64,000 bases of DNA, from assembly GCA_002973575.1 (NCBI GenBank), contig PVEQ01000001.1, forward strand, positions 186,001-250,000, given 5' to 3'. This document shows, one piece after another, positions 1 to 64,000 of this stretch; the first letter of the stretch is position 1, and each line of letters starts with the position of its first letter. Source of the DNA: Sediminibacterium magnilacihabitans (GTDB lineage Bacteria > Bacteroidota > Bacteroidia > Chitinophagales > Chitinophagaceae). Under the pieces are notes generated by a model. It saw only the letters and a program-made list of their open reading frames with translations, did no database searches and was not told where the DNA came from. The translations under genes were made by a program, and so were the position numbers.

Positions 1-594
1 ACTATTGTTATAGTCGCTATTGATAGAAAACTGGCTGGCTATTTAACCATAGCCGATGAAATAAAAGAGGACAGTAAACAGGCTGTTGATACTTTGCATA
101 AACTAAATGTAAAAACAACCATGCTTAGCGGGGATAAACAAGCGGTTGTAGATAAAGTAGCAAAGCATTTAGGCATTGACAAAGCCTATGGCGACCTCTT
201 GCCCGAACAGAAGGTGAAACAAGTGGAATCTATCAAGGAGAATAAATTAAGTGTAGTGGCTTTCGTAGGCGATGGTATTAATGATGCACCCGTACTTGCT
301 TTGAGCGATGTGGGGATTGCAATGGGTGGCCTGGGCAGCGATGCCGCTATCGAAACAGCCGATGTGATTATACAAACCGACCATCCATCTAAAATTGCTA
401 CAGCAATACAAATTGGTAAAGCAACCACAAAAATTGTCTGGCAGAACATAGGACTGGCGTTTGCTGTAAAACTGATTGTATTGATATTAGGAGCCGGTGG
501 GTTGGCCACCATGTGGGAAGCCGTTTTTGCTGATGTAGGAGTAGCGATGCTGGCAATATTGAATGCGGTAAGGATACAGCGAATGAGATTTTAA
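1..594 (+). CDS. Heavy-metal P1B-type ATPase (Zn/Cd/Pb efflux type), C-terminal part
   Basis: The open frame runs in from the left edge without a stop, so the gene starts outside the window. The visible 197 residues are the C-terminal part of a P1B ATPase: the hinge motif MLSGDK, then VGDGINDAPVL of the P domain, then two membrane helices ending in the WEAVFADVGVAMLAILNAVR stretch typical of the ZntA/CadA group. This family exports Zn, Cd or Pb across the inner membrane using ATP. The metal-binding N-terminus and the CPC helix are not visible, so the exact ion cannot be read here. The mercury/arsenic-type genes at 6281-7501 suggest metal resistance is a theme of the element. Confidence 0.93.
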   Translation, partial: TIVIVAIDRKLAGYLTIADEIKEDSKQAVDTLHKLNVKTTMLSGDKQAVVDKVAKHLGIDKAYGDLLPEQKVKQVESIKENKLSVVAFVGDGINDAPVLALSDVGIAMGGLGSDAAIETADVIIQTDHPSKIATAIQIGKATTKIVWQNIGLAFAVKLIVLILGAGGLATMWEAVFADVGVAMLAILNAVRIQRMRF

Positions 595-649
595 GATTCT
601 TAAATATTTTTTAAACCAATTTTCTAACACGTTATTTAAAACAAATTGT

Positions 650-1036
650 ATGAACTATTATTTCACAAAAACCATTGACGGGAATTTTAATGACATCATT
701 GAAAGAGTAACTGAATCATTAAAAGCCGAGGGATTTGGAGTGCTTACAGAAATTGATATAAAAGCAACCTTAAAAAAGAAACTTGATGCAGATTTTTATA
801 ATTATAAAATACTTGGTGCCTGCGACCCAACTTTTGCATACAAAGCACTCCAAACTGAAGACAAGATAGGTGCCATGTTACCCTGCAATGTAATTATTCA
901 GGAAAAAGAAACTGGGAAAATAGAAGTTTCAGCAGTGGACCCTGTTGCTTCTATGCAGGCAATAGAAAACCCCGGTTTGAAAGATATTGCTGAAGAGGTA
1001 AGGGAGAAATTGAAACGGGTTATTGATTTGATTTAA
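650..1036 (+). CDS. DUF302 domain protein
   Basis: The 128-residue protein matches the DUF302 pattern: an N-terminal section about turning a signal into a new conformation (FNDIIERVTESLKAEGFGVLTEIDI), the ILGACDP centre and the GAMLPCNVII strand, ending in a charged helix. No signal peptide is visible. The biochemical role of DUF302 is unknown; members often sit beside metal or redox genes, as here, 55 bp after the P-type ATPase. The family call is firm and the function open. Confidence 0.85.
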   Translation: MNYYFTKTIDGNFNDIIERVTESLKAEGFGVLTEIDIKATLKKKLDADFYNYKILGACDPTFAYKALQTEDKIGAMLPCNVIIQEKETGKIEVSAVDPVASMQAIENPGLKDIAEEVREKLKRVIDLI

Positions 1037-1051
1037 TAACATTTTATTACA

Positions 1052-1144
1052 ATGAAAAAGCTAAATGAACTAATGCAGAAAATACTCCTGCTAACGACTA
1101 AAATTGAAACTGACTACCCGGAATTATACCGCTATCATAATTAG
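1052..1144 (+). CDS. Very small ORF of 30 residues after DUF302, possibly cut short
   Basis: ATG at 1052, stop TAG at 1142-1144, 15 bp after the DUF302 stop and on the same strand. The peptide begins MKKLNELMQKILLLTTKIET and continues with DYPELYRYHN, an amphipathic helix. From memory, small Bacteroidetes proteins of this type carry on past the YPELY motif for several dozen residues, so this copy looks truncated just where the oppositely oriented gene block at 1154-3333 begins. The truncation is inference; the ORF itself is visible. Confidence 0.4.
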   Translation: MKKLNELMQKILLLTTKIETDYPELYRYHN

Positions 1145-1153
1145 TACATATTT

Positions 1154-1660
1154 TTAGGCATCGTTAGTCTTAATCATAATGGCGTTTCTTTCAAATTCTG
1201 AACTTAAAAGCTTTAGAGGGATTTTATCCGGGCAATACTTTGTTGTTTCTATTAAGTAAACTACGCTCAGGTTGGTAAGCGGTTTTAGCCATACCAAATA
1301 TTCCCGAAGATGTTTCGCAATTTGCTTAACAGTTGTATTTGGCTTCTCTTTTATTACCAGTATCAGTATGCCATTCTTTTCATTGGTCAGGAATCTTCCT
1401 GCTTTCAGCATTGCCCCTAAATATCCCTTACGGCTTGTTCCTGTGTCACATTCCATAATGATATAATCATTGTCCTTCTGTAAAACAGTATCAGGTTTAT
1501 ACCCCTTGGCAAGTTGCTTTCCTGAATTGACAACCGAATAGCCATTGGCACTGTGCAAGAGATTCTTAAATACTTTGTCTTTCATCGCTTTGATAAAAAT
1601 TGATTTTAAGTATTGTAAAAAGCAAATTCTAACCCCTATTTCAAATTTGTCAAAATGCAA
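1154..1660 (-). CDS. Unknown 168-residue protein, nuclease-like pattern, partner of the DUF262 gene
   Basis: The gene follows the DUF262 gene on the same strand and, if the first ATG is used, overlaps its end by 25 bases; a second ATG at 1585 would give a 143-residue product starting MKDKVFKNLL. I do not recognise the family. The stretch KPDTVLQ, then eight residues, then YIIMECDTGTSRKGYLG has the spacing of a PD-(D/E)XK-like core, with an E-x-D instead of the usual (D/E)-x-K, so a nuclease fold is possible but unproved. No signal peptide or membrane helix is visible. The overlap suggests both products are made together. Confidence 0.6.
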   Translation of the reverse strand: MHFDKFEIGVRICFLQYLKSIFIKAMKDKVFKNLLHSANGYSVVNSGKQLAKGYKPDTVLQKDNDYIIMECDTGTSRKGYLGAMLKAGRFLTNEKNGILILVIKEKPNTTVKQIAKHLREYLVWLKPLTNLSVVYLIETTKYCPDKIPLKLLSSEFERNAIMIKTNDA

Positions 1661-3333
1661 TTCAGAATCAGGTTCGCTCTTGCCTTAGCAAACTCTTCAA
1701 ATTTATCCTCCTTCCACAACGATTCATCAGCAGGAATTAAATGACGCTTTACAAAAGCAGCTTTATCGGCTACATGATTATTAATCCAATCCCTGAACGG
1801 GCTTCCATTTTTTAATCCCCGGTTAGTGCTGAAATCTATTAATTGAAAATTTCTGATACTATTGATTTTTGCTGATTCAACCTCCAAAGACTCTAATATT
1901 GATTTGGGCATGATGTGGTCAATATCATTTATCCTTATAGTCTGTCCTCTGTCGTACATAAGATAATAAACAAATGAACTTTCTAAGTCATCGAGGTTAT
2001 CAATAGTGTATGTTCTGGTAAATGTTATTGGATGGTCAGTATAAACCTGGAACAATTCATCGGTCGGAAAATCTTTGCTCTTGAAATGCTGTATCTTATC
2101 CAATAATTTACGGATGCCCGTTTTGTAGGGTATCCAGCCAGCTCCTTTGCTTTTGAATACTCCATTAATCAAAGAATGATATATCCATTTCTCCGTTCTT
2201 GGGTGTTCTGTATTCTTAGCATCAAAATTGGCAAAGAATGCATCCAGTTCGGCATTACTTATTTGCTTATGAAAAAGATGATAAGCGATAAAAAATAATG
2301 GAATAAAGGAACGGTTGCCATCTTTATAGTAATAATATAATTTTGAATTAATGAGAAAGTCTTTAAGACACTTGAGGGTGATTTTTATTCTTTCCCTGTT
2401 TTTTATGGCAAACTGCGCATCTGCCGCTTCAATGGCAGCCATCTCTTTTTTGTGATTGTCCTGCAACAGAAAAATTAGCTTGATAAGATTATCCTGTGTT
2501 AACCCGATTTCTTCATAGCTCTTTAATGTTTCTTCCAAAAAACCCTCCATCTCCCATTCAAAACCTTTGAGCACAGAAGCTACTAAATCAAATGAAGATA
2601 GCTTGGTACCACCATCATTCAATCTCCTGAACAGTTCCACTATTCTTTGCTTATTGGTTATTTCATCAAACGATTTATTAATTGACACTTTTGAAATGCC
2701 AAGACAATCTGCTGTCAATGTATTTTTGTAAAAAGCCTTTATATTTTTCTCAATATGCTTTCTCTGAATGGCATCCTGAATATTTTGCACTTTTATTATC
2801 TCTTCAGCTACCTGGTCTTCATCATTTGTATCTTTTAATCTTTTTAGCAAGGAACTGGCGAGATACCAATTATGTTCAGGTATTGTTCTGTCTTCATTTC
2901 CCTTTGAATGTTTGGGTAGTTTGCTTTCTTCTTTCTCAAACTTAAATTCAAATTCAGTATTATAATCGCTGAACAAATCAAAATACAGCACCTTGCCATT
3001 GATACTTCCTTTTAATCCGATATAGAAAGATTGCAATCGCTGTTGTCCGTCAATAACGAAATGCTGTAGTTGGGTGAGTGTATCTACCTGTCTTGAACTA
3101 ATAATCCCGCCATCTTTTGTAAAAGCCCGGTAATTAAACAGGGGTTTACTTCCTTTTTCTTCCTCAATCACCATAATACCGCCAAATGAATCTCCTTTAA
3201 GAAGTGTATCAAACAATAATTCCATTTTTTCCTCATCCCAAACTAATCGTCGTTGAATAACGGGGAGCACAAATTTTTCCTCTTCTATTTCGTTGATTAC
3301 ATCCGATATCTTATATGATTTCCAGATTGCCAT
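1636..3333 (-). CDS. DUF262/DUF1524 (GmrSD-like) restriction-type protein
   Basis: The 565-residue protein has a DUF262 domain at the N-terminus (LPVIQRRLVWDEEKMELLFDTLLKGDSFGGIMV, then DGQQR at residues 95-99, the nucleotide-handling motif of GmrS-type proteins). Around residue 470 there is DIDHIMPKS, an HNH-type motif of DUF1524, followed by asparagine-containing STNRGLKNGS. This is the arrangement of single-chain GmrSD and related type IV restriction enzymes, which cut modified DNA. The substrate cannot be read from sequence. The gene is transcribed against its neighbours and overlaps a small downstream gene. Confidence 0.85.
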   Translation of the reverse strand: MAIWKSYKISDVINEIEEEKFVLPVIQRRLVWDEEKMELLFDTLLKGDSFGGIMVIEEEKGSKPLFNYRAFTKDGGIISSRQVDTLTQLQHFVIDGQQRLQSFYIGLKGSINGKVLYFDLFSDYNTEFEFKFEKEESKLPKHSKGNEDRTIPEHNWYLASSLLKRLKDTNDEDQVAEEIIKVQNIQDAIQRKHIEKNIKAFYKNTLTADCLGISKVSINKSFDEITNKQRIVELFRRLNDGGTKLSSFDLVASVLKGFEWEMEGFLEETLKSYEEIGLTQDNLIKLIFLLQDNHKKEMAAIEAADAQFAIKNRERIKITLKCLKDFLINSKLYYYYKDGNRSFIPLFFIAYHLFHKQISNAELDAFFANFDAKNTEHPRTEKWIYHSLINGVFKSKGAGWIPYKTGIRKLLDKIQHFKSKDFPTDELFQVYTDHPITFTRTYTIDNLDDLESSFVYYLMYDRGQTIRINDIDHIMPKSILESLEVESAKINSIRNFQLIDFSTNRGLKNGSPFRDWINNHVADKAAFVKRHLIPADESLWKEDKFEEFAKARANLILNCILTNLK

Positions 3334-3385
3334 AAACAGGTAGTTAGTGAATTGCTAATATAGCCAGATTTGCTAAATTATGGGA

Positions 3386-3533
3386 GACCCGGCACAGTCC
3401 TTCTGCCTCATTAATCTCCTTCCTTTATTATAGAAGATGGCGGAACCACTGTGCCGGACAATGAAACTGGGAATTGAGTTTGGCTATGCTATGAAATGGA
3501 TATACTATCCTGCCAAACACAATTCCAGATAAC
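3386..3533. repeat. Structured repeat, copy 1 (left of the GGCT-like gene)
   Basis: This stretch of about 148 bp holds two successive inverted repeats: CCGGCACAGT paired with ACTGTGCCGG, then TGGGAATTGAGTTTGGC paired with GCCAAACACAATTCCA. A related copy lies at 4162-4289, so the two copies bracket the gene at 3576-4070. No ORF is present. The role is unknown; a recombination site, a terminator pair or a repeat-borne cassette boundary are all possible. Confidence 0.7.
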
Positions 3534-3575
3534 CAAAGAAGCGATATAAATTTGCAACCTAAATCTGGATACTAC

Positions 3576-4070
3576 ATGTTGATTTTTGCTTACGGCTCAA
3601 ATATGAATCTGAAAAGGCTTGTACAAAGAGTTCCTTCTGCAATGAAAGTTGCCAATGCATTTCTGCCGGGTTATAAATTGGTATGTAACAAAGTCAGTAA
3701 AGATGGCTCAACCAAAGCTAATATCATTAAGACTAATATTTCCGATAACTTGGTTTGGGGAGTGTTGTTTACTATTGATAATACCGAGAAATCGTTGCTT
3801 GATAAAGCAGAAGGTTTAGGACTTGGTTACAATGAGGACACATTGACTTTTTTTGATGAAACCAATAACCCTTACGCTGCACAGATATATATTGCCGACA
3901 GTAAAGCTATAGACGATGGTTTGTTTCCCTATGATTGGTATAAAGAATTTATTGTAAGCGGCGCTATCCAAAATAAATTACCCACTGAATACATTTCACA
4001 ACTACAATCTATTATTTGTATTCGTGACCCTGACGAAGAAAGAAGAACTAAAAATTATTCTATTTTGTGA
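3576..4070 (+). CDS. Gamma-glutamylcyclotransferase (GGCT/AIG2-like) family protein
   Basis: The ATG at 3576 gives MLIFAYGSNMNLKRL, which carries the YGSN substrate-binding loop of the GGCT-like fold at the expected N-terminal place; an upstream TTG at 3552 is less likely. The region VWGVLFTIDNTEKSLLDKAEGLGLGY supplies the conserved acidic residue (E in DKAEG) that acts as general base in this family. Members release 5-oxoproline from gamma-glutamyl amines or peptides, but many bacterial ones are uncharacterised. It stands alone between two structured repeats (3386-3533 and 4162-4289), which suggests it moved as a unit. Confidence 0.85.
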   Translation: MLIFAYGSNMNLKRLVQRVPSAMKVANAFLPGYKLVCNKVSKDGSTKANIIKTNISDNLVWGVLFTIDNTEKSLLDKAEGLGLGYNEDTLTFFDETNNPYAAQIYIADSKAIDDGLFPYDWYKEFIVSGAIQNKLPTEYISQLQSIICIRDPDEERRTKNYSIL

Positions 4071-4161
4071 GAGAAGTAGTATTTTTTGTTACCAGCTTTT
4101 AAACCATTGTTCATCTTTCGTTGCGACGCTCCATTCATCGTTCTGTTCTTCTATCATCAAA

Positions 4162-4289
4162 GACCCGGCGCAGTACACCTGTCTTATTTCTTTTCCGCCT
4201 GCGGCAAATAAGCCTGGAGAACTGCACCGGATAATCATTATTGGGAATTGAGATTGCCTCATTCTTCAGCAAACACAATTCCAGATAAG
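4162..4289. repeat. Structured repeat, copy 2 (right of the GGCT-like gene)
   Basis: Begins GACCCGGCGCAGT and ends CAAACACAATTCCAGATAA, matching both ends of the copy at 3386-3533 in the same direction. The inner part has diverged but both dyads remain: CCGGCGCAGT with ACTGCACCGG, and TGGGAATTGAG with CACAATTCCA. Compensating changes in the stems would point to selection for structure. Confidence 0.65.
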
Positions 4290-4435
4290 CAAATCAGAAC
4301 AACTTCAACTCATCTTTCTTTTTCATTCTCTCAAAGACACAACAAGTAATTATAACCTGTTTTGTAAGAAAATGGACAAAGCGAAAGCGAAGTTATGCGG
4401 CTGCTCGGATGATTTACCAAAGAGCAAAAAGACTA

Positions 4436-4496
4436 CGGCATAAACAAGGCCATCCCACACTACTTCAGATTTAATTTATTCCGTTTCCTTTTTGCT
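4436..4496 (+). promoter_or_regulatory. Conserved leader element upstream of the SSB gene
   Basis: The 545-bp gap between 4070 and 4615 has no convincing gene. Its 3' half contains a 61-bp stretch that aligns with 8536-8596 upstream of the RadC-like gene: CGGCATAAA at the start, CAGAT in the middle and ATTTATTCCGTT near the end, with only a one-base difference in spacing. The rest of the gap after it is pyrimidine-rich up to the SSB start. A shared promoter or leader for element genes is the simplest reading. Confidence 0.5.
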
Positions 4497-4614
4497 TCCC
4501 TGCAGCCGCCTTGCAGTAAGGCTTTCTTTTTTTCCATTTTTTCTTTTACAAAACATTTTTTTCATCATCAACACACAATTAAACAATCATTTTTAAACAT
4601 TTAAAATTTCAGTT

Positions 4615-5013
4615 ATGGAAATCATCGGAAGAATTACCGCAGACGCCACGGTTAGCGAAACAAAAGCAGGGAAAAAAGTAGTGAACTTTTCCATCGCTAT
4701 TAATGACACTTACAAACCAAAAGGAAGCACAGAGGTACAAAAGATTACGACCTATGTAAACTGTTCGTACTGGATCAATCCGGGTGTATCGGCATATTTA
4801 ACCAAAGGCACATTGGTGGAATGTTTTGGCCGTATTGGAGCAAGTGCCTGGACAAACAAAGAAGGCGAAGTAAAAGCCAGCCTTACTTTCCATGTAAATA
4901 CCATTAAGCTGCATGGTAAATCAAACGGTGGCGGTACTGCACCGGCCCCGGTTGTGCCAATGAATACTGCACCAGCAGCAGCTTTAGAAGTTGCCGAAGA
5001 CCTACCATTTTAA
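4615..5013 (+). CDS. ssb: Single-stranded DNA-binding protein
   Basis: The 132-residue product has the OB fold of SSB: MEIIGRITADATVSETKAGKKVVNFSIAINDTYKP at the N-terminus, a central TTYVNCSYW strand and a GTLVECFGRIGASAW strand. The tail is Ala/Pro-rich and ends EVAEDLPF, the acidic tip with DLPF that recruits partner proteins. It is likely the element's own SSB, protecting the transferred single strand after conjugation. It is followed by a strong terminator at 5021-5050. Confidence 0.92.
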   Translation: MEIIGRITADATVSETKAGKKVVNFSIAINDTYKPKGSTEVQKITTYVNCSYWINPGVSAYLTKGTLVECFGRIGASAWTNKEGEVKASLTFHVNTIKLHGKSNGGGTAPAPVVPMNTAPAAALEVAEDLPF

Positions 5014-5020
5014 TCAATCG

Positions 5021-5050
5021 GGCATCCCGTCAAACTGCGGGATGCCTTTC
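5021..5050 (+). terminator. Rho-independent terminator after ssb
   Basis: A 9-bp perfect stem, GGCATCCCG (5021-5029) with CGGGATGCC (5038-5046), eight-base loop, followed by TTTC. It lies seven bases after the SSB stop codon. Confidence 0.85.
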
Positions 5051-5079
5051 ATCTTTTATCTAATTTAAAACTTACAATT

Positions 5080-6114
5080 ATGGCACACAATATCAATTTC
5101 AATGAGCTAACAGGTAAACACAGTTTCTTTTCAGTAAAAGAAAAAGCATGGCATGGTTTGGGACAAATTGTGCAGGATTATCCCAACAGTAAAGAAGCAT
5201 TGCAATTTGCAGGACTTGATTTTGAAGTATTGAAACGACCCAATACACACCGTTTAGATGATGGCACGGAAATCATTTCAAAAAACTCATTCTATACTTA
5301 CTGTCCCGACACCGGAGCCATCTTAGGCGACCGTTTAGGAAAAGATTATGAAGTAGTACAGAATGTGGATGCGTTCAGTTTCTTTGATGCTATTGTGGAT
5401 GGTGATGGCATTCAATACGAAACTGCCGGAGCATTGGGCAAAGGAGAAAAGATTTTTATTACTGCCAAACTTCCCGGTTATATTAAAGTAGGCAACGACG
5501 ATATGATAGAAAAATATTTATTCCTTACCACTTCGCATGATGGATTTGGCAGTATTATGGCGTCTTTTACGCCAACAAGAATTGTATGCAACAATACACT
5601 CAACGCCGCATTGAAAAACTGTAGTAATTCCATTAAAATCCGCCATACTGCAAATGCCAAAGAGCGGCTGGAAGAAGCCCATAAAGTAATGGGTATTTCT
5701 AACCAGCTTTCTGTACAGTTAGAAGGAATTTTTAACCAGTGGGCAAAGGTTCGTATTACAGATAAAGAAGTACAGAAACTCATACAATTGGCAATGGTTC
5801 CTAACAAGGAAGTATTGCAGAATATTGAAAAGGGTGAATTGGATGAACTGAGCACCTGCTTTAAAAATATGTGCGATGATGTGTATGTGTATAACATGAG
5901 CAGCCCATCACAGCAATATGAAACCACAAAAGGAACGGTGTTTGGAGCTTACAACGCTATCACTGGCTATTTTCAGAATGTAAGAAATTACAAAGATGAT
6001 GAAGCCAAAATGAAATCCTTATTGTACGGAGGCACGGCGCAATTAAGAACACAAAAAGCCTTTCAGCTTTGTGATGATTTTGTTAAGGGTGAAATTGCAG
6101 GGAGTTATAATTGA
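5080..6114 (+). CDS. DUF932 family phage/plasmid-like protein
   Basis: The 344-residue protein begins MAHNINFNELTGKHSFFSVKEKAWHGLGQIV, the signature opening of the DUF932 / phage-plasmid-like (TIGR03299-type) family, with SHDGFGSIMASFTPTRIVCNNTL in the middle. The family is common on plasmids, phages and integrative elements, often near ssb and radC genes as here; its function is not known. No membrane segment is visible. It has its own leader after the ssb terminator and a terminator behind it. Confidence 0.87.
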   Translation: MAHNINFNELTGKHSFFSVKEKAWHGLGQIVQDYPNSKEALQFAGLDFEVLKRPNTHRLDDGTEIISKNSFYTYCPDTGAILGDRLGKDYEVVQNVDAFSFFDAIVDGDGIQYETAGALGKGEKIFITAKLPGYIKVGNDDMIEKYLFLTTSHDGFGSIMASFTPTRIVCNNTLNAALKNCSNSIKIRHTANAKERLEEAHKVMGISNQLSVQLEGIFNQWAKVRITDKEVQKLIQLAMVPNKEVLQNIEKGELDELSTCFKNMCDDVYVYNMSSPSQQYETTKGTVFGAYNAITGYFQNVRNYKDDEAKMKSLLYGGTAQLRTQKAFQLCDDFVKGEIAGSYN

Positions 6115-6119
6115 GTGTT

Positions 6120-6154
6120 AAGGGGGCAATCTTTTAAAGGTTGCCCCTTTGTTT
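6120..6154 (+). terminator. Rho-independent terminator after the DUF932 gene
   Basis: AAGGGGGCAA pairs with TTGCCCCTTT (right arm 6141-6150) and is followed by GTTT. It begins five bases after the DUF932 stop. Confidence 0.85.
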
Positions 6155-6165
6155 AAAGACCGGAA

Positions 6166-6193
6166 ACGAGCCACACTTTGGGGTGTGGCTCGT
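6166..6193. terminator. Second hairpin, perfect 11-bp stem
   Basis: ACGAGCCACAC (6166-6176) pairs perfectly with GTGTGGCTCGT (6183-6193) around a six-base loop. The downstream bases TTGG are only weakly T-rich, so it may be a back-up terminator or an insulator before the arsR promoter. Confidence 0.6.
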
Positions 6194-6235
6194 TGGTTGT
6201 TCAGGCAGAATTTTACTATTACCTGATAAGATTTG

Positions 6236-6257
6236 TATTTAAGTATTTGCTTAAATA
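6236..6257. promoter_or_regulatory. Palindromic operator for the ArsR-type repressor
   Basis: TATTTAAG (6236-6243) and CTTAAATA (6250-6257) form a perfect 8-bp inverted repeat with a six-base gap, 23 bases before the arsR start. ArsR/SmtB proteins bind AT-rich dyads of this size in their own promoters, so autoregulation is likely. Confidence 0.65.
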
Positions 6258-6280
6258 AGTAAATATTTCATATTTTTGGC

Positions 6281-6673
6281 ATGACAAAAAATTTTACAAT
6301 GATTAACACTTGCATCAGGTTACAGGCCGACATGGTACAAATAAAAAGTTGCCGTGAGAAACTGAAAGCTAACTCCAAATCTTTTTTACAGTTGGGGCAA
6401 ATTCTTTCATTGGCAGGCAATGAAGTGAGGTTGAAAATTCTTTTCCTGCTTGAAGAGGAAACCGAACTCTGCCCCTGCGACCTTAGCGATATTTTGGGGA
6501 TGAGCATTCCTGCCGTATCTCAACATTTACGAAAACTCAAGGACGGAGATATTATTGAAGCAAGGAAAGAGGGGCAAACCATCTTCTATTCGCTACGCAA
6601 CCAACATCTAAAAATATTAAGACCGTTTTTTAAAATCATCAATCAACAAAACTCAGCCACACAAACTGTATGA
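6281..6673 (+). CDS. ArsR/SmtB-family metal-responsive repressor
   Basis: The 130-residue protein has a winged helix-turn-helix (LAGNEVRLKILFLLEEETELCPCDLSDILGMSIPAVSQHLRKLKDGDIIEARKEG). The ELCPCDL motif puts Cys64 and Cys66 in helix alpha-3, the classic metal(loid) site; Cys11 and Cys24 could add ligands. It overlaps the following MerT-like gene by four bases (ATGA), so both are one operon, and a perfect palindrome lies just upstream. A mercury- or arsenic-class inducer is likely; which ion is not readable. Confidence 0.92.
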   Translation: MTKNFTMINTCIRLQADMVQIKSCREKLKANSKSFLQLGQILSLAGNEVRLKILFLLEEETELCPCDLSDILGMSIPAVSQHLRKLKDGDIIEARKEGQTIFYSLRNQHLKILRPFFKIINQQNSATQTV

Positions 6674-7287
6674 CAATGACAGTAAAAAATACTAAAAGCT
6701 GGATTGCCGGAATTATTGCTGCTATTGCAGCTTCTCTTTGTTGTATCACTCCTGTTTTAGCTTTCCTGGGCGGTGCAAGCGGGCTTGCTTCATCTTTTTC
6801 GTGGATAGAACCATACCGGCCCTACCTCATTGGTTTGACAATTGCAATTTTTGCCTTTGCCTGGTATCAAAAGTTAAAGCCGCAAAAAAAGGTTGACTGC
6901 GATTGCGAAGAAGACAATACAAAATCTTTTTGGCAATCCAAATATTTTTTAACAATCATTACTATCATGGCAGGGCTTTTAATTGCATTTCCTTATTACG
7001 CAAAAATATTTTATCCTAAACCACAAGAAGCGAAAGTTATCATAGTTGACAAATCTAATATTGTAACAATTCAACTCAACATAAGCGGAATGACCTGTGA
7101 AGGTTGTACATCCCATATTGATGGAGAACTTTCAAAAGTAAACGGAATAATCAGGAGTAATACTTCTTACAAAAATGCAAACGCAATCGTAAAGTTTGAC
7201 AACAGTAAAACAACTGTTGACAGTCTTGTAAATATCATCAATAGTATCGGCTATAAAGTAATTTCATCAACAATCCTGGATAAATAA
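6670..7287 (+). CDS. Mercuric transport fusion protein MerTP (MerT plus MerP-like domain)
   Basis: The N-terminal part is MerT-like with three membrane helices; the first contains the vicinal cysteine pair at residues 24-25 (ASLCCITPVL), which passes Hg(II) inward. A cytoplasmic CDCEE loop follows. The C-terminal 75 residues are a heavy-metal-associated domain with GMTCEGC around residue 141, equal to MerP. Such MerT-MerP fusions are frequent in Bacteroidetes. No mercuric reductase or lyase is in the window, so the resistance operon is incomplete, or the transporter serves another thiophilic metal. It overlaps arsR and is followed at one base by the GDCCVxC gene. Confidence 0.9.
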   Translation: MTMTVKNTKSWIAGIIAAIAASLCCITPVLAFLGGASGLASSFSWIEPYRPYLIGLTIAIFAFAWYQKLKPQKKVDCDCEEDNTKSFWQSKYFLTIITIMAGLLIAFPYYAKIFYPKPQEAKVIIVDKSNIVTIQLNISGMTCEGCTSHIDGELSKVNGIIRSNTSYKNANAIVKFDNSKTTVDSLVNIINSIGYKVISSTILDK

Positions 7288-7288
7288 A

Positions 7289-7501
7289 ATGGACACAACA
7301 GTAATACTACAATCAGTAATTACCTGCCCCAATTGCGGACACAAAAAAGAGGAAACAATGCCTGTTGACGCTTGCCAGTTTTTTTACGAATGTGAAAACT
7401 GCAAGACAAGACTAAAGCCCAAGCAAGGTGACTGTTGTGTTTATTGCAGTTACGGAACTGTAAAATGCCCGCCAAAACAATCAGGATCTTCTTGTTGTTG
7501 A
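7289..7501 (+). CDS. GDCCVxC-domain small cysteine-rich protein
   Basis: The 70-residue protein has CPNCGHKKEE, CENCKTRLKPKQGDCCVYCSYGTVKCPP and a C-terminal SSCC. The GDCCVxC motif defines a small family found next to mer genes. Eleven cysteines suggest metal binding, probably delivery or buffering of the metal handled by the MerTP protein directly upstream (one-base spacing). Confidence 0.87.
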   Translation: MDTTVILQSVITCPNCGHKKEETMPVDACQFFYECENCKTRLKPKQGDCCVYCSYGTVKCPPKQSGSSCC

Positions 7502-7589
7502 CAGAGAAAGTAGGCAGATAACATTTATTTGGCATTATGCCCGGGCAGCTCGGGTTGGCGAAGATTAATTGTATTGGTAAATTTGGATA

Positions 7590-8468
7590 ATGCACTATAC
7601 TAATCAAATAGAACCAGTCAGGAAAGCCCTGATAATCGGTAGCCCTGGCACAGAAGGTGTAGATTATTTATATAGTGCCTCAACAGATATCACGAATATC
7701 AAGAACCACCTGCTTTCTTCAAGAGGAGGCAAATGGCGGGACAATGAGATAAAAGTCCTGTGGAATCCGGGCATCGCTGAATTAGCTGCAATTGTTGAAA
7801 ACGCAGTTGCAGATTATCTTTTTGTTTATTTTGCTGGTCACGGATATGAAACTGCAAGCAGAGAAAGACGGATATGTTTTAATAATGCAGATGTTTCTGA
7901 TTTTTTTCTGCTGAACAGTAGTCCACGACAATTAGTAATTATTGATGCCTGCCGTGAAAAAGAATATCCTGCAATAAGCGGAATTCCCGGGGAAGAAGAA
8001 TGGTTGCCATTTGACGGTTATTATCCGGAAAGAGAGGCATTCGATAATTATATTTTGCAATCACCGGTTGGAAAGAAAATAGTTCATGCAACAAAAAGTG
8101 GCTTTGCATCATGGGAAGATGTAAACGGGCGAGGCGGCGTATTTACTACAAGTCTGATACTAAGTGTAAGAAAAATTCAATACAGTGTTCTTTATGCTCC
8201 GGTTAGTATAGAACAGTCACTTAAAAAAGCCAGGAAAATTATTAAACAGTCTGGTGATGAACAAGAACCAGAGATTGTTTATTCAAGCGGCAACTTGCAG
8301 GTGCCATTTGCTGTTTATATTAAGAGTGAAGCAAAAGCAGTTTATTCAAATTTCTCCAATCACAATAAGCCCCGAACTGTTTCAAGAAGAGAGTCATCAA
8401 ATTCCGGAGCTTTGGCCTTTTGTTTAATCTTACTTGGGATTGCTTTAATAGCTAACATCTCCGATTGA
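7590..8468 (+). CDS. Caspase-like (peptidase C14) protein with C-terminal membrane anchor
   Basis: The 292-residue protein starts with a caspase fold: RKALIIGSPG, YLYSASTDITNIKNHLL, then FVYFAGHG with catalytic His84 and VIIDACRE with catalytic Cys121. The middle resembles the p10 half (VHATKSGFASWED, GGVFTTSLI). Residues of about 275-290 form one hydrophobic helix followed by a short tail, so it is likely tethered to the membrane. Prokaryotic caspase homologues act as suicide effectors in several phage-defence systems, including some TIR-signalling ones; here it stands alone beside RadC and Wadjet, 12.5 kb from the TIR cluster. A role in defence is inference. Confidence 0.85.
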   Translation: MHYTNQIEPVRKALIIGSPGTEGVDYLYSASTDITNIKNHLLSSRGGKWRDNEIKVLWNPGIAELAAIVENAVADYLFVYFAGHGYETASRERRICFNNADVSDFFLLNSSPRQLVIIDACREKEYPAISGIPGEEEWLPFDGYYPEREAFDNYILQSPVGKKIVHATKSGFASWEDVNGRGGVFTTSLILSVRKIQYSVLYAPVSIEQSLKKARKIIKQSGDEQEPEIVYSSGNLQVPFAVYIKSEAKAVYSNFSNHNKPRTVSRRESSNSGALAFCLILLGIALIANISD

Positions 8469-8535
8469 GAGTTTTTTTTATTCATTAATTCCCTCACAAA
8501 GTTCGCCTTTTGTCTCCGTGGCGGCAATGAAATTC

Positions 8536-8596
8536 CGGCATAAAGAAAACTATTCCTGCATTTCAGCAGATACCATTTATTCCGTTGCTTCATTGC
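8536..8596 (+). promoter_or_regulatory. Conserved leader element upstream of the RadC-like gene
   Basis: Second copy of the 61-bp element described at 4436-4496: CGGCATAAA, CAGAT and ATTTATTCCGTT in the same order and near-identical spacing. The 190-bp gap that holds it has no gene. It is followed by the short dyad CGCCAGAAGGCGGCG. Confidence 0.5.
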
Positions 8597-8659
8597 CTTG
8601 GTCGCCAGAAGGCGGCGATAGTTCCATAATTAATTTCTAAATCTTTAAAATGAAATGTT

Positions 8660-9133
8660 ATGGAACAGTTAGTAATGCAATTTCCGGAATGGACAAGAGT
8701 AGCAGAAGTAGAATTGGTTTACAAAACAAAAGTAAAACCTTCTGAAAGACCAAAGATTGGAACGGTTAAAGAATGTTATGAATTGCTGAAAAAATTATGG
8801 AATGAAAACACCATTGAGATGCAGGAAGAATTTAAAGTAATATTGCTGAACAGAGCCAATAAAGTAATTGGTATCTATGAAGCATCAGCAGGTGGTTTAA
8901 CAGGCACTGTGGCCGACCCAAGATTGATATTAGCAGCCGCTATTAAATCTTTATCGGTTTCAATCATACTTTCCCACAATCACCCGTCAGGAAATCTAAA
9001 ACCAAGCCGGGCGGATGAAGAATTAACGCAGAAAATAAAAACAGCCGCCGCCTATCACGATATCAGAGTGATAGACCACATGATTATCAGTAGCGAAGGC
9101 TATTACAGTTTTGCTGATGAGGGGTTGTTATAA
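8660..9133 (+). CDS. RadC-family JAB-domain protein
   Basis: The 157-residue protein has the JAB/MPN metalloprotease-like core: SHNHPSG at residues 105-111 with Asp119 ten residues on (LKPSRADEE), plus the ASAGGLTGTVADPRLILAAAI segment of RadC. The N-terminal helix-hairpin-helix domain of chromosomal RadC is absent, which is the usual form on plasmids and integrative elements. Zinc binding is expected; its activity in the cell is unproved, and the old DNA-repair label rests on weak evidence. It lies 56 bp before jetA and could share transcription with it. Confidence 0.9.
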   Translation: MEQLVMQFPEWTRVAEVELVYKTKVKPSERPKIGTVKECYELLKKLWNENTIEMQEEFKVILLNRANKVIGIYEASAGGLTGTVADPRLILAAAIKSLSVSIILSHNHPSGNLKPSRADEELTQKIKTAAAYHDIRVIDHMIISSEGYYSFADEGLL

Positions 9134-9189
9134 GCCCCTTTAAATCATTCTCTTTCATTTCTTTAGCCTAAATAACTTATTTTAGAGGT

Positions 9190-10650
9190 ATGACCTTTGA
9201 GGAAATACTTTTACACTTTAAAACGGCTAAACCGCTGCAGCTTTTACGGGCTAAAAATGCACCGTTTATCATTTCATTTTTCTACAAAGTATTTTCTGAT
9301 GCCAATGTTACCACTATTTCAAACAGTGAGTTAAGAAGCAAGCTGGAAGGTTATATGGAGGAGCTTTCGTATGAGGAAAAAGATGATGAGTTAGATGCAG
9401 AAACACTATTCGATGATTTTTCGGTAAGAGCTGCTCAATATATTGACAAATGGAGTAACAGTGGGTTTCTAAGCAAATATCCAAATGATGATGGCGAAGA
9501 TTTGCATGAGCTGACAACCGATACCAGAAAAGTATTAAAGTGGCTGGGCGATTTAGAAAAGAGAAGTCATGTAGGAACCAACAGCAAGTTCAGAGATATT
9601 TTTTTCAAGCTTCAGAAAATAATTGAACAAACGAATGAAAATGTTGAAACGAGGATTGAAGAACTCAATAAGAAAAAATGGGAGATTGAAAATGAAATAA
9701 ATCTTTTGAAAAATGGTAAGAAACCTTCGCTCTTTGATGAAACAGAGATTAAGGAACAGTTTTACGATTTAAATAAAATGGCAAGGGAACTGCTGTCAGA
9801 CTTTAGCGAAGTAGAGCAAAATTTTGAGCAGATAAGAAAAGATATACAACGAAAATATACAGAGAAAGATATAGCTAAAGGAACATTACTGGTCTTTGCT
9901 CTCGATGCACTTGATGAGATTGACCAAAAACCACAGGGAAAAAGTTTTAAAGCATTTTGGGAGTTTTTGATGGATGAAAAACGACAACAGGAATTTACAC
10001 AACTCACCGAACGGCTGTACCATCTTTTAAGTGAACATAATATTGATTACAACAACGACCGTTTTTTAAAACACCTCAAACGCTACCTCCATGTATCTGG
10101 CCGTAAAGTGATTGATTCGAACAGGAAGTTGAGTGAGAAAATCAGTCGTGTACTTTCAGAAAAAAATATGCTGGAAAGACGAAGAGCAATGGAATTGATA
10201 GGTGAAATACGACAGATGGCATACAGCCTGATTGATACTAAAATTAAAGAGGATGAATTTATTACTATAGAAGACGAGCCTTATGTCAATTTGTTCGACC
10301 GATGGGAACCCGGTGAGGAAAAAGATGATATAAATAATATTCTTTTCCCTGACGGAAGTATGGCAGATGAAGATGCGGATTTCAAAACACTTTTCGACCA
10401 GTTTACTATTGATAAGAAAAAATTGCAGCTACGAATTGATGCTATGCTGGAGGAAAAAGGCCAGGTAACTCTTAAAGAAGTAGTGGAAGAATATGGCCTT
10501 GAAAATGGACTGAGTGAAATTGTGGGTTATTTTTCTATCGGAGCTTCAGGTTCTCACCAGATAATTGAAGGAACCAAAGAACCAATTTTGATTGGCAACA
10601 GGATAGTAAATGTTCCGCTGGTTATTTATATAAAGCCATTAACAAAATAG
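9190..10650 (+). CDS. jetA: Wadjet component JetA (DUF3375)
   Basis: The 486-residue protein begins MTFEEILLHFKTAKPLQLLRAKNAPFIISFFYKVF, the typical opening of DUF3375, and is largely helical with coiled coil around residues 150-230. JetA is the kleisin-like subunit that bridges the JetC heads in Wadjet, an SMC-type complex that recognises and cleaves small circular plasmids. It is the first gene of a compact jetABCD operon (one base to jetB). Confidence 0.93.
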   Translation: MTFEEILLHFKTAKPLQLLRAKNAPFIISFFYKVFSDANVTTISNSELRSKLEGYMEELSYEEKDDELDAETLFDDFSVRAAQYIDKWSNSGFLSKYPNDDGEDLHELTTDTRKVLKWLGDLEKRSHVGTNSKFRDIFFKLQKIIEQTNENVETRIEELNKKKWEIENEINLLKNGKKPSLFDETEIKEQFYDLNKMARELLSDFSEVEQNFEQIRKDIQRKYTEKDIAKGTLLVFALDALDEIDQKPQGKSFKAFWEFLMDEKRQQEFTQLTERLYHLLSEHNIDYNNDRFLKHLKRYLHVSGRKVIDSNRKLSEKISRVLSEKNMLERRRAMELIGEIRQMAYSLIDTKIKEDEFITIEDEPYVNLFDRWEPGEEKDDINNILFPDGSMADEDADFKTLFDQFTIDKKKLQLRIDAMLEEKGQVTLKEVVEEYGLENGLSEIVGYFSIGASGSHQIIEGTKEPILIGNRIVNVPLVIYIKPLTK

Positions 10651-10651
10651 T

Positions 10652-11251
10652 ATGGAAGAAAAAATTGTAAGGGCGCCATTCGCTGCCGTCATAATTAAAT
10701 TGCTCCAAGGGCCAGTATATGCTGATGACAAAAATATCTGGCGGGAGCTGATGGGCTGGCAATCGGCCATACAGGAGTATTTTGGTAAAATAGGAATTGA
10801 TTTAGTTATTAATGAACAGGATGGGTTTGCAAGAGTACTCCAACCCGAGGCTGATGAGCATGACGATAATCCTTTACCCCGTCTCATGAAGAAGCAAACG
10901 CTGAATTATGAAGCCACTTTACTGGCTGTAATTCTTCGGGAGGGGCTTGAGGAATTTGATATAAAAAGTGATGGCAATAAGTTTTACCTGACACAGAAGG
11001 AAATTAAAGAACGGATAGAACTTTTTTATAAGGAACAGACAAATAAAAGTAAGCTCTGGAAAGATTTATCAAAACCAATAACAAGTTTGTTGAATATTGG
11101 CATACTGAAATTGAACCGGGAAGATATTGCCAATAAGGACAATAACAAGTATGAAGTAAAGCGGATTATCAAAGCTTTTATCAGTAATGAAAAATTGGAA
11201 GAAATAAAGAATAAGTTAAACAACTATGTCAACCCTGTTCAGCAACAATAA
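10652..11251 (+). CDS. jetB: Wadjet component JetB (DUF4194)
   Basis: The 199-residue protein matches DUF4194: a winged-helix KITE-like subunit (IRAPFAAVIIKLLQGPVY near the start; TLLAVILREGLEEF in the middle; SLLNIGILKL towards the end). JetB binds the JetA kleisin in the Wadjet complex. Its start is one base after jetA and its last 26 bases overlap jetC, so translation is coupled. Confidence 0.92.
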   Translation: MEEKIVRAPFAAVIIKLLQGPVYADDKNIWRELMGWQSAIQEYFGKIGIDLVINEQDGFARVLQPEADEHDDNPLPRLMKKQTLNYEATLLAVILREGLEEFDIKSDGNKFYLTQKEIKERIELFYKEQTNKSKLWKDLSKPITSLLNIGILKLNREDIANKDNNKYEVKRIIKAFISNEKLEEIKNKLNNYVNPVQQQ

Positions 11252-14200
11252 TTCAGATAATGGTTACCGGTTAAGATACCTTGAGGTGTTTAATTGGGGA
11301 ACATTTAACGGTAAGGTTTACCGATTGCAGCCAGATGGCCGCACTTCGTTGTTAACAGGAGCGAATGGCAGCGGCAAAACCACATTAATTGATGCATTGC
11401 TGACAATCCTGGTTCCAACTAATAAAAGATTCTACAATCAATCATCAGGTGCAGAATCCAAAAAAGAAAGAGATGAAAATTCTTATTTCTGGGGTTACTA
11501 TGGAAAAATATTTTCCGAACTGGAGGAGAAATCAAAAACAGAACAACTGAGGACTAAATCAGATAATCCTTATTCAGTATTGCTTGCCTGTTTTCAAAAT
11601 TCCGGCACACAACACACCATCACTCTGGTTCAGGTTCGTTGGTTTAGTAATGGTGGTTTGCAAAAAATATTTATTGTTTCCCCTTATCCGCTAAATATCA
11701 ATGAGCATTTTGGAAAAGACCATTTTGACCTGAAAGGCGACTGGAAGAAAAAACTGCTGAAGCAATTTGCAAAGACAGAGATCTATAACAGCTTCAAAGA
11801 ATACGCTACCCGGTTTAGCGAATTGTTCGGATTAAGGGATAAAGCCCTTTCGCTTTTCAGCCAGACAGTAGGAATTAAAGTGCTGGGCGATTTAACCAAT
11901 TTTATACGGCAGGAGATGCTGGAGGAAGCAGATGCGGAGGAACAATTCAAAAGCCTTTATAATCATTACAGTGATTTGCTTATTAGTCATAAAGCTATTC
12001 AGAAGGACGAAAAACAGCTTGAATTACTGGAGCCAGTGATAGCTAACAAAAACAAACTGGAGACACTTCGTAACAATAAGCAAAAACTTGAATTCATTGA
12101 AGAACAAATGCCTTTTTACCTGGGCAAAATTGAGTACGATTTATTGGAGAAAGAGGTAGAACGTTTGGAACTTGAAATAGAGATTGCTAAAAAAGATAAG
12201 GAACTGGTTTCTTCATTGGTAACAAGGCTGGATAAAGATAAAGAGCACCTGATAACTCAAAGAGCGGCCTTGAATATTGACAGCCAGATTTCGTTGCTGA
12301 ATAAGGATATAGATACCGAAACAGATAAACGAATACGAAAAACTGAAACGGCTGGCAGCTATAGTAAACTTTGTGCAGAGTTAAAACTTGATACAGATAT
12401 TGATGAAGCGGTATTCAGGAAAAACTATGCTAAAGTTATGGAGCTGAATACCACTATTCCTGCTGAAGCCGAAAAGCTCTCTGAAAAACGATATGGATTT
12501 AAGATTGAACAGGATTCCATATCCAAAAAAATAGAAGACCTTCAACAACAGATAACTTCCTATTTGTCCCGAAAAAACCGAATACCAGATGATTTGATAA
12601 CTGCCCGAAAAAGACTGGTTGATATTTTAGAAACTACAGAAGACGAGATTCCTTTTATAGGCGAGCTAATTAAGGTGAAGGCAACAGAGCAATTGTGGGA
12701 GGATTCAATAGAAAAACTGTTGCACAATTTTGCCATGCAATTGTTGGTGCCTGAAAAATTCAGTAAGGCTGCCAATCATTTTATTTATAATAATGATATG
12801 CAGACAAAATTAGTATATCATAAAATTGACAGAAGGCCGTCTAACAGTATTGTTCGATGGCCGGCAGATGATGACGCAATAGTGAATAAACTTGACTTAA
12901 AAGATTCCTCTTATAAAAGCTGGCTGGAAACTACACTGCTTGACAGATTTAATTACTATTGCACGGACGACATTGAGGTATTTTATGGTTCACAAAAAGC
13001 AATCACTTCAAATGGCCTGATGAGGAATATAAACCGCCATGAAAAAGATGACCGTCCGGGAAGATGGAATAAATCAAAATACCGTCTTGGTGGAGATAAT
13101 AGAACAATTGTACAATACCTGCAGCAACAGAAATATGATGAAGAGCAACAATATGCTAAGTTGACAGACGAAATAAAAAATCTTACGCCCCTTATTACAG
13201 CCCTAAAATCAAAGGAACAAATCATAACAAACCTCATAGCAATTAAAAACTATGATGACATAAACTGGGCTCAACATGCAGAAAGAATCAATGAATTAAA
13301 TAAGCAGATAGCAGATTTAAAAAAGTCTTCTGACAAATACGATTTAATAGTAAGTCAGATTGAAGAAGTTGAAAAGCAATTAAAGAAAGAAACCGACAAA
13401 AAGGAGGCTTTGGGAATTAAAGTCAGCAAGCTGGATGATGAGTATAATGACAAAAATTTTCGGAAACTTAAAATCAACTTTGAAGACCTGAAAGAAGATG
13501 GCGAACAAGCCATCATTCAATTCCTGAACGAGATAGACACTTCGCCATCAAATATCCAAACCCTGGCACAGTTTGATGTGATGGTTACCCAAGCTGGAAT
13601 TAAGTTGAAATCAAGACAAAAGGCAGCAGCGGAGGCAGTAAATACTTTGGAAAAAGAAACGATTGTGCTGATAGCTGCCTTTGTGCATCCCGGCGAAAAA
13701 ATCACCACTGAATTTCCAAACTGGAGTGGTGATGTCATCAATATTAAACCTGACCTTTCAGGCCTTGGAGACCTTGAAGATTTGCATAAAACCATACAAA
13801 CACAACGACTGGTTGAACATAAACGACGGTTCAGGGATTACATGGATAAAAGTATGCTGGATGCACTCACCAGCTACAGGGCATGGCTCAATAATGAATT
13901 GAGCAGAATTGAGGATATGATAGAGGAACTGAATGTGCCACTGAAGAAGATAACCTTCAATCAGAACCCTGATACTTATTTGCAATTGGAATGCCGCCCT
14001 ATAAGAGGCGAAAATGAGATTAATATTTTCAGGAATCAGTTAAATGCTGCCATACCCGGAACACTGGATTTTGCGATACAAAAAGACGACAGCTACAGGG
14101 AACAGGTATTTTATAAGATAAAGGAATTAATTACAGAATTACAAAAGGAAGAGAACTGGCGAAGAAAAGTAACCGATGTAAGAAATTGGTTGTTATTTAG

Positions 14201-14624
14201 TGCCAGGGAACATTCAGTAGTGGACGACAAGCCGGGTCAATATCACGATAATACTGCCAGCTATTCAGGAGGACAAAAGGCACAGTTTACTTACGCCATT
14301 TTAGGGGCGGCGATAGCGCATCAATTTGGCATATTTCAGCAGGGTAAGCAACATAAAAGTCTTCGCTTTATTACAGTTGATGAAGCATTCAGCAAACTTG
14401 ACCCGGAGAAAAGCCAGTTCCTGATGAAGTTTTGCGACCAATTAAACTTACAGATATTGGTGGTAACACCGCTTGATAAAATCAACATTGCAGAACCCTA
14501 TATTCATGCCGTGCACTACGTGGAAATAAAAAACAAGAAAAGTTCCATTTTGTATAACCTTACGATGGAACAGTATTACGAGAAAAAAGAGAGTTTTAAA
14601 CAGTTAGCTGAAACAAGAGAATGA
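11226..14624 (+). CDS. jetC: Wadjet component JetC, SMC-like ATPase
   Basis: The 1132-residue protein has a Walker A motif GANGSGKT at residues 45-52, a long coiled coil in two arms around a hinge-like centre (about residues 480-640), an ABC signature YSGGQKAQF near residue 1013 and a Walker B FITVDEAFSKLD near residue 1047. This is the SbcC/MukB-like motor that extrudes DNA loops in Wadjet. All ATPase motifs are intact and the length is normal. It overlaps jetB by 26 bases and jetD by four. Confidence 0.95.
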   Translation: MSTLFSNNNSDNGYRLRYLEVFNWGTFNGKVYRLQPDGRTSLLTGANGSGKTTLIDALLTILVPTNKRFYNQSSGAESKKERDENSYFWGYYGKIFSELEEKSKTEQLRTKSDNPYSVLLACFQNSGTQHTITLVQVRWFSNGGLQKIFIVSPYPLNINEHFGKDHFDLKGDWKKKLLKQFAKTEIYNSFKEYATRFSELFGLRDKALSLFSQTVGIKVLGDLTNFIRQEMLEEADAEEQFKSLYNHYSDLLISHKAIQKDEKQLELLEPVIANKNKLETLRNNKQKLEFIEEQMPFYLGKIEYDLLEKEVERLELEIEIAKKDKELVSSLVTRLDKDKEHLITQRAALNIDSQISLLNKDIDTETDKRIRKTETAGSYSKLCAELKLDTDIDEAVFRKNYAKVMELNTTIPAEAEKLSEKRYGFKIEQDSISKKIEDLQQQITSYLSRKNRIPDDLITARKRLVDILETTEDEIPFIGELIKVKATEQLWEDSIEKLLHNFAMQLLVPEKFSKAANHFIYNNDMQTKLVYHKIDRRPSNSIVRWPADDDAIVNKLDLKDSSYKSWLETTLLDRFNYYCTDDIEVFYGSQKAITSNGLMRNINRHEKDDRPGRWNKSKYRLGGDNRTIVQYLQQQKYDEEQQYAKLTDEIKNLTPLITALKSKEQIITNLIAIKNYDDINWAQHAERINELNKQIADLKKSSDKYDLIVSQIEEVEKQLKKETDKKEALGIKVSKLDDEYNDKNFRKLKINFEDLKEDGEQAIIQFLNEIDTSPSNIQTLAQFDVMVTQAGIKLKSRQKAAAEAVNTLEKETIVLIAAFVHPGEKITTEFPNWSGDVINIKPDLSGLGDLEDLHKTIQTQRLVEHKRRFRDYMDKSMLDALTSYRAWLNNELSRIEDMIEELNVPLKKITFNQNPDTYLQLECRPIRGENEINIFRNQLNAAIPGTLDFAIQKDDSYREQVFYKIKELITELQKEENWRRKVTDVRNWLLFSAREHSVVDDKPGQYHDNTASYSGGQKAQFTYAILGAAIAHQFGIFQQGKQHKSLRFITVDEAFSKLDPEKSQFLMKFCDQLNLQILVVTPLDKINIAEPYIHAVHYVEIKNKKSSILYNLTMEQYYEKKESFKQLAETRE

Positions 14625-15766
14625 TAACACCCAATGAACTTTTTGAGAAATCGGATAAGCTGTTTAATAAAGTAATCACGGCTGTTCTGCAAGAGGAAAA
14701 TATTTTCCCTTTGGTCATACCTTCTAATAAGAAATTATCAGGTACAAATTTCAGCGAATTGAAAGCCTCTTTAGTACCGCTTTACCAGCATTCAAAGCAG
14801 GCCAAAGGGAAAGGTTACACTATTGAATGGAAGGAGAAAGCAGTTGATGGGACTAAGCAAAAAATTCCTTCAAAAATCGTTTTTGAAACCCTGGATGACT
14901 ACCTTTTTTACACAAAGCGAATAAAAGACTATGAAGCGATTAATAATGTCTTTGAAAAATTAACATCTTCGTTCTCTTTTTTGTCTGGTTGGGCAAAAGA
15001 GAATGTTTCTTTTTTACTTACCCAGGCGGAAAGAATGGATGATTTTATTAAAGTGTGTAACTATTTTCACAACAATAAACCGCCACATAAGTTATACTTA
15101 AGGGAATTGCCAATTGAGGTTCATTCTAAGTTTATCGAAGATAACTCCGCTGCTTTAAAAAGAATACTGGATGTACTGCTCCCCGTTGAGTGGATAAACA
15201 AAAGCGAAACTGATTTTTCCAGTCGTTACTACATCAAAAAACCTAACATATACGCTCAGATAAGAGTTCTGGACGATACTTTGAAATCAGTAATCGGATA
15301 TGATGAATTGGCATTGACATTAGATGATTCCGCATTGCTTAACTGGCAACCTGAGAAAGTATTCATCATTGAAAACAGGGCTTGTTTTCTTTCATTTCCC
15401 AAAGTAAAAAATGCTGTAGCGATATTTGGCGAGGGGTTTAAAAGCAGGGTTAGCAAGCATATTCCCTGGCTGTCAAAGGCAGAATTATTTTGCTGGTTTG
15501 ACCTTGATGCGGCTGGATTTGAAATGCTGAATATCATCCGGCAATACTACCCGCAAGCAAAAAATCTTTTAATGGATGATAAAACTTACAATCAATTCAA
15601 ACAGTTTTCAGTCACTTCTACATACAGAAAACTACAATTAGATAAACTTACTGCTGATGAATTGAACCTGTATGAATTTCTGCAAGCGAATAATAAAAGG
15701 CTTGAACAGGAGCGAATAACTAACAATTATATTTTAGAAAGGCTTCATGAAACAAAACTGCAATAA
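14621..15766 (+). CDS. jetD: Wadjet component JetD, Toprim nuclease (DUF3322/DUF2220)
   Basis: The 381-residue protein has an N-terminal DUF3322 region and a C-terminal DUF2220 Toprim domain: the glutamate in FIIENRACFLSFP and the DLDAAGFEML acidic pair near residue 293 provide the metal site. JetD is the nuclease that cuts plasmid DNA after loop extrusion stalls. The ATGA overlap with jetC ends the operon. With intact catalytic residues in JetC and JetD the system is predicted to be active. Confidence 0.94.
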   Translation: MITPNELFEKSDKLFNKVITAVLQEENIFPLVIPSNKKLSGTNFSELKASLVPLYQHSKQAKGKGYTIEWKEKAVDGTKQKIPSKIVFETLDDYLFYTKRIKDYEAINNVFEKLTSSFSFLSGWAKENVSFLLTQAERMDDFIKVCNYFHNNKPPHKLYLRELPIEVHSKFIEDNSAALKRILDVLLPVEWINKSETDFSSRYYIKKPNIYAQIRVLDDTLKSVIGYDELALTLDDSALLNWQPEKVFIIENRACFLSFPKVKNAVAIFGEGFKSRVSKHIPWLSKAELFCWFDLDAAGFEMLNIIRQYYPQAKNLLMDDKTYNQFKQFSVTSTYRKLQLDKLTADELNLYEFLQANNKRLEQERITNNYILERLHETKLQ

Positions 15767-15774
15767 AACTTACA

Positions 15775-16047
15775 TTATTGACTGTCAATTTTCAGTTTTA
15801 AAGCAAGTAAAATACTCTTAGCAACTCCTGTATTTGCTTCCGTTAAATCATACCAACTACCATCCTTCTTCGTCTTATATAATTTGTAGTTTACACCAGC
15901 AGAATCTGTAATAGAATATTCATCTAAAACAGCAACAGTAGTACCTAAAATATTTATTATTTCAACCTGCTTTATTGTGTAAAAAAACTGACTGTTATCG
16001 GCTAAAAAAATCTGCTTACTCTCTTCAGTCTTTATATCCATGTCCAT
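15775..16047 (-). CDS. Hypothetical 90-residue protein, convergent with Wadjet
   Basis: No family recognised. The sequence MDMDIKTEESKQIFLADNSQFFYTIKQVEIINILGTTVAVLDEYSITDSAGVNYKLYKTKKDGSWYDL is rich in beta strands and lacks a signal peptide or membrane helix. It ends eight bases from the jetD stop on the opposite strand. It could be cargo or regulation; nothing decides. Confidence 0.5.
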   Translation of the reverse strand: MDMDIKTEESKQIFLADNSQFFYTIKQVEIINILGTTVAVLDEYSITDSAGVNYKLYKTKKDGSWYDLTEANTGVAKSILLALKLKIDSQ

Positions 16048-16228
16048 GCGGCGAAAATAATCATTTCATAATTAATGAATTCTTATATGCTGCCTGACCA
16101 AAAATTAGCCATGTAAATAACAAATACTGGTATAAATTTTACACCCGTTTTATTATGAATTTGCAAATGCCAATAACATTTTCAACGGATAGATTTAATA
16201 AGGGATTAATGTGCCCGGTCTTGCACAT

Positions 16229-16268
16229 GGCAAGATGTACAAACGTTATACGTTTGGGGCATCTTGCC
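16229..16268. other. oriT-like nested palindrome upstream of the mobilization genes
   Basis: GGCAAGATG (16229-16237) pairs with CATCTTGCC (16260-16268), and nested inside CAAACGT (16240-16246) pairs with ACGTTTG (16250-16256) around TAT. The short palindrome ACTCCGGAGT follows downstream. It lies 48 bp before MobC, within the 270-bp gap that holds no gene, which is the usual place for the origin of transfer of a MobC/MobB pair. Confidence 0.65.
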
Positions 16269-16316
16269 CTTCACTCCGGAGTCGCTTCGGGGTATTGAAA
16301 CAGAAAACTTAAAACC

Positions 16317-16712
16317 ATGAAGAAGTTGGAAAGTGAAGTGAGGAAAAAAATGGTAGTGGTAAGGATGAATGACACGGAGTTTAATCAGCTTGAAAAGCTC
16401 CAGCAAAAAACTACTGAAAAAGACACCAGCAGTTACCTGCGGAAAGTAGCACTGCAAAAACCCGTTACCGTAAAGTACAGAAACGAAAGTGCAGATGATT
16501 TTTTATTAGACATGCTGAATCTCAAAAAAGAACTCAATGCTATTGGAAACAATTTTAACCAGGCAGTACACAAACTTCATATCCTCGATAAGATCCCGGA
16601 GTTCAGGGTTTGGGTGCAGCAATATGATGGTTTGCAAAAAATATTAATAAGCAAAGTGGAAGAAATAAAATTAAGGATGAATCAACTCTATGAGCAATGG
16701 TTGCAAAAATAA
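16317..16712 (+). CDS. MobC-type relaxosome accessory protein
   Basis: The 131-residue protein has a ribbon-helix-helix start (KKMVVVRMNDTEFNQLEKLQQKTTEKDTSSYLRKVAL) followed by the conserved LKKELNAIGNNFNQAVHKLH helix of MobC-family mobilization proteins. It would bind oriT and help the relaxase open the strands. Its end overlaps the relaxase start by 16 bases. In Bacteroidetes literature the names MobA/MobC are used inconsistently for this protein, so no symbol is given. Confidence 0.88.
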   Translation: MKKLESEVRKKMVVVRMNDTEFNQLEKLQQKTTEKDTSSYLRKVALQKPVTVKYRNESADDFLLDMLNLKKELNAIGNNFNQAVHKLHILDKIPEFRVWVQQYDGLQKILISKVEEIKLRMNQLYEQWLQK

Positions 16713-17977
16713 CCATACCGAAAAGTATTGAAGCTGCACTCAATTACAACGAAAAGAAAGTGCATAAAGGGAATGCTGTTTGTCTTTATGCTGCCAACTA
16801 TCTAAAGGATGCTAAGGAGATGAACTTTTATCAAAGGCTTGCAGGCTTTGAAAGGCTAAATAGTTTGAATGAAAGGGCAACGACAAAAACACTGCATGTA
16901 TCACTCAATTTTGACCCATCTGAAAAATTACCTGAAAGCAAACTCCAGCAGATTGCGTCAGACTATATGCAAAGAATTGGCTTTGGTGACCAACCTTATC
17001 TCGTTTACAAACATGAAGATGCCGGGCATCCTCACATTCACATTGTAAGCACTACCATCAAAGCAGATGGCAGCAGGATTAACACCCATAACATCGGCAA
17101 GAACCAATCTGAAAAGGCAAGGAAAGAAATTGAAAGGCAATATGGGTTGATAAGAGCGGAAAGACAGCAGGAATTAAGGAATCCCGGCATTAAACCTGTT
17201 GATGCAGAAAAAGTGGTTTATGGAAAATCAGAAACCAAGAGAAGTATTTCAAATGCAGTTAGTGCCATTTTCAGTCAGTATAAGTTTACTTCTCTGCCGG
17301 AGTTTAATGCCGCACTCAAACAATTCAATGTAATTGCTGACAGGGGAAAAGAAGAAGGAAGGATTTATAAAAATCGTGGACTGGTTTACCGGGTGATGGA
17401 TGCTGGTGGAAATAAAGTGGGTGTTCCCATCAAAGCAAGTTCAATTTCCTGCAAACCAACGCTGGATAATTTGGAAGCCAAATTTGCAGCAAATGAAACA
17501 GAAAAAGAAAACCTGAAACCTTATGTAAAAGCAAAGCTTGATGAATGTATTGCCCAGTCACCAGCAAACATGAAAGATTTGATTGAGAATTTAAAACAAA
17601 AAAATATCTACACGGTTCTTCGCCAAAATGCTGAAGGAAGATTATATGGAATTACGTTTGTTGACAACCAGAACAAATGTGTTTTTAACGGTAGTGATTT
17701 AGGCAAGGGCTACAGTGCCGCTGCTATTCAAAGCAAGTTGTCAACTCCTGCAATTGATAAAACAATTAAGCAGGACGATAAAGAAAGCAGTCATTCATCT
17801 GGTTCAGTGGGTAAAGAAATGGCTATTACAAAGGACAAAGAAAAAAATATGACAGTTTCTGATTCAAAAGAAAATATTTTGGATGTGCTGCTTACTGCAA
17901 AAGAGCAATTCGGTAATACTCCATATTCGCTGCTGAAAAAGAAACGAAAGAAAAAACGGAAGAATCCAAATTCATAA
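16697..17977 (+). CDS. mobB: Relaxase / mobilization nuclease (MobB type)
   Basis: The 426-residue protein has the relaxase domain with the metal-binding triad H-x-H-x-H at residues 111-115 (AGHPHIHIVST), preceded by the LHVSLNF strand and the LVYKHEDAG segment. A tyrosine near the N-terminus (for example Tyr17 or Tyr31) would make the covalent DNA link. The tail is strongly basic (KKKRKKKRKNPNS). It nicks oriT and pilots the strand into the recipient. It overlaps MobC and is 15 bp from the coupling protein. Confidence 0.92.
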   Translation: MVAKITIPKSIEAALNYNEKKVHKGNAVCLYAANYLKDAKEMNFYQRLAGFERLNSLNERATTKTLHVSLNFDPSEKLPESKLQQIASDYMQRIGFGDQPYLVYKHEDAGHPHIHIVSTTIKADGSRINTHNIGKNQSEKARKEIERQYGLIRAERQQELRNPGIKPVDAEKVVYGKSETKRSISNAVSAIFSQYKFTSLPEFNAALKQFNVIADRGKEEGRIYKNRGLVYRVMDAGGNKVGVPIKASSISCKPTLDNLEAKFAANETEKENLKPYVKAKLDECIAQSPANMKDLIENLKQKNIYTVLRQNAEGRLYGITFVDNQNKCVFNGSDLGKGYSAAAIQSKLSTPAIDKTIKQDDKESSHSSGSVGKEMAITKDKEKNMTVSDSKENILDVLLTAKEQFGNTPYSLLKKKRKKKRKNPNS

Positions 17978-17992
17978 TTCAAAAAATAGTGT

Positions 17993-19951
17993 ATGTCAGT
18001 TACAGGAGAGAACGAACAGGGGCTGCGGAAGATAATTGACCTTACCAGGTTTGCCAGCATCTTTATTTTGTTGTTGCATTTTTATTATTTCTGTTACCGG
18101 GCTTTTGAGCATTGGGAAATTGCCAGCACTATTACAGACAGGCTAATGAAAAATATCAGCCAGACAGGTTTGTTCAACGGAGTGTTTGTTTCAAAATTTA
18201 TTGCTATCGGTTTATTAATAATTTCTTTGCTGGGAGCACAAGGAAAAAAGGATGAAAAGATAAACAAACGAAGTATTGCCGCTTACTTGCTGATTGGGTT
18301 ATTGCTTTTCTTTGGCAGTAGTTGGTTCTTTCAATTGAATGAAGCTATTGAAACTATTGCTGTGGTCTATATGGTTGTTACAGGTATTGGCTTTCTGCTG
18401 ATATTAGCAGGGGGCAATTTATTAAGCCGTTTAATCAAACTCAATCTTTCTGATGATGTCTTCAATTCATTGAATGAAACCTTCCCGCAGGAAGAACGTT
18501 TACTTACAAACGAATACTCTATTAATCTGCCTGCTAAATACAATTTGAAACGGCAGGCAAGAAAGAGTTGGATAAACATCATTAACCCATTTAGAGGCTT
18601 GTTGGTTATCGGTAGCCCTGGTGCCGGTAAAAGCTGGTTTGTTATCCAGCATATCATTAAGCAGCACATTGAAAAGGGTTTTGCGATGTTTGTGTACGAT
18701 TTTAAGTACGATGATTTAAGCAGGATTGTTTACAACTGGCTGCAGCAAAATAAACATCGCTATAGTGTAAAGCCGTCTTTCTACGTTATCAACTTTGATA
18801 ACCTCTCAGTATCACACCGCTGCAATCCATTAGATCCGTCCACAATGAATGATATAACCGATGCAACAGAAAGTGCGAGGACAATTCTACTGGGATTAAA
18901 CCGCGAATGGATAAACAAGCAAGGTGACTTCTTTGTGGAATCACCCATCAACTTTGTTACAGCTATTATTTGGTTTTTGAGAAAATATGCTGAAGGCAAA
19001 TATTGCACCCTGCCGCATGTAATAGAACTAATGCAGGCAGAATATGATGAATTATTTCCGGTACTAAATACCCAACCAGAAATTGAAGTGCTGGTAAATC
19101 CGTTCATCACAGCCTATCAAAACGATGCTATGGAGCAATTGGAAGGACAAGTTGCATCTGCAAAAATTGGTATGGCAAGATTAGCTTCACCGCAATTGTA
19201 TTGGGTGTTATCAGGCAATGATTTTACTTTAGACATTAACAATCCTAAGCATCCCAAAATTGTTTGTGTTGGAAACAATCCGGAGAAGCAACAGATTTAT
19301 GGAGCAGTATTATCACTTTACATTTCAAGATTGGTGAGACAGGTAAACAAAAAAGGAATGCATAAATGCAGTTTGGTGTTTGATGAGTTCCCCACCATCT
19401 ACTTTAATAACATTGATAGCCTCATTGCAACAGCCCGTAGTAACAAAGTTGCCACCACATTAGCCATGCAGGATTTTAGCCAACTCAAAAAAGACTATGG
19501 AAAAGAACAAGCGGATGTAATTGTAAACATCACAGGCAATATTATCAGCGGACAAGTAATGGGTGAAACTTCCAAACTCTTATCAGAACGTTTCGGAAAA
19601 ATTATGCAGGACCGCCAAAGTGTTTCTGTAAACCGCACCGATACATCTATCAGCCATTCCAAACAGTTGGATAGTGCCATACCCGCCAGTAAAATTGCAG
19701 CCCTTTCTTCCGGTGAGTTTGTGGGGTTAGTTGCCGACAACCCCGATGAAAAGATAAAACTCAAAATGTTTCATGCCGAGATTGTCAATGATGCTGAAAA
19801 GCTAAATGCTGAAGTAGCCGCCTACAAAAATATCCCGGTCGTTTCCACTGTAACCCAACAGCAGGTAATGGATAATTTTTACCAGGTAAAGATGGAGGTA
19901 AAGCGATTAATTGGAGAGGAAGTGGAGAAATTAAAGGCAACGAAAGCATAA
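17993..19951 (+). CDS. TraG/VirD4-type coupling ATPase (YWFCY-domain mobilization protein)
   Basis: The 652-residue protein has an N-terminal membrane region of about four helices with the YYFCY variant of the YWFCY motif, then a VirD4/TraG ATPase: Walker A IGSPGAGKS around residue 206, Walker B LVFDEFPT, and the TraM-recognition-type region TARSNKVATTLAMQDFSQL. It links the relaxase-DNA complex to a type IV secretion channel. No other transfer-channel genes are in the window, so either they lie to the left or the element uses a helper's channel. Confidence 0.92.
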   Translation: MSVTGENEQGLRKIIDLTRFASIFILLLHFYYFCYRAFEHWEIASTITDRLMKNISQTGLFNGVFVSKFIAIGLLIISLLGAQGKKDEKINKRSIAAYLLIGLLLFFGSSWFFQLNEAIETIAVVYMVVTGIGFLLILAGGNLLSRLIKLNLSDDVFNSLNETFPQEERLLTNEYSINLPAKYNLKRQARKSWINIINPFRGLLVIGSPGAGKSWFVIQHIIKQHIEKGFAMFVYDFKYDDLSRIVYNWLQQNKHRYSVKPSFYVINFDNLSVSHRCNPLDPSTMNDITDATESARTILLGLNREWINKQGDFFVESPINFVTAIIWFLRKYAEGKYCTLPHVIELMQAEYDELFPVLNTQPEIEVLVNPFITAYQNDAMEQLEGQVASAKIGMARLASPQLYWVLSGNDFTLDINNPKHPKIVCVGNNPEKQQIYGAVLSLYISRLVRQVNKKGMHKCSLVFDEFPTIYFNNIDSLIATARSNKVATTLAMQDFSQLKKDYGKEQADVIVNITGNIISGQVMGETSKLLSERFGKIMQDRQSVSVNRTDTSISHSKQLDSAIPASKIAALSSGEFVGLVADNPDEKIKLKMFHAEIVNDAEKLNAEVAAYKNIPVVSTVTQQQVMDNFYQVKMEVKRLIGEEVEKLKATKA

Positions 19952-20049
19952 TCTTCTATTAGGTTTTAAGCTTAAAATCAATAACTTATAATTATTTTTT
20001 AAACTTGATGCAAATAAATTGAATAAACTCTCTAATTTTATACAGTATT

Positions 20050-20062
20050 ATACATTTTGTAT
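20050..20062. promoter_or_regulatory. LexA-type operator overlapping the start of the repressor gene
   Basis: ATACA-TTT-TGTAT is a perfect dyad of 13 bp ending one base before the ATG at 20064. Its size and position fit autoregulation by the LexA-like protein encoded next. Further ATACA-like half sites lie just upstream (around 20038-20044). Confidence 0.6.
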
Positions 20063-20063
20063 T

Positions 20064-20690
20064 ATGAGTGAAGAACAATTATCAGCTAAAGCAAAAGAGG
20101 CATTAAAGCATATCCGCAATTGGATAATGAAATACAGCCTTACACCCTCTGTAAGGGAGCTAATGCAGGTAATGGGCTACAAATCCCCCAGGTCTGCTAT
20201 GCTACTAATAACAGAACTTGAAGAAAATGGGTTCTTAGAAAGAAAAGCAGACGGCAGTTACAAAATGGTAAAAGACCTGTCAACCAATGAGACCGCCAGA
20301 ACCGTAGCTGTTCCGTTGGTTGGCAGCATATCCTGTGGGGGCGCCTTGCTGGCAGAAGAAAATGTGGAGGCCTATATTCCGATATCAACTTCGCTGGTTA
20401 AAACAGGAAATAAGTATTTTCTCCTTCGGGCAGTTGGTGATTCAATGAACGAAGCCGGCATTCAACCAGGGGATTTGGTCTTGGTAAGGCAACAAAATGT
20501 AGCTGAAAATGGGCAAAGGGTCGTTGCATTGATTGATGACGAAGCAACGCTGAAAGAATTTCAGCACAAAGGAAATGTGGTGGCATTGGTGCCGAGGTCA
20601 TCAAACCCCAAACATAAGCCGATAATCCTTGAAAGGGATTTTCAGGTTCAGGGAGTAATCATCACATCAATTTCTAACGTTAATTTTTAA
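20064..20690 (+). CDS. LexA/UmuD-like self-cleaving repressor
   Basis: The ATG at 20064 is chosen because MSEEQLSAKAKEALKHIRNW aligns with the LexA helix-turn-helix start; the in-frame upstream extension is AT-rich and reads through the operator. The N-terminal domain is LexA-type (residues 1-70). The C-terminal S24 peptidase has the scissile Cys91-Gly92 in SISCGGALLAEEN, Ser127 in AVGDSMNEAGI and Lys164 in DDEATLKEF. Chromosomal LexA uses Ala-Gly; Cys-Gly is seen in UmuD-like proteins. It probably controls element genes in response to DNA damage. DUF2188 follows at 11 bp, and the TIR cluster after that. Confidence 0.9.
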   Translation: MSEEQLSAKAKEALKHIRNWIMKYSLTPSVRELMQVMGYKSPRSAMLLITELEENGFLERKADGSYKMVKDLSTNETARTVAVPLVGSISCGGALLAEENVEAYIPISTSLVKTGNKYFLLRAVGDSMNEAGIQPGDLVLVRQQNVAENGQRVVALIDDEATLKEFQHKGNVVALVPRSSNPKHKPIILERDFQVQGVIITSISNVNF

Positions 20691-20701
20691 AATATACAAT
20701 T

Positions 20702-20944
20702 ATGGCAAATTATCATGTTTCAAAAAGTAAAGAAAGTGGAAAATGGAATATCCAGAAAGAGGGTGGCGAAAAATCAAGTAGCTCTGCCAATACCCAAAAA
20801 GAAGCAGAAAAAATAGCAAAAGGCTATGCTGCAAATTCTGGCGGTGGCGAAGTACGGATTCACGGACTGGATGGAAAAATAAGAGATAGCGATACTGTGG
20901 CTCCCGGTAACGACCCGAGTTCCAGTAAGGACACGAAGCATTAA
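20702..20944 (+). CDS. DUF2188 family small protein
   Basis: The 80-residue product MANYHVSKSKESGKWNIQKEGGEKSS, then ANTQKEAEKIAKGYAANSGGGEVRIHGLDGKIRDSDTV, is a typical DUF2188 pattern (His-Val strand, W-x-I-x-x-E-G, acidic tail). Function unknown. It lies between the LexA-like gene (11 bp) and the first TIR gene (47 bp), so all may be on one transcript. Confidence 0.82.
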   Translation: MANYHVSKSKESGKWNIQKEGGEKSSSSANTQKEAEKIAKGYAANSGGGEVRIHGLDGKIRDSDTVAPGNDPSSSKDTKH

Positions 20945-20991
20945 TTAGTGCAATGATACAGACCAAAAAGTAATTGTAATTAGTAACTGAT

Positions 20992-21534
20992 ATGGGAATA
21001 CTTTCCAAAGCAAGACTCACTGAGTTAACCGAAACAAAACTTGGATACCGAACATTTAGTGACCGAATCACTGAGGCGAAAAGCGACAGCAGATATCTGG
21101 CCACAACGACTATATTTTTATCACACAGTCATGATGATAAAGAAGAAGTGAAAAGGGCTGTGGTTTTTCTGCGAAGCATCGGCGTAAGAGTTTATATTGA
21201 TTGGCTTGACCCCTCAATGCCGCCATTTACCAGTGCTGAAACAGCCGATAAAATCAAGAAAAAAATAAAGGAGTGCAGTAAGTTTATTCTCCTTGCTACC
21301 AATAGCGCCATTGCGTCTAAGTGGTGCAATTGGGAACTGGGATTTGGTGATGCACAGAAATACATTGACAGAATTGCCTTATTTCCACTTTCTGAAAACT
21401 CCGGCACATGGAACGGCGCCGAGTATTTAAGGATTTATCCAAGAATTGAAGAAAGCAATTACAACAATGAATATTACAAATTAATATATCCTGATGGGAA
21501 AGAAGTGTCCGTCTCCGACTGGCTTAAACTCTAA
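20992..21534 (+). CDS. TIR-domain protein 1 (Thoeris-like sensor)
   Basis: The 180-residue protein is a single TIR domain: TIFLSHSHDD at residues 40-49, the YIDWLDPSMPPFTSAETADKI region, and SKWCNWELGFGD with the likely catalytic Glu115. It is a paralogue of the gene at 24255-24860 (shared YID, MP, TSAET, WCNWELG, LRIYP/MRIYH blocks). In Thoeris, TIR proteins sense phage and make an ADP-ribose signal from NAD+. It is 18 bp upstream of thsA, so it probably feeds that effector. Confidence 0.88.
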   Translation: MGILSKARLTELTETKLGYRTFSDRITEAKSDSRYLATTTIFLSHSHDDKEEVKRAVVFLRSIGVRVYIDWLDPSMPPFTSAETADKIKKKIKECSKFILLATNSAIASKWCNWELGFGDAQKYIDRIALFPLSENSGTWNGAEYLRIYPRIEESNYNNEYYKLIYPDGKEVSVSDWLKL

Positions 21535-21552
21535 CTGAACAATTATACTACT

Positions 21553-22992
21553 ATGACATTTTCAAAAGAAGTGGAAGCATTTATAAAAGATTTTGTAAAT
21601 GACCTTTTAGAAAATAATGTTGCGATATTTAGTGGTGCCGGTATGTCAATTCCTGCTGGCTTTGTAAGCTGGCCGGATTTGCTCCGTGAAATTGCTGATG
21701 AACTTGGTTTGAATGTGGATAAAGAGCATGACCTTATTTCCCTGGCGCAGTATCATGTAAACGAAAACCGTGGAAAAGCCAAAATAAACCGGAAAATACT
21801 GGAAGAGTTTACAGAAGAAGCTGAAATGACGGAAAACCACCGCATATTGGCTCGACTGCCCATCACAACGTTTTGGACCACTAATTACGATACACTAATT
21901 GAAGACTCGTTAAAAGCTGCCAATAAAATTGTTGATGTAAAACATGATGTAAAACAACTCGCCGTTACAAGACCAAAACGGGATGTAGTGGTGTATAAAA
22001 TGCATGGAGATGTTGCACACCCTGCAGATGCTATCTTAACAAAGGAGCAGTATGAATCATACCATATTTCTCATCGCCCCTTTGTAACTGCATTGAGTGG
22101 CGATTTAATATCCAAAACATTTTTGTTTATTGGGTTTAGTTTCACCGACCCCAATCTTGATTATGTTCTCAGCCGGTTAAACATACAATTTGGTGAAAAT
22201 ACCCGGCAACACTATTGCTTCATAAAGCGAAAAACGAAAGCAGCGAAAGAAGATGAAGAACTACACAAATACGGAGTAAGAAAACAGGAGTTAATGATTA
22301 ATGATTTAAAGCGGTATAAGATTAAAGCCCTCCTGATTGAAGAATATGGTGACATCACCGCCATATTGAAAGAGATTGAACGCAGGTATCGTAAGAAAAC
22401 AGTTTTTATTTCCGGCAGTGCAGAAGAATATGGAACCTGGGACAGAAATAAAGCTCAGAGTTTTATTCATCAGTTAAGTAAGAAAATAGTTGGTTCAGGG
22501 TTCACCATTGTCAATGGTTTTGGTTGGGGTGTTGGCAGTGCGGTTATCAATGGTGCACTGGAAATGATTTATGAACGGCCTGATAAACACTCAGAAGACC
22601 AGTTAGTCATGCGGCCATTTCCACAATTTGAAACCGGGGCTAAAAAGTTACCTGAACTATGGGATGAATACCGTTATAAAATGATTTCGTTGGCTGGTAT
22701 TGGGATTTTCATTTTTGGTAATAAAAAAGATAAGGATGGAAAATTAATAGAGGCCAACGGGGTGAAACGGGAATTTGATATCGCTGTTGAAAAAGGCCTC
22801 ATTCCAATACCCGTTGGCGCAACAGGGTATGTTAGCAAGATAATATCTGAAGCGGTTTTAAAGGATGCTGAGAGGTATTATCCCAAACATAAAGAGATAA
22901 TACCTGTAATTGAGGAACTGGCTGACGAAAAACTGGAACCAGATACTATCATTGAAAAAATCATAAAAATTATTCAAATAATAAACAAGTAA
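21553..22992 (+). CDS. thsA: Thoeris effector ThsA, SIR2-SLOG NADase
   Basis: The 479-residue protein has an N-terminal SIR2 domain with FSGAGMS (GAGMS at 28-32), TTNYD with Asn111 and KMHGD with His151; these match in place the catalytic Asn/His of characterised ThsA. Residues of about 283-479 form a SLOG domain (VFISGSAEEYGTW, VNGFGWGVGSAVINGAL, GIGIFIFGNK), which in ThsA binds the cyclic ADP-ribose isomer made by ThsB and switches on NAD+ depletion. Domain order and length are those of type I Thoeris. ThsB genes follow at three bases. Confidence 0.93.
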   Translation: MTFSKEVEAFIKDFVNDLLENNVAIFSGAGMSIPAGFVSWPDLLREIADELGLNVDKEHDLISLAQYHVNENRGKAKINRKILEEFTEEAEMTENHRILARLPITTFWTTNYDTLIEDSLKAANKIVDVKHDVKQLAVTRPKRDVVVYKMHGDVAHPADAILTKEQYESYHISHRPFVTALSGDLISKTFLFIGFSFTDPNLDYVLSRLNIQFGENTRQHYCFIKRKTKAAKEDEELHKYGVRKQELMINDLKRYKIKALLIEEYGDITAILKEIERRYRKKTVFISGSAEEYGTWDRNKAQSFIHQLSKKIVGSGFTIVNGFGWGVGSAVINGALEMIYERPDKHSEDQLVMRPFPQFETGAKKLPELWDEYRYKMISLAGIGIFIFGNKKDKDGKLIEANGVKREFDIAVEKGLIPIPVGATGYVSKIISEAVLKDAERYYPKHKEIIPVIEELADEKLEPDTIIEKIIKIIQIINK

Positions 22993-22995
22993 ACT

Positions 22996-23487
22996 ATGGC
23001 ACGGAGAGCATTTTTTAGTTTTCATTACGAGAATGATGTATGGCGGGCAAATATTGTTCGTAACAGTTGGGTAACAAAGGAAGACAGGGAGGCAGCAGGC
23101 TTTGTTGATGCGGCTGATTTTGAAGAAGTGAAAAAAGGCGGAGATGCCGCTATTAAAAAGTGGATTGACAACCAACTTTTAAATACCTCAGTTACGGTTG
23201 TGCTGATTGGTACTGATACCAGCAACCGTCCCTATGTACAATATGAGTTGCAAAAGAGTTATTCAAGGGGAAATGGCATGTTGGGTATCTATATTCATAA
23301 GCTCAAAGACAAAAACGGAAACACCTCTTCAAAAGGTGATAATATGTTTGGCGAAATTGGCAAGGATAGTTCTGGAAACTCTGTTTATTTCAGCAGCGGC
23401 TATACCTGTTATGACTGGGTGGATGATGACGGTTACAACAACCTTGGTAAATGGATTGAGGAAGCAGCTAAAAAAGCAGGTAAGTAA
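22996..23487 (+). CDS. thsB: ThsB-type TIR-like protein A (DUF1863)
   Basis: The 163-residue protein has the MTH538-like TIR fold of ThsB: RRAFFSFHYENDVWRANIVRNSW at the start, LNTSVTVVLIGTDTSNRPYVQYELQKS with the likely catalytic Glu84, then RGNGMLGIYIHKLKDKNG. It starts three bases after thsA and its stop overlaps the start of a second ThsB paralogue by one base. In Thoeris this protein recognises phage and makes the signal for ThsA. Confidence 0.9.
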   Translation: MARRAFFSFHYENDVWRANIVRNSWVTKEDREAAGFVDAADFEEVKKGGDAAIKKWIDNQLLNTSVTVVLIGTDTSNRPYVQYELQKSYSRGNGMLGIYIHKLKDKNGNTSSKGDNMFGEIGKDSSGNSVYFSSGYTCYDWVDDDGYNNLGKWIEEAAKKAGK

Positions 23488-24110
23488 TGGCAAGGTTTGT
23501 ATTTTTTAGTTTCGATTACGCTGATGTAGGCAATTTTCGGGTGAACGTAGTTCGCAATAGTTGGTTGCTAAAAAACAAACAAGAAACTTTTGTTGATGGT
23601 TCTATTTGGGAAACCGCTAAAGGCAAAGGTGATACTTACCTGAAGAAATTAATTGATGAAGGACTTAACAGAACATCGGTAACCGCATTGTTAATTGGGC
23701 AGGGAACAGCCAACAGGCGATGGGTTAATTATGAAATTGTAAAAAGCTTTGAAAGAGGGAACGGCATTTTAGGAGTGTATATAAACCGGATAAAAGGTAA
23801 GGATGGATATATAGTTTCTCGTGGAGCTAATCCTTTAGACCGCTTAGGTTTTAAAGTTTCGGAAGAAGGGAGAAAAGTAAATTTTTATGAATTAAAAAAT
23901 GGCAGATGGATTGAGTTTGACGACCTGCCTCAAATAAACAATAAAAAATCAAACACTTTATATTTCGAAGATAGTTTTTGGTTTGGCAATGATTATGGGG
24001 AGTTCTATACCTTTTCAAATAAATTTAAAACTTATTGCTGGGATTTTGATGGAGGAAATAAAAATTTTACTGACTGGGTAGATGATGCTGCGGAAGACGC
24101 CGGAAGATAG
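23487..24110 (+). CDS. thsB: ThsB-type TIR-like protein B (DUF1863)
   Basis: The 207-residue paralogue of the preceding gene: ARFVFFSFDYADVGNFRVNVVRNSW, then NRTSVTALLIGQGTANRRWVNYEIVKS with the likely catalytic Glu83, then ERGNGILGVYINRIKGKDG. The C-terminal third is longer and different from copy A, which is where ThsB proteins vary to sense different phages. The TAATG overlap shows tight coupling. The cluster then has a 144-bp gap before the next TIR gene. Confidence 0.9.
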   Translation: MARFVFFSFDYADVGNFRVNVVRNSWLLKNKQETFVDGSIWETAKGKGDTYLKKLIDEGLNRTSVTALLIGQGTANRRWVNYEIVKSFERGNGILGVYINRIKGKDGYIVSRGANPLDRLGFKVSEEGRKVNFYELKNGRWIEFDDLPQINNKKSNTLYFEDSFWFGNDYGEFYTFSNKFKTYCWDFDGGNKNFTDWVDDAAEDAGR

Positions 24111-24254
24111 ATTGCCGGCAAGTATAACCACTTAATGAGATTTTACTTTTTTGCAAAAGTCCTTAATACTAAGTACAAAATTTCCTGATATTTCGTGCAA
24201 ATGTAACAGATAATATAACTTTTGTAAATTGCTAACCACAGCCCCAAACCATCC

Positions 24255-24860
24255 ATGATATTCGAAAGAGAACATTTTAGCAGCGATATTCTTGAAAAGT
24301 CCGTAGTGACTGAAATCTTAAACGAGTCAAGAAACTTTAGTAAATCCACATTTGATACTGACTCTGCATCAGTGTTTCTGTCTCATAAACATTATGATGA
24401 AAAAGATAAAGAGTGGAAAGACCTGCGTGGTGTAATAAAAATGCTCAAGGACTTAGGCGCAACACCATACATAGATAGTATGGATAATACAATGCCTGGA
24501 GAAACATCAGCAGAAACAACCCTGCGTATAAAACAGGAAATCAAAAGCTGCGACAAGTTTATATTCTTTGCTACTAAGGAAGCCATTCAATCGTATTGGT
24601 GTAATTGGGAACTTGGCATTAGCGATTCGACAAAAAAGCCAGGAGAAATTGCTTTGCTTCCTTTAAAAGACAAAGGGACGGCTGACGAAAATTTCATTGG
24701 CAATGAATATATGCGGATTTACCATACCATCGAGTTTAGGGACGGTACTACGAAATATTCAAGTGGCAACCCAATAAAAAGAGGTTATTATGTATGCACT
24801 CCAAGACAAAAGAATAAAAACAGAACAATAACCTCTTTAAAGGATTGGCTCAATAGTTAA
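24255..24860 (+). CDS. TIR-domain protein 2 (paralogue of the gene at 20992)
   Basis: The 201-residue protein has SVFLSHKHYDEKDKEW at residue 39 onward, the PYIDSMDNTMPGETSAET region, and QSYWCNWELGISD with likely catalytic Glu119. It clearly shares ancestry with TIR protein 1. It follows a 144-bp intergenic gap that carries no ORF and could hold a promoter, so it may start a second transcription unit (24255-27294). The next gene starts four bases after its stop. Confidence 0.87.
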   Translation: MIFEREHFSSDILEKSVVTEILNESRNFSKSTFDTDSASVFLSHKHYDEKDKEWKDLRGVIKMLKDLGATPYIDSMDNTMPGETSAETTLRIKQEIKSCDKFIFFATKEAIQSYWCNWELGISDSTKKPGEIALLPLKDKGTADENFIGNEYMRIYHTIEFRDGTTKYSSGNPIKRGYYVCTPRQKNKNRTITSLKDWLNS

Positions 24861-24864
24861 AAAA

Positions 24865-26043
24865 ATGACACCCCTATATAAATACCAGCTCACATTTATT
24901 GGCACTCCGAATTCATATTGGGAAAAGATTAAGCAATCATTCTACACCCATGTAGAAGAATTAGGCATGCTTCGGGATTTGGTAGTATTTCTCGATGAAA
25001 ACAATTTTGATATTGAATACAAGCCTAATATGCCTATGTATTGTTTGTATTTTGGTGACCCGGATGGTAAATTTCAAAATACAGACAAACTTAATCGCCT
25101 CATCGCCGATGCCTCGTTGATTCTGCCGGTTACAGATGATTTAACCCGGTTTAAACAAACAATACCTAAGCAGCTTGAAACGATAAATGGTTTTGAACTT
25201 TCTTCTGGCGAAAAGATTGAGTCATTGGTTGGGGTAATAATGGAGGGACTTAGCCTGTTGAGAAATACAAGAAGAATTTTCATCAGCTATAAAAGAGATG
25301 AATCAAGTAAAGTAGCCATTCAGCTTTTTGAAGCATTAGAGAAAAACGGCTTCGATGTTTTTCTCGATACGCATAGTGTAAGACCGGGAGAACCATTTCA
25401 GGAAGAATTATGGCACAGGATGGCTGATACAGATATTGTAGTCTTATTAAACACTCCGGGCTTTTTAAAAAGCGAGTGGACTACAAAAGAACTCGCCAAG
25501 GCAAATGCCATGATGATTGGCATCCTGCAATTGATATGGCCAACACATAGACAGGAAAGAGAAGCAGAACTTAGTATTCCTTTTCAATTGAATGATACTG
25601 ATTTTGGCAACAATCACTTTACTAATTCAAACAGCTATCTTACAAATGCTGTTATTGAGAAAATTGTTCAGCAGGCAGAATCGTTAAGAGCAAGAAGCCT
25701 TGCTGCCCGGCAGGATAACATTGTAACTGAGTTTATTTCAGCAGCAAAGAAGACAGGTGTATCCGTAATACTTCATCCAGAAAAAATAATTACGGTTACA
25801 AAAGCCAACGGTCAAAACTATGTGATGATACCTACTGTTGGTGTGCCGCAGGCATTCCGGTATAACCAGGCTGAGGACGGTGTTAAGAAAATCGCTTCAT
25901 TAAAAAATCCACAGGTTTATCTTGTGTATGACCATATAAACATTCGTAATAAATGGATTGAACATCTTGATTGGTTAGATAAGCACTTGCCAATAAAAAC
26001 AATAAAAATATTTGATGCAGAACAATGGCTAAAAAAATCTTAA
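24865..26043 (+). CDS. Large protein with central TIR domain
   Basis: The 392-residue protein has about 130 N-terminal residues of unknown type (LTFIGTPNSYWEKIKQSF, with a Rossmann-like pattern), then a TIR domain (RRIFISYKRDESSKVAIQLFEAL at about 137-160, FLDTHSVRPGEPFQEELWHRMADTDIVVLL, and SEWTTKELAKA with Glu209), then about 130 residues of unknown type. The TIR part is of the classical kind, unlike TIR 1/2 and ThsB. Its last 19 bases overlap the SLOG gene, so the two products are probably partners. Confidence 0.85.
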   Translation: MTPLYKYQLTFIGTPNSYWEKIKQSFYTHVEELGMLRDLVVFLDENNFDIEYKPNMPMYCLYFGDPDGKFQNTDKLNRLIADASLILPVTDDLTRFKQTIPKQLETINGFELSSGEKIESLVGVIMEGLSLLRNTRRIFISYKRDESSKVAIQLFEALEKNGFDVFLDTHSVRPGEPFQEELWHRMADTDIVVLLNTPGFLKSEWTTKELAKANAMMIGILQLIWPTHRQEREAELSIPFQLNDTDFGNNHFTNSNSYLTNAVIEKIVQQAESLRARSLAARQDNIVTEFISAAKKTGVSVILHPEKIITVTKANGQNYVMIPTVGVPQAFRYNQAEDGVKKIASLKNPQVYLVYDHINIRNKWIEHLDWLDKHLPIKTIKIFDAEQWLKKS

Positions 26044-26618
26044 ATAAAATATTTCTATCAGCAAGCATTCCGTACGCTGACAGGCATCCGGAGTTTTATG
26101 ATACGGCTGATGTATTAGCTATCAGGGATTCTGTAAGGGCACTCGCTGCAGTAGTAATCCCAAAAGCACATTTAGTATGGGGAGGTCATCCGGCTATAAC
26201 TCCTTTAATAAGGTATGTAGTTGAACGGATGACTGGTGAATGGAAAAGTCATATTACTTTGTATCAGTCCAGGCATTTTGAAAAGGATTTTCCAAAAGAT
26301 AATTTTGCCTTTGAGAATATTCAGCTCATTCCAGATTACGGGGATATTTCTTCAAGTGTTTTTCAAATGCGAAAAAAGATGTTTGAAGAAAATATTTTTT
26401 CCGCTGCTGTTTTTATCGGCGGAATGGAAGGGGTAATTGATGAATATAGGATGTTCAGGGAGTATTATCCACAAGCATTAACAATTCCGCTTGCAAGTAC
26501 CGGTGCCGCTGCAAAAATTGTGTATGATGAATTTCAAAATAGTAAAAATAAACGCCTGACAAATGACTATGCCTATATGGCTTTATTCAGGGATTTATTA
26601 GCAGACTTTATTAAATAG
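26025..26618 (+). CDS. Standalone SLOG-domain protein
   Basis: The 197-residue protein has the SLOG/TIR-associated pattern: NKIFLSASIPYADRHPEFYDTADV at the start, AHLVWGGHPAITPLIRYVVERM, and AVFIGGMEGVIDEYRMFREYYPQA near residue 130. SLOG domains bind nucleotide-derived signals; ThsA uses one. Here it has no effector domain of its own and overlaps the TIR gene upstream by 19 bases, so it could be a signal-binding regulator or antagonist, or a subunit that makes the TIR protein respond. The family assignment rests on motifs. Confidence 0.75.
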   Translation: MAKKILNKIFLSASIPYADRHPEFYDTADVLAIRDSVRALAAVVIPKAHLVWGGHPAITPLIRYVVERMTGEWKSHITLYQSRHFEKDFPKDNFAFENIQLIPDYGDISSSVFQMRKKMFEENIFSAAVFIGGMEGVIDEYRMFREYYPQALTIPLASTGAAAKIVYDEFQNSKNKRLTNDYAYMALFRDLLADFIK

Positions 26619-26625
26619 ATAACTT

Positions 26626-27294
26626 ATGGGGAAAGCAATTTTTGTTTCGTATAAATATTCAGATGTAAATGTTTTTCAATTACCGGACGTAATTGGCACA
26701 ACTACTGCGAGGCATTATGTAGATAAGCTTGCTGATTTGTTAGAGCAGGAAGATTATTTATATAAGGGAGAGGATGATGGTGAAAGTATGGCTACATTGC
26801 AGGACTCTACCATTGCATCAAAACTCGGTGATAAAATTTTCAGGAGTTCTGTCACAATTGTTCTTATTTCAAAAGGCATGAAAAACGATACAATAGCCGA
26901 TAAAGACCAATGGATACCCTGGGAGGTTTCTTATTCCCTTAAGGAACAATCCAGGGATGGGGGCAATAGCAAGACAAATGCTGTTTTGGCAGTTGTTTTA
27001 CCTGATGAATATGGCAGCTATAGTTATTACATTACTGAAAACCCCTTGTGTAACAGCATAACATATCACACCAACACTCTTTTTGAAATACTCAGATTGA
27101 ATATGTTTAACCACAAGAAAAAGGAGGACAATATTCGCCATTGCAATGGACAAAAGATTTATGAGGGCAACCCATCTTATATTCCATCAGTAAAATGGGA
27201 AAACTTCAAAAACAATATAGACCATTACATAGGTCTGGCAGTTACTACCCGACAAAACATTAATGAATATGACTTAATGAAGGTGGTAAAATAA
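26626..27294 (+). CDS. Divergent ThsB/DUF1863-like TIR protein
   Basis: The 222-residue protein begins GKAIFVSYKYSDVNV and has IFRSSVTIVLISKGMKND and QWIPWEVSYSLKEQ with likely catalytic Glu100, followed by AVLAVVLPDEYGSYSYYI. This is the ThsB/MTH538 fold but with inserts compared with the two tandem ThsB copies. It starts seven bases after the SLOG gene and is the last of the same-strand array; an AIPR gene converges from the other side with only 11 bp between. Confidence 0.82.
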   Translation: MGKAIFVSYKYSDVNVFQLPDVIGTTTARHYVDKLADLLEQEDYLYKGEDDGESMATLQDSTIASKLGDKIFRSSVTIVLISKGMKNDTIADKDQWIPWEVSYSLKEQSRDGGNSKTNAVLAVVLPDEYGSYSYYITENPLCNSITYHTNTLFEILRLNMFNHKKKEDNIRHCNGQKIYEGNPSYIPSVKWENFKNNIDHYIGLAVTTRQNINEYDLMKVVK

Positions 27295-27305
27295 CCATGA
27301 AAGCT

Positions 27306-29138
27306 TTATTTCACACTTCCTAAAACATCAACATAACTCAATTTCAATTTTGAAATCACTTTATCACAAAGCTCCTGGTTGCTTTGCTTACTCCAGTAAT
27401 ATTTTTCTGCCGCATCATCATAGTACCGGTACACATCTGTTACTTTCTGAAGAATCATGGTGTCGGTAGATTTAATAACCTCCCTTAGTTCATCAATAAG
27501 TTCTGAAGCAACTTTACCTTGGCCTGATAAAACAGTGGAGCTATAGTTTTGGAGGTATTGATCTAATGTACCACCCTTAACAATAGCTTTAAGTACAATG
27601 TGGGTAAAAAGATCACGGTATTTGGATCCTTTAAAGTCAGCATAGATTTTGGTAGCGTTGCCGGGCACTGCATTTCTTACTGCATATTCCATAACCCGCC
27701 GGAGATTATGTGCCAGAACAAGAAATTGGATGTGTTGCAGGTTCTTTCCTGAAAATACTTTGTCGTATAGCTTTTTTGATTCAAATATTTCACTCACACG
27801 GGAGGCGTAGGCCAATGGCATTTCAGAACAGCATACAAGTACCTGAGCCAGTGAATCTATGTAAATAGGCTCTTTTGTACTGTTGTAATACTTCTCCGTG
27901 AACTTTTCTTTTCCTTCCCTTATTAGGTTTTCAAAGGCACCCTCTTGCCGCTCGTAGAAAATACCTAAGTCTTTGAACCGGTTTTCAAGGGTAATCTGTA
28001 TTTCATCATTTGCTCTTAATGCAGCAGCCGACATCGAATTTTGCCTGTTGTTAGCTTCAGCTACCTCACGCCAAAGCTCCTTTTCATCAGTAGCAACAAT
28101 GCGGATAGATACAGGTATCTTATTCCATATTTTTTCGTCCAATTTATTCTTCGAGACCGCTTCCTGATAAAAGAAATATGCAGATTTAATTGTTTGACAT
28201 CCGTTCAATACAGATGGATTAACCAGCTCTACAGTCTTATCCTTCTTTTTTACATTTATTTTAGTGGAATAGATGGTTACGCCATTATGCAAAAAGCCAA
28301 ACTTTTCAGGTGGAAATCTTCTGTTGTTAATCAGGTCAAGCGTTTCTTTTATTTTCCCGGCTGGCCCCTTTATTTCATTTTTCTTGCCATATAAATATAA
28401 CCGCACATTTTTATCAAACAATTGGTTTCCTTTCATCTCATATAGATTAACCAGGTCAGCCATTTTACCGAAGCCAGATAAAAAGGTAGAGTTATTCATT
28501 ACAATTTCATCAGAGCCATCGAAATGAATTTGAAAAGGAGCAGCCGGCCTTCTTGAATCAATTTTTCCTGATTCAATAAGATTGTTCACATTGAGAACAG
28601 AAAGGGATAATGCAAAGTTGGCACTTGTAAATTCTCTTTCAAAAGTTCTGAAAAGTTCTGCTTTGTTCTTTTCAGCTTTAGTAGCAATTTCCTCTTCACT
28701 TTCATCCGAAAGCGAAAGAATGTATGCGTTTATCTCAACAGATAGTTTTTTAAACCCTGCAGCAGATTTTATTTTCTGCTTTAGACGTTTGGCAAGTATA
28801 TCTTGTTCTTCAGCGGCGGCTTCTATATTTTCTAATACCTGAACCAACCGGGGCAGAAACTTTGAGAGTTCGTTAATTGCTTTGTTAATCTGATTTGTAT
28901 CCTCCGAATATTTTGCCTGAACCAGGGTTAAAACCACTTCGCCCTGCTTTTCCTGAATATTAAAGGCGTTAATACCCAAATCGAATAATCCGTCAGAACT
29001 AAGCATAGTGGCTTCTTCATCCGACAAACGAAAATGTTGTTGCAGCCACCATGGCGCAAAATTATCTTCATCAAGGCGGCCGAAATTGGTACGCTTTTGA
29101 AATTCCCGTACTCTTTGTTTGATGGTTTCAGGTGTCAT
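27306..29138 (-). CDS. AIPR-family abortive infection protein
   Basis: The 610-residue protein carries the AIPR hallmark FLHNGVTIYSTKINV...NPSVLNGCQTIKSAY and VAEANNRQNSM in its centre. The N-terminal 120 residues include FDLGINAFNIQEKQGEVVLTLVQAKYS, where the acidic residues and the QAK motif resemble a PD-(D/E)XK nuclease. The AIPR family includes phage-resistance proteins of lactococcal AbiR type and nuclease parts of restriction systems. It stands alone, opposite to the TIR array. Which step it blocks is not readable. Confidence 0.85.
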   Translation of the reverse strand: MTPETIKQRVREFQKRTNFGRLDEDNFAPWWLQQHFRLSDEEATMLSSDGLFDLGINAFNIQEKQGEVVLTLVQAKYSEDTNQINKAINELSKFLPRLVQVLENIEAAAEEQDILAKRLKQKIKSAAGFKKLSVEINAYILSLSDESEEEIATKAEKNKAELFRTFEREFTSANFALSLSVLNVNNLIESGKIDSRRPAAPFQIHFDGSDEIVMNNSTFLSGFGKMADLVNLYEMKGNQLFDKNVRLYLYGKKNEIKGPAGKIKETLDLINNRRFPPEKFGFLHNGVTIYSTKINVKKKDKTVELVNPSVLNGCQTIKSAYFFYQEAVSKNKLDEKIWNKIPVSIRIVATDEKELWREVAEANNRQNSMSAAALRANDEIQITLENRFKDLGIFYERQEGAFENLIREGKEKFTEKYYNSTKEPIYIDSLAQVLVCCSEMPLAYASRVSEIFESKKLYDKVFSGKNLQHIQFLVLAHNLRRVMEYAVRNAVPGNATKIYADFKGSKYRDLFTHIVLKAIVKGGTLDQYLQNYSSTVLSGQGKVASELIDELREVIKSTDTMILQKVTDVYRYYDDAAEKYYWSKQSNQELCDKVISKLKLSYVDVLGSVK

Positions 29139-29309
29139 AAATCTAAGTCAGCAATAAGGTTAAAAGATTTAATTAATTGATAATCAAATATATGCAATTA
29201 ATTTGAATTTTCTTGCCCCAAATTACTCCAAATCTCCCTGAAAATCAACGAAATAAGAGACCTTCACATTTCTGAGAAAAGTGAACTGCTTATTCGAAAC
29301 TTATTTGAC

Positions 29310-30410
29310 TTAGTTTAAGAGTTTTACTAAGGAATTTGTATCAGGCAGGACTTTTTTCATTTTATCTGGTGTTTTCCTGGAAGTTTTGTAAGTAGCGACA
29401 CCCATTGCTTTATCATAACTCTTTATAGCAAATTCAACTACAGTATTGTTTTTTTCCTTGCAAAGTATGATACCAATGCTTGAGTTTTCCTGTTCCAGTT
29501 TTATTTTTTCGTCCAATACATTCAGGTAAAAATTGAGTTGCCCGGCATCGGCGGGCCGAAACTTACCTCTTTTTAATTCAAATGCCACAAGGCATTGAAG
29601 GTGGCGATTGAAAAATAACAGGTCAATAAAAAATTCATCGCCATTCACTTCCAACCGGAATTGATTTCCAATAAAACAAAAACCCTTACCCATTTGCAGT
29701 ATAAAGTTTCTGATATTTAAAACCACCTGCTGTTCTATATGCCGTTCGTCATCCAGTTCTTCACCTGCAATAAAATCGAGCAGGTATTCATCTTTGAAAA
29801 CCTTCAATGCAGATGGCTTGAGGTTATCTGTCAGTGTACTATCAAAATTATTGGGCAGTTTTCCCGTTTTACTATAAAAGTCATTCTCAATATGATGTTC
29901 TAAAACCGATAAAGACCAGAAACTGCCTGCTGCAGTTTGGATATAAAATATCCGGGCTTCCCAACCTTTCACTTTGGTGATAATTGCAAAATGATGGGAG
30001 AAACTGATAGCTGTAAATGCTTCGAAAAAAGTCCTGTCTTCAATTAGGTTCAACAGTGTCGAACTAATTGAAAAACTCTCCCCAGTACCAGCCAGCCCAA
30101 TTTGGTTCGACGGCGTTGAACCAATTGCCAAATGGGGTGCATAAGTTTCTGCAAACAGCCTTATTTTTTTAAGATTTCCCGTCGAGAAGCCCTTGAGTCC
30201 TGGTAGTTCTTTTTGCAGGTCAACCGAAATCTGGTCAAGCACTTTGGCACCCCATTTTTGGGCCTTTATCTTCTCCGATATCATTAAGCCTGTTTTAAAG
30301 TATAGCATCAGTTGCTCCCGGTTAGCAAGCCTGGCTGCCACATACCGGCTCTGCACAATTTGCTGTTTAATGGACAGGATAAAATCCATGTAGCTTTTAT
30401 CAATTTTCAT
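29310..30410 (-). CDS. DUF1016 / YhcG-type PD-(D/E)XK nuclease family protein
   Basis: The ATG at 30410 is preferred (MKIDKSYMDFILSIKQQIVQSR), since the 24 codons before it are not conserved-looking. The N-terminal DUF1016 region has the AARLANREQLMLYFKTGLMISEKI and STGNLKKIRLFAETY segments; the C-terminal part has GDEFFIDLLFFNRHLQCLVAFELKRGKFRPADAGQLNFYL, the D...ExK nuclease core. The family occurs beside restriction and mobile genes. It is the last gene of the accessory half, 170 bp downstream of the AIPR gene start on the same strand. Confidence 0.9.
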   Translation of the reverse strand: MKIDKSYMDFILSIKQQIVQSRYVAARLANREQLMLYFKTGLMISEKIKAQKWGAKVLDQISVDLQKELPGLKGFSTGNLKKIRLFAETYAPHLAIGSTPSNQIGLAGTGESFSISSTLLNLIEDRTFFEAFTAISFSHHFAIITKVKGWEARIFYIQTAAGSFWSLSVLEHHIENDFYSKTGKLPNNFDSTLTDNLKPSALKVFKDEYLLDFIAGEELDDERHIEQQVVLNIRNFILQMGKGFCFIGNQFRLEVNGDEFFIDLLFFNRHLQCLVAFELKRGKFRPADAGQLNFYLNVLDEKIKLEQENSSIGIILCKEKNNTVVEFAIKSYDKAMGVATYKTSRKTPDKMKKVLPDTNSLVKLLN

Positions 30411-30556
30411 ACTTCTCAATTTTATGGTTTTTAAACCGCTTAAAATCAGGCAATAAAAAAGACCTGCTGAATTCTTATGCAATCATAAGATTCGCAAGTC
30501 TTGTCAAATCCGGTATAAAATGGTTCGAGAATTGTACAGTTGGGTGCACCTGAGGG

Positions 30557-30588
30557 CCTCGTATTTGTGATAAATGCGAGGTTTTTTT
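30557..30588 (+). terminator. Rho-independent terminator at the element/chromosome junction
   Basis: CCTCGTATTT (30557-30566) pairs with AAATGCGAGG (30572-30581, one G-T pair) and seven T follow. No plus-strand gene precedes it in the accessory half, so it probably ended a chromosomal transcript (gene or RNA) that was interrupted here. Confidence 0.85.
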
Positions 30589-30613
30589 ATTTCTCCTCTA
30601 TCTTTATATACAT

Positions 30614-31438
30614 ATGAAGAAGTGCATTTATCTCCCCGTTATTTTCCTTTTTGTCTGTTCATTCACCCGCCACCCGATTACCTGGGTTGCCATTGGCGAT
30701 TCTATTACCTACCTCAATGACCACGCGAATGAAACGGGCAACCGGGTTACCAAAGGCTACCTTTCGCGCGTAACAGAAAAGCTGCCATACATACAATATG
30801 TTAACCAGGGACACAATGGCTGGACTTCAAGAAGGATTGCCGACTCTATTGAGCGCCTAAACATTCCCCGGGCCGATATATATTCTATCTTTTTAGGCAC
30901 TAATGACTGGTGGCACGGAGACCATATAGGCAGGTGGGAAGATTATGTTATGGCAACAGGGGATAGCACTGTGTATGGCGCTTTCCGTATCATCATCAAC
31001 AAGATACGTTCACTGAATCCTAGTGCGACGATCGTGTTGATCACGCCCATGCAAAGAAGCGATTTTGTGTATATCAATAATGCCAGGAACAATGCTTATG
31101 GCTCTTATAAAGCAAAAGCGGGCCAGACACTGGAACAGGTAGTGGATGCCATACGTAATATAGGAGCGCATGAACATTTTAAAATAGTTGACCTCTATCA
31201 TAATAAGAAACTTGAAATCCCCCGCCTCGTTCAGTTCAAACGGCTGCGCGATCCGCAAACGGGTGAATACAAAAACTACCCTTATCCGGCCTACACGGGT
31301 GTTCCGTTCGATCCCGCAAAAGACGCCTATCCCTATCCTGTAGAAGCTATTGGGATGACTTATGATGGGCTGCATCCCTCCGATAAGGGAAATGCATGTA
31401 TTGCCAGGGAACTGGTAAAACTGATGAGAAAGTTGTAG
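30614..31438 (+). CDS. SGNH/GDSL-type esterase, exported
   Basis: The 274-residue protein has a short signal peptide (MKKCIYLPVIFLFVCSF) and the SGNH blocks: AIGDSIT with the nucleophilic Ser, a Gly in the second block, FLGTNDWW (block III) and DGLHPSDKG with the catalytic Asp/His. It is likely a periplasmic or outer-face hydrolase of acyl groups on sugars or glycans. It starts just after the terminator at 30557-30588, so it has its own promoter. The substrate cannot be read. Confidence 0.88.
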   Translation: MKKCIYLPVIFLFVCSFTRHPITWVAIGDSITYLNDHANETGNRVTKGYLSRVTEKLPYIQYVNQGHNGWTSRRIADSIERLNIPRADIYSIFLGTNDWWHGDHIGRWEDYVMATGDSTVYGAFRIIINKIRSLNPSATIVLITPMQRSDFVYINNARNNAYGSYKAKAGQTLEQVVDAIRNIGAHEHFKIVDLYHNKKLEIPRLVQFKRLRDPQTGEYKNYPYPAYTGVPFDPAKDAYPYPVEAIGMTYDGLHPSDKGNACIARELVKLMRKL

Positions 31439-31513
31439 CTCCATTTCCAACGTCCATGCATGGTGGGCCATTCACCACATGAAATCGCTAATTTTACACG
31501 CTAAAAAACAGCG

Positions 31514-32506
31514 ATGAGAATAGCGATCAACGGAATGGGCAGGATTGGCCGGTTATTGTTCAGGAGATTGGTAATGATGCCTGGTGTAGAGTTAGTAGCA
31601 GTGAATGACACCATGGAACTGCACCAGTTGGCTTATTTACTCAGGTACGATTCAGTATATGGTCCGGCTACCTTTGAGATCGCCGTAGAAAACAACGAAC
31701 TCATCGCTGCCGGTCAAACTATTCGCTTTTTGCATGAACCTGCCCCTGCAAAACTGCCCTGGAAAGCATTGCAGGTTGATCTTGTTTTGGAGTGTACCGG
31801 TAAATTCCTGACGAAAGCCCTCGCATCTCAACACCTGGAAGCAGGAGCAGGGAACGTCATTCTGTCCACTACGGGTGCAGAAGATATTCCGCTAAGGATT
31901 TATGGATTCAATCAGCACCAACTGAATGGAGATAAACACCTGATTTCCCCCGGAGGCTGCATGACCAATTGCTCAACGCACCTGATCTATCTCATGCAAT
32001 CCATCGGCATAGAATCGGTGCACATCAATGTGCTGCATTCATATACATCCAGGCAGGAACTGGTGGATGGTCCGCATAAAGATCTTCGCAGAGGCAGGGC
32101 TGCTGCCGAATCTATCATTCCCGTACCTGTTGACCTGGCACAATCTTTAGAGCGACTCTTTGTTCTGTTGAAAGGCTGCATCTATACCATTACTACCCGC
32201 GTACCGGTCGCGAACGGTGCACTGGCTAATTTTGTTTTCCAGATGAAAGAGGCGGTTACGGCAGCACAGGTGAATGAACTGTTCAAGCAGGCTGCTAAGC
32301 GGGAATACAAAGACATCATTCAGTATACCGAAGACCCATTGGTTTCACTCGATATCAAAGGCAATAGTCATTCAGCCATTATCGACGGGTCACTGACAAC
32401 TGTAACAGGCCGCACCGTGAACCTGATGGCTTTCTTCGATAATGAATACGGCTATACTTCACGGGTAATCGATTGGGTGCGTTTTGTTGGTGCGGGCAAA
32501 TTATAA
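31514..32506 (+). CDS. Divergent glyceraldehyde-3-phosphate dehydrogenase-like protein
   Basis: The 330-residue protein has the NAD(P) fold INGMGRIGR at the start, the catalytic Cys149 in ISPGGCMTNCSTH (normally SASCTTNC), His175 in LHSYTSRQ and the HKDLRRGRAAAESIIP stretch, and ends with FFDNEYGYTSRVID. After IIP the usual TGAAKAVG block, which holds phosphate ligands, is replaced by VPVDLAQSLERL. Overall it is GAPDH, but the changes around the active Cys and the phosphate site suggest a paralogue with altered substrate, or one for a reverse reaction. No other glycolytic genes are nearby. Confidence 0.85.
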   Translation: MRIAINGMGRIGRLLFRRLVMMPGVELVAVNDTMELHQLAYLLRYDSVYGPATFEIAVENNELIAAGQTIRFLHEPAPAKLPWKALQVDLVLECTGKFLTKALASQHLEAGAGNVILSTTGAEDIPLRIYGFNQHQLNGDKHLISPGGCMTNCSTHLIYLMQSIGIESVHINVLHSYTSRQELVDGPHKDLRRGRAAAESIIPVPVDLAQSLERLFVLLKGCIYTITTRVPVANGALANFVFQMKEAVTAAQVNELFKQAAKREYKDIIQYTEDPLVSLDIKGNSHSAIIDGSLTTVTGRTVNLMAFFDNEYGYTSRVIDWVRFVGAGKL

Positions 32507-32512
32507 GGTTAA

Positions 32513-32600
32513 ACCAGAGCCTGTCAACCAACACCCGGTAACCGTCTTTGGCCGAAGGCTTTTCGTATACCCTTTTGATGGTGAATTGTGCAGAAGGCAT
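32513..32600 (-). pseudogene. DUF488 gene cut off after about 29 codons
   Basis: From the ATG at 32600 (minus strand) the frame reads MPSAQFTIKRVYEKPSAKDG then YRVLVDRLW, which is the conserved N-terminus of DUF488 proteins (usually 115-150 residues, next residues PRG). At about 32513 the similarity stops and the frame continues as antisense of the GAPDH-like gene. The start overlaps the haemoglobin stop (TAATG), so it was the third gene of a working operon before a deletion or rearrangement removed the rest. Confidence 0.75.
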
Positions 32601-32995
32601 TATATCAGGTTTTGCATGTTGTTGCGCTGGTGATGGGCTATTTTGATTTCAAACAGCTCGGCCATTTTACCGGCCCTCCATTTGGCTTCCGCCGCTTTTT
32701 CTCCATCGAACAATTCATCAATGGTAGCGGTAAACAATTGCATCCATCTTTCAAAATGTGCGTGTGCAATAGGTAGCCTGGCATGAGGGGGAAAAGGACT
32801 CCCAAAATATTTTTGTTCATCCAGTAAAACGGTTTGCCAGAAATAGACCATCTTTTGCAGGTGCGCGGGCCAGTGACTGCCGATCCGCTCATTGAATATA
32901 GGAGCTAACAGCGCATCTTCCCTTACTTTATCGTAGAAGCGGTGAACCAGTAAACTGATGTCGGTCTCATTGTGAATGTCGTGCCGTGTTTGCAT
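32600..32995 (-). CDS. Group III truncated haemoglobin
   Basis: The 131-residue globin has the pattern of group III: VHRFYDKVREDALLAPIFNERI at the start, the HWPAHLQKMVYFWQTVLL helix, and AHAHFERWMQLF with the proximal His80. Such globins bind O2 or NO and often detoxify NO. It lies five bases after an Rrf2-family gene with three cysteines, which supports an NO-responsive unit, and it formerly preceded a DUF488 gene. Confidence 0.9.
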   Translation of the reverse strand: MQTRHDIHNETDISLLVHRFYDKVREDALLAPIFNERIGSHWPAHLQKMVYFWQTVLLDEQKYFGSPFPPHARLPIAHAHFERWMQLFTATIDELFDGEKAAEAKWRAGKMAELFEIKIAHHQRNNMQNLI

Positions 32996-33000
32996 AACGT

Positions 33001-33435
33001 TTATCTGTTTTTCAGATAAGTGAATTGCTGAAGCAGTTCTTCATTGAACTCTGAAAGCCTGGTTGACTTCAACGCTTCATGAATCTCTTTCCTGATCTTT
33101 TTGAATTCATGGTGGAGTGGACAGGGATATTGTTCCGAACAATGGGAGAGTCCCAATGCACAACCTGTAAACAACGAATCGCCATCAACAGCCTGCACAA
33201 TGTCGGCCAGGGTACATTTACCCGTTTTCTTATCCAGGTAAAACCCGCCCGATGGTCCCTTCAGCGACGATACCAAACCCTTTTTGCTCAATTGCTGCAA
33301 AATTTTTGCAATAAAATGCTCAGGTGCGTCAATGCCTCCGGCAATTTCCTTGATGCCCAGCTTATTATCGGTTTCGGCGTGCCGGGCAATGAACAGCATG
33401 GCCCGGATGGCATAAGTACAGGTCTTTGAAAACAT
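33001..33435 (-). CDS. Rrf2-family Fe-S repressor (NsrR-like)
   Basis: The 144-residue protein starts MFSKTCTYAIRAMLFIARHAE, the Rrf2 winged helix, and has Cys92, Cys99 and Cys105 (FTGCALGLSHCSEQYPCPLHHEF), the ligand pattern of NsrR/IscR-type iron-sulphur sensors. Nitric oxide or oxidants would damage the cluster and lift repression. It probably controls itself and the globin gene five bases downstream. A possible Bacteroidetes -7 element lies at 33453-33460. Confidence 0.9.
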   Translation of the reverse strand: MFSKTCTYAIRAMLFIARHAETDNKLGIKEIAGGIDAPEHFIAKILQQLSKKGLVSSLKGPSGGFYLDKKTGKCTLADIVQAVDGDSLFTGCALGLSHCSEQYPCPLHHEFKKIRKEIHEALKSTRLSEFNEELLQQFTYLKNR

Positions 33436-33452
33436 ATCATTGATTGCAATAG

Positions 33453-33460
33453 CAAAGGTA
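33453..33460 (-). promoter_or_regulatory. Possible Bacteroidetes -7 element for the Rrf2-globin operon
   Basis: The minus strand reads TACCTTTG, an exact match to TAnnTTTG, 18 bases before the Rrf2 start. No matching -33 TTTG is visible at the usual spacing, so the call is weak. Confidence 0.35.
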
Positions 33461-33579
33461 AATGAATCGATTTAATAAAATACTTTTTTGTCTTTTATTA
33501 ATGAATCTACCTGATATGACTGAAACAGATTATCTTGGCGCAATCAATGGTCCATTCACCATAGCCCTTCGTCAGACCA

Positions 33580-35817
33580 ATGTGGTACATCAGGAATACA
33601 TTGCTGCTTTTGTTGTTGACGGGATGTTGTATTGTGCAACGGGCCGAAGCGGCGAATGATACCCTGCATCTCCAGTTGAAATGGTGGCACCAGTTCCAGT
33701 TTGCAGGTTATTATGCGGCACAGATCAAAGGTTTTTACAGCGCTGAAGGCCTGAAAGTAAAATTGGTTCCCGGAGACGGCAATCACGACCCGCTGCAGGA
33801 AGTATTGGCGGGGCGGGCGCAGTTCGGCATTTCCGGTTCTGATCTGATGATCCAGTTCGCCAAAGGCAAACCGATAGTGGCATTGGGGGCGCTTTTTCAA
33901 CATTCACCCTATATATTGATCTCTTTGGCCAGCAGGGGTATCCGTGTGCCGTCGGACCTGGTAGGCAAGACCCTGATGGTTTCGGAAGCGCAAGGCTGGA
34001 TAGAATTACAAGCTGTTTTTCTCAAAGAAGGCATTCCCATCAATTCGTTGCATGTGGTAACACATAGTTGGAAAAACGACGATCTCATCAAAGGGAAGGT
34101 AGATGCGATGACCGGTTATTATTCCGATGAGCTCAACCAGTTGCGGAAGCAGGGGATAAAACCGTCTTATATACAACCCATCAACTACGGCATTGACTTT
34201 TATGGAGACTTGCTCTTTTCACTCCAAAGCACGGCAGAGAATAACCCTGAAAAGACCAGGAAGTTTGTGAAGGCAAGCTTCAAAGGATGGGATTATGCCC
34301 TGGATCACCCGGAAGAAATAGCCGATTATATCCTCACATTGCCTGGCGTAAAAGAAAGGGGCGTTACAAAGGCCGAACTGCTGGTGGAAGCCGAAGATAT
34401 GCGCAAACTGATCGTGCACGATATAGTGGAAATAGGGCACATGAATGAAGGACGCTGGAATCATATCCTTGATATCTATAAGTCATTGAAGCTGGTTTCG
34501 CCGCATGCGCGGCTCGATGGGTTTGTGTACAGTGAGAGCAAAGGCTTCTCATCTGATGTGATACGAATGGGGATCATCCTGTCGGTAGCAGTCCTGTTGG
34601 TATTGCTGATCATCATATTGTACAGCATATCATTGAGGGCCTCGGTCAGGAAAAGAACGCTGCAACTGGAAAAAGAAATTGAGCAAAGAAAACGTACACA
34701 GGAGCAATTGCGCATCAGTGAAGAGCGATTGGAAATGGCTACCGATGCTGCTGAAATCGGTATATGGGATTGGGATATCCGGAACAACACGATTTATTTC
34801 AACGATATGTGGAAGATCATGTTGGGATATGACCCGGGAGAACTGGATAATAAATGGGAAACTTTTACCATGCTGCTGCATCCTGATGAACGGGAAGCGA
34901 TAGAAAAACAATACAACGATTATATGACGCGTAAAGTCAGCAGTTACCAGGTGATGATGCGGATGAAGACCCGCGAGAATAAATGGAAATGGATATTATC
35001 CATCAGCAAATCCCCCCTACGGGATGAGCAGGGGGAAACCATCCGTGCAGCAGGCATTCATATCGATATGGATGATATCAAGCAAAAGGAGATGGAACTG
35101 CAGGAACTTACCGAGGAACTGATGATCAGCAATAAGGAATTGCAACAATTTGCTTATATTACTTCACACAACCTGCGTGCCCCTGTTGCCAACCTGCGCA
35201 GCCTTACCTGGTTATTCAACAAAGAAGAACTGGCAGGCAGGAATAAGGATATTTTTGATAAGATCAACCTCAGTATTGATAAGCTGAGCAGTACACTGGA
35301 GGATCTCAATGAAATACTAAGCTCCCGGGTGCACAAAACGGAACTGCGGGAACCGGTCTCATTCGAAAAAGAACTGACAGATGTGATGCATTCCATCTCG
35401 GAAGAGATCATGGAAAAAGAGGCGGCGATTACTTATGATTTCTCCAAAGCAAAAGACATCTGCTATCCCGGGAAAGTTATTCACAGTGTGTTCCTGAATA
35501 CCATCACCAATGCCATCAAATACCGGAAGGAGCATGAACGGCCTGTTATCCATATTACTACGCAGGAAGACGGAGAGTTTGTGGTACTTACCATCACAGA
35601 TAATGGCAAAGGAATTGATATGGGAAAATACGGGAACAAAATATTCGGATTGTACCAACGCTTTCATGAAAATACGGAAGGAAAGGGATTGGGACTCTAC
35701 ATCGTTAAAAGCCAGGTAGAAGCCCTTGGAGGTAAGATAGCAGTGGAAAGTATGGTGAACAGGGGTACTGCATTTCAAGTATTCCTGAAAAAAAACACAA
35801 TGCCCTATGACGCCTGA
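33580..35817 (+). CDS. Hybrid sensor kinase: NMT1/THI5-like periplasmic domain, PAS, histidine kinase
   Basis: The 745-residue protein has a signal peptide, then a substrate-binding domain of NMT1/THI5 type (LQLKWWHQFQFAGYYAAQIKGFYSAEGLKV, residues of about 28-320), a transmembrane helix near residue 335, a coiled coil, a PAS domain (EERLEMATDAAEIGIWDWDI) with a PAC-type end, then HisKA with ITSHNLRAPVANLRSL and HATPase with NAIKYR, DNGKGID and GLGLYIVK. The sensor part resembles transporter proteins for pyrimidine-like thiamine precursors, so a small heterocycle may be the signal. It overlaps a receiver gene by 11 bases. Confidence 0.9.
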   Translation: MWYIRNTLLLLLLTGCCIVQRAEAANDTLHLQLKWWHQFQFAGYYAAQIKGFYSAEGLKVKLVPGDGNHDPLQEVLAGRAQFGISGSDLMIQFAKGKPIVALGALFQHSPYILISLASRGIRVPSDLVGKTLMVSEAQGWIELQAVFLKEGIPINSLHVVTHSWKNDDLIKGKVDAMTGYYSDELNQLRKQGIKPSYIQPINYGIDFYGDLLFSLQSTAENNPEKTRKFVKASFKGWDYALDHPEEIADYILTLPGVKERGVTKAELLVEAEDMRKLIVHDIVEIGHMNEGRWNHILDIYKSLKLVSPHARLDGFVYSESKGFSSDVIRMGIILSVAVLLVLLIIILYSISLRASVRKRTLQLEKEIEQRKRTQEQLRISEERLEMATDAAEIGIWDWDIRNNTIYFNDMWKIMLGYDPGELDNKWETFTMLLHPDEREAIEKQYNDYMTRKVSSYQVMMRMKTRENKWKWILSISKSPLRDEQGETIRAAGIHIDMDDIKQKEMELQELTEELMISNKELQQFAYITSHNLRAPVANLRSLTWLFNKEELAGRNKDIFDKINLSIDKLSSTLEDLNEILSSRVHKTELREPVSFEKELTDVMHSISEEIMEKEAAITYDFSKAKDICYPGKVIHSVFLNTITNAIKYRKEHERPVIHITTQEDGEFVVLTITDNGKGIDMGKYGNKIFGLYQRFHENTEGKGLGLYIVKSQVEALGGKIAVESMVNRGTAFQVFLKKNTMPYDA

Positions 35818-36211
35818 ATACCAGCGGATACTTTTGGTAGACGACGATGATGTAACGAATTTCCTCAGTCGGGAAATATTCCGGCACTATCATCCAGACG
35901 TTTGCATTGATATTGCCCAGAACGGAAAAGAAGCTATCGAGTTGTTGCTCCGTGCATCGGAAGAGGGGGAGGCCAGCCTGCCCCAGATCATCCTGCTTGA
36001 TATCAATATGCCTGTAATGGATGGATGGGATTTCCTGGACCATTTCAAGGCAATGGCGGAAAGCCGGCCAAACCTGGGTGAAATCCGTGTGTTTATTTTA
36101 ACTTCTTCGGTCTATCCGGAAGACATCAAAAGGGCTATGACCTATCCATTGGTGCAAAAAGCCTATTCTAAACCACTGAATGACCGGCAAATTGAAGAAA
36201 TGATGGGGTGA
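35807..36211 (+). CDS. Single-domain response regulator
   Basis: The 134-residue CheY-like receiver has the acidic cluster VDDDDV, the phospho-acceptor in LLDINMPVMDG, Thr/Ser in LTSS and Lys in YSKPL. Its 11-base overlap with the NMT1-type kinase makes it the likely partner. There is no output domain, so it must pass the signal on by phosphotransfer or by binding a protein. Confidence 0.92.
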   Translation: MTPEYQRILLVDDDDVTNFLSREIFRHYHPDVCIDIAQNGKEAIELLLRASEEGEASLPQIILLDINMPVMDGWDFLDHFKAMAESRPNLGEIRVFILTSSVYPEDIKRAMTYPLVQKAYSKPLNDRQIEEMMG

Positions 36212-36316
36212 AAGGTCCCGGAATGGGAAAAATACGAAGTTAGAACACTGAAAAATTCCGTGTTTTCACCGTTAAGAAATGGTGATTTACACAGAAACTT
36301 AATCTTTTTCTCTGGT

Positions 36317-36440
36317 TAGCTTTGTATGAGTTTTAGTAAATCTATCCCTGATTCCAATTTCCTTATAGCTATACGAATCCTATATTCTATTGCAAAAACT
36401 ACGGAATAGGGGCGAATCTTCTCCGCCCCTATTTTATTTC
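36317..36440 (+). ncRNA. Candidate small RNA between two regulator genes
   Basis: The 405-bp gap between 36211 and 36616 holds no gene. TAGCTTTG at 36317-36324 matches the -7 element TAnnTTTG. About 80 bases further lies a strong terminator (36405-36440). This predicts a transcript of roughly 110 bases; the family is not recognised. A leader peptide or a protein-less remnant is also possible. Confidence 0.35.
36405..36440 (+). terminator. Rho-independent terminator
   Basis: AATAGGGGCG (36405-36414) pairs with CGCCCCTATT (36424-36433), nine-base loop, followed by TTATTTC. It is 190 bp past the receiver gene, so it may end the kinase-regulator operon or a small RNA. Confidence 0.8.
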
Positions 36441-36615
36441 TTGGCCTAACAGGATCGTATAAACATTTTTGGAGTTTTGGTGTAGCAGATTGCCGTTGGT
36501 TCGGCTATCTGCTTTATTTGTTTATTGGAACTTGATATGAATGGCGAGTAAGGTTAACCAGAACTCATTAACTTTACGCCATCAGCAGTACTGCAAATCA
36601 AACAAGGAACATTAA

Positions 36616-37242
36616 ATGAGAATATTGATCGCAGACGATCACACATTGATCCGAGAAGGGCTCAGAAAGATACTGGAAGAATCACTTTCTTTTGCAGAAG
36701 TGCATGATGTATCCGATTCTGCTGATCTGTTCAAGAAAGCAGTCGGAGAAAGCTGGGATATCATTATTTCCGATATCAGCATGCCCGGGTATTCCGGTAT
36801 CGAAATACTCAAGCAGATCAAAGAGCATGCCCCCCAAACGCCTGTGCTCATGTTGAGCATGCATTCGCCTGAACAATATGCGGTACGTGCTATCAAGGCA
36901 GGAGCGGCTGGTTATCTCACCAAAGAAAGTGCACCTTATGAATTGGTGAAAGCCGTTCAACAAATATTGAGCGGAAGAAAATACATTACCAGTGAGGTGG
37001 CTGAAGTGCTCGCAGGTTCACTGGAAGAGAAAAGCGACAAAGCCCCTCACGAACAATTATCAGACCGCGAATTTGAAGTATTCAAAATGCTGGTGTCTGG
37101 TAAAAGCATCTCCGAGATCGGTGATATACTCTCCCTAAACGTAAATACCATCAGCACTTACCGCGCCAGGATCATGGACAAAATGAAGATGCAAAGCAAT
37201 GCCGACCTGGTCCGTTACGCCATCCAGAACAATATTGTTTGA
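36616..37242 (+). CDS. NarL/LuxR-family response regulator
   Basis: The 208-residue protein has a receiver (IADDHTLIREG, phospho-Asp in IISDISMPGYSG, LMLSMHSPEQ, Lys in YLTKES) and a LuxR helix-turn-helix (LSDREFEVFKMLVSGKSISEIGDILSLNVNTISTYRARIMDKM). It is a DNA-binding transcription regulator; its kinase is not adjacent in the same operon, though the NMT1-type hybrid kinase is 800 bp upstream. Confidence 0.93.
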   Translation: MRILIADDHTLIREGLRKILEESLSFAEVHDVSDSADLFKKAVGESWDIIISDISMPGYSGIEILKQIKEHAPQTPVLMLSMHSPEQYAVRAIKAGAAGYLTKESAPYELVKAVQQILSGRKYITSEVAEVLAGSLEEKSDKAPHEQLSDREFEVFKMLVSGKSISEIGDILSLNVNTISTYRARIMDKMKMQSNADLVRYAIQNNIV

Positions 37243-37452
37243 CAAAACACCGTTTATTGTAGTGTTTATACTACGCATTTTATATAACTCTTGTTATGGG
37301 CGGACTGGTGGGAACTGTGTTTCTTTGTGATGTATTATCCAATATTCTAAGTAAAGATCCTCTAAAAGCCCGTTAGCCGGACGCTTCCTGTGTTGGGTTA
37401 ACGTCCACATTACCTGATTCTCCTTGAGAAACCTTGTAGTTAACCGCTACGC

Positions 37453-37489
37453 AAGCTTTGTAGGGCTAATCCTTTACAAAGCTTTTTTT
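37453..37489 (+). terminator. Rho-independent terminator
   Basis: AAGCTTTGTA (37453-37462) pairs perfectly with TACAAAGCTT (37475-37484), then a run of T to 37489. It lies 210 bp after the LuxR regulator and 11 bp before the next gene. The stretch before it (37243-37452) has the short dyad GTAGT-GTTTAT-ACTAC but no ORF. Confidence 0.85.
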
Positions 37490-37500
37490 ACTCCAAACAG

Positions 37501-37938
37501 ATGATGCACCCCCAGTCGTCTATTTTAAATGCTATGATTGCCAACGCATTACGATTATTAATGGTGGACGACTCTGATTTTATCAGGGAAAGGTTGCTCT
37601 TGCTATTGGCCGATCTGGGGTCAGTAAGGGAAATCCAATCAGCCAAAAGCGCCGAAGAGGGAATGGCTCTGTTAAATGATGGTTGCCGGCCGGATATCAT
37701 ACTCCTGGATCTCAACCTGCCGGGGAAAAATGGTCTCCAGATGCTGAAAGACATCCGGAAAATGGAAGGCTTTTTGCCGGTAGTAGTGATCCTTACCAAT
37801 AATACCCTTTCCGGCTACAAATCGGAATGCCTCCGCTGCGGCGCCGATCATTTCCTGGATAAAGCCCGGGATTTTCAACAGATTCCCGCCATCATCGAAG
37901 CTACCTGGCAAAAATTATATTCCCAGCAGTTGCTTTAA
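37501..37938 (+). CDS. Single-domain response regulator
   Basis: The 145-residue receiver has MVDDSDFIRERLL, the phospho-Asp in ILLDLNLPGKNG, LTNNT and Lys in FLDKARD. A later ATG at 37534 could be the true start, which would remove 11 non-conserved residues. It directly follows a terminator, so it has its own short promoter or is read through. It ends by overlapping the LytTR gene tail to tail by 24 bases. Confidence 0.9.
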   Translation: MMHPQSSILNAMIANALRLLMVDDSDFIRERLLLLLADLGSVREIQSAKSAEEGMALLNDGCRPDIILLDLNLPGKNGLQMLKDIRKMEGFLPVVVILTNNTLSGYKSECLRCGADHFLDKARDFQQIPAIIEATWQKLYSQQLL

Positions 37939-38652
37939 TTTCTGGTATCCCGATTTACTCACGGGAAGCCTTACCCCCACACTGAGAATGGCCAGATGGC
38001 CGTCTTTTTCATAAGGATCAATTCGACTGATGAGCTGCACATTCACGAGGTATGAACGGTGGATGCGCACGAATTGCTGCGGGTCGAGTTGTTGCTCAAA
38101 ATACTGCATCGTCCGGTTCTTCAGGAACGCACCTTCTGCCGTATGGATTTTCACATAATCATCGGCCGATTCGAGGTAACGGATATTCGCCGTAGGGATG
38201 ATCTTGATCTTTCCATTATCCTTCAGCACGATCCTGTTGGAACGGAAAGGCTGGTTACCCAGACCCTCCAATAATTGACCCGTTTGCAGTGCCATTTCCT
38301 GCCTGCCCAGTTGTTGCCATTTCTGCATGGCTTTATCGAACCGTTCTTTGCTGAAGGGTTTCAGCAGGTAATCGATGGCATGTGCTTCAAAAGCTTTGAT
38401 GGCATATTCCTCGAAAGCAGTGGTGAAAATAACAGCAGGTGGCTGCTCTACCAGTTCCAACATTTCAAATCCATTGATCTTCGGCATTTGTATGTCGAGA
38501 AATAAGAGATCGGGCTGGTGTTGTTGTATGGCTTTGATTCCTTCAAATCCATTACTGCACTCCTGCACTACTTCTATTTCAGGATAGTATTGCAGGTATT
38601 CTTTTACCATGTTCCTTGCCAGGAATTCGTCGTCAATGATGATGGCCTTCAT
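37915..38652 (-). CDS. LytTR-family response regulator
   Basis: The ATG at 38652 gives MKAIIIDDEFLARNMVKEYLQ, a standard receiver start. The receiver has LLFLDIQMPKINGFEML with the phospho-Asp and YLLKPFSKE with the Lys; the C-terminal half is a LytTR DNA-binding domain (IRYLESADDYVKIHTAEGAFLKNRTMQYFEQQL, VRIHRSYLVN). It overlaps the LytS-like kinase gene by 20 bases, so both form a two-component system. Confidence 0.94.
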   Translation of the reverse strand: MKAIIIDDEFLARNMVKEYLQYYPEIEVVQECSNGFEGIKAIQQHQPDLLFLDIQMPKINGFEMLELVEQPPAVIFTTAFEEYAIKAFEAHAIDYLLKPFSKERFDKAMQKWQQLGRQEMALQTGQLLEGLGNQPFRSNRIVLKDNGKIKIIPTANIRYLESADDYVKIHTAEGAFLKNRTMQYFEQQLDPQQFVRIHRSYLVNVQLISRIDPYEKDGHLAILSVGVRLPVSKSGYQKLKQLLGI

Positions 38653-39691
38653 AAATATTTTGTGGGATGAGTAGCGTAGTTGAAAAAACAGAACCGTTTG
38701 CATGCGTTAATAACAGGTCGTTCCGCGCATATAGCAAGAAAAGTCGGCGCTGGATGGATGCCAGTCCGAACCCTGTTCCCTGGGTATTGACAGCAGTTGT
38801 TTCATCGAATGGATTGGTGACCGTAAGTTCCAGCATACCTTTTCGCTGAGCGGCATCCAGACTGATCAATACGGTATCGATGGTATCATATAGACCGAAT
38901 TTGATGGCATTCTCTACGATCGGTTGTAACAGGAGTGAAGGGATTAATAGTTTGCCGGCTTCTTCTCTTACATTGATAGCTGTTTGCAACCGGTGACCGA
39001 AGCGCACTTTTTCAATCTCCAGGTACAATTGCAGGTGATGCAACTCATCTTCCAGCGTCACCAACTGGTGCTCTTCTTTCTTTAAAGTGCCTCTTAAAAA
39101 ATCAGACAATTGCTGGATCATGTGCCGGGCTTTTTCAGGCTGACTACCGGCCAGCGCACTGATGGAATTAAGGCTGTTGAAAAGAAAATGCGGTTGCAAC
39201 TGCTGACGCAGTTTGAGCAGTTCGGCGTCTTTGGCCAACCGCTCTGCATCTTCTTTACGCCGGTCATTCTCCTGTTGTTCCTGCAGGGTATACCACAGGA
39301 TGGCTATCATGGCCATGCATCCGATCATCAGAAAGGCGAGAATATAACGGATCGGAACCGATTGATCGAGAAAAGCCTGATAAGCTACATTGCTTCTGAA
39401 CAACAATTTCAATATCCATTTGCTCATCAATAACCAGATAGCGCTCTCCACCAGGCTCACAACCAGCAGGTACCAATAGCGTTCCTTCCTGGGCAGGTAA
39501 AACCGCATATTGTTAACGATCAGTGCGCAACAGCCTGCCAGCAATATATTACAGCAAAGAGCATCTGTAAAAGCAATCAGGAAATCAAAGCCCGCCCGCT
39601 CTACCATGGCGGCCTGGACGAGTATCCACGCCAGCCACCAGCAGCAGAAAATAATGTAAAAGCCTTTGCCTGTTGTGATAGATCTTACCAT
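38633..39691 (-). CDS. LytS/YehU-type sensor histidine kinase
   Basis: The 352-residue protein has four membrane helices in the first 150 residues, then a His_kinase domain with LQPHFLFNSLNSISAL (phospho-His) and an ATPase region with PSLLLQPIVENAIKFGL. It pairs with the LytTR regulator that overlaps it. Upstream on the same strand lie a DUF4288 gene (five bases) and a LiaF-like gene, so the operon may respond to envelope conditions. Confidence 0.93.
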   Translation of the reverse strand: MVRSITTGKGFYIIFCCWWLAWILVQAAMVERAGFDFLIAFTDALCCNILLAGCCALIVNNMRFYLPRKERYWYLLVVSLVESAIWLLMSKWILKLLFRSNVAYQAFLDQSVPIRYILAFLMIGCMAMIAILWYTLQEQQENDRRKEDAERLAKDAELLKLRQQLQPHFLFNSLNSISALAGSQPEKARHMIQQLSDFLRGTLKKEEHQLVTLEDELHHLQLYLEIEKVRFGHRLQTAINVREEAGKLLIPSLLLQPIVENAIKFGLYDTIDTVLISLDAAQRKGMLELTVTNPFDETTAVNTQGTGFGLASIQRRLFLLYARNDLLLTHANGSVFSTTLLIPQNIYEGHHH

Positions 39692-39696
39692 ATCGG

Positions 39697-40056
39697 TTAA
39701 ACAGTTTCCAGGAATTTATCGGTACACTGCTCCAACAAATATCCCGCTTTTGCATGAACGGAGTGCTGGTAAGCACGGCCGTCATCTTCTTCCCTGATGC
39801 GGGAATACACTTCGGCGCCATCTGTAAGCTTTTCCAGTTTGTGCAGCTCGGTTACGTTGATGAACTTCCATTGCACCAGGTGGTTGGCCTGGTTGAAAAA
39901 ATTTTCCTGTTCTTTCTGGCCGGTGAGCTGGGCTTTGTTAAAGGCATGCAGTTCGTCTTCTGCATGGATGAGCCTGAGTTGTTCATCGAACTGTGCATGG
40001 TGTTCGCCATTGCCGCAAATGATGCGATACACCAGTTTTGCAAGATACCATTCCAT
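39697..40056 (-). CDS. DUF4288 family protein
   Basis: The 119-residue protein MEWYLAKLVYRIICGNGEHHAQFDEQLRLIHAEDELHAFNKAQLTG matches DUF4288: a short strand pair, an acidic helix, and WKFINVTELHKL. Function unknown. It lies between the LiaF-like and the LytS genes, five bases before the kinase. Confidence 0.8.
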   Translation of the reverse strand: MEWYLAKLVYRIICGNGEHHAQFDEQLRLIHAEDELHAFNKAQLTGQKEQENFFNQANHLVQWKFINVTELHKLEKLTDGAEVYSRIREEDDGRAYQHSVHAKAGYLLEQCTDKFLETV

Positions 40057-40094
40057 AACAGATCAATTTACAAGGTGAAAACAGTTGAATTGAT

Positions 40095-40853
40095 TTAATA
40101 ACTTTTGATCTCAATGCCGCCAAAAATGCTGGTGCCACGTATGATGATCACTTTAGAAGGATCGAAATTGCTGGCCTGCACCGGGCGTTTGTCATCGATA
40201 CCGGCGAAAATGGCCACGGACTCTGACCTGACTTCCCAATGCGGGGGGATGATGAGCTTGGCTCCGCCAAAAATGAGGGTGATATCTATCACGATGGTGC
40301 CGGTAATATCGGCCTGGCTCAGATTGACTTCAGCGCCGCCCATGAAACAACAAATTTCCCCGCCCTTAAAATTTTTCGATGTGACTGTTTTTTTAACGCC
40401 GCTGAAAACTGATACGCTGTCGATCACATCTTCTGTATGTATTTCTGCATCGCCAAATACATGTACTTTATCATAGTCATATTTCCCGTACCGGTCTTGC
40501 CAGCGGTTGAAGCAGCGCGACCTGCGCCTGGGGCGGAACATGAAAATGAGTCCTACTCCGATGATGATGATGGGCCACATATAAGTCCGCATGTCCATAT
40601 CATTGAATACTTCTCCCATCAGGAAAACCACGCCAATGCCGGCAATGATAAACCAGGAAAAATTCCGGAACCTGTGTTTGATACCTGAGATCAACCCAAT
40701 GATGATAAGTATCATGGGCCAGGTAAACAGCCAGTGAGGGAAGGGCGCGCTTATTTGCTGGAGCAGCAACCCCACGCCGATCAGTACAAATATCAGCCCG
40801 GTCCAGAATCGGCTGTGTTTTTCGTTTTGAATGTTTTTGTTGAAGTCTTCCAT
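40095..40853 (-). CDS. LiaF-like protein with four membrane helices (DUF5668)
   Basis: The 252-residue protein has an N-terminal four-helix region (GLIFVLIGVGLLLQQI, PMILIIIGLISGI, FIIAGIGVVFLMGEVF, WPIIIIGVGLIFMFRP) and a C-terminal beta-rich LiaF-like domain with repeated VSVFSGVKKTV, CFMGGAEVNL, LIFGGAKLII and SIFGGIEIKS units. LiaF-like proteins sense or inhibit envelope-stress kinases. It is first in the minus-strand operon leading to LytS/LytTR. Confidence 0.88.
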   Translation of the reverse strand: MEDFNKNIQNEKHSRFWTGLIFVLIGVGLLLQQISAPFPHWLFTWPMILIIIGLISGIKHRFRNFSWFIIAGIGVVFLMGEVFNDMDMRTYMWPIIIIGVGLIFMFRPRRRSRCFNRWQDRYGKYDYDKVHVFGDAEIHTEDVIDSVSVFSGVKKTVTSKNFKGGEICCFMGGAEVNLSQADITGTIVIDITLIFGGAKLIIPPHWEVRSESVAIFAGIDDKRPVQASNFDPSKVIIIRGTSIFGGIEIKSY

Positions 40854-40973
40854 TATTTATCTTTTGATAGCACAAATCTAGTGGCACGAAAAAAGCCGGA
40901 GAAGCCTCTTTAGGCAGGTACAGTAGGAAAGGCGGTAAGTGACGGAAAAACCTCGGTAAATGACAGACACCCA

Positions 40974-41347
40974 TCAATTCGCCGAGCGCCAGCCGATGAA
41001 CAATAGGCCTATGATCACCAGTGCTGTACCGGCTAGCTGTAAGCCCAATATGGGTTCGCCAAGGATAAAATGCGCCTGCAGGATGGTGGAAACAGGACCA
41101 ATACTGGTGATGATGGCTACATTGTTACTGCCAATGCTTTTCATACCGGCACTCATCATAAAAGAAGGCAGTACGGTTGCAATAATGGCAAGGGCAGGGA
41201 GAATAACATGCGCACCGTGAGTAAAGTAACGGCATCGGTGCCTGTATCATGAAAAGCCAGTTTTACAAAAATGGCTTTGGTAGAAAAGAAGACAGCACCC
41301 AGCAACGTGATCAAAAATCCTTTTAACCCGATGCGTTGTGCTGCCAT
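40974..41347 (-). pseudogene. EamA/DMT-family transporter with internal deletion and frameshift
   Basis: From the ATG at 41347 the frame encodes helix 1 and part of helix 2 of a DMT transporter (GFLITLLGAVFFSTKAIFVKLAFHDTG, VRMLFSLPLP) and then stops. Shifting one frame, the sequence continues AIIATVLPSFMMSAGMKSIGSNNVAIITSIGPVSTILQAHFILGEP to a natural end, equal to helices 8-10. About 180 central residues are missing; the junction is near 41185-41200, where CTGCCC and TTGCC repeat. It cannot make a working 10-helix transporter. Confidence 0.85.
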
Positions 41348-41380
41348 CTATCAAGTATAATTGAACGGTCAATAATGAGT

Positions 41381-42196
41381 TTATACGCTTACATTGAAAT
41401 CGCGTAATGCGTCGTTGAGGCTGGTTTTCAGGTCTGTACTGGGTTTACGCTGACCAATGATGAGGGCGCAGCTTACCTGGTATTCGCCCGCATTGAACTT
41501 TTTGGTATAGCTGCCCGGGATCACTACACTTCTGGCAGGAACACGGCCCTTGTATTCAATGGGATCAGGCCCACTAACGTCGATGATCTTGGTTGATTGG
41601 GTAAGTACCACATTAGCGCCCAGCACCGCTTCTTTTTCTATGATCACGCCTTCTACTACAATGCAACGGCTACCGATAAAGCATCCGTCTTCAATGATTA
41701 CGGGGCTCGCCTGCAATGGTTCGAGCACGCCACCGATGCCTACGCCACCACTCAGGTGAACGCCTTTGCCTATCTGGGCACAGCTTCCCACGGTGGCCCA
41801 GGTGTCTACCATGGTGCCCTCATCTACGTATGCGCCAATGTTCACATAGCTGGGCATGAGTACCACATTCCTGCCCAGGAAAGCGCCATAACGGGCTACG
41901 GCATGGGGAACAGCCCTTACACCCAGTTCGCGGTAATTATTTTTGAGGAGCATTTTGTCGTAAAATTCGAAAGGCGCGATAGACCAGGTCTGCATTTGCT
42001 GGATGCTGAAATACATCAAAATAGCCTGTTTCACCCACTCGTTCACCACCCACCGGCCATTCTCCGGGGAAGCTACACGCAGCCTGCCTTTGTCAACCTC
42101 TTCAATAATGGTGCGAACGGCTTCGGTGTAGGTCACTTCTTTCAATAACTCCCGGTTGCCCCAGGCTTCCTGTATCAGGGCTTTCAATGATTCCAT
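41381..42196 (-). CDS. dapD: 2,3,4,5-tetrahydropyridine-2,6-dicarboxylate N-succinyltransferase
   Basis: The ATG at 42196 gives MESLKALIQEAWGNRELL and a 271-residue product, close to the usual 270-275; the longer frame to 42400 is spurious and would run into the divergent gene. Left-handed beta-helix repeats (VNIGAYVDEGTMVDTWATVGSCAQIGKGVHLSGGVGIGGVLEPLQASPVIIEDGCFIGSRCIVVEGVII) are DapD-type, with the family's EPLQA. It makes N-succinyl-2-amino-6-oxopimelate in the lysine/diaminopimelate pathway. A transporter pseudogene lies just downstream. Confidence 0.95.
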   Translation of the reverse strand: MESLKALIQEAWGNRELLKEVTYTEAVRTIIEEVDKGRLRVASPENGRWVVNEWVKQAILMYFSIQQMQTWSIAPFEFYDKMLLKNNYRELGVRAVPHAVARYGAFLGRNVVLMPSYVNIGAYVDEGTMVDTWATVGSCAQIGKGVHLSGGVGIGGVLEPLQASPVIIEDGCFIGSRCIVVEGVIIEKEAVLGANVVLTQSTKIIDVSGPDPIEYKGRVPARSVVIPGSYTKKFNAGEYQVSCALIIGQRKPSTDLKTSLNDALRDFNVSV

Positions 42197-42284
42197 GGTC
42201 AGTTTTTTGTGCAAACATACAGTATCATGGCTTTTGCAGCATGTATCTGCGTTACAATTTGTAATTTGCTGCCGGTAATTTTGT

Positions 42285-42863
42285 ATGAAGATGCTTCCAT
42301 TCCAACAAGATATTGATGCCTGTCTCGATGTATTGCAAAAAGGAGGACTGATCCTGTATCCTACGGATACCATCTGGGGTATCGGTTGCGATGCTACCAA
42401 TGAAGATGCGGTGAAAAGGATTTACCAACTGAAGCACAGGGCCGATAACAAAGCCATGATCGTGCTGGTGGCCGATGAAAAAGATATCCTTCGCCACGTA
42501 ACCCAGCCCGACCTGCAAATATTCGATTATATCAAAGGGGTTACCAAACCTACCACGGTCATTTATGAAGGAGGGGTGGGGCTGGCATCCAACCTGCTGG
42601 GAGCCGATGGTTCGGTGGCCATACGGATTTGCGGCGATACCTTCTGCAAGCACCTGATCCGCCGGTTCAGAAAACCCATCGTCAGTACATCGGCCAACCT
42701 TTCAGGATACCCGCCACCGCAGTGTTTCCGGGATATAGAGCCGGTCATTCACGAGGGGGTGGATTATGTAGTCAAATACAGGCGCGATGAAGAAGACTAT
42801 GCCAAACCGTCTTCCGTCATTAAATGGGAGAAAGACGGCAGCCTGAGTATCATAAGGCCTTAA
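42285..42863 (+). CDS. L-threonylcarbamoyladenylate synthase (Sua5/YciO/YrdC family)
   Basis: The 192-residue protein has the YrdC-domain pattern: KGGLILYPTDTIWGIGCDATNEDAVKRIYQLKHR, PTTVIYEG, GSVAIRICGDTFCKHLIRRFRKPIVSTSANLSG. It makes threonylcarbamoyl-AMP for t6A in tRNA. The length is that of TsaC/YciO rather than the longer Sua5. It diverges from dapD with 88 bp between, which probably hold both promoters. Confidence 0.9.
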   Translation: MKMLPFQQDIDACLDVLQKGGLILYPTDTIWGIGCDATNEDAVKRIYQLKHRADNKAMIVLVADEKDILRHVTQPDLQIFDYIKGVTKPTTVIYEGGVGLASNLLGADGSVAIRICGDTFCKHLIRRFRKPIVSTSANLSGYPPPQCFRDIEPVIHEGVDYVVKYRRDEEDYAKPSSVIKWEKDGSLSIIRP

Positions 42864-43028
42864 GCGCTTCAGGGGACTTATTTTTCACATGGACATCTTT
42901 AAATAACTGTAAAAGAGCCGCTTGCGAGGTAACATTAGTTTAATACTAATTTTAACCCTTTTTGTTTGTAGAACCCGGAAAAAATATCGAACTTAAAGTT
43001 GATATCCTAAAACAGGTAAATACTGTAT

Positions 43029-43247
43029 ATGGCAAGGGTTATTTTAGACGTCCCAAGTGAAAAAATGCATTCATTCATCAACGCTGTACTCAGCCTTGGG
43101 ATAGACCGTCATGCCATTAGCTCCACCAGGCTTCGCCATCGTTCTTCACACAAAAGGAACAGAAGTGAATTTTCCCTGAAAAGTATTTCTTCAAGCTTCC
43201 TGTTGTTCGACTGGGAGTTTTTCAGCAACGAATTGGAATACGAATAA
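43029..43247 (+). CDS. Hypothetical 72-residue protein
   Basis: MARVILDVPSEKMHSFINAVLSLGIDRHAISSTRLRHR, followed by a Ser/Lys-rich section and FLLFDWEFFSNELEYE. The first 30 residues look like a regular strand-helix unit, so a real gene is plausible; the family is unknown. It ends two bases before a long inverted repeat. The preceding 165 bp carry no gene. Confidence 0.55.
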   Translation: MARVILDVPSEKMHSFINAVLSLGIDRHAISSTRLRHRSSHKRNRSEFSLKSISSSFLLFDWEFFSNELEYE

Positions 43248-43249
43248 AG

Positions 43250-43324
43250 AGTTGTTAGTTGTCAGATGATAGTTGTTAGTTGGCGGAATTATTTCTCACA
43301 ACTATCATCTGACAACTAACAACT
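43250..43324. repeat. Long perfect inverted repeat, 27-bp arms
   Basis: The left arm (43250-43276, from AGTTGTTAGTTGTCAG to GATAGTTGT) is exactly complementary to the right arm (43298-43324), with a 21-base loop. The arms contain internal GTTGTTAGTTG direct repeats. It sits between a small gene and the glycosyltransferase start at 43360. It may be a dispersed palindrome of the genome, a terminator-like structure, or both. Confidence 0.9.
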
Positions 43325-43359
43325 TCTCTTTAAGTGCGTTAAAAAAATTATTTTTGCTG

Positions 43360-44358
43360 ATGCAGAAAGTCCTGGTCGTTCAGACCGCTTTTATCGGGGA
43401 TGTTGTATTGGCAACAGGGTTGCTTGAAAAACTGCACGCATATTTTCCCCAGGCTTCCATTGATATAGCTGTTAGAAAAGGAAATGAATCCTTGTTCATA
43501 CAACATCCTTATGTACACGAAGTACTGGTATGGGATAAAAAGAAAAATAAATACCGCAACCTGTTCAAACTGCTGAAACAGATCAGGTCCAACCGGTACG
43601 ATTGTGTGATCAATGTACAGCGTTATGCTGCAACCGGTTTGCTCACCGCTTTTTCTGGGGCCCGCAGAACGATTGGTTTTGATAAAAACCCATTTAGTTT
43701 TTTGTTCACAGATATTATCCGGCATGTGTTTTCAGAAGAAGGCAAAGGCATCCATGAAATAGAACGCAATCACTTGTTGATTGCCTCTTTAACGGATGAG
43801 CATGCGGCCAGGCCCAGGTTGTATCCATCGCAGCAGGATATGCAAGCGGTAGCTTCCATGCAATTACAGGCTTATGTTTGCATGGCTCCCGCATCGGTAT
43901 GGTTCACCAAACAATTTCCGGCCGATCAATGGATATCGTTGATCGGATCTTTGCCGGCGGAATATAAAGTGTACCTGCTGGGTGCACCCGGCGATCGGGC
44001 ATTGTGTGATGAGATGACGAATGCCGTGCAGGGCAGACAAGTAGAAAATTTAGCCGGCAAACTTAGCTTCCTGCAGTCGGCTGCCCTGATGCAGGGAGCG
44101 CTGATGAATTATGTGAATGATTCTGCACCGATGCATTTTGCATCGGCAGTGAATGCACCGGTAACGGCTGTTTATTGTTCCACTATTCCCGCATTTGGAT
44201 ATGGGCCATTGTCTGATAACAGTCATATTGTGGAAGTAACAGAGGCACTTTCGTGCAGGCCTTGCGGACTCCATGGAAAAAAGGCCTGTCCGCAAACCCA
44301 TTTCCATTGTGCAAGGCATATCACCACCCGGCAATTGCTCGATTGTCTTCCCCGTTGA
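43360..44358 (+). CDS. Glycosyltransferase family 9 (heptosyltransferase-like)
   Basis: The ATG at 43360 gives [25 protein letters not shown], the standard GT9 start; the earlier in-frame ATG would read through the inverted repeat. Other blocks are [60 protein letters not shown], and [36 protein letters not shown]9 enzymes move heptose or similar sugars onto lipopolysaccharide core at the inner membrane. The CCA-adding gene follows. Confidence 0.92.
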
Positions 44359-44390
44359 TCCAAAACAAAACAGCGCTACATTTGCAGTTT

Positions 44391-45809
44391 ATGGACATAG
44401 TTTGCTCTGATAAGGAAAAGCAGGTACTGGAGAAAATTGCGAAAGCTGCAACAGCTTTGGATACGCCTTGTTATCTCATAGGAGGATTTGTGCGCGACAA
44501 GATCATTGGCAGACCTACCAAAGATGCTGATATTGTTTGTATGGGAGATGGCATTGCGCTGGCACACAAAGTGGCAGAAATGTTCAAGCCCAAACCACAA
44601 GTGGCTTATTTTAAGAATTTCGGTACGGCACAGATCAAACTCGACGATTTTGAAGTGGAATTCGTAGGCGCCCGGAAAGAAAGTTACCGCTCACATAGCC
44701 GCAAGCCGGAAGTAACGCCCGGCACTATTGAAGACGATCAGAACAGGAGGGATTTTACTATCAATGCACTTGCCATCAGCCTGAACAAAAAAGATTTTGG
44801 CAAGCTGGTCGATCCTTTCAATGGGGTGAGGGATATTGAACGGAAGATCATCCAGACGCCACTGACCCCTGCGCAGACATTCAGCGACGATCCGTTGCGG
44901 ATGATGCGCGCCATAAGGTTTGCAGCCCAATTGCGGTTTACCATATTGCCTGAAACCTTTGCTGCTATTGGAGAAAATGCCAAACGAATCAAAATTGTTT
45001 CACAGGAAAGGATCACCGACGAGTTGAACAAGATCATGTTGTGCGACCGGCCATCGATTGGGTGGGACCTGCTGTTTAAAAGCGGGCTCCTGCAACTGAT
45101 CTTCCCGCAAATGGTAGAACTGCATGGAGCAGAATACATAGATGGAAAGGGACACAAGGATAATTTTTACCACACCCTGCAAGTGTTGGATAATATTGCC
45201 GATAAAACAAGCGATCTCTGGTTGCGATGGGCAGCATTGCTGCACGATATAGGCAAGCCGGCTACCAAAAAGTTTGAAGAAGGGCATGGGTGGACTTTTC
45301 ACGGACATGAAGTAGTGGGAGCCAGGATGGTTCCGAAGATTTTTACCAAGCTCAAACTGCCGCTCAATGAAAAGATGAAACTGGTACAGAAGTTGGTGCT
45401 GTTGCACTTGCGACCTATCAGCCTTACCAAAGAAAATATTACCGATAGCGCCATCCGCCGGTTACTGTTTGATGCAGGTGAAGACATAGATGAATTGATG
45501 ATGCTTTGTGAAGCGGATATCACCAGCAAGAATAAACTGAAAGTAAAAAGATACCTGCAAAACTTCGAGCTGGTGCGGGAAAGATTACACCAGGTGGAAG
45601 AAAGCGACCGTATCCGCAACTGGCAACCGCCTGTAACAGGGGAGATGATCATGCAAACATTCGGATTGGCACCAGGCAAGAAAGTAGGCATCATCAAAGA
45701 TGCGATACGGGAAGCAATACTGGACGGTGTTATTCCCAACAACTATGAAGCGGCCTACCATTTCATGCTTGAAAAGGGCAAGGAACTGCACTTGCAGGCC
45801 GTTGAATAA
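44391..45809 (+). CDS. cca: CCA tRNA nucleotidyltransferase with HD domain
   Basis: The ATG at 44391 gives [40 protein letters not shown], 472 residues. The nucleotidyltransferase core has GGFVRD and KDADIV acidic residues, followed by [11 protein letters not shown] and [15 protein letters not shown]. The C-terminal half has an HD domain ([28 protein letters not shown]). It adds CCA to tRNA 3' ends. The start lies 32 bp after the GT9 stop. Confidence 0.95.
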
Positions 45810-45853
45810 ATTGTATTTTGCAGCAATTATAAACAACTAACAATTCACGAAGA

Positions 45854-46414
45854 ATGGCTGTTTTAAAATTCAGGGTATATCTGGAAGAAGATGATGCGGT
45901 TTACAGGGACATCGTCATACAGCACAAACAGTTTTTTCAGGACCTGCATTTTGCGATCCTGAAAGCGTATGAATTTGATAGCAAGCACCAGGCTACATTT
46001 TTCAGGAGTAACGATAACTGGCAAAGGGGCAGGGAGATCAGTTTTGCCAAATACAATAAATCTTATGTTGCCGAACCATTGCTCATGTCTGAGACTACCA
46101 TCGGCAGTGAGATCAGGGATACCAACCAGCGCTTCATTTATGTGTATGATTTTACAAAGAACTGGACCTTCCTGGTAGAACTCATCAATGTAAGCAAGGA
46201 AGAAAGCAGCAAGATCACTTATCCTGCTATCTCAAGAACAGAAGGGATCGGCCCGCAACAATATGGAACCAAAAGTCTGTTGGGCGATAAATTTGCAGAT
46301 ATAGAAGAGAAATATGATCTCTCAGAAGCAACAGAGGGTTTTGGTGAGGAAGGAGAAGAAAAGGGAGGAGAACACGAAGAAGAAGGGAACAACGGGGGTG
46401 AAGAAGATTTTTAA
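45854..46414 (+). CDS. pRiA4b ORF-3-like (IS1096 passenger TnpR-like) family protein
   Basis: The 186-residue protein VLKFRVYLEEDDAVYRDIVIQHKQFFQDLHFAILKAYEFDSKHQATFF and FIYVYDFTKNWTFLVELINV match the pRiA4b ORF-3 / IS1096-passenger fold. The tail is a long acidic stretch. Despite the family name there is no transposase nearby; in Bacteroidetes such genes stand beside tRNA-modification genes. Function unknown. The miaA start lies ten bases after its stop. Confidence 0.82.
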   Translation: MAVLKFRVYLEEDDAVYRDIVIQHKQFFQDLHFAILKAYEFDSKHQATFFRSNDNWQRGREISFAKYNKSYVAEPLLMSETTIGSEIRDTNQRFIYVYDFTKNWTFLVELINVSKEESSKITYPAISRTEGIGPQQYGTKSLLGDKFADIEEKYDLSEATEGFGEEGEEKGGEHEEEGNNGGEEDF

Positions 46415-46423
46415 TTGCGGCTT

Positions 46424-47335
46424 ATGCAGCCAGTTGCAGCAAAACATGTTATCATCATTGTTGGTCCTACTGCAGTAGGGAAAACAGCTGTTGCCGTTGA
46501 TCTCGCGCGGCGCTTACATACAAACATTATCTCTGCCGACTCCAGGCAATGTTACCGGGAACTGAATATTGGCGTAGCCAGGCCTTCACCCGAAGAACTG
46601 GCAGCCGTGAAACATTATTTCATTGCCTCTCATTCGGTGAAAGAAGAGATAAATGCAGCAAGCTTTGAGCAATATGCATTACAGGCGGCTGATGAAATTT
46701 TCCAACAGCAACAGTATGCGGTGATGGTAGGCGGCACCGGTTTGTACATCAAAACTTTTTGTGAAGGATTGGATGAAATGCCTGCGGTGTCGCCGTTGGT
46801 GCGCAAGCAGATCATAGATACATACAACGAAAAAGGGTTGGACTGGTTGCAACAGGAATTGCGCACCAAAGACCCCGCTTTCTGGGAAATAGCCGAACAA
46901 CAGAACCCGCAACGCCTCATGCGTGCATTGGAAATTATGGAAGCTACGGGGCAATCTATTACTGTCTTTCGTCAACGCAACCAGGTAGCGCGTTCATTTA
47001 CTGTATCAAAGATTGGACTGGAACTTCCCCGTGAGCGCTTATACGAACGCATCAATGCGCGGGTAGACCAGATGATGGAAGCAGGTTTGCTGGAAGAGGT
47101 CCGTTCAGTTGCTGCGTATCAACACCTCAATGCGTTGCAAACGGTGGGTTATAAAGAATTGTTCCAGTATCTGGCTGGACAATATTCGCTAGACGAAGCG
47201 GTTCACCTGATCAAACAAAATACCCGTCATTATGCCAAGCGGCAGATGACCTGGTTTAAAAAAGACAGCTCCATTCAATGGATCGATGCGCGAAATGCTG
47301 GTCAGTGGCTATCAGAGTTTTACCCCGAAAGTTAA
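46424..47335 (+). CDS. miaA: tRNA dimethylallyltransferase
   Basis: The ATG at 46424 gives MQPVAAKHVIIIVGPTAVGKTAVAVDLARRL with P-loop GPTAVGKT, then ISADSRQCYRELNIGVARPSPEE and MVGGTGLYIKTFCEGL. Length 303 residues, normal for MiaA. It attaches dimethylallyl to A37 of tRNAs that read U-starting codons. Its end overlaps the porin gene on the other strand by 24 bases. Confidence 0.95.
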   Translation: MQPVAAKHVIIIVGPTAVGKTAVAVDLARRLHTNIISADSRQCYRELNIGVARPSPEELAAVKHYFIASHSVKEEINAASFEQYALQAADEIFQQQQYAVMVGGTGLYIKTFCEGLDEMPAVSPLVRKQIIDTYNEKGLDWLQQELRTKDPAFWEIAEQQNPQRLMRALEIMEATGQSITVFRQRNQVARSFTVSKIGLELPRERLYERINARVDQMMEAGLLEEVRSVAAYQHLNALQTVGYKELFQYLAGQYSLDEAVHLIKQNTRHYAKRQMTWFKKDSSIQWIDARNAGQWLSEFYPES

Positions 47336-48844
47336 CATGAGGTTACCGGCGCTGCCGCTTTGTTCTGCAAAAGTGTTGGGCTTATCGTTGAGGCGATAGG
47401 GGAATTGTGCATCTGTGTTGAAAGCATGCGCATAGCCGAGATCGATGAAAATACCATGATCGCGGTAACCAATACCGCCGCTGGCCACAATACGGTTGGC
47501 TTTGATGGCGGCATCTGCATAGGGACTGCCATAGTAGGCGCCTCCCAACCGGAACATAATGGTGTGCAGTTTGAGTTCACCGCCTAATTTGAAATTGATA
47601 TTGCCTTTATAAGATGCTTTAACGGCATCGTTCACCTGGTGATAATAATTTGCTAATGCCTGATCACCACCATCGGTAGAATAAAAACGGGCGCCGCGGT
47701 AATTCACATACTCGAGATCGGCGCTGATGAAAGCCCTTTGCAAACGTGTATCCCTGATCTCACGGAATACATAACTACCACTGACAATAGCCCTCCAGGG
47801 AGTTAACAGGTTGTAGGAACGTCTGCCGGGATTGCCGCTGTTGAGCCGGTCGCTGGTCTCACTTACTGTTCCTGCAAAACCTTCGGTATTGGTAGTCATA
47901 GATGCCCTGAGTTCATCTTTGAAGCCAATGAATTGCGGCGTGTGTATCGCGAAGCCTATGCGCCAGAAATCCTTCGGTTTATAAATGATACCGAACTTAC
48001 CACCAATACCTATACCCCGGGAACTGAACTGCTCTTTAAAAGTGGAATAAGCAAAATGATTGTTTGGATTATTGGTGGCATCCGTTTCTGTATAGGTGAG
48101 ATCACGTGCATAACTGATCACCGGAATGGTGAAGCTGCCGCCTATGTATAATTTATCATCCATATTGCCGGCGAATCCCAAAGCGATCTCATGGTATCCG
48201 CCGCGTGTAACGGCATTATACAATTGATTCACACCTGTTGAAATGGGCACCATGCTTTGATAACCGGCCAGCGTGCCGCCGGGTCCCTGCAATGTATCTA
48301 CCAGGTAGGTGCGGAAGGCAAGTGAAGAACCAAAAATATAATTGCTGAGCGCTGCATTGGTATCGGCACGGTCGCGCGTAAGCTCTTCCAGGAATTGCTC
48401 GGAATAAGAACTGAAATTATTGAAACCTTTGAACTGGATATGGTTGTTATAATTCGCTACTTCCATCACCGATAAAGCGAATGCGCTACTCGTCCACTTC
48501 CTGGCGCCATCGTGATTAGCCGAACTGAGAATAAAACCCGATGTGCCGTAGTTGAAACGGTTGAGACTACTGGTGGTATCGGAACCCCTGAAATTGAATT
48601 TATTATTGTTCAATAAAAACGCAGGAGATAAAACCAACTCATTGGTCTTGTACATACCAATACCCGCGGGGTTCACGTGGTTGGCTGTGATCTCCCCACC
48701 CAGAGAACCCATCACACCACCAATTGCAACGTTGCGTGCCGTACCATTCTGTGTAAACCAGGCGGTACGCAATGCATCTTCCGGTGTTTGGGCAGATGCA
48801 AACAAAGCAAAGAGCAATAAAGAACCCAGTATAAATGATTTCAT
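47312..48844 (-). CDS. Outer-membrane beta-barrel protein, OmpP1/FadL-like
   Basis: The ATG at 48844 gives a signal peptide MKSFILGSLLLFALFASAQ. After it, DALRTAWFTQNGTARNVAIGGVMGSLGGEITANHVNPAGIGMY is the N-terminal pattern of Bacteroidetes OmpP1/FadL/TodX-type barrels (NPAG motif), followed by alternating strands to a C-terminus LMLTFGVKL. 510 residues. Probably imports hydrophobic compounds or acts as a general pore; the ligand is unknown. Confidence 0.82.
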   Translation of the reverse strand: MKSFILGSLLLFALFASAQTPEDALRTAWFTQNGTARNVAIGGVMGSLGGEITANHVNPAGIGMYKTNELVLSPAFLLNNNKFNFRGSDTTSSLNRFNYGTSGFILSSANHDGARKWTSSAFALSVMEVANYNNHIQFKGFNNFSSYSEQFLEELTRDRADTNAALSNYIFGSSLAFRTYLVDTLQGPGGTLAGYQSMVPISTGVNQLYNAVTRGGYHEIALGFAGNMDDKLYIGGSFTIPVISYARDLTYTETDATNNPNNHFAYSTFKEQFSSRGIGIGGKFGIIYKPKDFWRIGFAIHTPQFIGFKDELRASMTTNTEGFAGTVSETSDRLNSGNPGRRSYNLLTPWRAIVSGSYVFREIRDTRLQRAFISADLEYVNYRGARFYSTDGGDQALANYYHQVNDAVKASYKGNINFKLGGELKLHTIMFRLGGAYYGSPYADAAIKANRIVASGGIGYRDHGIFIDLGYAHAFNTDAQFPYRLNDKPNTFAEQSGSAGNLMLTFGVKL

Positions 48845-48923
48845 AATAGTTTTGTTTGGATACACTTATCACTAACGACAGGCAAACCATTCACCTGACG
48901 GGCATGTACTGAAGACGTTTGTA

Positions 48924-49766
48924 CTAATTACCCCTGCTACGGCCACCACCCGCACTGCTGCCTGTGCTTTTGTAGCCGCCGCTGTTGCCGCCCGCACTAC
49001 TGCTGCTGGAAGAACTGGATGAGGAGTTGTTATTGCCGGAAGAATAAGTGTTGGTATTGCTGAAAGTACGCACGGGCCTGTCCCAACTGCTGGCATTGCT
49101 GGAATTATTGGGTGCAGGACTGAACACCCGTCTCATCAGGTTGCCAAAACGATTCTGGTTATTGTCGACATTGATCCATTGTCCGGATTTGTTATCCCGG
49201 TAACCGGAATTGGTGTTGTTGTAAGTCCTGTTGCGGAAAGCCGCTATATTCGTTCCCGAGTTGAAGTTTACAGATGTATTGCTTCCATAGAAAACTTTCG
49301 GATTCGCATAGCCGATCACAGTATAAGCGGGACAATTCCATCCCAGACCCCATCCTGGCCGCCACATCCCATAGCCTAATCCATAACTTAATCCGTAGTT
49401 CCAGGCAGGGAACATTGAATAGGAGTAAGGATTCCATCCATATAAGTTATTCCAGGTATTGTAACCACCATAACCATAATAGGATTGGCCAAAATCATAA
49501 CGGCTGTCGTACCAGTAATCGAAATCATCCAGTGCACTCCAGCGATTGCGGTTGGCTACTTTCATGCGCAGGTACCGGTCGTCCTGACTACTGATATAAT
49601 CTTCGTAACGTGCTTCGTTATCCTGCTGCTTTTGCTGACCTGCCGTGAGACCTTCTCTTCCGGGGGAATAATAAACGTCATCGGGTGTTTGTCCGGATTT
49701 GTACATAGTAGAACAACCCGCCAGTAAACTGGAGCCGATGAGACCGAGGAGTAGCATTCTTTTCAT
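48924..49766 (-). CDS. Lipoprotein with Tyr/Asn/Gly/Ser-rich low-complexity sequence
   Basis: The signal MKRMLLLGLIGSSLLAGC ends in a lipobox (LAGC), so it is lipid-anchored. The mature part has an acidic, Tyr-rich first third (QDNEARYEDYISSQDDRYLRM), a central YGYGGYNTWNNLYGWNPYSY stretch and a Ser/Gly-rich tail (about ten Ser in a row). No family or enzyme motif. Bacteroidetes often carry such a gene near proS; the role is unknown. Confidence 0.8.
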   Translation of the reverse strand: MKRMLLLGLIGSSLLAGCSTMYKSGQTPDDVYYSPGREGLTAGQQKQQDNEARYEDYISSQDDRYLRMKVANRNRWSALDDFDYWYDSRYDFGQSYYGYGGYNTWNNLYGWNPYSYSMFPAWNYGLSYGLGYGMWRPGWGLGWNCPAYTVIGYANPKVFYGSNTSVNFNSGTNIAAFRNRTYNNTNSGYRDNKSGQWINVDNNQNRFGNLMRRVFSPAPNNSSNASSWDRPVRTFSNTNTYSSGNNNSSSSSSSSSSAGGNSGGYKSTGSSAGGGRSRGN

Positions 49767-49907
49767 AACGCCGGCATTAAGAAGTTAGATACTGTGAAGT
49801 TACATACATTTGCGTCTCTGTTGCTAGTTAATAATTGAGCGTCAAAGAGTTTGCCAACAAACGATAGCAAGTAAACTATTTTGTTAATAGAATTGTAAAA
49901 ATTTATA

Positions 49908-51386
49908 ATGAGTAAGGAAATCACATCCAGGGAACAGGATTATTCGCAATGGTACAACGATCTGGTGTTGAAAGGTGGTCTGGCCGATTACAGCGCCGTG
50001 CGTGGTTGTATGGTGATCAAACCTTATGGTTTTGCTTTGTGGGAGAACATGCGGGATGTGCTGGACAGGATGTTCAAAGATACCGGGCATCAGAACGCCT
50101 ATTTCCCACTCTTTGTTCCCAAAAGTCTTTTTGAAGCGGAAGAAAAAAATGCAGAAGGTTTTGCAAAAGAGTGCGCAGTGGTAACGCATTACCGTCTCAA
50201 GAATGATCCTTCACAACCAGGCAAGCTCATGGTAGATCCCGAAGCGAAACTGGAGGAAGAGTTGGTGGTAAGACCCACCAGTGAAGCGATCATCTGGAAT
50301 ACTTATAAAGGATGGATACAATCGTATCGTGATCTTCCCATACTTGTTAACCAATGGGCCAACGTGGTTCGCTGGGAAATGCGTACCCGTTTATTCTTGC
50401 GCACAGCCGAGTTCCTATGGCAGGAAGGACATACCGCGCACGCCAGCAAGGAAGAAGCGATTGAAGAAACCCGGAAGATGCTGGATGTATATGCCGATTT
50501 CGTAGAGAATTGGATGGCGGTACCGGTGATCAAAGGCGTGAAAAGTCCGAATGAACGTTTTGCCGGTGCAGAAGACACTTATTGCATAGAAGCGCTGATG
50601 CAGGATGGGAAGGCATTACAGGCCGGTACTTCACATTTCCTGGGGCAGAATTTTGCGAAAGCGTTTGATGTGAAGTTCAGCGATAAAGAAAACAAACTCG
50701 ATTATGTATGGGCTACCAGCTGGGGGGTGAGCACCCGCCTCATCGGCGCCCTGGTAATGGCGCATAGTGACGATGATGGCCTGATACTTCCTCCGAAGAT
50801 CGCACCCATTCAGGTAGTGATCGTACCTATTTATAAAGGCGATGAGCAAAAAGCATTGATCGATGTGAAAGCGCATGAGCTTGTGAAGAAATTAAAAGGA
50901 CTGGGCATTTCTGTGAAATACGATAACTCGGATAATTCACGTCCCGGTTGGAAATTTGCCGAATATGAAATGAAGGGCATTCCCGTTCGCATGGCCATTG
51001 GTGCGCGCGATATGCAAAACAATGTGGTGGAAGTAGCGCGCAGGGACACCAAAGAAAAGCAAACGGTGAGTATGGATGGCATTGAATTCTATGTGCAAAC
51101 CCTGCTCGAAGAAATACAACTGCATATTTACAACAAAGCCAAAACTTATCGCGATGAACACATCACGAAGGCCGACGATTGGAATACATTTGTAAACCTG
51201 CTGGATACCAAAGGCGGTTTTATTTCAGCGCATTGGGATGGTACTGCTGAAACGGAAGAACAGATCAAAGAACAAACCAAAGCAACCATTCGTTGTATTC
51301 CACTGGATGCAAAAGAAGAAGCAGGAAAGTGCATCCTCACTGGCAAGCCTTCTTCCGTAAGGGTATTGTTTGCAAGGGCTTATTAA
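49908..51386 (+). CDS. proS: Prolyl-tRNA synthetase, archaeal/eukaryal type
   Basis: The 492-residue protein begins [48 protein letters not shown] and has class II motifs ([74 protein letters not shown]), followed by the anticodon-binding domain. The bacterial editing insert is absent; this short type is general in Bacteroidetes. TruB follows at two bases. Confidence 0.96.
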
Positions 51387-51388
51387 TT

Positions 51389-52099
51389 ATGCGACAGAAA
51401 GAAATTCATCCTTCCATGCAACCTTACCTCGATGGTAAGGTTTTACTGTTAGATAAACCTCTTGATTGGACCTCCTTTGATGTGGTGAAGAAAGTGCGCA
51501 TCCTCACGCGCATTAGCAAAGTAGGCCACGCAGGCACATTGGATCCGCTCGCTACCGGATTGCTCATTGTATGTACGGGTAAGTTCACGAAAAAGATCAA
51601 TGAGTACATGGGCATGGAAAAAGAGTACACGGGCACATTCACGCTCGGAGCTGTTACACGCACCTATGACCTTGAAAGTGAGCCTGAAAACCCTAAAGAC
51701 ATCACCCATCTTACGCCAGAGATGATCCATGCAGCAACCAGGCAGTTCACAGGTCCTATTATGCAAGTTCCGCCTGCACATTCGGCCATCAAAAAAGATG
51801 GCAAGCCTGTGTACCTGGCGGCCCGAAAGGGAGAGGATGTAGAGTTGGAACCGAGACCCGTGACCATTCATGCTTTTGAGATTGAAAAAATAGAATTACC
51901 CAAAGTATATTTCAGGGTGGTATGTTCTACAGGAACCTATATCCGCAGTCTCGCTAATGATTTCGGTGCAGCATTGGGTGTGGGTGGATATATGAGCAGT
52001 TTATGCAGAACACGCATCGGCACTTTTGAACTCAGCGGAGCTATGTCGCTGGCCGACTTTGAAACATCCATCAAAAAAATGCTGGCATCAGAAGGGTAG
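51389..52099 (+). CDS. truB: tRNA pseudouridine-55 synthase
   Basis: The ATG at 51389, two bases after the proS stop, gives MRQKEIHPSMQPYLDGKVLLLDKPLDWTSFDVVKKVR; motif HAGTLDPLATGLLIV holds the catalytic Asp, and YTGTFTLGAVTRTYDLESE and RSLANDFGAALGVGGYMSSLCRTRIG complete the family pattern. 236 residues, without the longer PUA extension. It makes psi55 in the T loop of tRNAs. The tail overlaps the barrel gene on the other strand by 12 bases. Confidence 0.95.
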   Translation: MRQKEIHPSMQPYLDGKVLLLDKPLDWTSFDVVKKVRILTRISKVGHAGTLDPLATGLLIVCTGKFTKKINEYMGMEKEYTGTFTLGAVTRTYDLESEPENPKDITHLTPEMIHAATRQFTGPIMQVPPAHSAIKKDGKPVYLAARKGEDVELEPRPVTIHAFEIEKIELPKVYFRVVCSTGTYIRSLANDFGAALGVGGYMSSLCRTRIGTFELSGAMSLADFETSIKKMLASEG

Positions 52100-54466
52100 G
52101 TTGATACCGAACTGGAAAGCGTAGTTGTCTACCTTCAATCCATTCTGCCGGGTATCGGTCCATTCAAAATTCTTGAGGCTCATCCATCCGCCGTTCTGCA
52201 AGCGTGCGGGATCTTTTACTTTATAAGCAACATCGAGTCGTATCAACACATACGAGAAGTCAATGCGGATACCGGTTCCCACACCAATGGCCAGGTCGCG
52301 GCCCAGGCGTGAAAATGAAAATTGTGCATCGGGATCTGCACTGTTGTTTTTGATATTCCAGATATTACCGATATCGGCATACAACGCACTGCCTATTTTG
52401 AATCCGGCAATCGTCGTAAGCGGGAAACGGTATTCGATATTTGCTTCTATCTGCATATCACCAAACCGGTCGTGGTACCTGCTGGTAGTGATCGTATCAC
52501 TCGATAAAGAACTACCAGGGCCCAGTTGCCGCAATGCCCATGCACGCATACTGTAAGGGCCACCCGCTATGAACTGTTTGAAGAAGGGTAATGTTCTGCC
52601 GATAACAGAATCATTTCCATAGTTGTAACCGGCACCAATGAATCCCCGGTAAGCCAGTTCTGTTTTACCCATTTTGGTAGACTGCTTGTATTCGGCTTCT
52701 GCTTTGATGTAGCGGTAAATATTATTGGTGAGGTCAGGTATCATCCCGAATAACCCGCCTGCCTCTTCCACCCCTAAACGGATAAAATGGCTTTTATTTT
52801 TATTGTTGGGATTGCTCACCGATCTGTACAATGTAAGACTTTGACTCAACACATTGCCTTCGTTGAAAGAAGCCCGCAGGAAAGGATTGATAGCGATCAG
52901 TTTTCTAAGACTGTCGAGTTTGTCAATACCGTATAATTCCAGGTTCAATGGTTTGTATAGCCAAAGATTATCTCCATTGCGTTTCTGCACTTTCCATTCA
53001 TAACCAAAGCTGGTTACGAGTGAACGCAGACGGTAAATATCGCGCCTGTCTACATAAGAACCATTGATGGAAAGCAGGGTCTTTTTGTTGTCAAGCGCTT
53101 TCAACGCTTTCCAGTTTTTGAAGGGCTGGATCAACCGGGGAAATGCATAAGTATGCCCCAGACTGAGTAAGAATGTTTGCACCAGCCGGTCACTTGTTTG
53201 CGAGAATAAATTGAGTTCAACTCCCGTGCGCAGGGTGGTGACTGACTGGATGGCCTGTTTCCATACATTTTTGTTGTGGTAAGAGAAGTTGGTAGAAACG
53301 CCCCAGGTATTACCCGATATGATATCGGCCCTGTTGAGACTGGTTTCCAGGTCTACGGTAAAACTTTGTTTAACAGCCGGTATGAGAAAATAATAGAGAT
53401 CGATACTGTCTTTCCCCCTCACCACCGGTGTTACATCTACCTGCTGCCAGGCGCCGATCTGGCCAAGGTTGTTGATGGATTTGAGATAGCTGTCTTCATT
53501 GTAAAGATCGCCGCGCCGGAGATAAGTATGTTCTCTGAGCGGACGGTAATTAAAGAGTCCTTTTTTATAACGAAGGATGCCTTCTTTTCTCCTGATCTCA
53601 TAAAAACCGAGCCCATGTTGTGCGATCAGGCTGTCTGTGACATCGCCCGGCCTGGTCTCGGAATAATAATAATTGTTGGCGATATAGAATGGCTTGATGA
53701 CAGCCGAATCGGTCACGGGTCGCTGTCGTATGTCTATATCCCAGGCGGGATTTTCTTTCCTGTGTTTGGCTGCTTCGGCAATCAGCTTTGCCTGCTGGAA
53801 AGGGTCGAGGGTGAGCGCCAGCAACCTGGCATCGGTACTGTCAACCTGCGCATAAATATTGTCGCGGGTAAACCTGAAGTAACCGTTTTGCCGGTATAGG
53901 CTTACGAGCCTGTCGAGTTCGGAACTGATGATGCCCTTGCTGTAAGGGTTGCCTTTTTTGAGCAGGCTGTTCTTTTCCTGCTTACGCGTGAGGCGTTGCA
54001 GGTTGCTGTCGCTGAGCGTATAGGAAACGGAATCGATGGTAACATTCTTCCCTGCTTCAATGATCATTTGGATATTGGTGCGCAACTGGTCTTTGAATGT
54101 ATCGATGTTGACAGAGTCTTTGAACCGGGCGTAATAATATCCCTGCGAGTTCAGGTAAGCGTTCATGAAACTGATGGAACGGATAATATTCGTGCTGTCG
54201 AAGACCGGCGGGTTTTTGATACGGTCGAAGAAAAAGAACTGGCGAACCTTGCGGCTTTTCAGGCTATCGTCCCAATAATTCTCCAGGTCGGTGGTTAACC
54301 TATTTTTCTCATCTTTGGAAAGATTCCCGTTCAGGATTACTTTATTGGAATAAACAAAAGGGCGGCCGATGGGATAGTTTTGTTTAGCGCAGGAACAGAA
54401 CAACGCCAGTAAAAACAGCAGTGAAAAGAGACTGAAAAAAGATATTCGTTTACCGTTCAAATACAT
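52088..54466 (-). CDS. BamA/TamA-family outer-membrane protein
   Basis: The 792-residue protein has an N-terminal signal with lipobox-like ALFCSC, so it may be lipid-anchored. POTRA-like repeats follow (about residues 40-370), then a barrel ending in ...NYAFQFGINLPF with a C-terminal Phe. It has FIAGGPYSMRAWALRQLGPGS, a typical BamA/TamA L6-like region with a GxxSxRxW variant. It is probably a second BamA/TamA-type assembly or transport protein, not the essential BamA. It diverges from the methyltransferase gene by five bases. Confidence 0.85.
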   Translation of the reverse strand: MYLNGKRISFFSLFSLLFLLALFCSCAKQNYPIGRPFVYSNKVILNGNLSKDEKNRLTTDLENYWDDSLKSRKVRQFFFFDRIKNPPVFDSTNIIRSISFMNAYLNSQGYYYARFKDSVNIDTFKDQLRTNIQMIIEAGKNVTIDSVSYTLSDSNLQRLTRKQEKNSLLKKGNPYSKGIISSELDRLVSLYRQNGYFRFTRDNIYAQVDSTDARLLALTLDPFQQAKLIAEAAKHRKENPAWDIDIRQRPVTDSAVIKPFYIANNYYYSETRPGDVTDSLIAQHGLGFYEIRRKEGILRYKKGLFNYRPLREHTYLRRGDLYNEDSYLKSINNLGQIGAWQQVDVTPVVRGKDSIDLYYFLIPAVKQSFTVDLETSLNRADIISGNTWGVSTNFSYHNKNVWKQAIQSVTTLRTGVELNLFSQTSDRLVQTFLLSLGHTYAFPRLIQPFKNWKALKALDNKKTLLSINGSYVDRRDIYRLRSLVTSFGYEWKVQKRNGDNLWLYKPLNLELYGIDKLDSLRKLIAINPFLRASFNEGNVLSQSLTLYRSVSNPNNKNKSHFIRLGVEEAGGLFGMIPDLTNNIYRYIKAEAEYKQSTKMGKTELAYRGFIGAGYNYGNDSVIGRTLPFFKQFIAGGPYSMRAWALRQLGPGSSLSSDTITTSRYHDRFGDMQIEANIEYRFPLTTIAGFKIGSALYADIGNIWNIKNNSADPDAQFSFSRLGRDLAIGVGTGIRIDFSYVLIRLDVAYKVKDPARLQNGGWMSLKNFEWTDTRQNGLKVDNYAFQFGINLPF

Positions 54467-54471
54467 ACAGG

Positions 54472-55194
54472 ATGTTAAGCAAGAATGAACTCAAATATAT
54501 TCAATCTTTGTGCCACAAAAAACAAAGGCAGGAGACGGGCCTTTTCCTGGCCGAAGGCCCCAAGCTGGTAGAAGAACTGTTGCACAGCGATTACAGGATC
54601 AAAAAGATACTCGCTACCGGCCGGTGGACTGAGGAGCACGGAACAAATCACATTGTTGAGCAGGTAACAGAAGCGGAATTGGGAAAGATCAGTGCATTGC
54701 AAACGCCTAACCAGGTACTGGCGATTGTAGAACAAAAGGCGCTTGCTACTGAACCAGTGATAGAGGGCCGCCTGAGCCTGGTATTGGATGGTATACAGGA
54801 TCCCGGCAATATGGGAACCATTATACGTATTGCAGATTGGTTCGGTATCGAACAGATCATTGCCAGCGAAGATACTGTTGAATTGTATAACCCCAAGGTG
54901 ATACAGAGCACTATGGGCAGTTTCATGCGGATAAAACTATGGTATAAACCGCTGACACATTTTTTATCTGCTCTACAGGTTCCTGTATATGGCGCTTTGT
55001 TAACAGGAAATAATTTGTATGAACAACCGTTGCTGAAGGAAGGCGTTCTGGTAATCGGCAATGAATCGAAGGGCATCCGCCCGGAGTTGCTTCCGTTCAT
55101 CAGTCATCCGGTAACCATTCCCAGGATAGGAGGAGCGGAATCTTTGAATGCGGCGGTTGCTACTGGCATCCTGCTTTCCCACCTGATCAAATGA
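54472..55194 (+). CDS. TrmH/SpoU-family RNA 2'-O-methyltransferase
   Basis: The 240-residue protein has an N-terminal substrate-binding domain (LSKNELKYIQSLCHKKQRQETGLFLAEGPKLVEELL) and a SPOUT domain: LVLDGIQDPGNMGTIIRIADWFGI, VLVIGNESKGIRPELL and IPRIGGAESLNAAVATGILLS. These are the three SpoU motifs. It methylates a ribose in rRNA or tRNA; the target cannot be read. Confidence 0.93.
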   Translation: MLSKNELKYIQSLCHKKQRQETGLFLAEGPKLVEELLHSDYRIKKILATGRWTEEHGTNHIVEQVTEAELGKISALQTPNQVLAIVEQKALATEPVIEGRLSLVLDGIQDPGNMGTIIRIADWFGIEQIIASEDTVELYNPKVIQSTMGSFMRIKLWYKPLTHFLSALQVPVYGALLTGNNLYEQPLLKEGVLVIGNESKGIRPELLPFISHPVTIPRIGGAESLNAAVATGILLSHLIK

Positions 55195-55197
55195 TCT

Positions 55198-55677
55198 TTA
55201 CAGTTTGTGCAATTGGCCGGCCAGTTCGGTTAGCGGAACATGCTGCATATAAGAACTGATCAGGTTACCATTCTTATCATATAAAGCTGCAAAAGGAACA
55301 CCGGTCATTTTATAATAATTGCGAAGGAAAAAAGAGTTGCCTTCGGTACCGGTGATGATATTGGGGTATTTATATATTTTATGTTCTTTCACGAACTGGT
55401 TAACAGCCGCTAAAGGAAAATAAGTGATCATCACAACAGACGCTTTATCAAAATCATGAACACGCTTGAAAAAAGCATCCATCATCACTTTACAATGATC
55501 ACAATCGGGAGAGAAGTAAATGAGCAGGATGGGTTTGCCCATAGGCAATTCCGTAGCCCTGTATAGTTTGGCGTCATTCTTAACGATTTTGAAAGGGGGT
55601 AATTTGCCGCTTTGCGCACAAACAAGACCGGCGCCGGATAAAAACATTGCGAGAAGCAGGGTAAGGTATTTTTTCAT
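55198..55677 (-). CDS. Exported thioredoxin-like (TlpA/redoxin) protein
   Basis: The 159-residue protein has a signal peptide (MKKYLTLLLAMFLSGAGLVCAQ) and a thioredoxin fold: PILLIYFSPDCDHCKVMMDAFF with the CDHC active site, and TGVPFAALYDKNG with the cis-Pro. It acts in the periplasm on disulfides. It ends three bases from the methyltransferase stop. A large dyad lies between it and the GH32 gene, so it is not part of the fructan operon. Confidence 0.9.
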   Translation of the reverse strand: MKKYLTLLLAMFLSGAGLVCAQSGKLPPFKIVKNDAKLYRATELPMGKPILLIYFSPDCDHCKVMMDAFFKRVHDFDKASVVMITYFPLAAVNQFVKEHKIYKYPNIITGTEGNSFFLRNYYKMTGVPFAALYDKNGNLISSYMQHVPLTELAGQLHKL

Positions 55678-55696
55678 ATTTGGGAATGATTGATAG

Positions 55697-55755
55697 AGCT
55701 ACCGGCAATTTAAGCAATTGTTGTTGCTTATGCCTGCTCCGGTTTGCCGGTAGCT
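55697..55755. terminator. Nested hairpins after the fructan operon
   Basis: AGCTACCGGCAA (55697-55708) pairs perfectly with TTGCCGGTAGCT (55744-55755); inside it TAAGCAA (55711-55717) pairs with TTGCTTA (55724-55730). It separates the GH32 gene from the thioredoxin gene. The T run is on the plus-strand side only, so it may also be a transcript-stabilising structure. Confidence 0.6.
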
Positions 55756-55770
55756 TTTATCATTTGATCA

Positions 55771-57288
55771 TTACCAGGTACTTTTCAACGGGGTATGTAC
55801 CAATTTTTTAATAATGAGGTCTTTGGAAGCTTTCACCGCCAGCCGGTGAAAGGGCTGGTGAGGGAAGAATATCTCTGTCATTACACTCAGCCCTCCATCG
55901 GCAAATAATTCTACTGAACTCCTATCAACCACGAGGTCCAGCTTTATGCCGGCAGCCTGGCTGAAGCGTGGCGCTGTATGCCTTCCGGCGAAACCCTTTT
56001 TGAAATCTATTTCGCCCGAACGTAAGCGATCGATATAATATTGATGAGACAGGGCATCATAACCAATCTCTACTTGCTCACCTGCTTCATTGGACAATAC
56101 CAGTGAAAGATCCTCGGCTTTATCTGCCTCCAGTTGCAACCGGAAAGGCTGCCCATCGATACCCAGCGATTGGGTAAGATCGAGACTGGAATGAACGGCC
56201 AACTGAGTTTTCACTACCGGCTTTTTTTCAATAACATGCATGGCAGATACTGGTGCTGATGCCACCAGCCATTCCTGTTTTACCTGTTTCAAACTTAATA
56301 CACGTGGGATGGTCATAGCACTTCTCCAAGGGGAAGTGGGTACTACATTGGCATAGTTCCAGTTACTCATCCAGCCCAGGAAAATTCTTTCTGAACCGGT
56401 GTTGGACCAGGTAACACCTGCGTATTCATCTGGTCCGTAATCGATCCACCTGGTACGGGTATCAACGGGTGTGAATTGATGACCGTTGAAGCTCCCAACA
56501 AAATATTGCGTAGCAGAACCTCCGTTGGGACCTCCGGGATTCAGGTTCACGATCAGTACCCAATGTTGTTTGCCATGCTCATCAGTTAATGTAAACAGAT
56601 CGGGACATTCCCAAACGCCTCCATGTGCTCCCAACGCTTTACCAAACTCGCTTTCTTTGGCCCACTCTTTTAAATTGGGTGAAGAGAAAAAGCTGATGCA
56701 ATCTTTGGTGGCTAGTGTCATGATCCATTTGTGTTGAGGTTCATACCACATCACTTTCGGATCGCGAAAATCAGTGATGCCGGGATTCTTCAACACGGGG
56801 TTGCCCGCATATTTGGTCCAGGTCTTACCATCGTCCAGGCTGTATGCCAGGCTTTGATGTTGATAATCGTTTCTCTTTGCACGCAGTGCCGCTGTATCAT
56901 GGTGTGTGAAGATGGCAACGAGTGGCGTTTGCCCACCGGTTCCGAATCCAGTGGTATTGTGTTCGTCCACTACTGCACTGCCCGAGAAAATATAACCCAG
57001 GCTATCTGGATACAATGCAACCGGCTGATGTTGCCAATGCATAAGATCAGTGCTGGTAGCATGTCCCCAGTGCATAGGACCCCATATCATTGCACCGGGA
57101 TAGTACTGGTAAAAAAGATGGTAAGCGCCTTTGTAGTACACCATTCCATTGGGATCGTTCATCCATTTTTCTTTAGGAGAGAAATGGATCTGTGGGCGGT
57201 GTGGTTCCTGGTAGGTGGACTGCGCCTGCGATGAGAAGGTGGTAACTATGACCATCAACAAAGCAGGTATCCGAATATGGTTCTTCAT
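55771..57288 (-). CDS. Glycoside hydrolase family 32 fructanase (levanase/inulinase-like)
   Basis: The 505-residue protein has a signal peptide, then the GH32 motifs WMNDPNG at residues 42-48 (nucleophile Asp45), FSGSAV, RDP at 175-177 and ECPD at 227-230 with the acid/base Glu, and a C-terminal beta-sandwich (VVDRSSVELFADGG). It cuts terminal or internal fructose linkages of levan or inulin, or sucrose. It is last in the SusC/SusD/GH32 operon and supplies fructose for the fructokinase. Confidence 0.95.
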   Translation of the reverse strand: MKNHIRIPALLMVIVTTFSSQAQSTYQEPHRPQIHFSPKEKWMNDPNGMVYYKGAYHLFYQYYPGAMIWGPMHWGHATSTDLMHWQHQPVALYPDSLGYIFSGSAVVDEHNTTGFGTGGQTPLVAIFTHHDTAALRAKRNDYQHQSLAYSLDDGKTWTKYAGNPVLKNPGITDFRDPKVMWYEPQHKWIMTLATKDCISFFSSPNLKEWAKESEFGKALGAHGGVWECPDLFTLTDEHGKQHWVLIVNLNPGGPNGGSATQYFVGSFNGHQFTPVDTRTRWIDYGPDEYAGVTWSNTGSERIFLGWMSNWNYANVVPTSPWRSAMTIPRVLSLKQVKQEWLVASAPVSAMHVIEKKPVVKTQLAVHSSLDLTQSLGIDGQPFRLQLEADKAEDLSLVLSNEAGEQVEIGYDALSHQYYIDRLRSGEIDFKKGFAGRHTAPRFSQAAGIKLDLVVDRSSVELFADGGLSVMTEIFFPHQPFHRLAVKASKDLIIKKLVHTPLKSTW

Positions 57289-57319
57289 GTAAAAGGTTTT
57301 ATACGCACAGAATATGTGA

Positions 57320-59029
57320 TCAGTATCCGGGGTTTTGTTTATACAAACCGTTGGTAAATGTAATCTCCGATTGAGGGATTGGCAAATACTCGTCGCGGCC
57401 TGCAGTGAATTTTGCTGTTGCTAAAAAAGACCTCCTGGTTTTTTCAACGGCGATATAGGCATTCAATGTTGGTTCAGCAATACCCCAGCGTACAAGATCA
57501 AAGAAGCGGGGTCCTTCCGTTGCAAACTCCAGCCTTCTTTCCCATTGCAAAGCTTTGCGTGCATAATCCTGGGTCCAGCCGGTGGCAGGATAAGGTTGGA
57601 TATTGTATTTGGACGGGAAAGTACCATCGGCTTTTTTAAGTCTTCCTGTGCTGGCTGCCGCTCTTACCCTGATCTGGTTGATCAATGGCAATGCATTGTT
57701 TTGTTGTCCCAGTTCAATATAAGCTTCCGCCTGTATCAATAAAATATCATCGTAACGAAGCACATCTTCATTCAATGCAGTGCCCATGAATGGTCCCAAC
57801 TTCAGGTAAAACGGACTGTTCGCCAGCTGTTGGTGACGCATGGTATGAAAGTTTCCATACACACCCGGATCGCGTACCCAGCTGTTACTAAAAGGCCTGG
57901 TATTATCGTATTTGTAAGGATGTCCATCGATGCCAACGGTATGATCCAGGCGGGGATCTACTGTTGCCGTGCTGAGATCAGCGATGTTATTATTGAAATT
58001 ATCAAAATTGGGCAAACCATTGATATCTGTTGTATGCGCATTGACCAGGTTCTGACTCGCAGCATGGAAACCGCAACAGCCATACTGTGGCGCACCATGC
58101 GGATAATTCAAACCATCTTCAAAAGCCAACCGGCCGTTGGCGGTACCATCATTGATGCTGAACTGGATCGCAAAAATAGACTCGGGTCCGTTCTTGGTTT
58201 CAGCTAAAAAATTATCACCGATATCTGCACTCAAAGCATATTTGCCCGATGAGATCACTGCCTGTGTCAAAGCCACTACTTCCTGCAGCCTGGTTTTGTT
58301 GATGTTGATCACCTGGTGCTTATCGTTCTGTTCATAGGCCTGGTATAATCTCAGTTTGGCCAGGTAAGCCTGGGCGGCCAGTTTATTGGCTCTGCCGAGC
58401 TGCGGTTGAGTTGCAGGTAAATTGTCGATCGCATATTGAAAGTCAGCTGCGATCTTATTCCAGGAGTCATCGTTTTTCAGATCATTGGAAGTCTTCAATA
58501 TGTCTGCATCAGTGGCAGTTTCATCGAAAATGGGAATGTTCTTGTACAGGCGCTTCATCGTAAAATAACTGTGCGCTCTCAGGAACCTCAATTCGGCCAA
58601 ACGTATTTTTTTGTTGGGGAAACTGGCATCTGAAGTAGCATTCACCGCACGCAATGCTACATTGGCCCTGGAAATGGATTTGAACAGGTTTGACCAGGTA
58701 CGGGAAACAAAAGCTCCCATAGTAGGTGCTACCAGGTTATAGTGCTCCATGGCATCGATTTCACCCACATCACCGGTACCACCACCTCCTTTGTATGCAT
58801 CGTCTGAACGAACACTGCCATATGCCCAGTTGCTATAGATAGGGCCAATCATATCTCCGTTTCCAATAGCGGCATAAGCGGCTGTTACCAAGCCTTCCAC
58901 AGCAGTGGGTGATGTGAGGTCTGTAGATGATAATACCCCTGTTGGCGTATAGTCCAGCGCTTTCTTGCAAGAACCCAATAACAGGAGTCCTGATAAAACA
59001 GTGGATGATAATATTATTTTAGTTTTCAT
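57320..59029 (-). CDS. SusD/RagB-family surface glycan-binding lipoprotein
   Basis: The 569-residue protein has a lipoprotein signal (STVLSGLLLLGSC) and SusD features: TPTGVLSSTDLTSPTAVEGLVTAAYAAIGNGD at the start, ELRFLRAHSYFTMKRLY and the C-terminal ERRLEFATEGPRFFDLVRWGIAE. It lies 31 bp before the GH32 gene and 19 bp after the SusC-type gene. It should capture fructan oligomers at the surface and hand them to the SusC transporter. Confidence 0.95.
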   Translation of the reverse strand: MKTKIILSSTVLSGLLLLGSCKKALDYTPTGVLSSTDLTSPTAVEGLVTAAYAAIGNGDMIGPIYSNWAYGSVRSDDAYKGGGGTGDVGEIDAMEHYNLVAPTMGAFVSRTWSNLFKSISRANVALRAVNATSDASFPNKKIRLAELRFLRAHSYFTMKRLYKNIPIFDETATDADILKTSNDLKNDDSWNKIAADFQYAIDNLPATQPQLGRANKLAAQAYLAKLRLYQAYEQNDKHQVININKTRLQEVVALTQAVISSGKYALSADIGDNFLAETKNGPESIFAIQFSINDGTANGRLAFEDGLNYPHGAPQYGCCGFHAASQNLVNAHTTDINGLPNFDNFNNNIADLSTATVDPRLDHTVGIDGHPYKYDNTRPFSNSWVRDPGVYGNFHTMRHQQLANSPFYLKLGPFMGTALNEDVLRYDDILLIQAEAYIELGQQNNALPLINQIRVRAAASTGRLKKADGTFPSKYNIQPYPATGWTQDYARKALQWERRLEFATEGPRFFDLVRWGIAEPTLNAYIAVEKTRRSFLATAKFTAGRDEYLPIPQSEITFTNGLYKQNPGY

Positions 59030-59048
59030 GATGATTCAATTTTATGAG

Positions 59049-62000
59049 TTAAAATGAAGCGTTGATACCAAATGAGAATGTTCTGGGAATGGGTATCGGA
59101 TCAAGACTGATGCGCTCAGGGTCGGGACTTTGGTATTTCTTGCTCTTGATTGTCAGCAGGTTTTCGGCCATCAGGTAGAAACGCAACCTCGAGAAAACAG
59201 ATTTGGGAACAATGTTGTAACCCAATTGAACAGTACGTATTTTGAAATACGACGTATTCACAATGAAATAATCGGAAGTGCGGCCTTCATTGTTATTATC
59301 TTTCAATGTCAAAGCAGGAATGCTGGTATTGGTATGTGTGGGAGTCCAGCCATCAAATACGCCGGGTCCAACATTTTCCCTGCTTTTCATGAGATTGTTG
59401 AATAAGGTATATACATCAAATCCAGATCTTCCGCTAACACCTGAACCGAAAACAGACAGGTCGAATTTCTTGTAGCTCATGTCTATCCTGGCGCCATATT
59501 CCAAAGAAGGCAGTGTGGTGCCTATCCAGGTTCTGGCATCATCGTCAATTTGACCTTTATGGGTTACATCTACATAACGTATCCGGCCGGGAGCAGCGCC
59601 TATTTGTTTGGGAGCCGCATCTACTTCAGCCTGTGACTGGAAGAGTCCGGCAGTTTTGAAACCGAAGATGTCGAACTGCGAATGACCAATGATGGTATTG
59701 AGCAGGTTACCGGGGTAAGCTGGACGAACCTTTTCAGGTAAATCTGTGATCTTATCCCTGAAGTGAGAAAAATTCAGTGTTACATTGTATTTGAAATCGC
59801 CTGTCTGCGGACCATGATAGCCCAACACCAGCTCCCAGCCTTTGTTGCTTTTGGAAGCGCCATTCACTGCTTTCGATTGACCTTCGCCCAGCGCCGATGC
59901 AACAGGTGGTACGATCAGAATGCCTGTTGTATTCCGGGTAAAATAATCAAACGAACCAAAGATCTTATTGCTGAGAATAGAGAAGTCTATGCCCACGTTG
60001 ATCTCATCGGTAGTTTCCCATTTAAGTCCCGGGTTGGCAGCCTGTGTTTGTACAAAGCCGGAAGGCAATGTACCGGTAGAAGCGCCGGATAAAGAGTAGG
60101 CGGTACCAATGTTCATGTATTGTTCCCAGAAACCTCCTACGAGTTGCGATAATACAGTACCGTACCTGGTGTCGAATAATCCAAAGCGAGCGAGATCGCC
60201 GATCTGCTGATTACCTACACGGCCTATACCCACCCTTGCCTTTAATTCGGAGAACAGCCGGTTGTTTTTCATGAAACTTTCCTTGTCAATTCTCCATCCC
60301 AATGAAGCTGCGGGAAAAATTCCGTACTGGTTATCCGAACCAAACCTGGATGAACCATCACGGCGTACGGTTAATGCAGCCAGGTATTTATTCGAGAAGC
60401 TATAATCGATGCGACCGAATTGAGAGAACAACTGATTTCCTGTAGACCCTCCGGAAACAGTGGTATTGCCCGTACCTGCATTCAGTGTAAAATATTCCTG
60501 GGTCTGGATGGCAAATTTTTCTTTCTTGGTGGTCTGGAAGTCCAGCGTGGTTTTGATGTATTCCGTACCTACCAGGAATTTGAAATGATGATTGGCACTC
60601 AGGTCCCAGTTGTATCGCAGTGTATTGGAGAAGGTGGTACTCAGGAAATGATTCTGATCGAAAGACAGGCTGTTGGTGGTGCGGTTCAAGGCGCCTTCTG
60701 AAAAAGTAGGAGTGATCACTTTACTCAGATAAGTAGCATTGTCGGCACCGAAATTGGATTTGAAAAAGAGGTTTTTGACAGGTTGAATTTCTACAAATAC
60801 GTTACCGAATGTACTTAACCGGTTGGCATTGTTCCATTTGGCCAGGTCCTGCATGTGCAACGGATTGTTGCGATCTGAATAACCCGCGCCCAGTTCGCCT
60901 GCATAAGTAGTACCATCTTTCTGATATACCGGAATGGTAGGTGCCAGCGTAACTGCCAGGAATGTGGTAAGAGCGCCACCCAGGTCCCTGGCCGTGAGCC
61001 TTTCATTGGAATTGGCCATGCGCAGGTTCACACCAAAAGTAACTTTGTCGTTAAAAGCGCGTGTGATGGCGTTGATGCTTCCGCCGATGCGGTTGTATCC
61101 GGTGAATCGCAACATGCCTGAATTACTCAGTTGGTTCAGGTTGATCTCGACTGAAGAATTTTTATTGCCTACCGATGCAGTCAGGCTGTTGCTGGTAACA
61201 ATACCTGTTTTGTACATTACACTTTGCCAGTCGGTATTACCCACTGGTGTGTTAGGATCGCCGCCAACGAAGGGCTGGAGCGATACGCTGTTCAATATAG
61301 GATTGTTGTAATCTTTGTTCCAATCGAAATTATAAATCTGGCCATATCCGGCAGTCGGATCCTGTTTGTCGTTGACAGAAGCCTGCCATAAGGCTTTACC
61401 CCTATCCAGCGAGTTCAGCATTTTTAACCGGAATGGTTTTTCCGACTGGATGGCAGTACTGCTGTTGAATTGAAAATCCACTTTGCCATTGGTGTTCCCG
61501 CCATTCCGGGTAGTCACAATGATCACACCATTAGACGCACGTGAACCGTAAATAGATTCTGCAGATGCATCTTTCAAAACTTGTACAGAGGCAATGTTGG
61601 CAGGGTCCAGGTTCTGAAATACCTCGGGTCTCGTAGTAGGTATACCGTCTATTATATACAACGGATCATTATTGCCGAGCGTATTGGCACCCCTGATGAG
61701 TATCCTGCTCGTTGATCCGTTCGGAGAGCCGCTTTTTTCGATATACAGACCTGCAACCCTGCCTTGTAACGCCTGCATAGCATTGCCTGAAGTATTGTTT
61801 TTGACAGGCGCCATATCTACAACGGCTACAGAACCCGTCAAGTCTTGTTTTCTTTGTGCGGTATAACCAACGATCACCACATCTTCCAGCGCTTTACCTG
61901 CAGCCGTTAAGATGATATCTATTTGTTGTTTTCCTTCTACAGCAACCGTTTGGGGTTCGTATCCAATATAGCTGACCAGTATGGATTTTACTTTGTTGGG

Positions 62001-62189
62001 AACTGTGATGCTGAATTTGCCTTCAGCATTAGTGGCGGTACCACCGGCAGCACCCTGGAAGGTAATGTTGGCGCCGGCCAATGGTTCATTGGTGCGTGCT
62101 GCCCTGACAGTGCCGGTTAATTGTTTTTGTGCATTTGCATATTGTAATGCAAAGAGCATTACAGTCAAAAAAAGTAACTTCTTTTTCAT
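59049..62189 (-). CDS. SusC/RagA-family TonB-dependent transporter
   Basis: The ATG at 62189 gives MKKKLLFLTVMLFALQYANAQ, a signal peptide, and a 1046-residue product. A carboxypeptidase-like domain follows (LTGTVRAARTNEPLAGANITFQG), then the plug (DVVIVGYTAQRKQDLTGSVAVVD, LYIIDGIP, ASAESIYGSRASNGVIIVTTR) and a barrel ending in FSFGINASF. It imports glycan oligomers with SusD using TonB energy. It is the third gene of the fructan locus after the porter and kinase. Confidence 0.96.
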   Translation of the reverse strand: MKKKLLFLTVMLFALQYANAQKQLTGTVRAARTNEPLAGANITFQGAAGGTATNAEGKFSITVPNKVKSILVSYIGYEPQTVAVEGKQQIDIILTAAGKALEDVVIVGYTAQRKQDLTGSVAVVDMAPVKNNTSGNAMQALQGRVAGLYIEKSGSPNGSTSRILIRGANTLGNNDPLYIIDGIPTTRPEVFQNLDPANIASVQVLKDASAESIYGSRASNGVIIVTTRNGGNTNGKVDFQFNSSTAIQSEKPFRLKMLNSLDRGKALWQASVNDKQDPTAGYGQIYNFDWNKDYNNPILNSVSLQPFVGGDPNTPVGNTDWQSVMYKTGIVTSNSLTASVGNKNSSVEINLNQLSNSGMLRFTGYNRIGGSINAITRAFNDKVTFGVNLRMANSNERLTARDLGGALTTFLAVTLAPTIPVYQKDGTTYAGELGAGYSDRNNPLHMQDLAKWNNANRLSTFGNVFVEIQPVKNLFFKSNFGADNATYLSKVITPTFSEGALNRTTNSLSFDQNHFLSTTFSNTLRYNWDLSANHHFKFLVGTEYIKTTLDFQTTKKEKFAIQTQEYFTLNAGTGNTTVSGGSTGNQLFSQFGRIDYSFSNKYLAALTVRRDGSSRFGSDNQYGIFPAASLGWRIDKESFMKNNRLFSELKARVGIGRVGNQQIGDLARFGLFDTRYGTVLSQLVGGFWEQYMNIGTAYSLSGASTGTLPSGFVQTQAANPGLKWETTDEINVGIDFSILSNKIFGSFDYFTRNTTGILIVPPVASALGEGQSKAVNGASKSNKGWELVLGYHGPQTGDFKYNVTLNFSHFRDKITDLPEKVRPAYPGNLLNTIIGHSQFDIFGFKTAGLFQSQAEVDAAPKQIGAAPGRIRYVDVTHKGQIDDDARTWIGTTLPSLEYGARIDMSYKKFDLSVFGSGVSGRSGFDVYTLFNNLMKSRENVGPGVFDGWTPTHTNTSIPALTLKDNNNEGRTSDYFIVNTSYFKIRTVQLGYNIVPKSVFSRLRFYLMAENLLTIKSKKYQSPDPERISLDPIPIPRTFSFGINASF

Positions 62190-62244
62190 AACGCAGTTTT
62201 TAATGGTTGGCAATCCTGAACAATTGAAAATGAGCAGACGCTCG

Positions 62245-62264
62245 CATGCGGCATCAGCCGCATG
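62245..62264. other. Perfect hairpin between fructokinase and susC genes
   Basis: CATGCGGC (62245-62252) pairs with GCCGCATG (62257-62264) around ATCA. It lies within the 111-bp gap before the susC-type gene. No T run follows, so a transcript-processing or attenuation site is more likely than a plain terminator. Confidence 0.5.
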
Positions 62265-62300
62265 GCTAATCGTAATGGCAATCGCATAAGTGTTGGGGTT

Positions 62301-63215
62301 TTAGGTTGTATGATCAGTGAATTCTTTTCTATGAAGGATGGGATCGATTTCCGTGACCAGGTAATCGGGGCATCCGCCTTTTTTGGTAGCAATGAGCGCA
62401 CCCATGGCACAGGCAAAAGCCAGTGCGTCTTCAACAGCGGCTCCATTGATGAGTTGATGGAGTAATCCGGCAAGGAATGCATCACCGCTGCCTACTGTAT
62501 CGGCTACTTCAACAGTGTAGCCGGCATGTTGGTATAATTGACCCTCTTTGTAAAGCATAGCGCCTTCACTTCCCATGGTTACTACGATCATGGGTGTTTT
62601 GAATTTTTCGTATACGGCTTCAATGCGTTTGGCATGCGTAGGATAATGACCCAGCCAGGAAGTTACCAGCTCCAGCTCGTGCATGTTCAGTTTGAATATG
62701 GTTGCTTCACTGATGAGGTATTCGATGGTAAACTGATCATAGTGTGGCGCACGGAGATTGATATCGAGTACTTTGGTACGAGCCAGGTGCAACAATTTGA
62801 AAAGCGTATCTCTTGATTGCAGGCTCCTTGCCGATAAACTGCCGTAAATAAAATAGTTGGCATTGACGGCCAGTTCAAGGTTTTCATGGTCAGCCACGAT
62901 CTCATCCCAGGCAGCGGGCTTCACAATATCATAGACCACATCGGTTTGCTCGTTGGCGAGCACTCTCACTAAACCAGTTGCATAGGTTTTATCTAACTGC
63001 ACATAATGTGTGCTGAGTCCTGCATTTTTCATCACTTCCACCAGGTCAGATCCATATTGATCGGAACCGATACGGGTGATGAGCGCAGGCGCCTGGCCCA
63101 GCTTTTGCAAGTGATAGGCTACATTCATGGGAGCGCCTCCGGGCTTGGCACCCGACGGAAAAAGATCCCAAAGGATTTCGCCATAAGAGGCGATGTTGTG
63201 TTTGTGTTGGTTCAT
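62301..63215 (-). CDS. PfkB-family fructokinase
   Basis: The ATG at 63215 gives MNQHKHNIASYGEILWDLFPSGAKPGGAPMNVAYHLQKLG, 304 residues. PfkB motifs are PGGAPMNVA near the start and DTVGSGDAFLAGLLHQLI at the end with the catalytic Asp in GSGD. It phosphorylates fructose released by GH32. It follows the sugar porter gene by 30 bp. Confidence 0.93.
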   Translation of the reverse strand: MNQHKHNIASYGEILWDLFPSGAKPGGAPMNVAYHLQKLGQAPALITRIGSDQYGSDLVEVMKNAGLSTHYVQLDKTYATGLVRVLANEQTDVVYDIVKPAAWDEIVADHENLELAVNANYFIYGSLSARSLQSRDTLFKLLHLARTKVLDINLRAPHYDQFTIEYLISEATIFKLNMHELELVTSWLGHYPTHAKRIEAVYEKFKTPMIVVTMGSEGAMLYKEGQLYQHAGYTVEVADTVGSGDAFLAGLLHQLINGAAVEDALAFACAMGALIATKKGGCPDYLVTEIDPILHRKEFTDHTT

Positions 63216-63245
63216 ATAGCAGTCATTAAGCAATCATGGATGATT

Positions 63246-64000
63246 TTAGTGCAACACCAGGCTTCTTTCAATCTGTTCAAGCGATTTACCCTTGGTCTCC
63301 GGCATGAACTTCCATACGAATACCAGTTGCACCAACATCATCACCGTGAAAAACAAAAAAGTATGTCCGCCTCCGAGTTTCTCTGCCAGTACCGGGAAGG
63401 AAAAAGCAATCAATGCCGCCATGAACCAGTGCGTGAAGCTGCCCAGGGTCTGGCCTTTGGCCCGCACCTGGTTGGGAAATATCTCTGAAATGAATACCCA
63501 TATCACAGCTCCCTGACTGAATGCGAAAAATGCGATGTATACGAGCAGGTAAACCACAATGCCCGGTCCGCTGAAATCCTGCAGGTAAAAAGACCGGGCT
63601 ACGAGGCCCAGGGTGAAGACCAATCCTACAGACCCAATCAGCATCAGTTTTCTTCTGCCTATCCGGTCAATGAAATTGATAGCCACCAGTGTGAACAGAA
63701 AATTTACACCGCCGATACCTACAGTCGATAAAAGAGAAGAGCTGCGGCCCAAACCTGTCATTTCAAAAATGCGGGGCGCAAAATAAATAATGGCATTGAT
63801 GCCCGATACCTGGTTGAATATGGCAAATGCCACCGCTAGAAAAATAGGGAACTTGTTTTTCCTGGTGAACAATACCTCTCCGCCACCACTGGCAGCTTCC
63901 TGCGCTGCATTAGTTTCGATACCGGCGAGTACCGTATCTGCATTTTCCGGATTGATGATGGTCAGGATGCTCGCAGCTTCTTCTTTCCTGCCTTTGTGCA
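63246..64000 (-). CDS. MFS sugar porter (C-terminal part)
   Basis: The frame is open to the right edge, so the N-terminus is outside the window. Visible are an acidic cytoplasmic loop, then six membrane helices with NQVSGINAIIYFAPRIF (sugar-binding region), DRIGRRKL, and the terminal PETKGKSLEQIE motif of the sugar porter family. It probably takes up fructose across the inner membrane for the fructokinase encoded next. Confidence 0.94.
   Translation of the reverse strand, partial: HKGRKEEAASILTIINPENADTVLAGIETNAAQEAASGGGEVLFTRKNKFPIFLAVAFAIFNQVSGINAIIYFAPRIFEMTGLGRSSSLLSTVGIGGVNFLFTLVAINFIDRIGRRKLMLIGSVGLVFTLGLVARSFYLQDFSGPGIVVYLLVYIAFFAFSQGAVIWVFISEIFPNQVRAKGQTLGSFTHWFMAALIAFSFPVLAEKLGGGHTFLFFTVMMLVQLVFVWKFMPETKGKSLEQIERSLVLH

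Follow-up and report, generated by a model that had tools for sequence, protein, structure and literature searches.

A complete type I Wadjet system as probable modular cargo of a 142-kb putative integrative conjugative element in Sediminibacterium magnilacihabitans

Introduction

Wadjet (JetABCD) systems destroy small circular DNA, and the question at stake is how a mobile element can carry such a destroyer. That mobile DNA does carry Wadjet is already known: the cited parts of earlier work describe it as cargo of Tn7-like transposons (34 JetD; PMC8649781), in Pseudomonas PAPI-2 islands, which often hold proteins linked to integrative conjugative elements (ICEs) (PMC12629846), and as operons carried by circular plasmids that vary in size (PMC10586767, a 2023 review). 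The portion of the same review cited here states that Wadjet spares circles larger than about 100 kb and that evasion routes almost certainly exist, of which it names none (PMC10586767). Published circle-size limits, in the portions of the literature cited, are 50-100 kb; they were measured on other Wadjets and may not be those of the present system.

Here we describe a Wadjet operon in a window of 64,000 nucleotides (the whole stretch of DNA that was analysed), together with the element that carries it and the relatives of that element.

Results

Four genes on the forward strand constitute the operon, namely jetA (9190..10650; DUF3375 subunit of type I Wadjet; PADLOC JetA1, 2e-133), jetB (10652..11251; DUF4194/MksE-like subunit; PADLOC JetB1, 5e-64), jetC (11226..14624; SMC/MukB-like ATPase, Pfam SbcC_Walker_B among others; PADLOC JetC1, 0) and jetD (14621..15766; toprim nuclease, Pfam JetD_C/DUF3322; PADLOC JetD1, 2e-125). 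The ATPase motifs of JetC are intact, with Walker A GANGSGKT at residue 45, the signature SGGQ at residue 1014 and a Walker B-type DE at residues 1052-1053. Likewise intact are the toprim residues E251, D294 and D296 of JetD; aligned to 8q72, a solved chain of JetD(E248A), the first of them falls on position 248. The complete Wadjet that the first-pass annotation had placed at 9190-15766 is borne out, all four genes standing at those coordinates with both Pfam and PADLOC assignments. By gene order, domain families and catalytic motifs the operon is a type I Wadjet, with predicted cutting activity.

The left border of the Wadjet slot is a RadC-like JAB protein (8660..9133, forward), with backbone genes of the ICE, for SSB and DUF932, further left (4615..6114, forward). 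To the right lies a conserved inverted-repeat block (16207..16277, forward), which precedes MobC in 14 out of 14 aligned sequences, namely those of the window, of 12 further loci and of element 2, a second element of the same genome. It is followed, all on the forward strand, by a MobC/NikA-like accessory protein (16317..16712; NCBIfam Bacteroid_MobA, under its cut-off), a MobA/VirD2-type relaxase (16697..17977; NCBIfam Bacteroid_MobB, under its cut-off) and a coupling protein (17993..19951; YWFCY and T4SS-DNA_transf; NCBIfam Bacteroid_MobC, over its cut-off). Of the earlier statement that Wadjet sits next to oriT, relaxase and coupling genes, the relaxase and coupling protein hold, and the oriT becomes a putative, oriT-like conserved inverted-repeat block.

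The carrier extends well beyond the window. It spans 141,814 bp (contig C1:74736-216549), from attL at a tRNA-Leu(CAG) to attR at C1:216549, which is window position 30549; the last 28 bases of the element (30522..30549, forward) end in the core GCAC and are followed by host DNA. This right end is common to the ICE, to the genome G010 and to the genome G214 up to GCAC, beyond which the three sequences diverge. A 12-mer repeat search of the element ends found no att, the core being GCAC only. A large serine recombinase of 534 aa is encoded at C1:74640-76244, and Pfam places TraG, TraJ, TraM, DUF4133, DUF4134 and DUF4138 at the other end of the element, outside the window; the last three we take to be TraF, TraE and TraN. 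Several small Tra candidates on the ICE had no Pfam match. The GC content is 38.4% within the element versus 45.8% in its flanks. Defined ends, integrase, relaxase, coupling protein and T4SS genes thus mark the carrier as an ICE by gene content and ends, with putative excision and transfer. The first-pass annotation, which had asked for the full element size and had spoken of a mobilizable element and a 30-kb half, was right in allowing for an ICE; the element is neither 30 kb long nor just mobilizable.

The alternative of a fixed genomic island is disfavoured by patchy occupancy of the site. Across the genus, a related integrase adjoins tRNA-Leu in 4 of the 30 loci read, the present one counted, and was not seen in the remaining 26, at least three of which end too near the tRNA to tell. 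The congener G010 holds a Wadjet ICE of 120.8 kb at the same site, its host right flank being 97-98% identical, and in nine congener loci a hairpin-like stretch was seen by eye directly after the tRNA. Flanking genes were poor markers of the site: a GDSL gene matched weakly in one relative out of 39, and a left-flank protein, matched in 13 of 40 other genomes, had no tRNA-Leu at the 12 scanned of those 13 loci.

Further genes on the same ICE include AbiU-like and GmrSD-like genes, a LexA-type repressor (20019..20690, forward), a Thoeris-type block (20992..27294, forward) comprising a single ThsA, six ThsB/TIR proteins and a SLOG protein and, at the right end, a YhcG-type PDDEXK nuclease (29310..30482, reverse). 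Element 2 has a YhcG-like gene of 31% identity at one of its ends.

In 11 of 39 JetC loci the genes follow the order RadC-JetABCD-MobC-relaxase-coupling protein, and JetD is full-length (377-386 aa) in all 11. Among named strains, relatives of this layout are present in Flavihumibacter sp. ZG627, Lacibacter cauensis and Hydrotalea flava. Divergent Wadjets occupy two other positions in related ICEs, which together with the recurrent order points to repeated acquisition by this ICE family. Distances for JetA and JetC, compared over 12 slot loci, hardly follow those of the backbone (rho 0.06-0.20), compared with 0.76 for relaxase versus coupling protein, and this independence indicates that the Jet module has been exchanged. 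In element 2 the radC-oriT slot holds a type IIG restriction enzyme instead of Wadjet, and we regard the slot as a site for defence genes in these ICEs. JetABC lacks an adjacent JetD match in 20 Chitinophaga loci (JetC identity 46-48%), and JetD_C is present in two of those 20 genomes.

Six Wadjet carriers could be delimited, at 141.8, 120.8, 118.2, 91.4, 84.8 and 78.9 kb, of which the three smallest, all with intact Wadjets, fall inside the grey range of 50-100 kb. The jetA of the 78.9-kb ICE had appeared broken by one TAA in the G214:C6 match; this was rejected, since L075, the named copy of the locus, has a full-length frame (483 aa versus 486). As a size measure, the span between coupling protein and TraG was taken for pairs on the same contig, pairs on different contigs being excluded. 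Among the matches listed, 77 pairs were obtained, and the 13 with Wadjet had a median of 96.9 kb versus 49.4 kb for the 64 without (one-sided p 3e-5). For close ICEs (coupling protein identity of at least 75%), 11 versus 7 among the matches listed, there was no significant size difference (one-sided p 0.12), and the proposal that carriers are larger because of Wadjet was not upheld. GmrSD carriers served as a control and had, among the matches listed, a median span of 96,879 bp (n=9), equal to that of the Wadjet carriers (n=13). Seven of these nine carry Wadjet too, the two without it spanning 55.3 and 83.7 kb (again among the matches listed), so the control is weak and separates the readings poorly.

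In PLSDB, JetA was found in 7 of 72,556 records, six of them at least 186 kb long; the seventh, of 59.8 kb, was deposited as linear and has DUF3375 annotated as two overlapping pieces. JetD was found in 11 records, one of which is circular, 42 kb long and without a JetA match.

Discussion

The locus is probably best explained as a complete type I Wadjet that forms modular ICE cargo in a slot for defence genes flanked by radC and the oriT-like block, with protection and self-escape proposed from what is known of other Wadjets. By analogy, JetABC would extrude small circular DNA to completion and JetD would then cut it, whereby the ICE may guard its host and itself against plasmids and circular mobile elements of small size. 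The ICE itself could escape by size, its 142-kb circle exceeding the reported limit, by being integrated most of the time, and at entry, when a new recipient would be free of Jet proteins while the DNA is single-stranded. Escape by size, as suggested in the first-pass annotation, is compatible with the published limit for this element and less clear-cut for the intact carriers of 78.9, 84.8 and 91.4 kb; size is hence a candidate cause of self-escape for the 141,814-bp ICE.

It is quite possible, if somewhat short of probable, that Wadjet is ordinary host-protective cargo without a special tie to the size or transfer of the ICE; large ICEs would hold more of everything, and an element that is nearly always integrated would need no adaptation for self-escape. 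The Thoeris, AbiU-like and GmrSD-like genes on the same element, the type IIG enzyme in the same slot of element 2, the exchange of the Jet module independently of the backbone and, weakly in view of the overlap, the equal span of GmrSD carriers all speak for such a role, whereas repeated gain at several positions within one ICE family suggests a benefit, albeit not an ICE-specific one. Escape by timing or regulation rather than size, with jetABCD silent or not yet made as long as donor or recipient contains the circle, appears doubtful. During conjugation Jet proteins are absent from the recipient at entry, intact Wadjets occur on ICEs down to 78.9 kb, and the ICE bears a LexA-type repressor, though one that nothing ties to jetABCD; however, the 78.9-kb element may still be above the limit of its own Wadjet.

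Wadjet as a weapon of the ICE against small circles riding its conjugation machinery, with a minimum ICE size of about 75 kb and size matched to the loop-extrusion range within the family, is unlikely. The targets of such a weapon would be mobilizable plasmids and small integrative mobilizable elements. A condensin-like role, in which JetABC mainly organises DNA and defence is secondary, draws on the 20 Chitinophaga loci without a neighbouring JetD match, but the operon in the window has a JetD with catalytic residues and all 11 slot loci a full-length one, and we consider this role very improbable.

The ICE family provides a natural series of intact-Wadjet carriers from 79 to 142 kb, and with layout relatives in named strains a direct test of size escape becomes possible.

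With type I Wadjet/JetABCD of known structure (8q72, 8as8, 8dk1-3) the present system shares gene order, domain families, ATPase motifs and toprim residues; it differs by its location on an ICE. An MksG chain of MksBEFG (8b7f) is the best match of the window JetD (4.9e-14), yet by PADLOC each of the four genes belongs to a type I Jet model. The ICE has TraG, TraJ, TraM, DUF4133/4134/4138 and MobA/B/C-type genes in common with Bacteroidetes conjugative transposons of the CTnDOT type. CTnDOT uses a tyrosine integrase, whereas the present ICE has a large serine integrase at tRNA-Leu, a length of 142 kb, and defence and other cargo. Finally, the Wadjets of Tn7-like transposons, PAPI-2 islands and plasmids are likewise cargo of mobile DNA; what is new here is repeated acquisition by one delimited ICE family, together with a measured natural size series of its carriers.

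An intact Wadjet system at the right end of an ICE

The first-pass annotation read a complete Wadjet system next to oriT, relaxase and coupling genes, and raised the question of how an element that would pass through a circular form could evade it. The Wadjet reading was borne out, JetABCD being complete at window 9190-15766. In JetC the Walker A, signature and Walker B-type residues are retained, as are E251, D294 and D296 in JetD; counted on the alignment, E251 falls opposite residue 248 in chain 8q72, a solved JetD(E248A). JetC matched each of the four solved JetC sequences listed at 2e-30 or better (best 9e-58), and the matches of JetA to solved JetA were weak (best 1.6e-07). Compared with four loci, the Jet genes show nonsynonymous change of 0.046-0.247, a pattern compatible with purifying selection, with no exact ratio given because synonymous sites are at or near saturation.

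The genome consists of 66 contigs (4.04 Mb), and on the contig of the window (C1, with the window at C1:186001-250000) a low-GC block begins at about 75 kb and ends at 216.5 kb. On the left it is bounded by tRNA-Leu(CAG) (C1:74651-74735), adjoined by a 534-aa serine recombinase. The right end (attR, window 30549) was placed by sequence common to G010, a congener, and G214, a further genome, whose elements are likewise bounded by tRNA-Leu on the left; this sequence is shared up to GCAC by all three, which diverge directly after. The full element size, which the earlier annotation had wished to see determined, is 141,814 bp from the tRNA-Leu end to window 30549, and the corresponding ICEs at tRNA-Leu measure 120,825 bp (G010) and 78,905 bp (G214). 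Some 4 kb past its own right end, the host right flank of G010 is 97-98% identical to that of the window. A hairpin-like stretch and a T run lie 3' of attR in the window, and a hairpin-like stretch lies directly 3' of the tRNA in nine congener loci (judged by eye), an arrangement that would result if the element had inserted between the tRNA and its terminator.

Of 147 genus genomes searched, 132 matched the tRNA query and loci were given for 30 places. Of these 30, among them the window's own, a related integrase alignment (at least 171 residues) was present at four, one of which has 52% identity and is cut by a contig end, and absent at 26, at least three of which (L176, L183, L184) are uninformative with fewer than 250 bases after the tRNA. 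The tRNA-Leu site is thus variably occupied in the genus.

Conjugation genes and a second element

Besides the relaxase and coupling protein, the ICE encodes TraG, TraJ, TraM, DUF4133, DUF4134 and DUF4138, the last three of which we take to be TraF, TraE and TraN, while several small Tra candidates had no match in a Pfam search. A second element with a common backbone occupies about C1:332-460 kb, with a tyrosine integrase, tRNA-Asp at the far end and a length of about 128.2 kb (from a 10-bp repeat of the tRNA). The Jet genes of the first element found no match on it, and between RadC and MobC it carries a type IIG restriction enzyme. At C1:334612-337053 it also encodes a 505-aa protein that matches an E1-E2-type PADLOC model (8e-18) and adjoins two small, unmatched proteins, possibly a ubiquitin-like defence operon.

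Recurrence and exchange of the Jet module

Contig searches with JetC returned 39 loci, 11 of which have the order RadC-JetABCD-MobC-relaxase-coupling protein of the window. Among the others, L077 has RadC and its contig ends before MobC, the L066 contig is just 4.65 kb, Wadjet lies 3' of the coupling protein in L074 and ahead of SSB in L076, L070 has SSB and DUF932 at greater distance, and the other genes sought beside JetC were not found in L071-L073. Coupling proteins, TraG and JetA were mapped across 394 family genomes. From 99 JetA places listed, 39 were picked by eye, namely those sharing a contig with a listed coupling protein plus the most similar ones, and compared with the listed coupling proteins. 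Among the matches listed, 19 of these 39 lie within 30 kb of a coupling protein, as do, within 11 kb, all 11 full-length JetA of at least 84% identity; two partial JetA (89-90% identity) lie on contigs without a coupling protein among the matches listed. The TraG match in G261, which is listed in the family of the window's genome, equals that of G056 (genome of L061, Flavihumibacter sp. ZG627) in contig number, position and score. This points to Chitinophagaceae as the family, and it also means that the named loci overlap with the family genomes, so that the two sets do not count as independent samples.

In G384, G190 and G214:C1, divergent complete JetABCD (25-34% identity) lie 3' of the coupling protein, and in G394 such a set lies ahead of SSB; JetABCD of 58-74% identity lies ahead of SSB in G255, adjoining the GmrSD gene. 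Thus two positions besides the radC-mobC slot are used, by clearly different Wadjets, from which we infer several independent acquisitions by the ICE family. Across 12 slot loci (the window and 11 others), JetA and JetC distances were nearly independent of backbone distances (rho 0.06-0.20), JetD and relaxase distances were moderately related (rho 0.46) and relaxase and coupling protein distances gave rho 0.76, p values being set aside because pairs of loci are not independent. The independence of JetA and JetC from the backbone points to exchange of the Jet module between ICEs.

The remaining 20 of the 39 JetC loci are Chitinophaga JetABC without an adjoining JetD match (L078-L089, L091, L092, L094-L099; JetC 46-48% identity), the sequence of L078 stopping a short way past jetC. 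Four loci were read (L079, L080, L084, L097), and in these JetABC is flanked by a bestrophin-like gene on one side and cydAB-like genes on the other, the names resting on the starts of the proteins. JetD_C is present in two of the 20 genomes. The Chitinophaga JetABC is a nuclease-free Wadjet relative, perhaps condensin-like.

Other genes of the ICE

A Thoeris-type block (window 20992-27294) comprises one ThsA, six ThsB/TIR proteins and one SLOG protein, i.e. many sensors and a single effector. Directly 3' of the coupling protein is a LexA-type repressor (window 20019-20690; above the NCBIfam cut-off), likewise found in L065, and just upstream of radC is a caspase-like (Peptidase_C14) gene (window 7590-8468) with relatives upstream of radC in L062, L064 and G255. 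GmrSD/HEC-05-like and AIPR/AbiU-like genes (window 1636-3333 and 27306-29138) are also on the ICE, the GmrSD gene recurring on further ICEs of the family. Outside the window, C1:99000-186600 is a long cargo region with apparent metal-transport genes (from protein starts).

Carrier size and escape from Wadjet

Delimited Wadjet carriers measure 141.8, 120.8 and 78.9 kb at tRNA-Leu and 118.2, 91.4 and 84.8 kb at tRNA-Asp (from positions of 14-, 17- and 20-bp repeats). According to passages of PMC10586767, Wadjet spares circles above about 100 kb and targets those below 50-100 kb, a limit also cited in PMC12287153, passages of which put the apparent cut-off for Bacillota plasmids coexisting with Wadjet at about 40 kb, with doubtful exceptions in 2 of 1,442 genomes. 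The earlier suggestion of escape by size is compatible with the window's element, which is above the published limit; three relatives lie in the grey range.

We consider it probable that Wadjet would protect host and ICE against small circular DNA, and that the ICE would itself be spared because it is large, because it mostly stays integrated and because the recipients it enters contain no Jet proteins; the anatomy is observed, and action and escape are inferred. That Wadjet is plain defence cargo is the less favoured reading, though a serious one. Wadjet carriers differ significantly in size from other ICEs in the wide comparison and not among close ICEs, and seven of nine control cargo carriers also carry Wadjet, so that the control overlaps the tested group; the size statistics thus favour neither reading, and the overlap lowers our confidence in the plain-cargo reading.

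Comparison with known systems

In a literature consisting mostly of papers outside subscription journals, titles, abstract openings and passages gave no apparent account of Wadjet escape by an ICE. As cargo of mobile DNA, Wadjet is already published, with passages that place it on Tn7-like transposons (PMC8649781), on PAPI-2 islands, which often hold ICE-linked proteins (PMC12629846), and on circular plasmids (PMC10586767).
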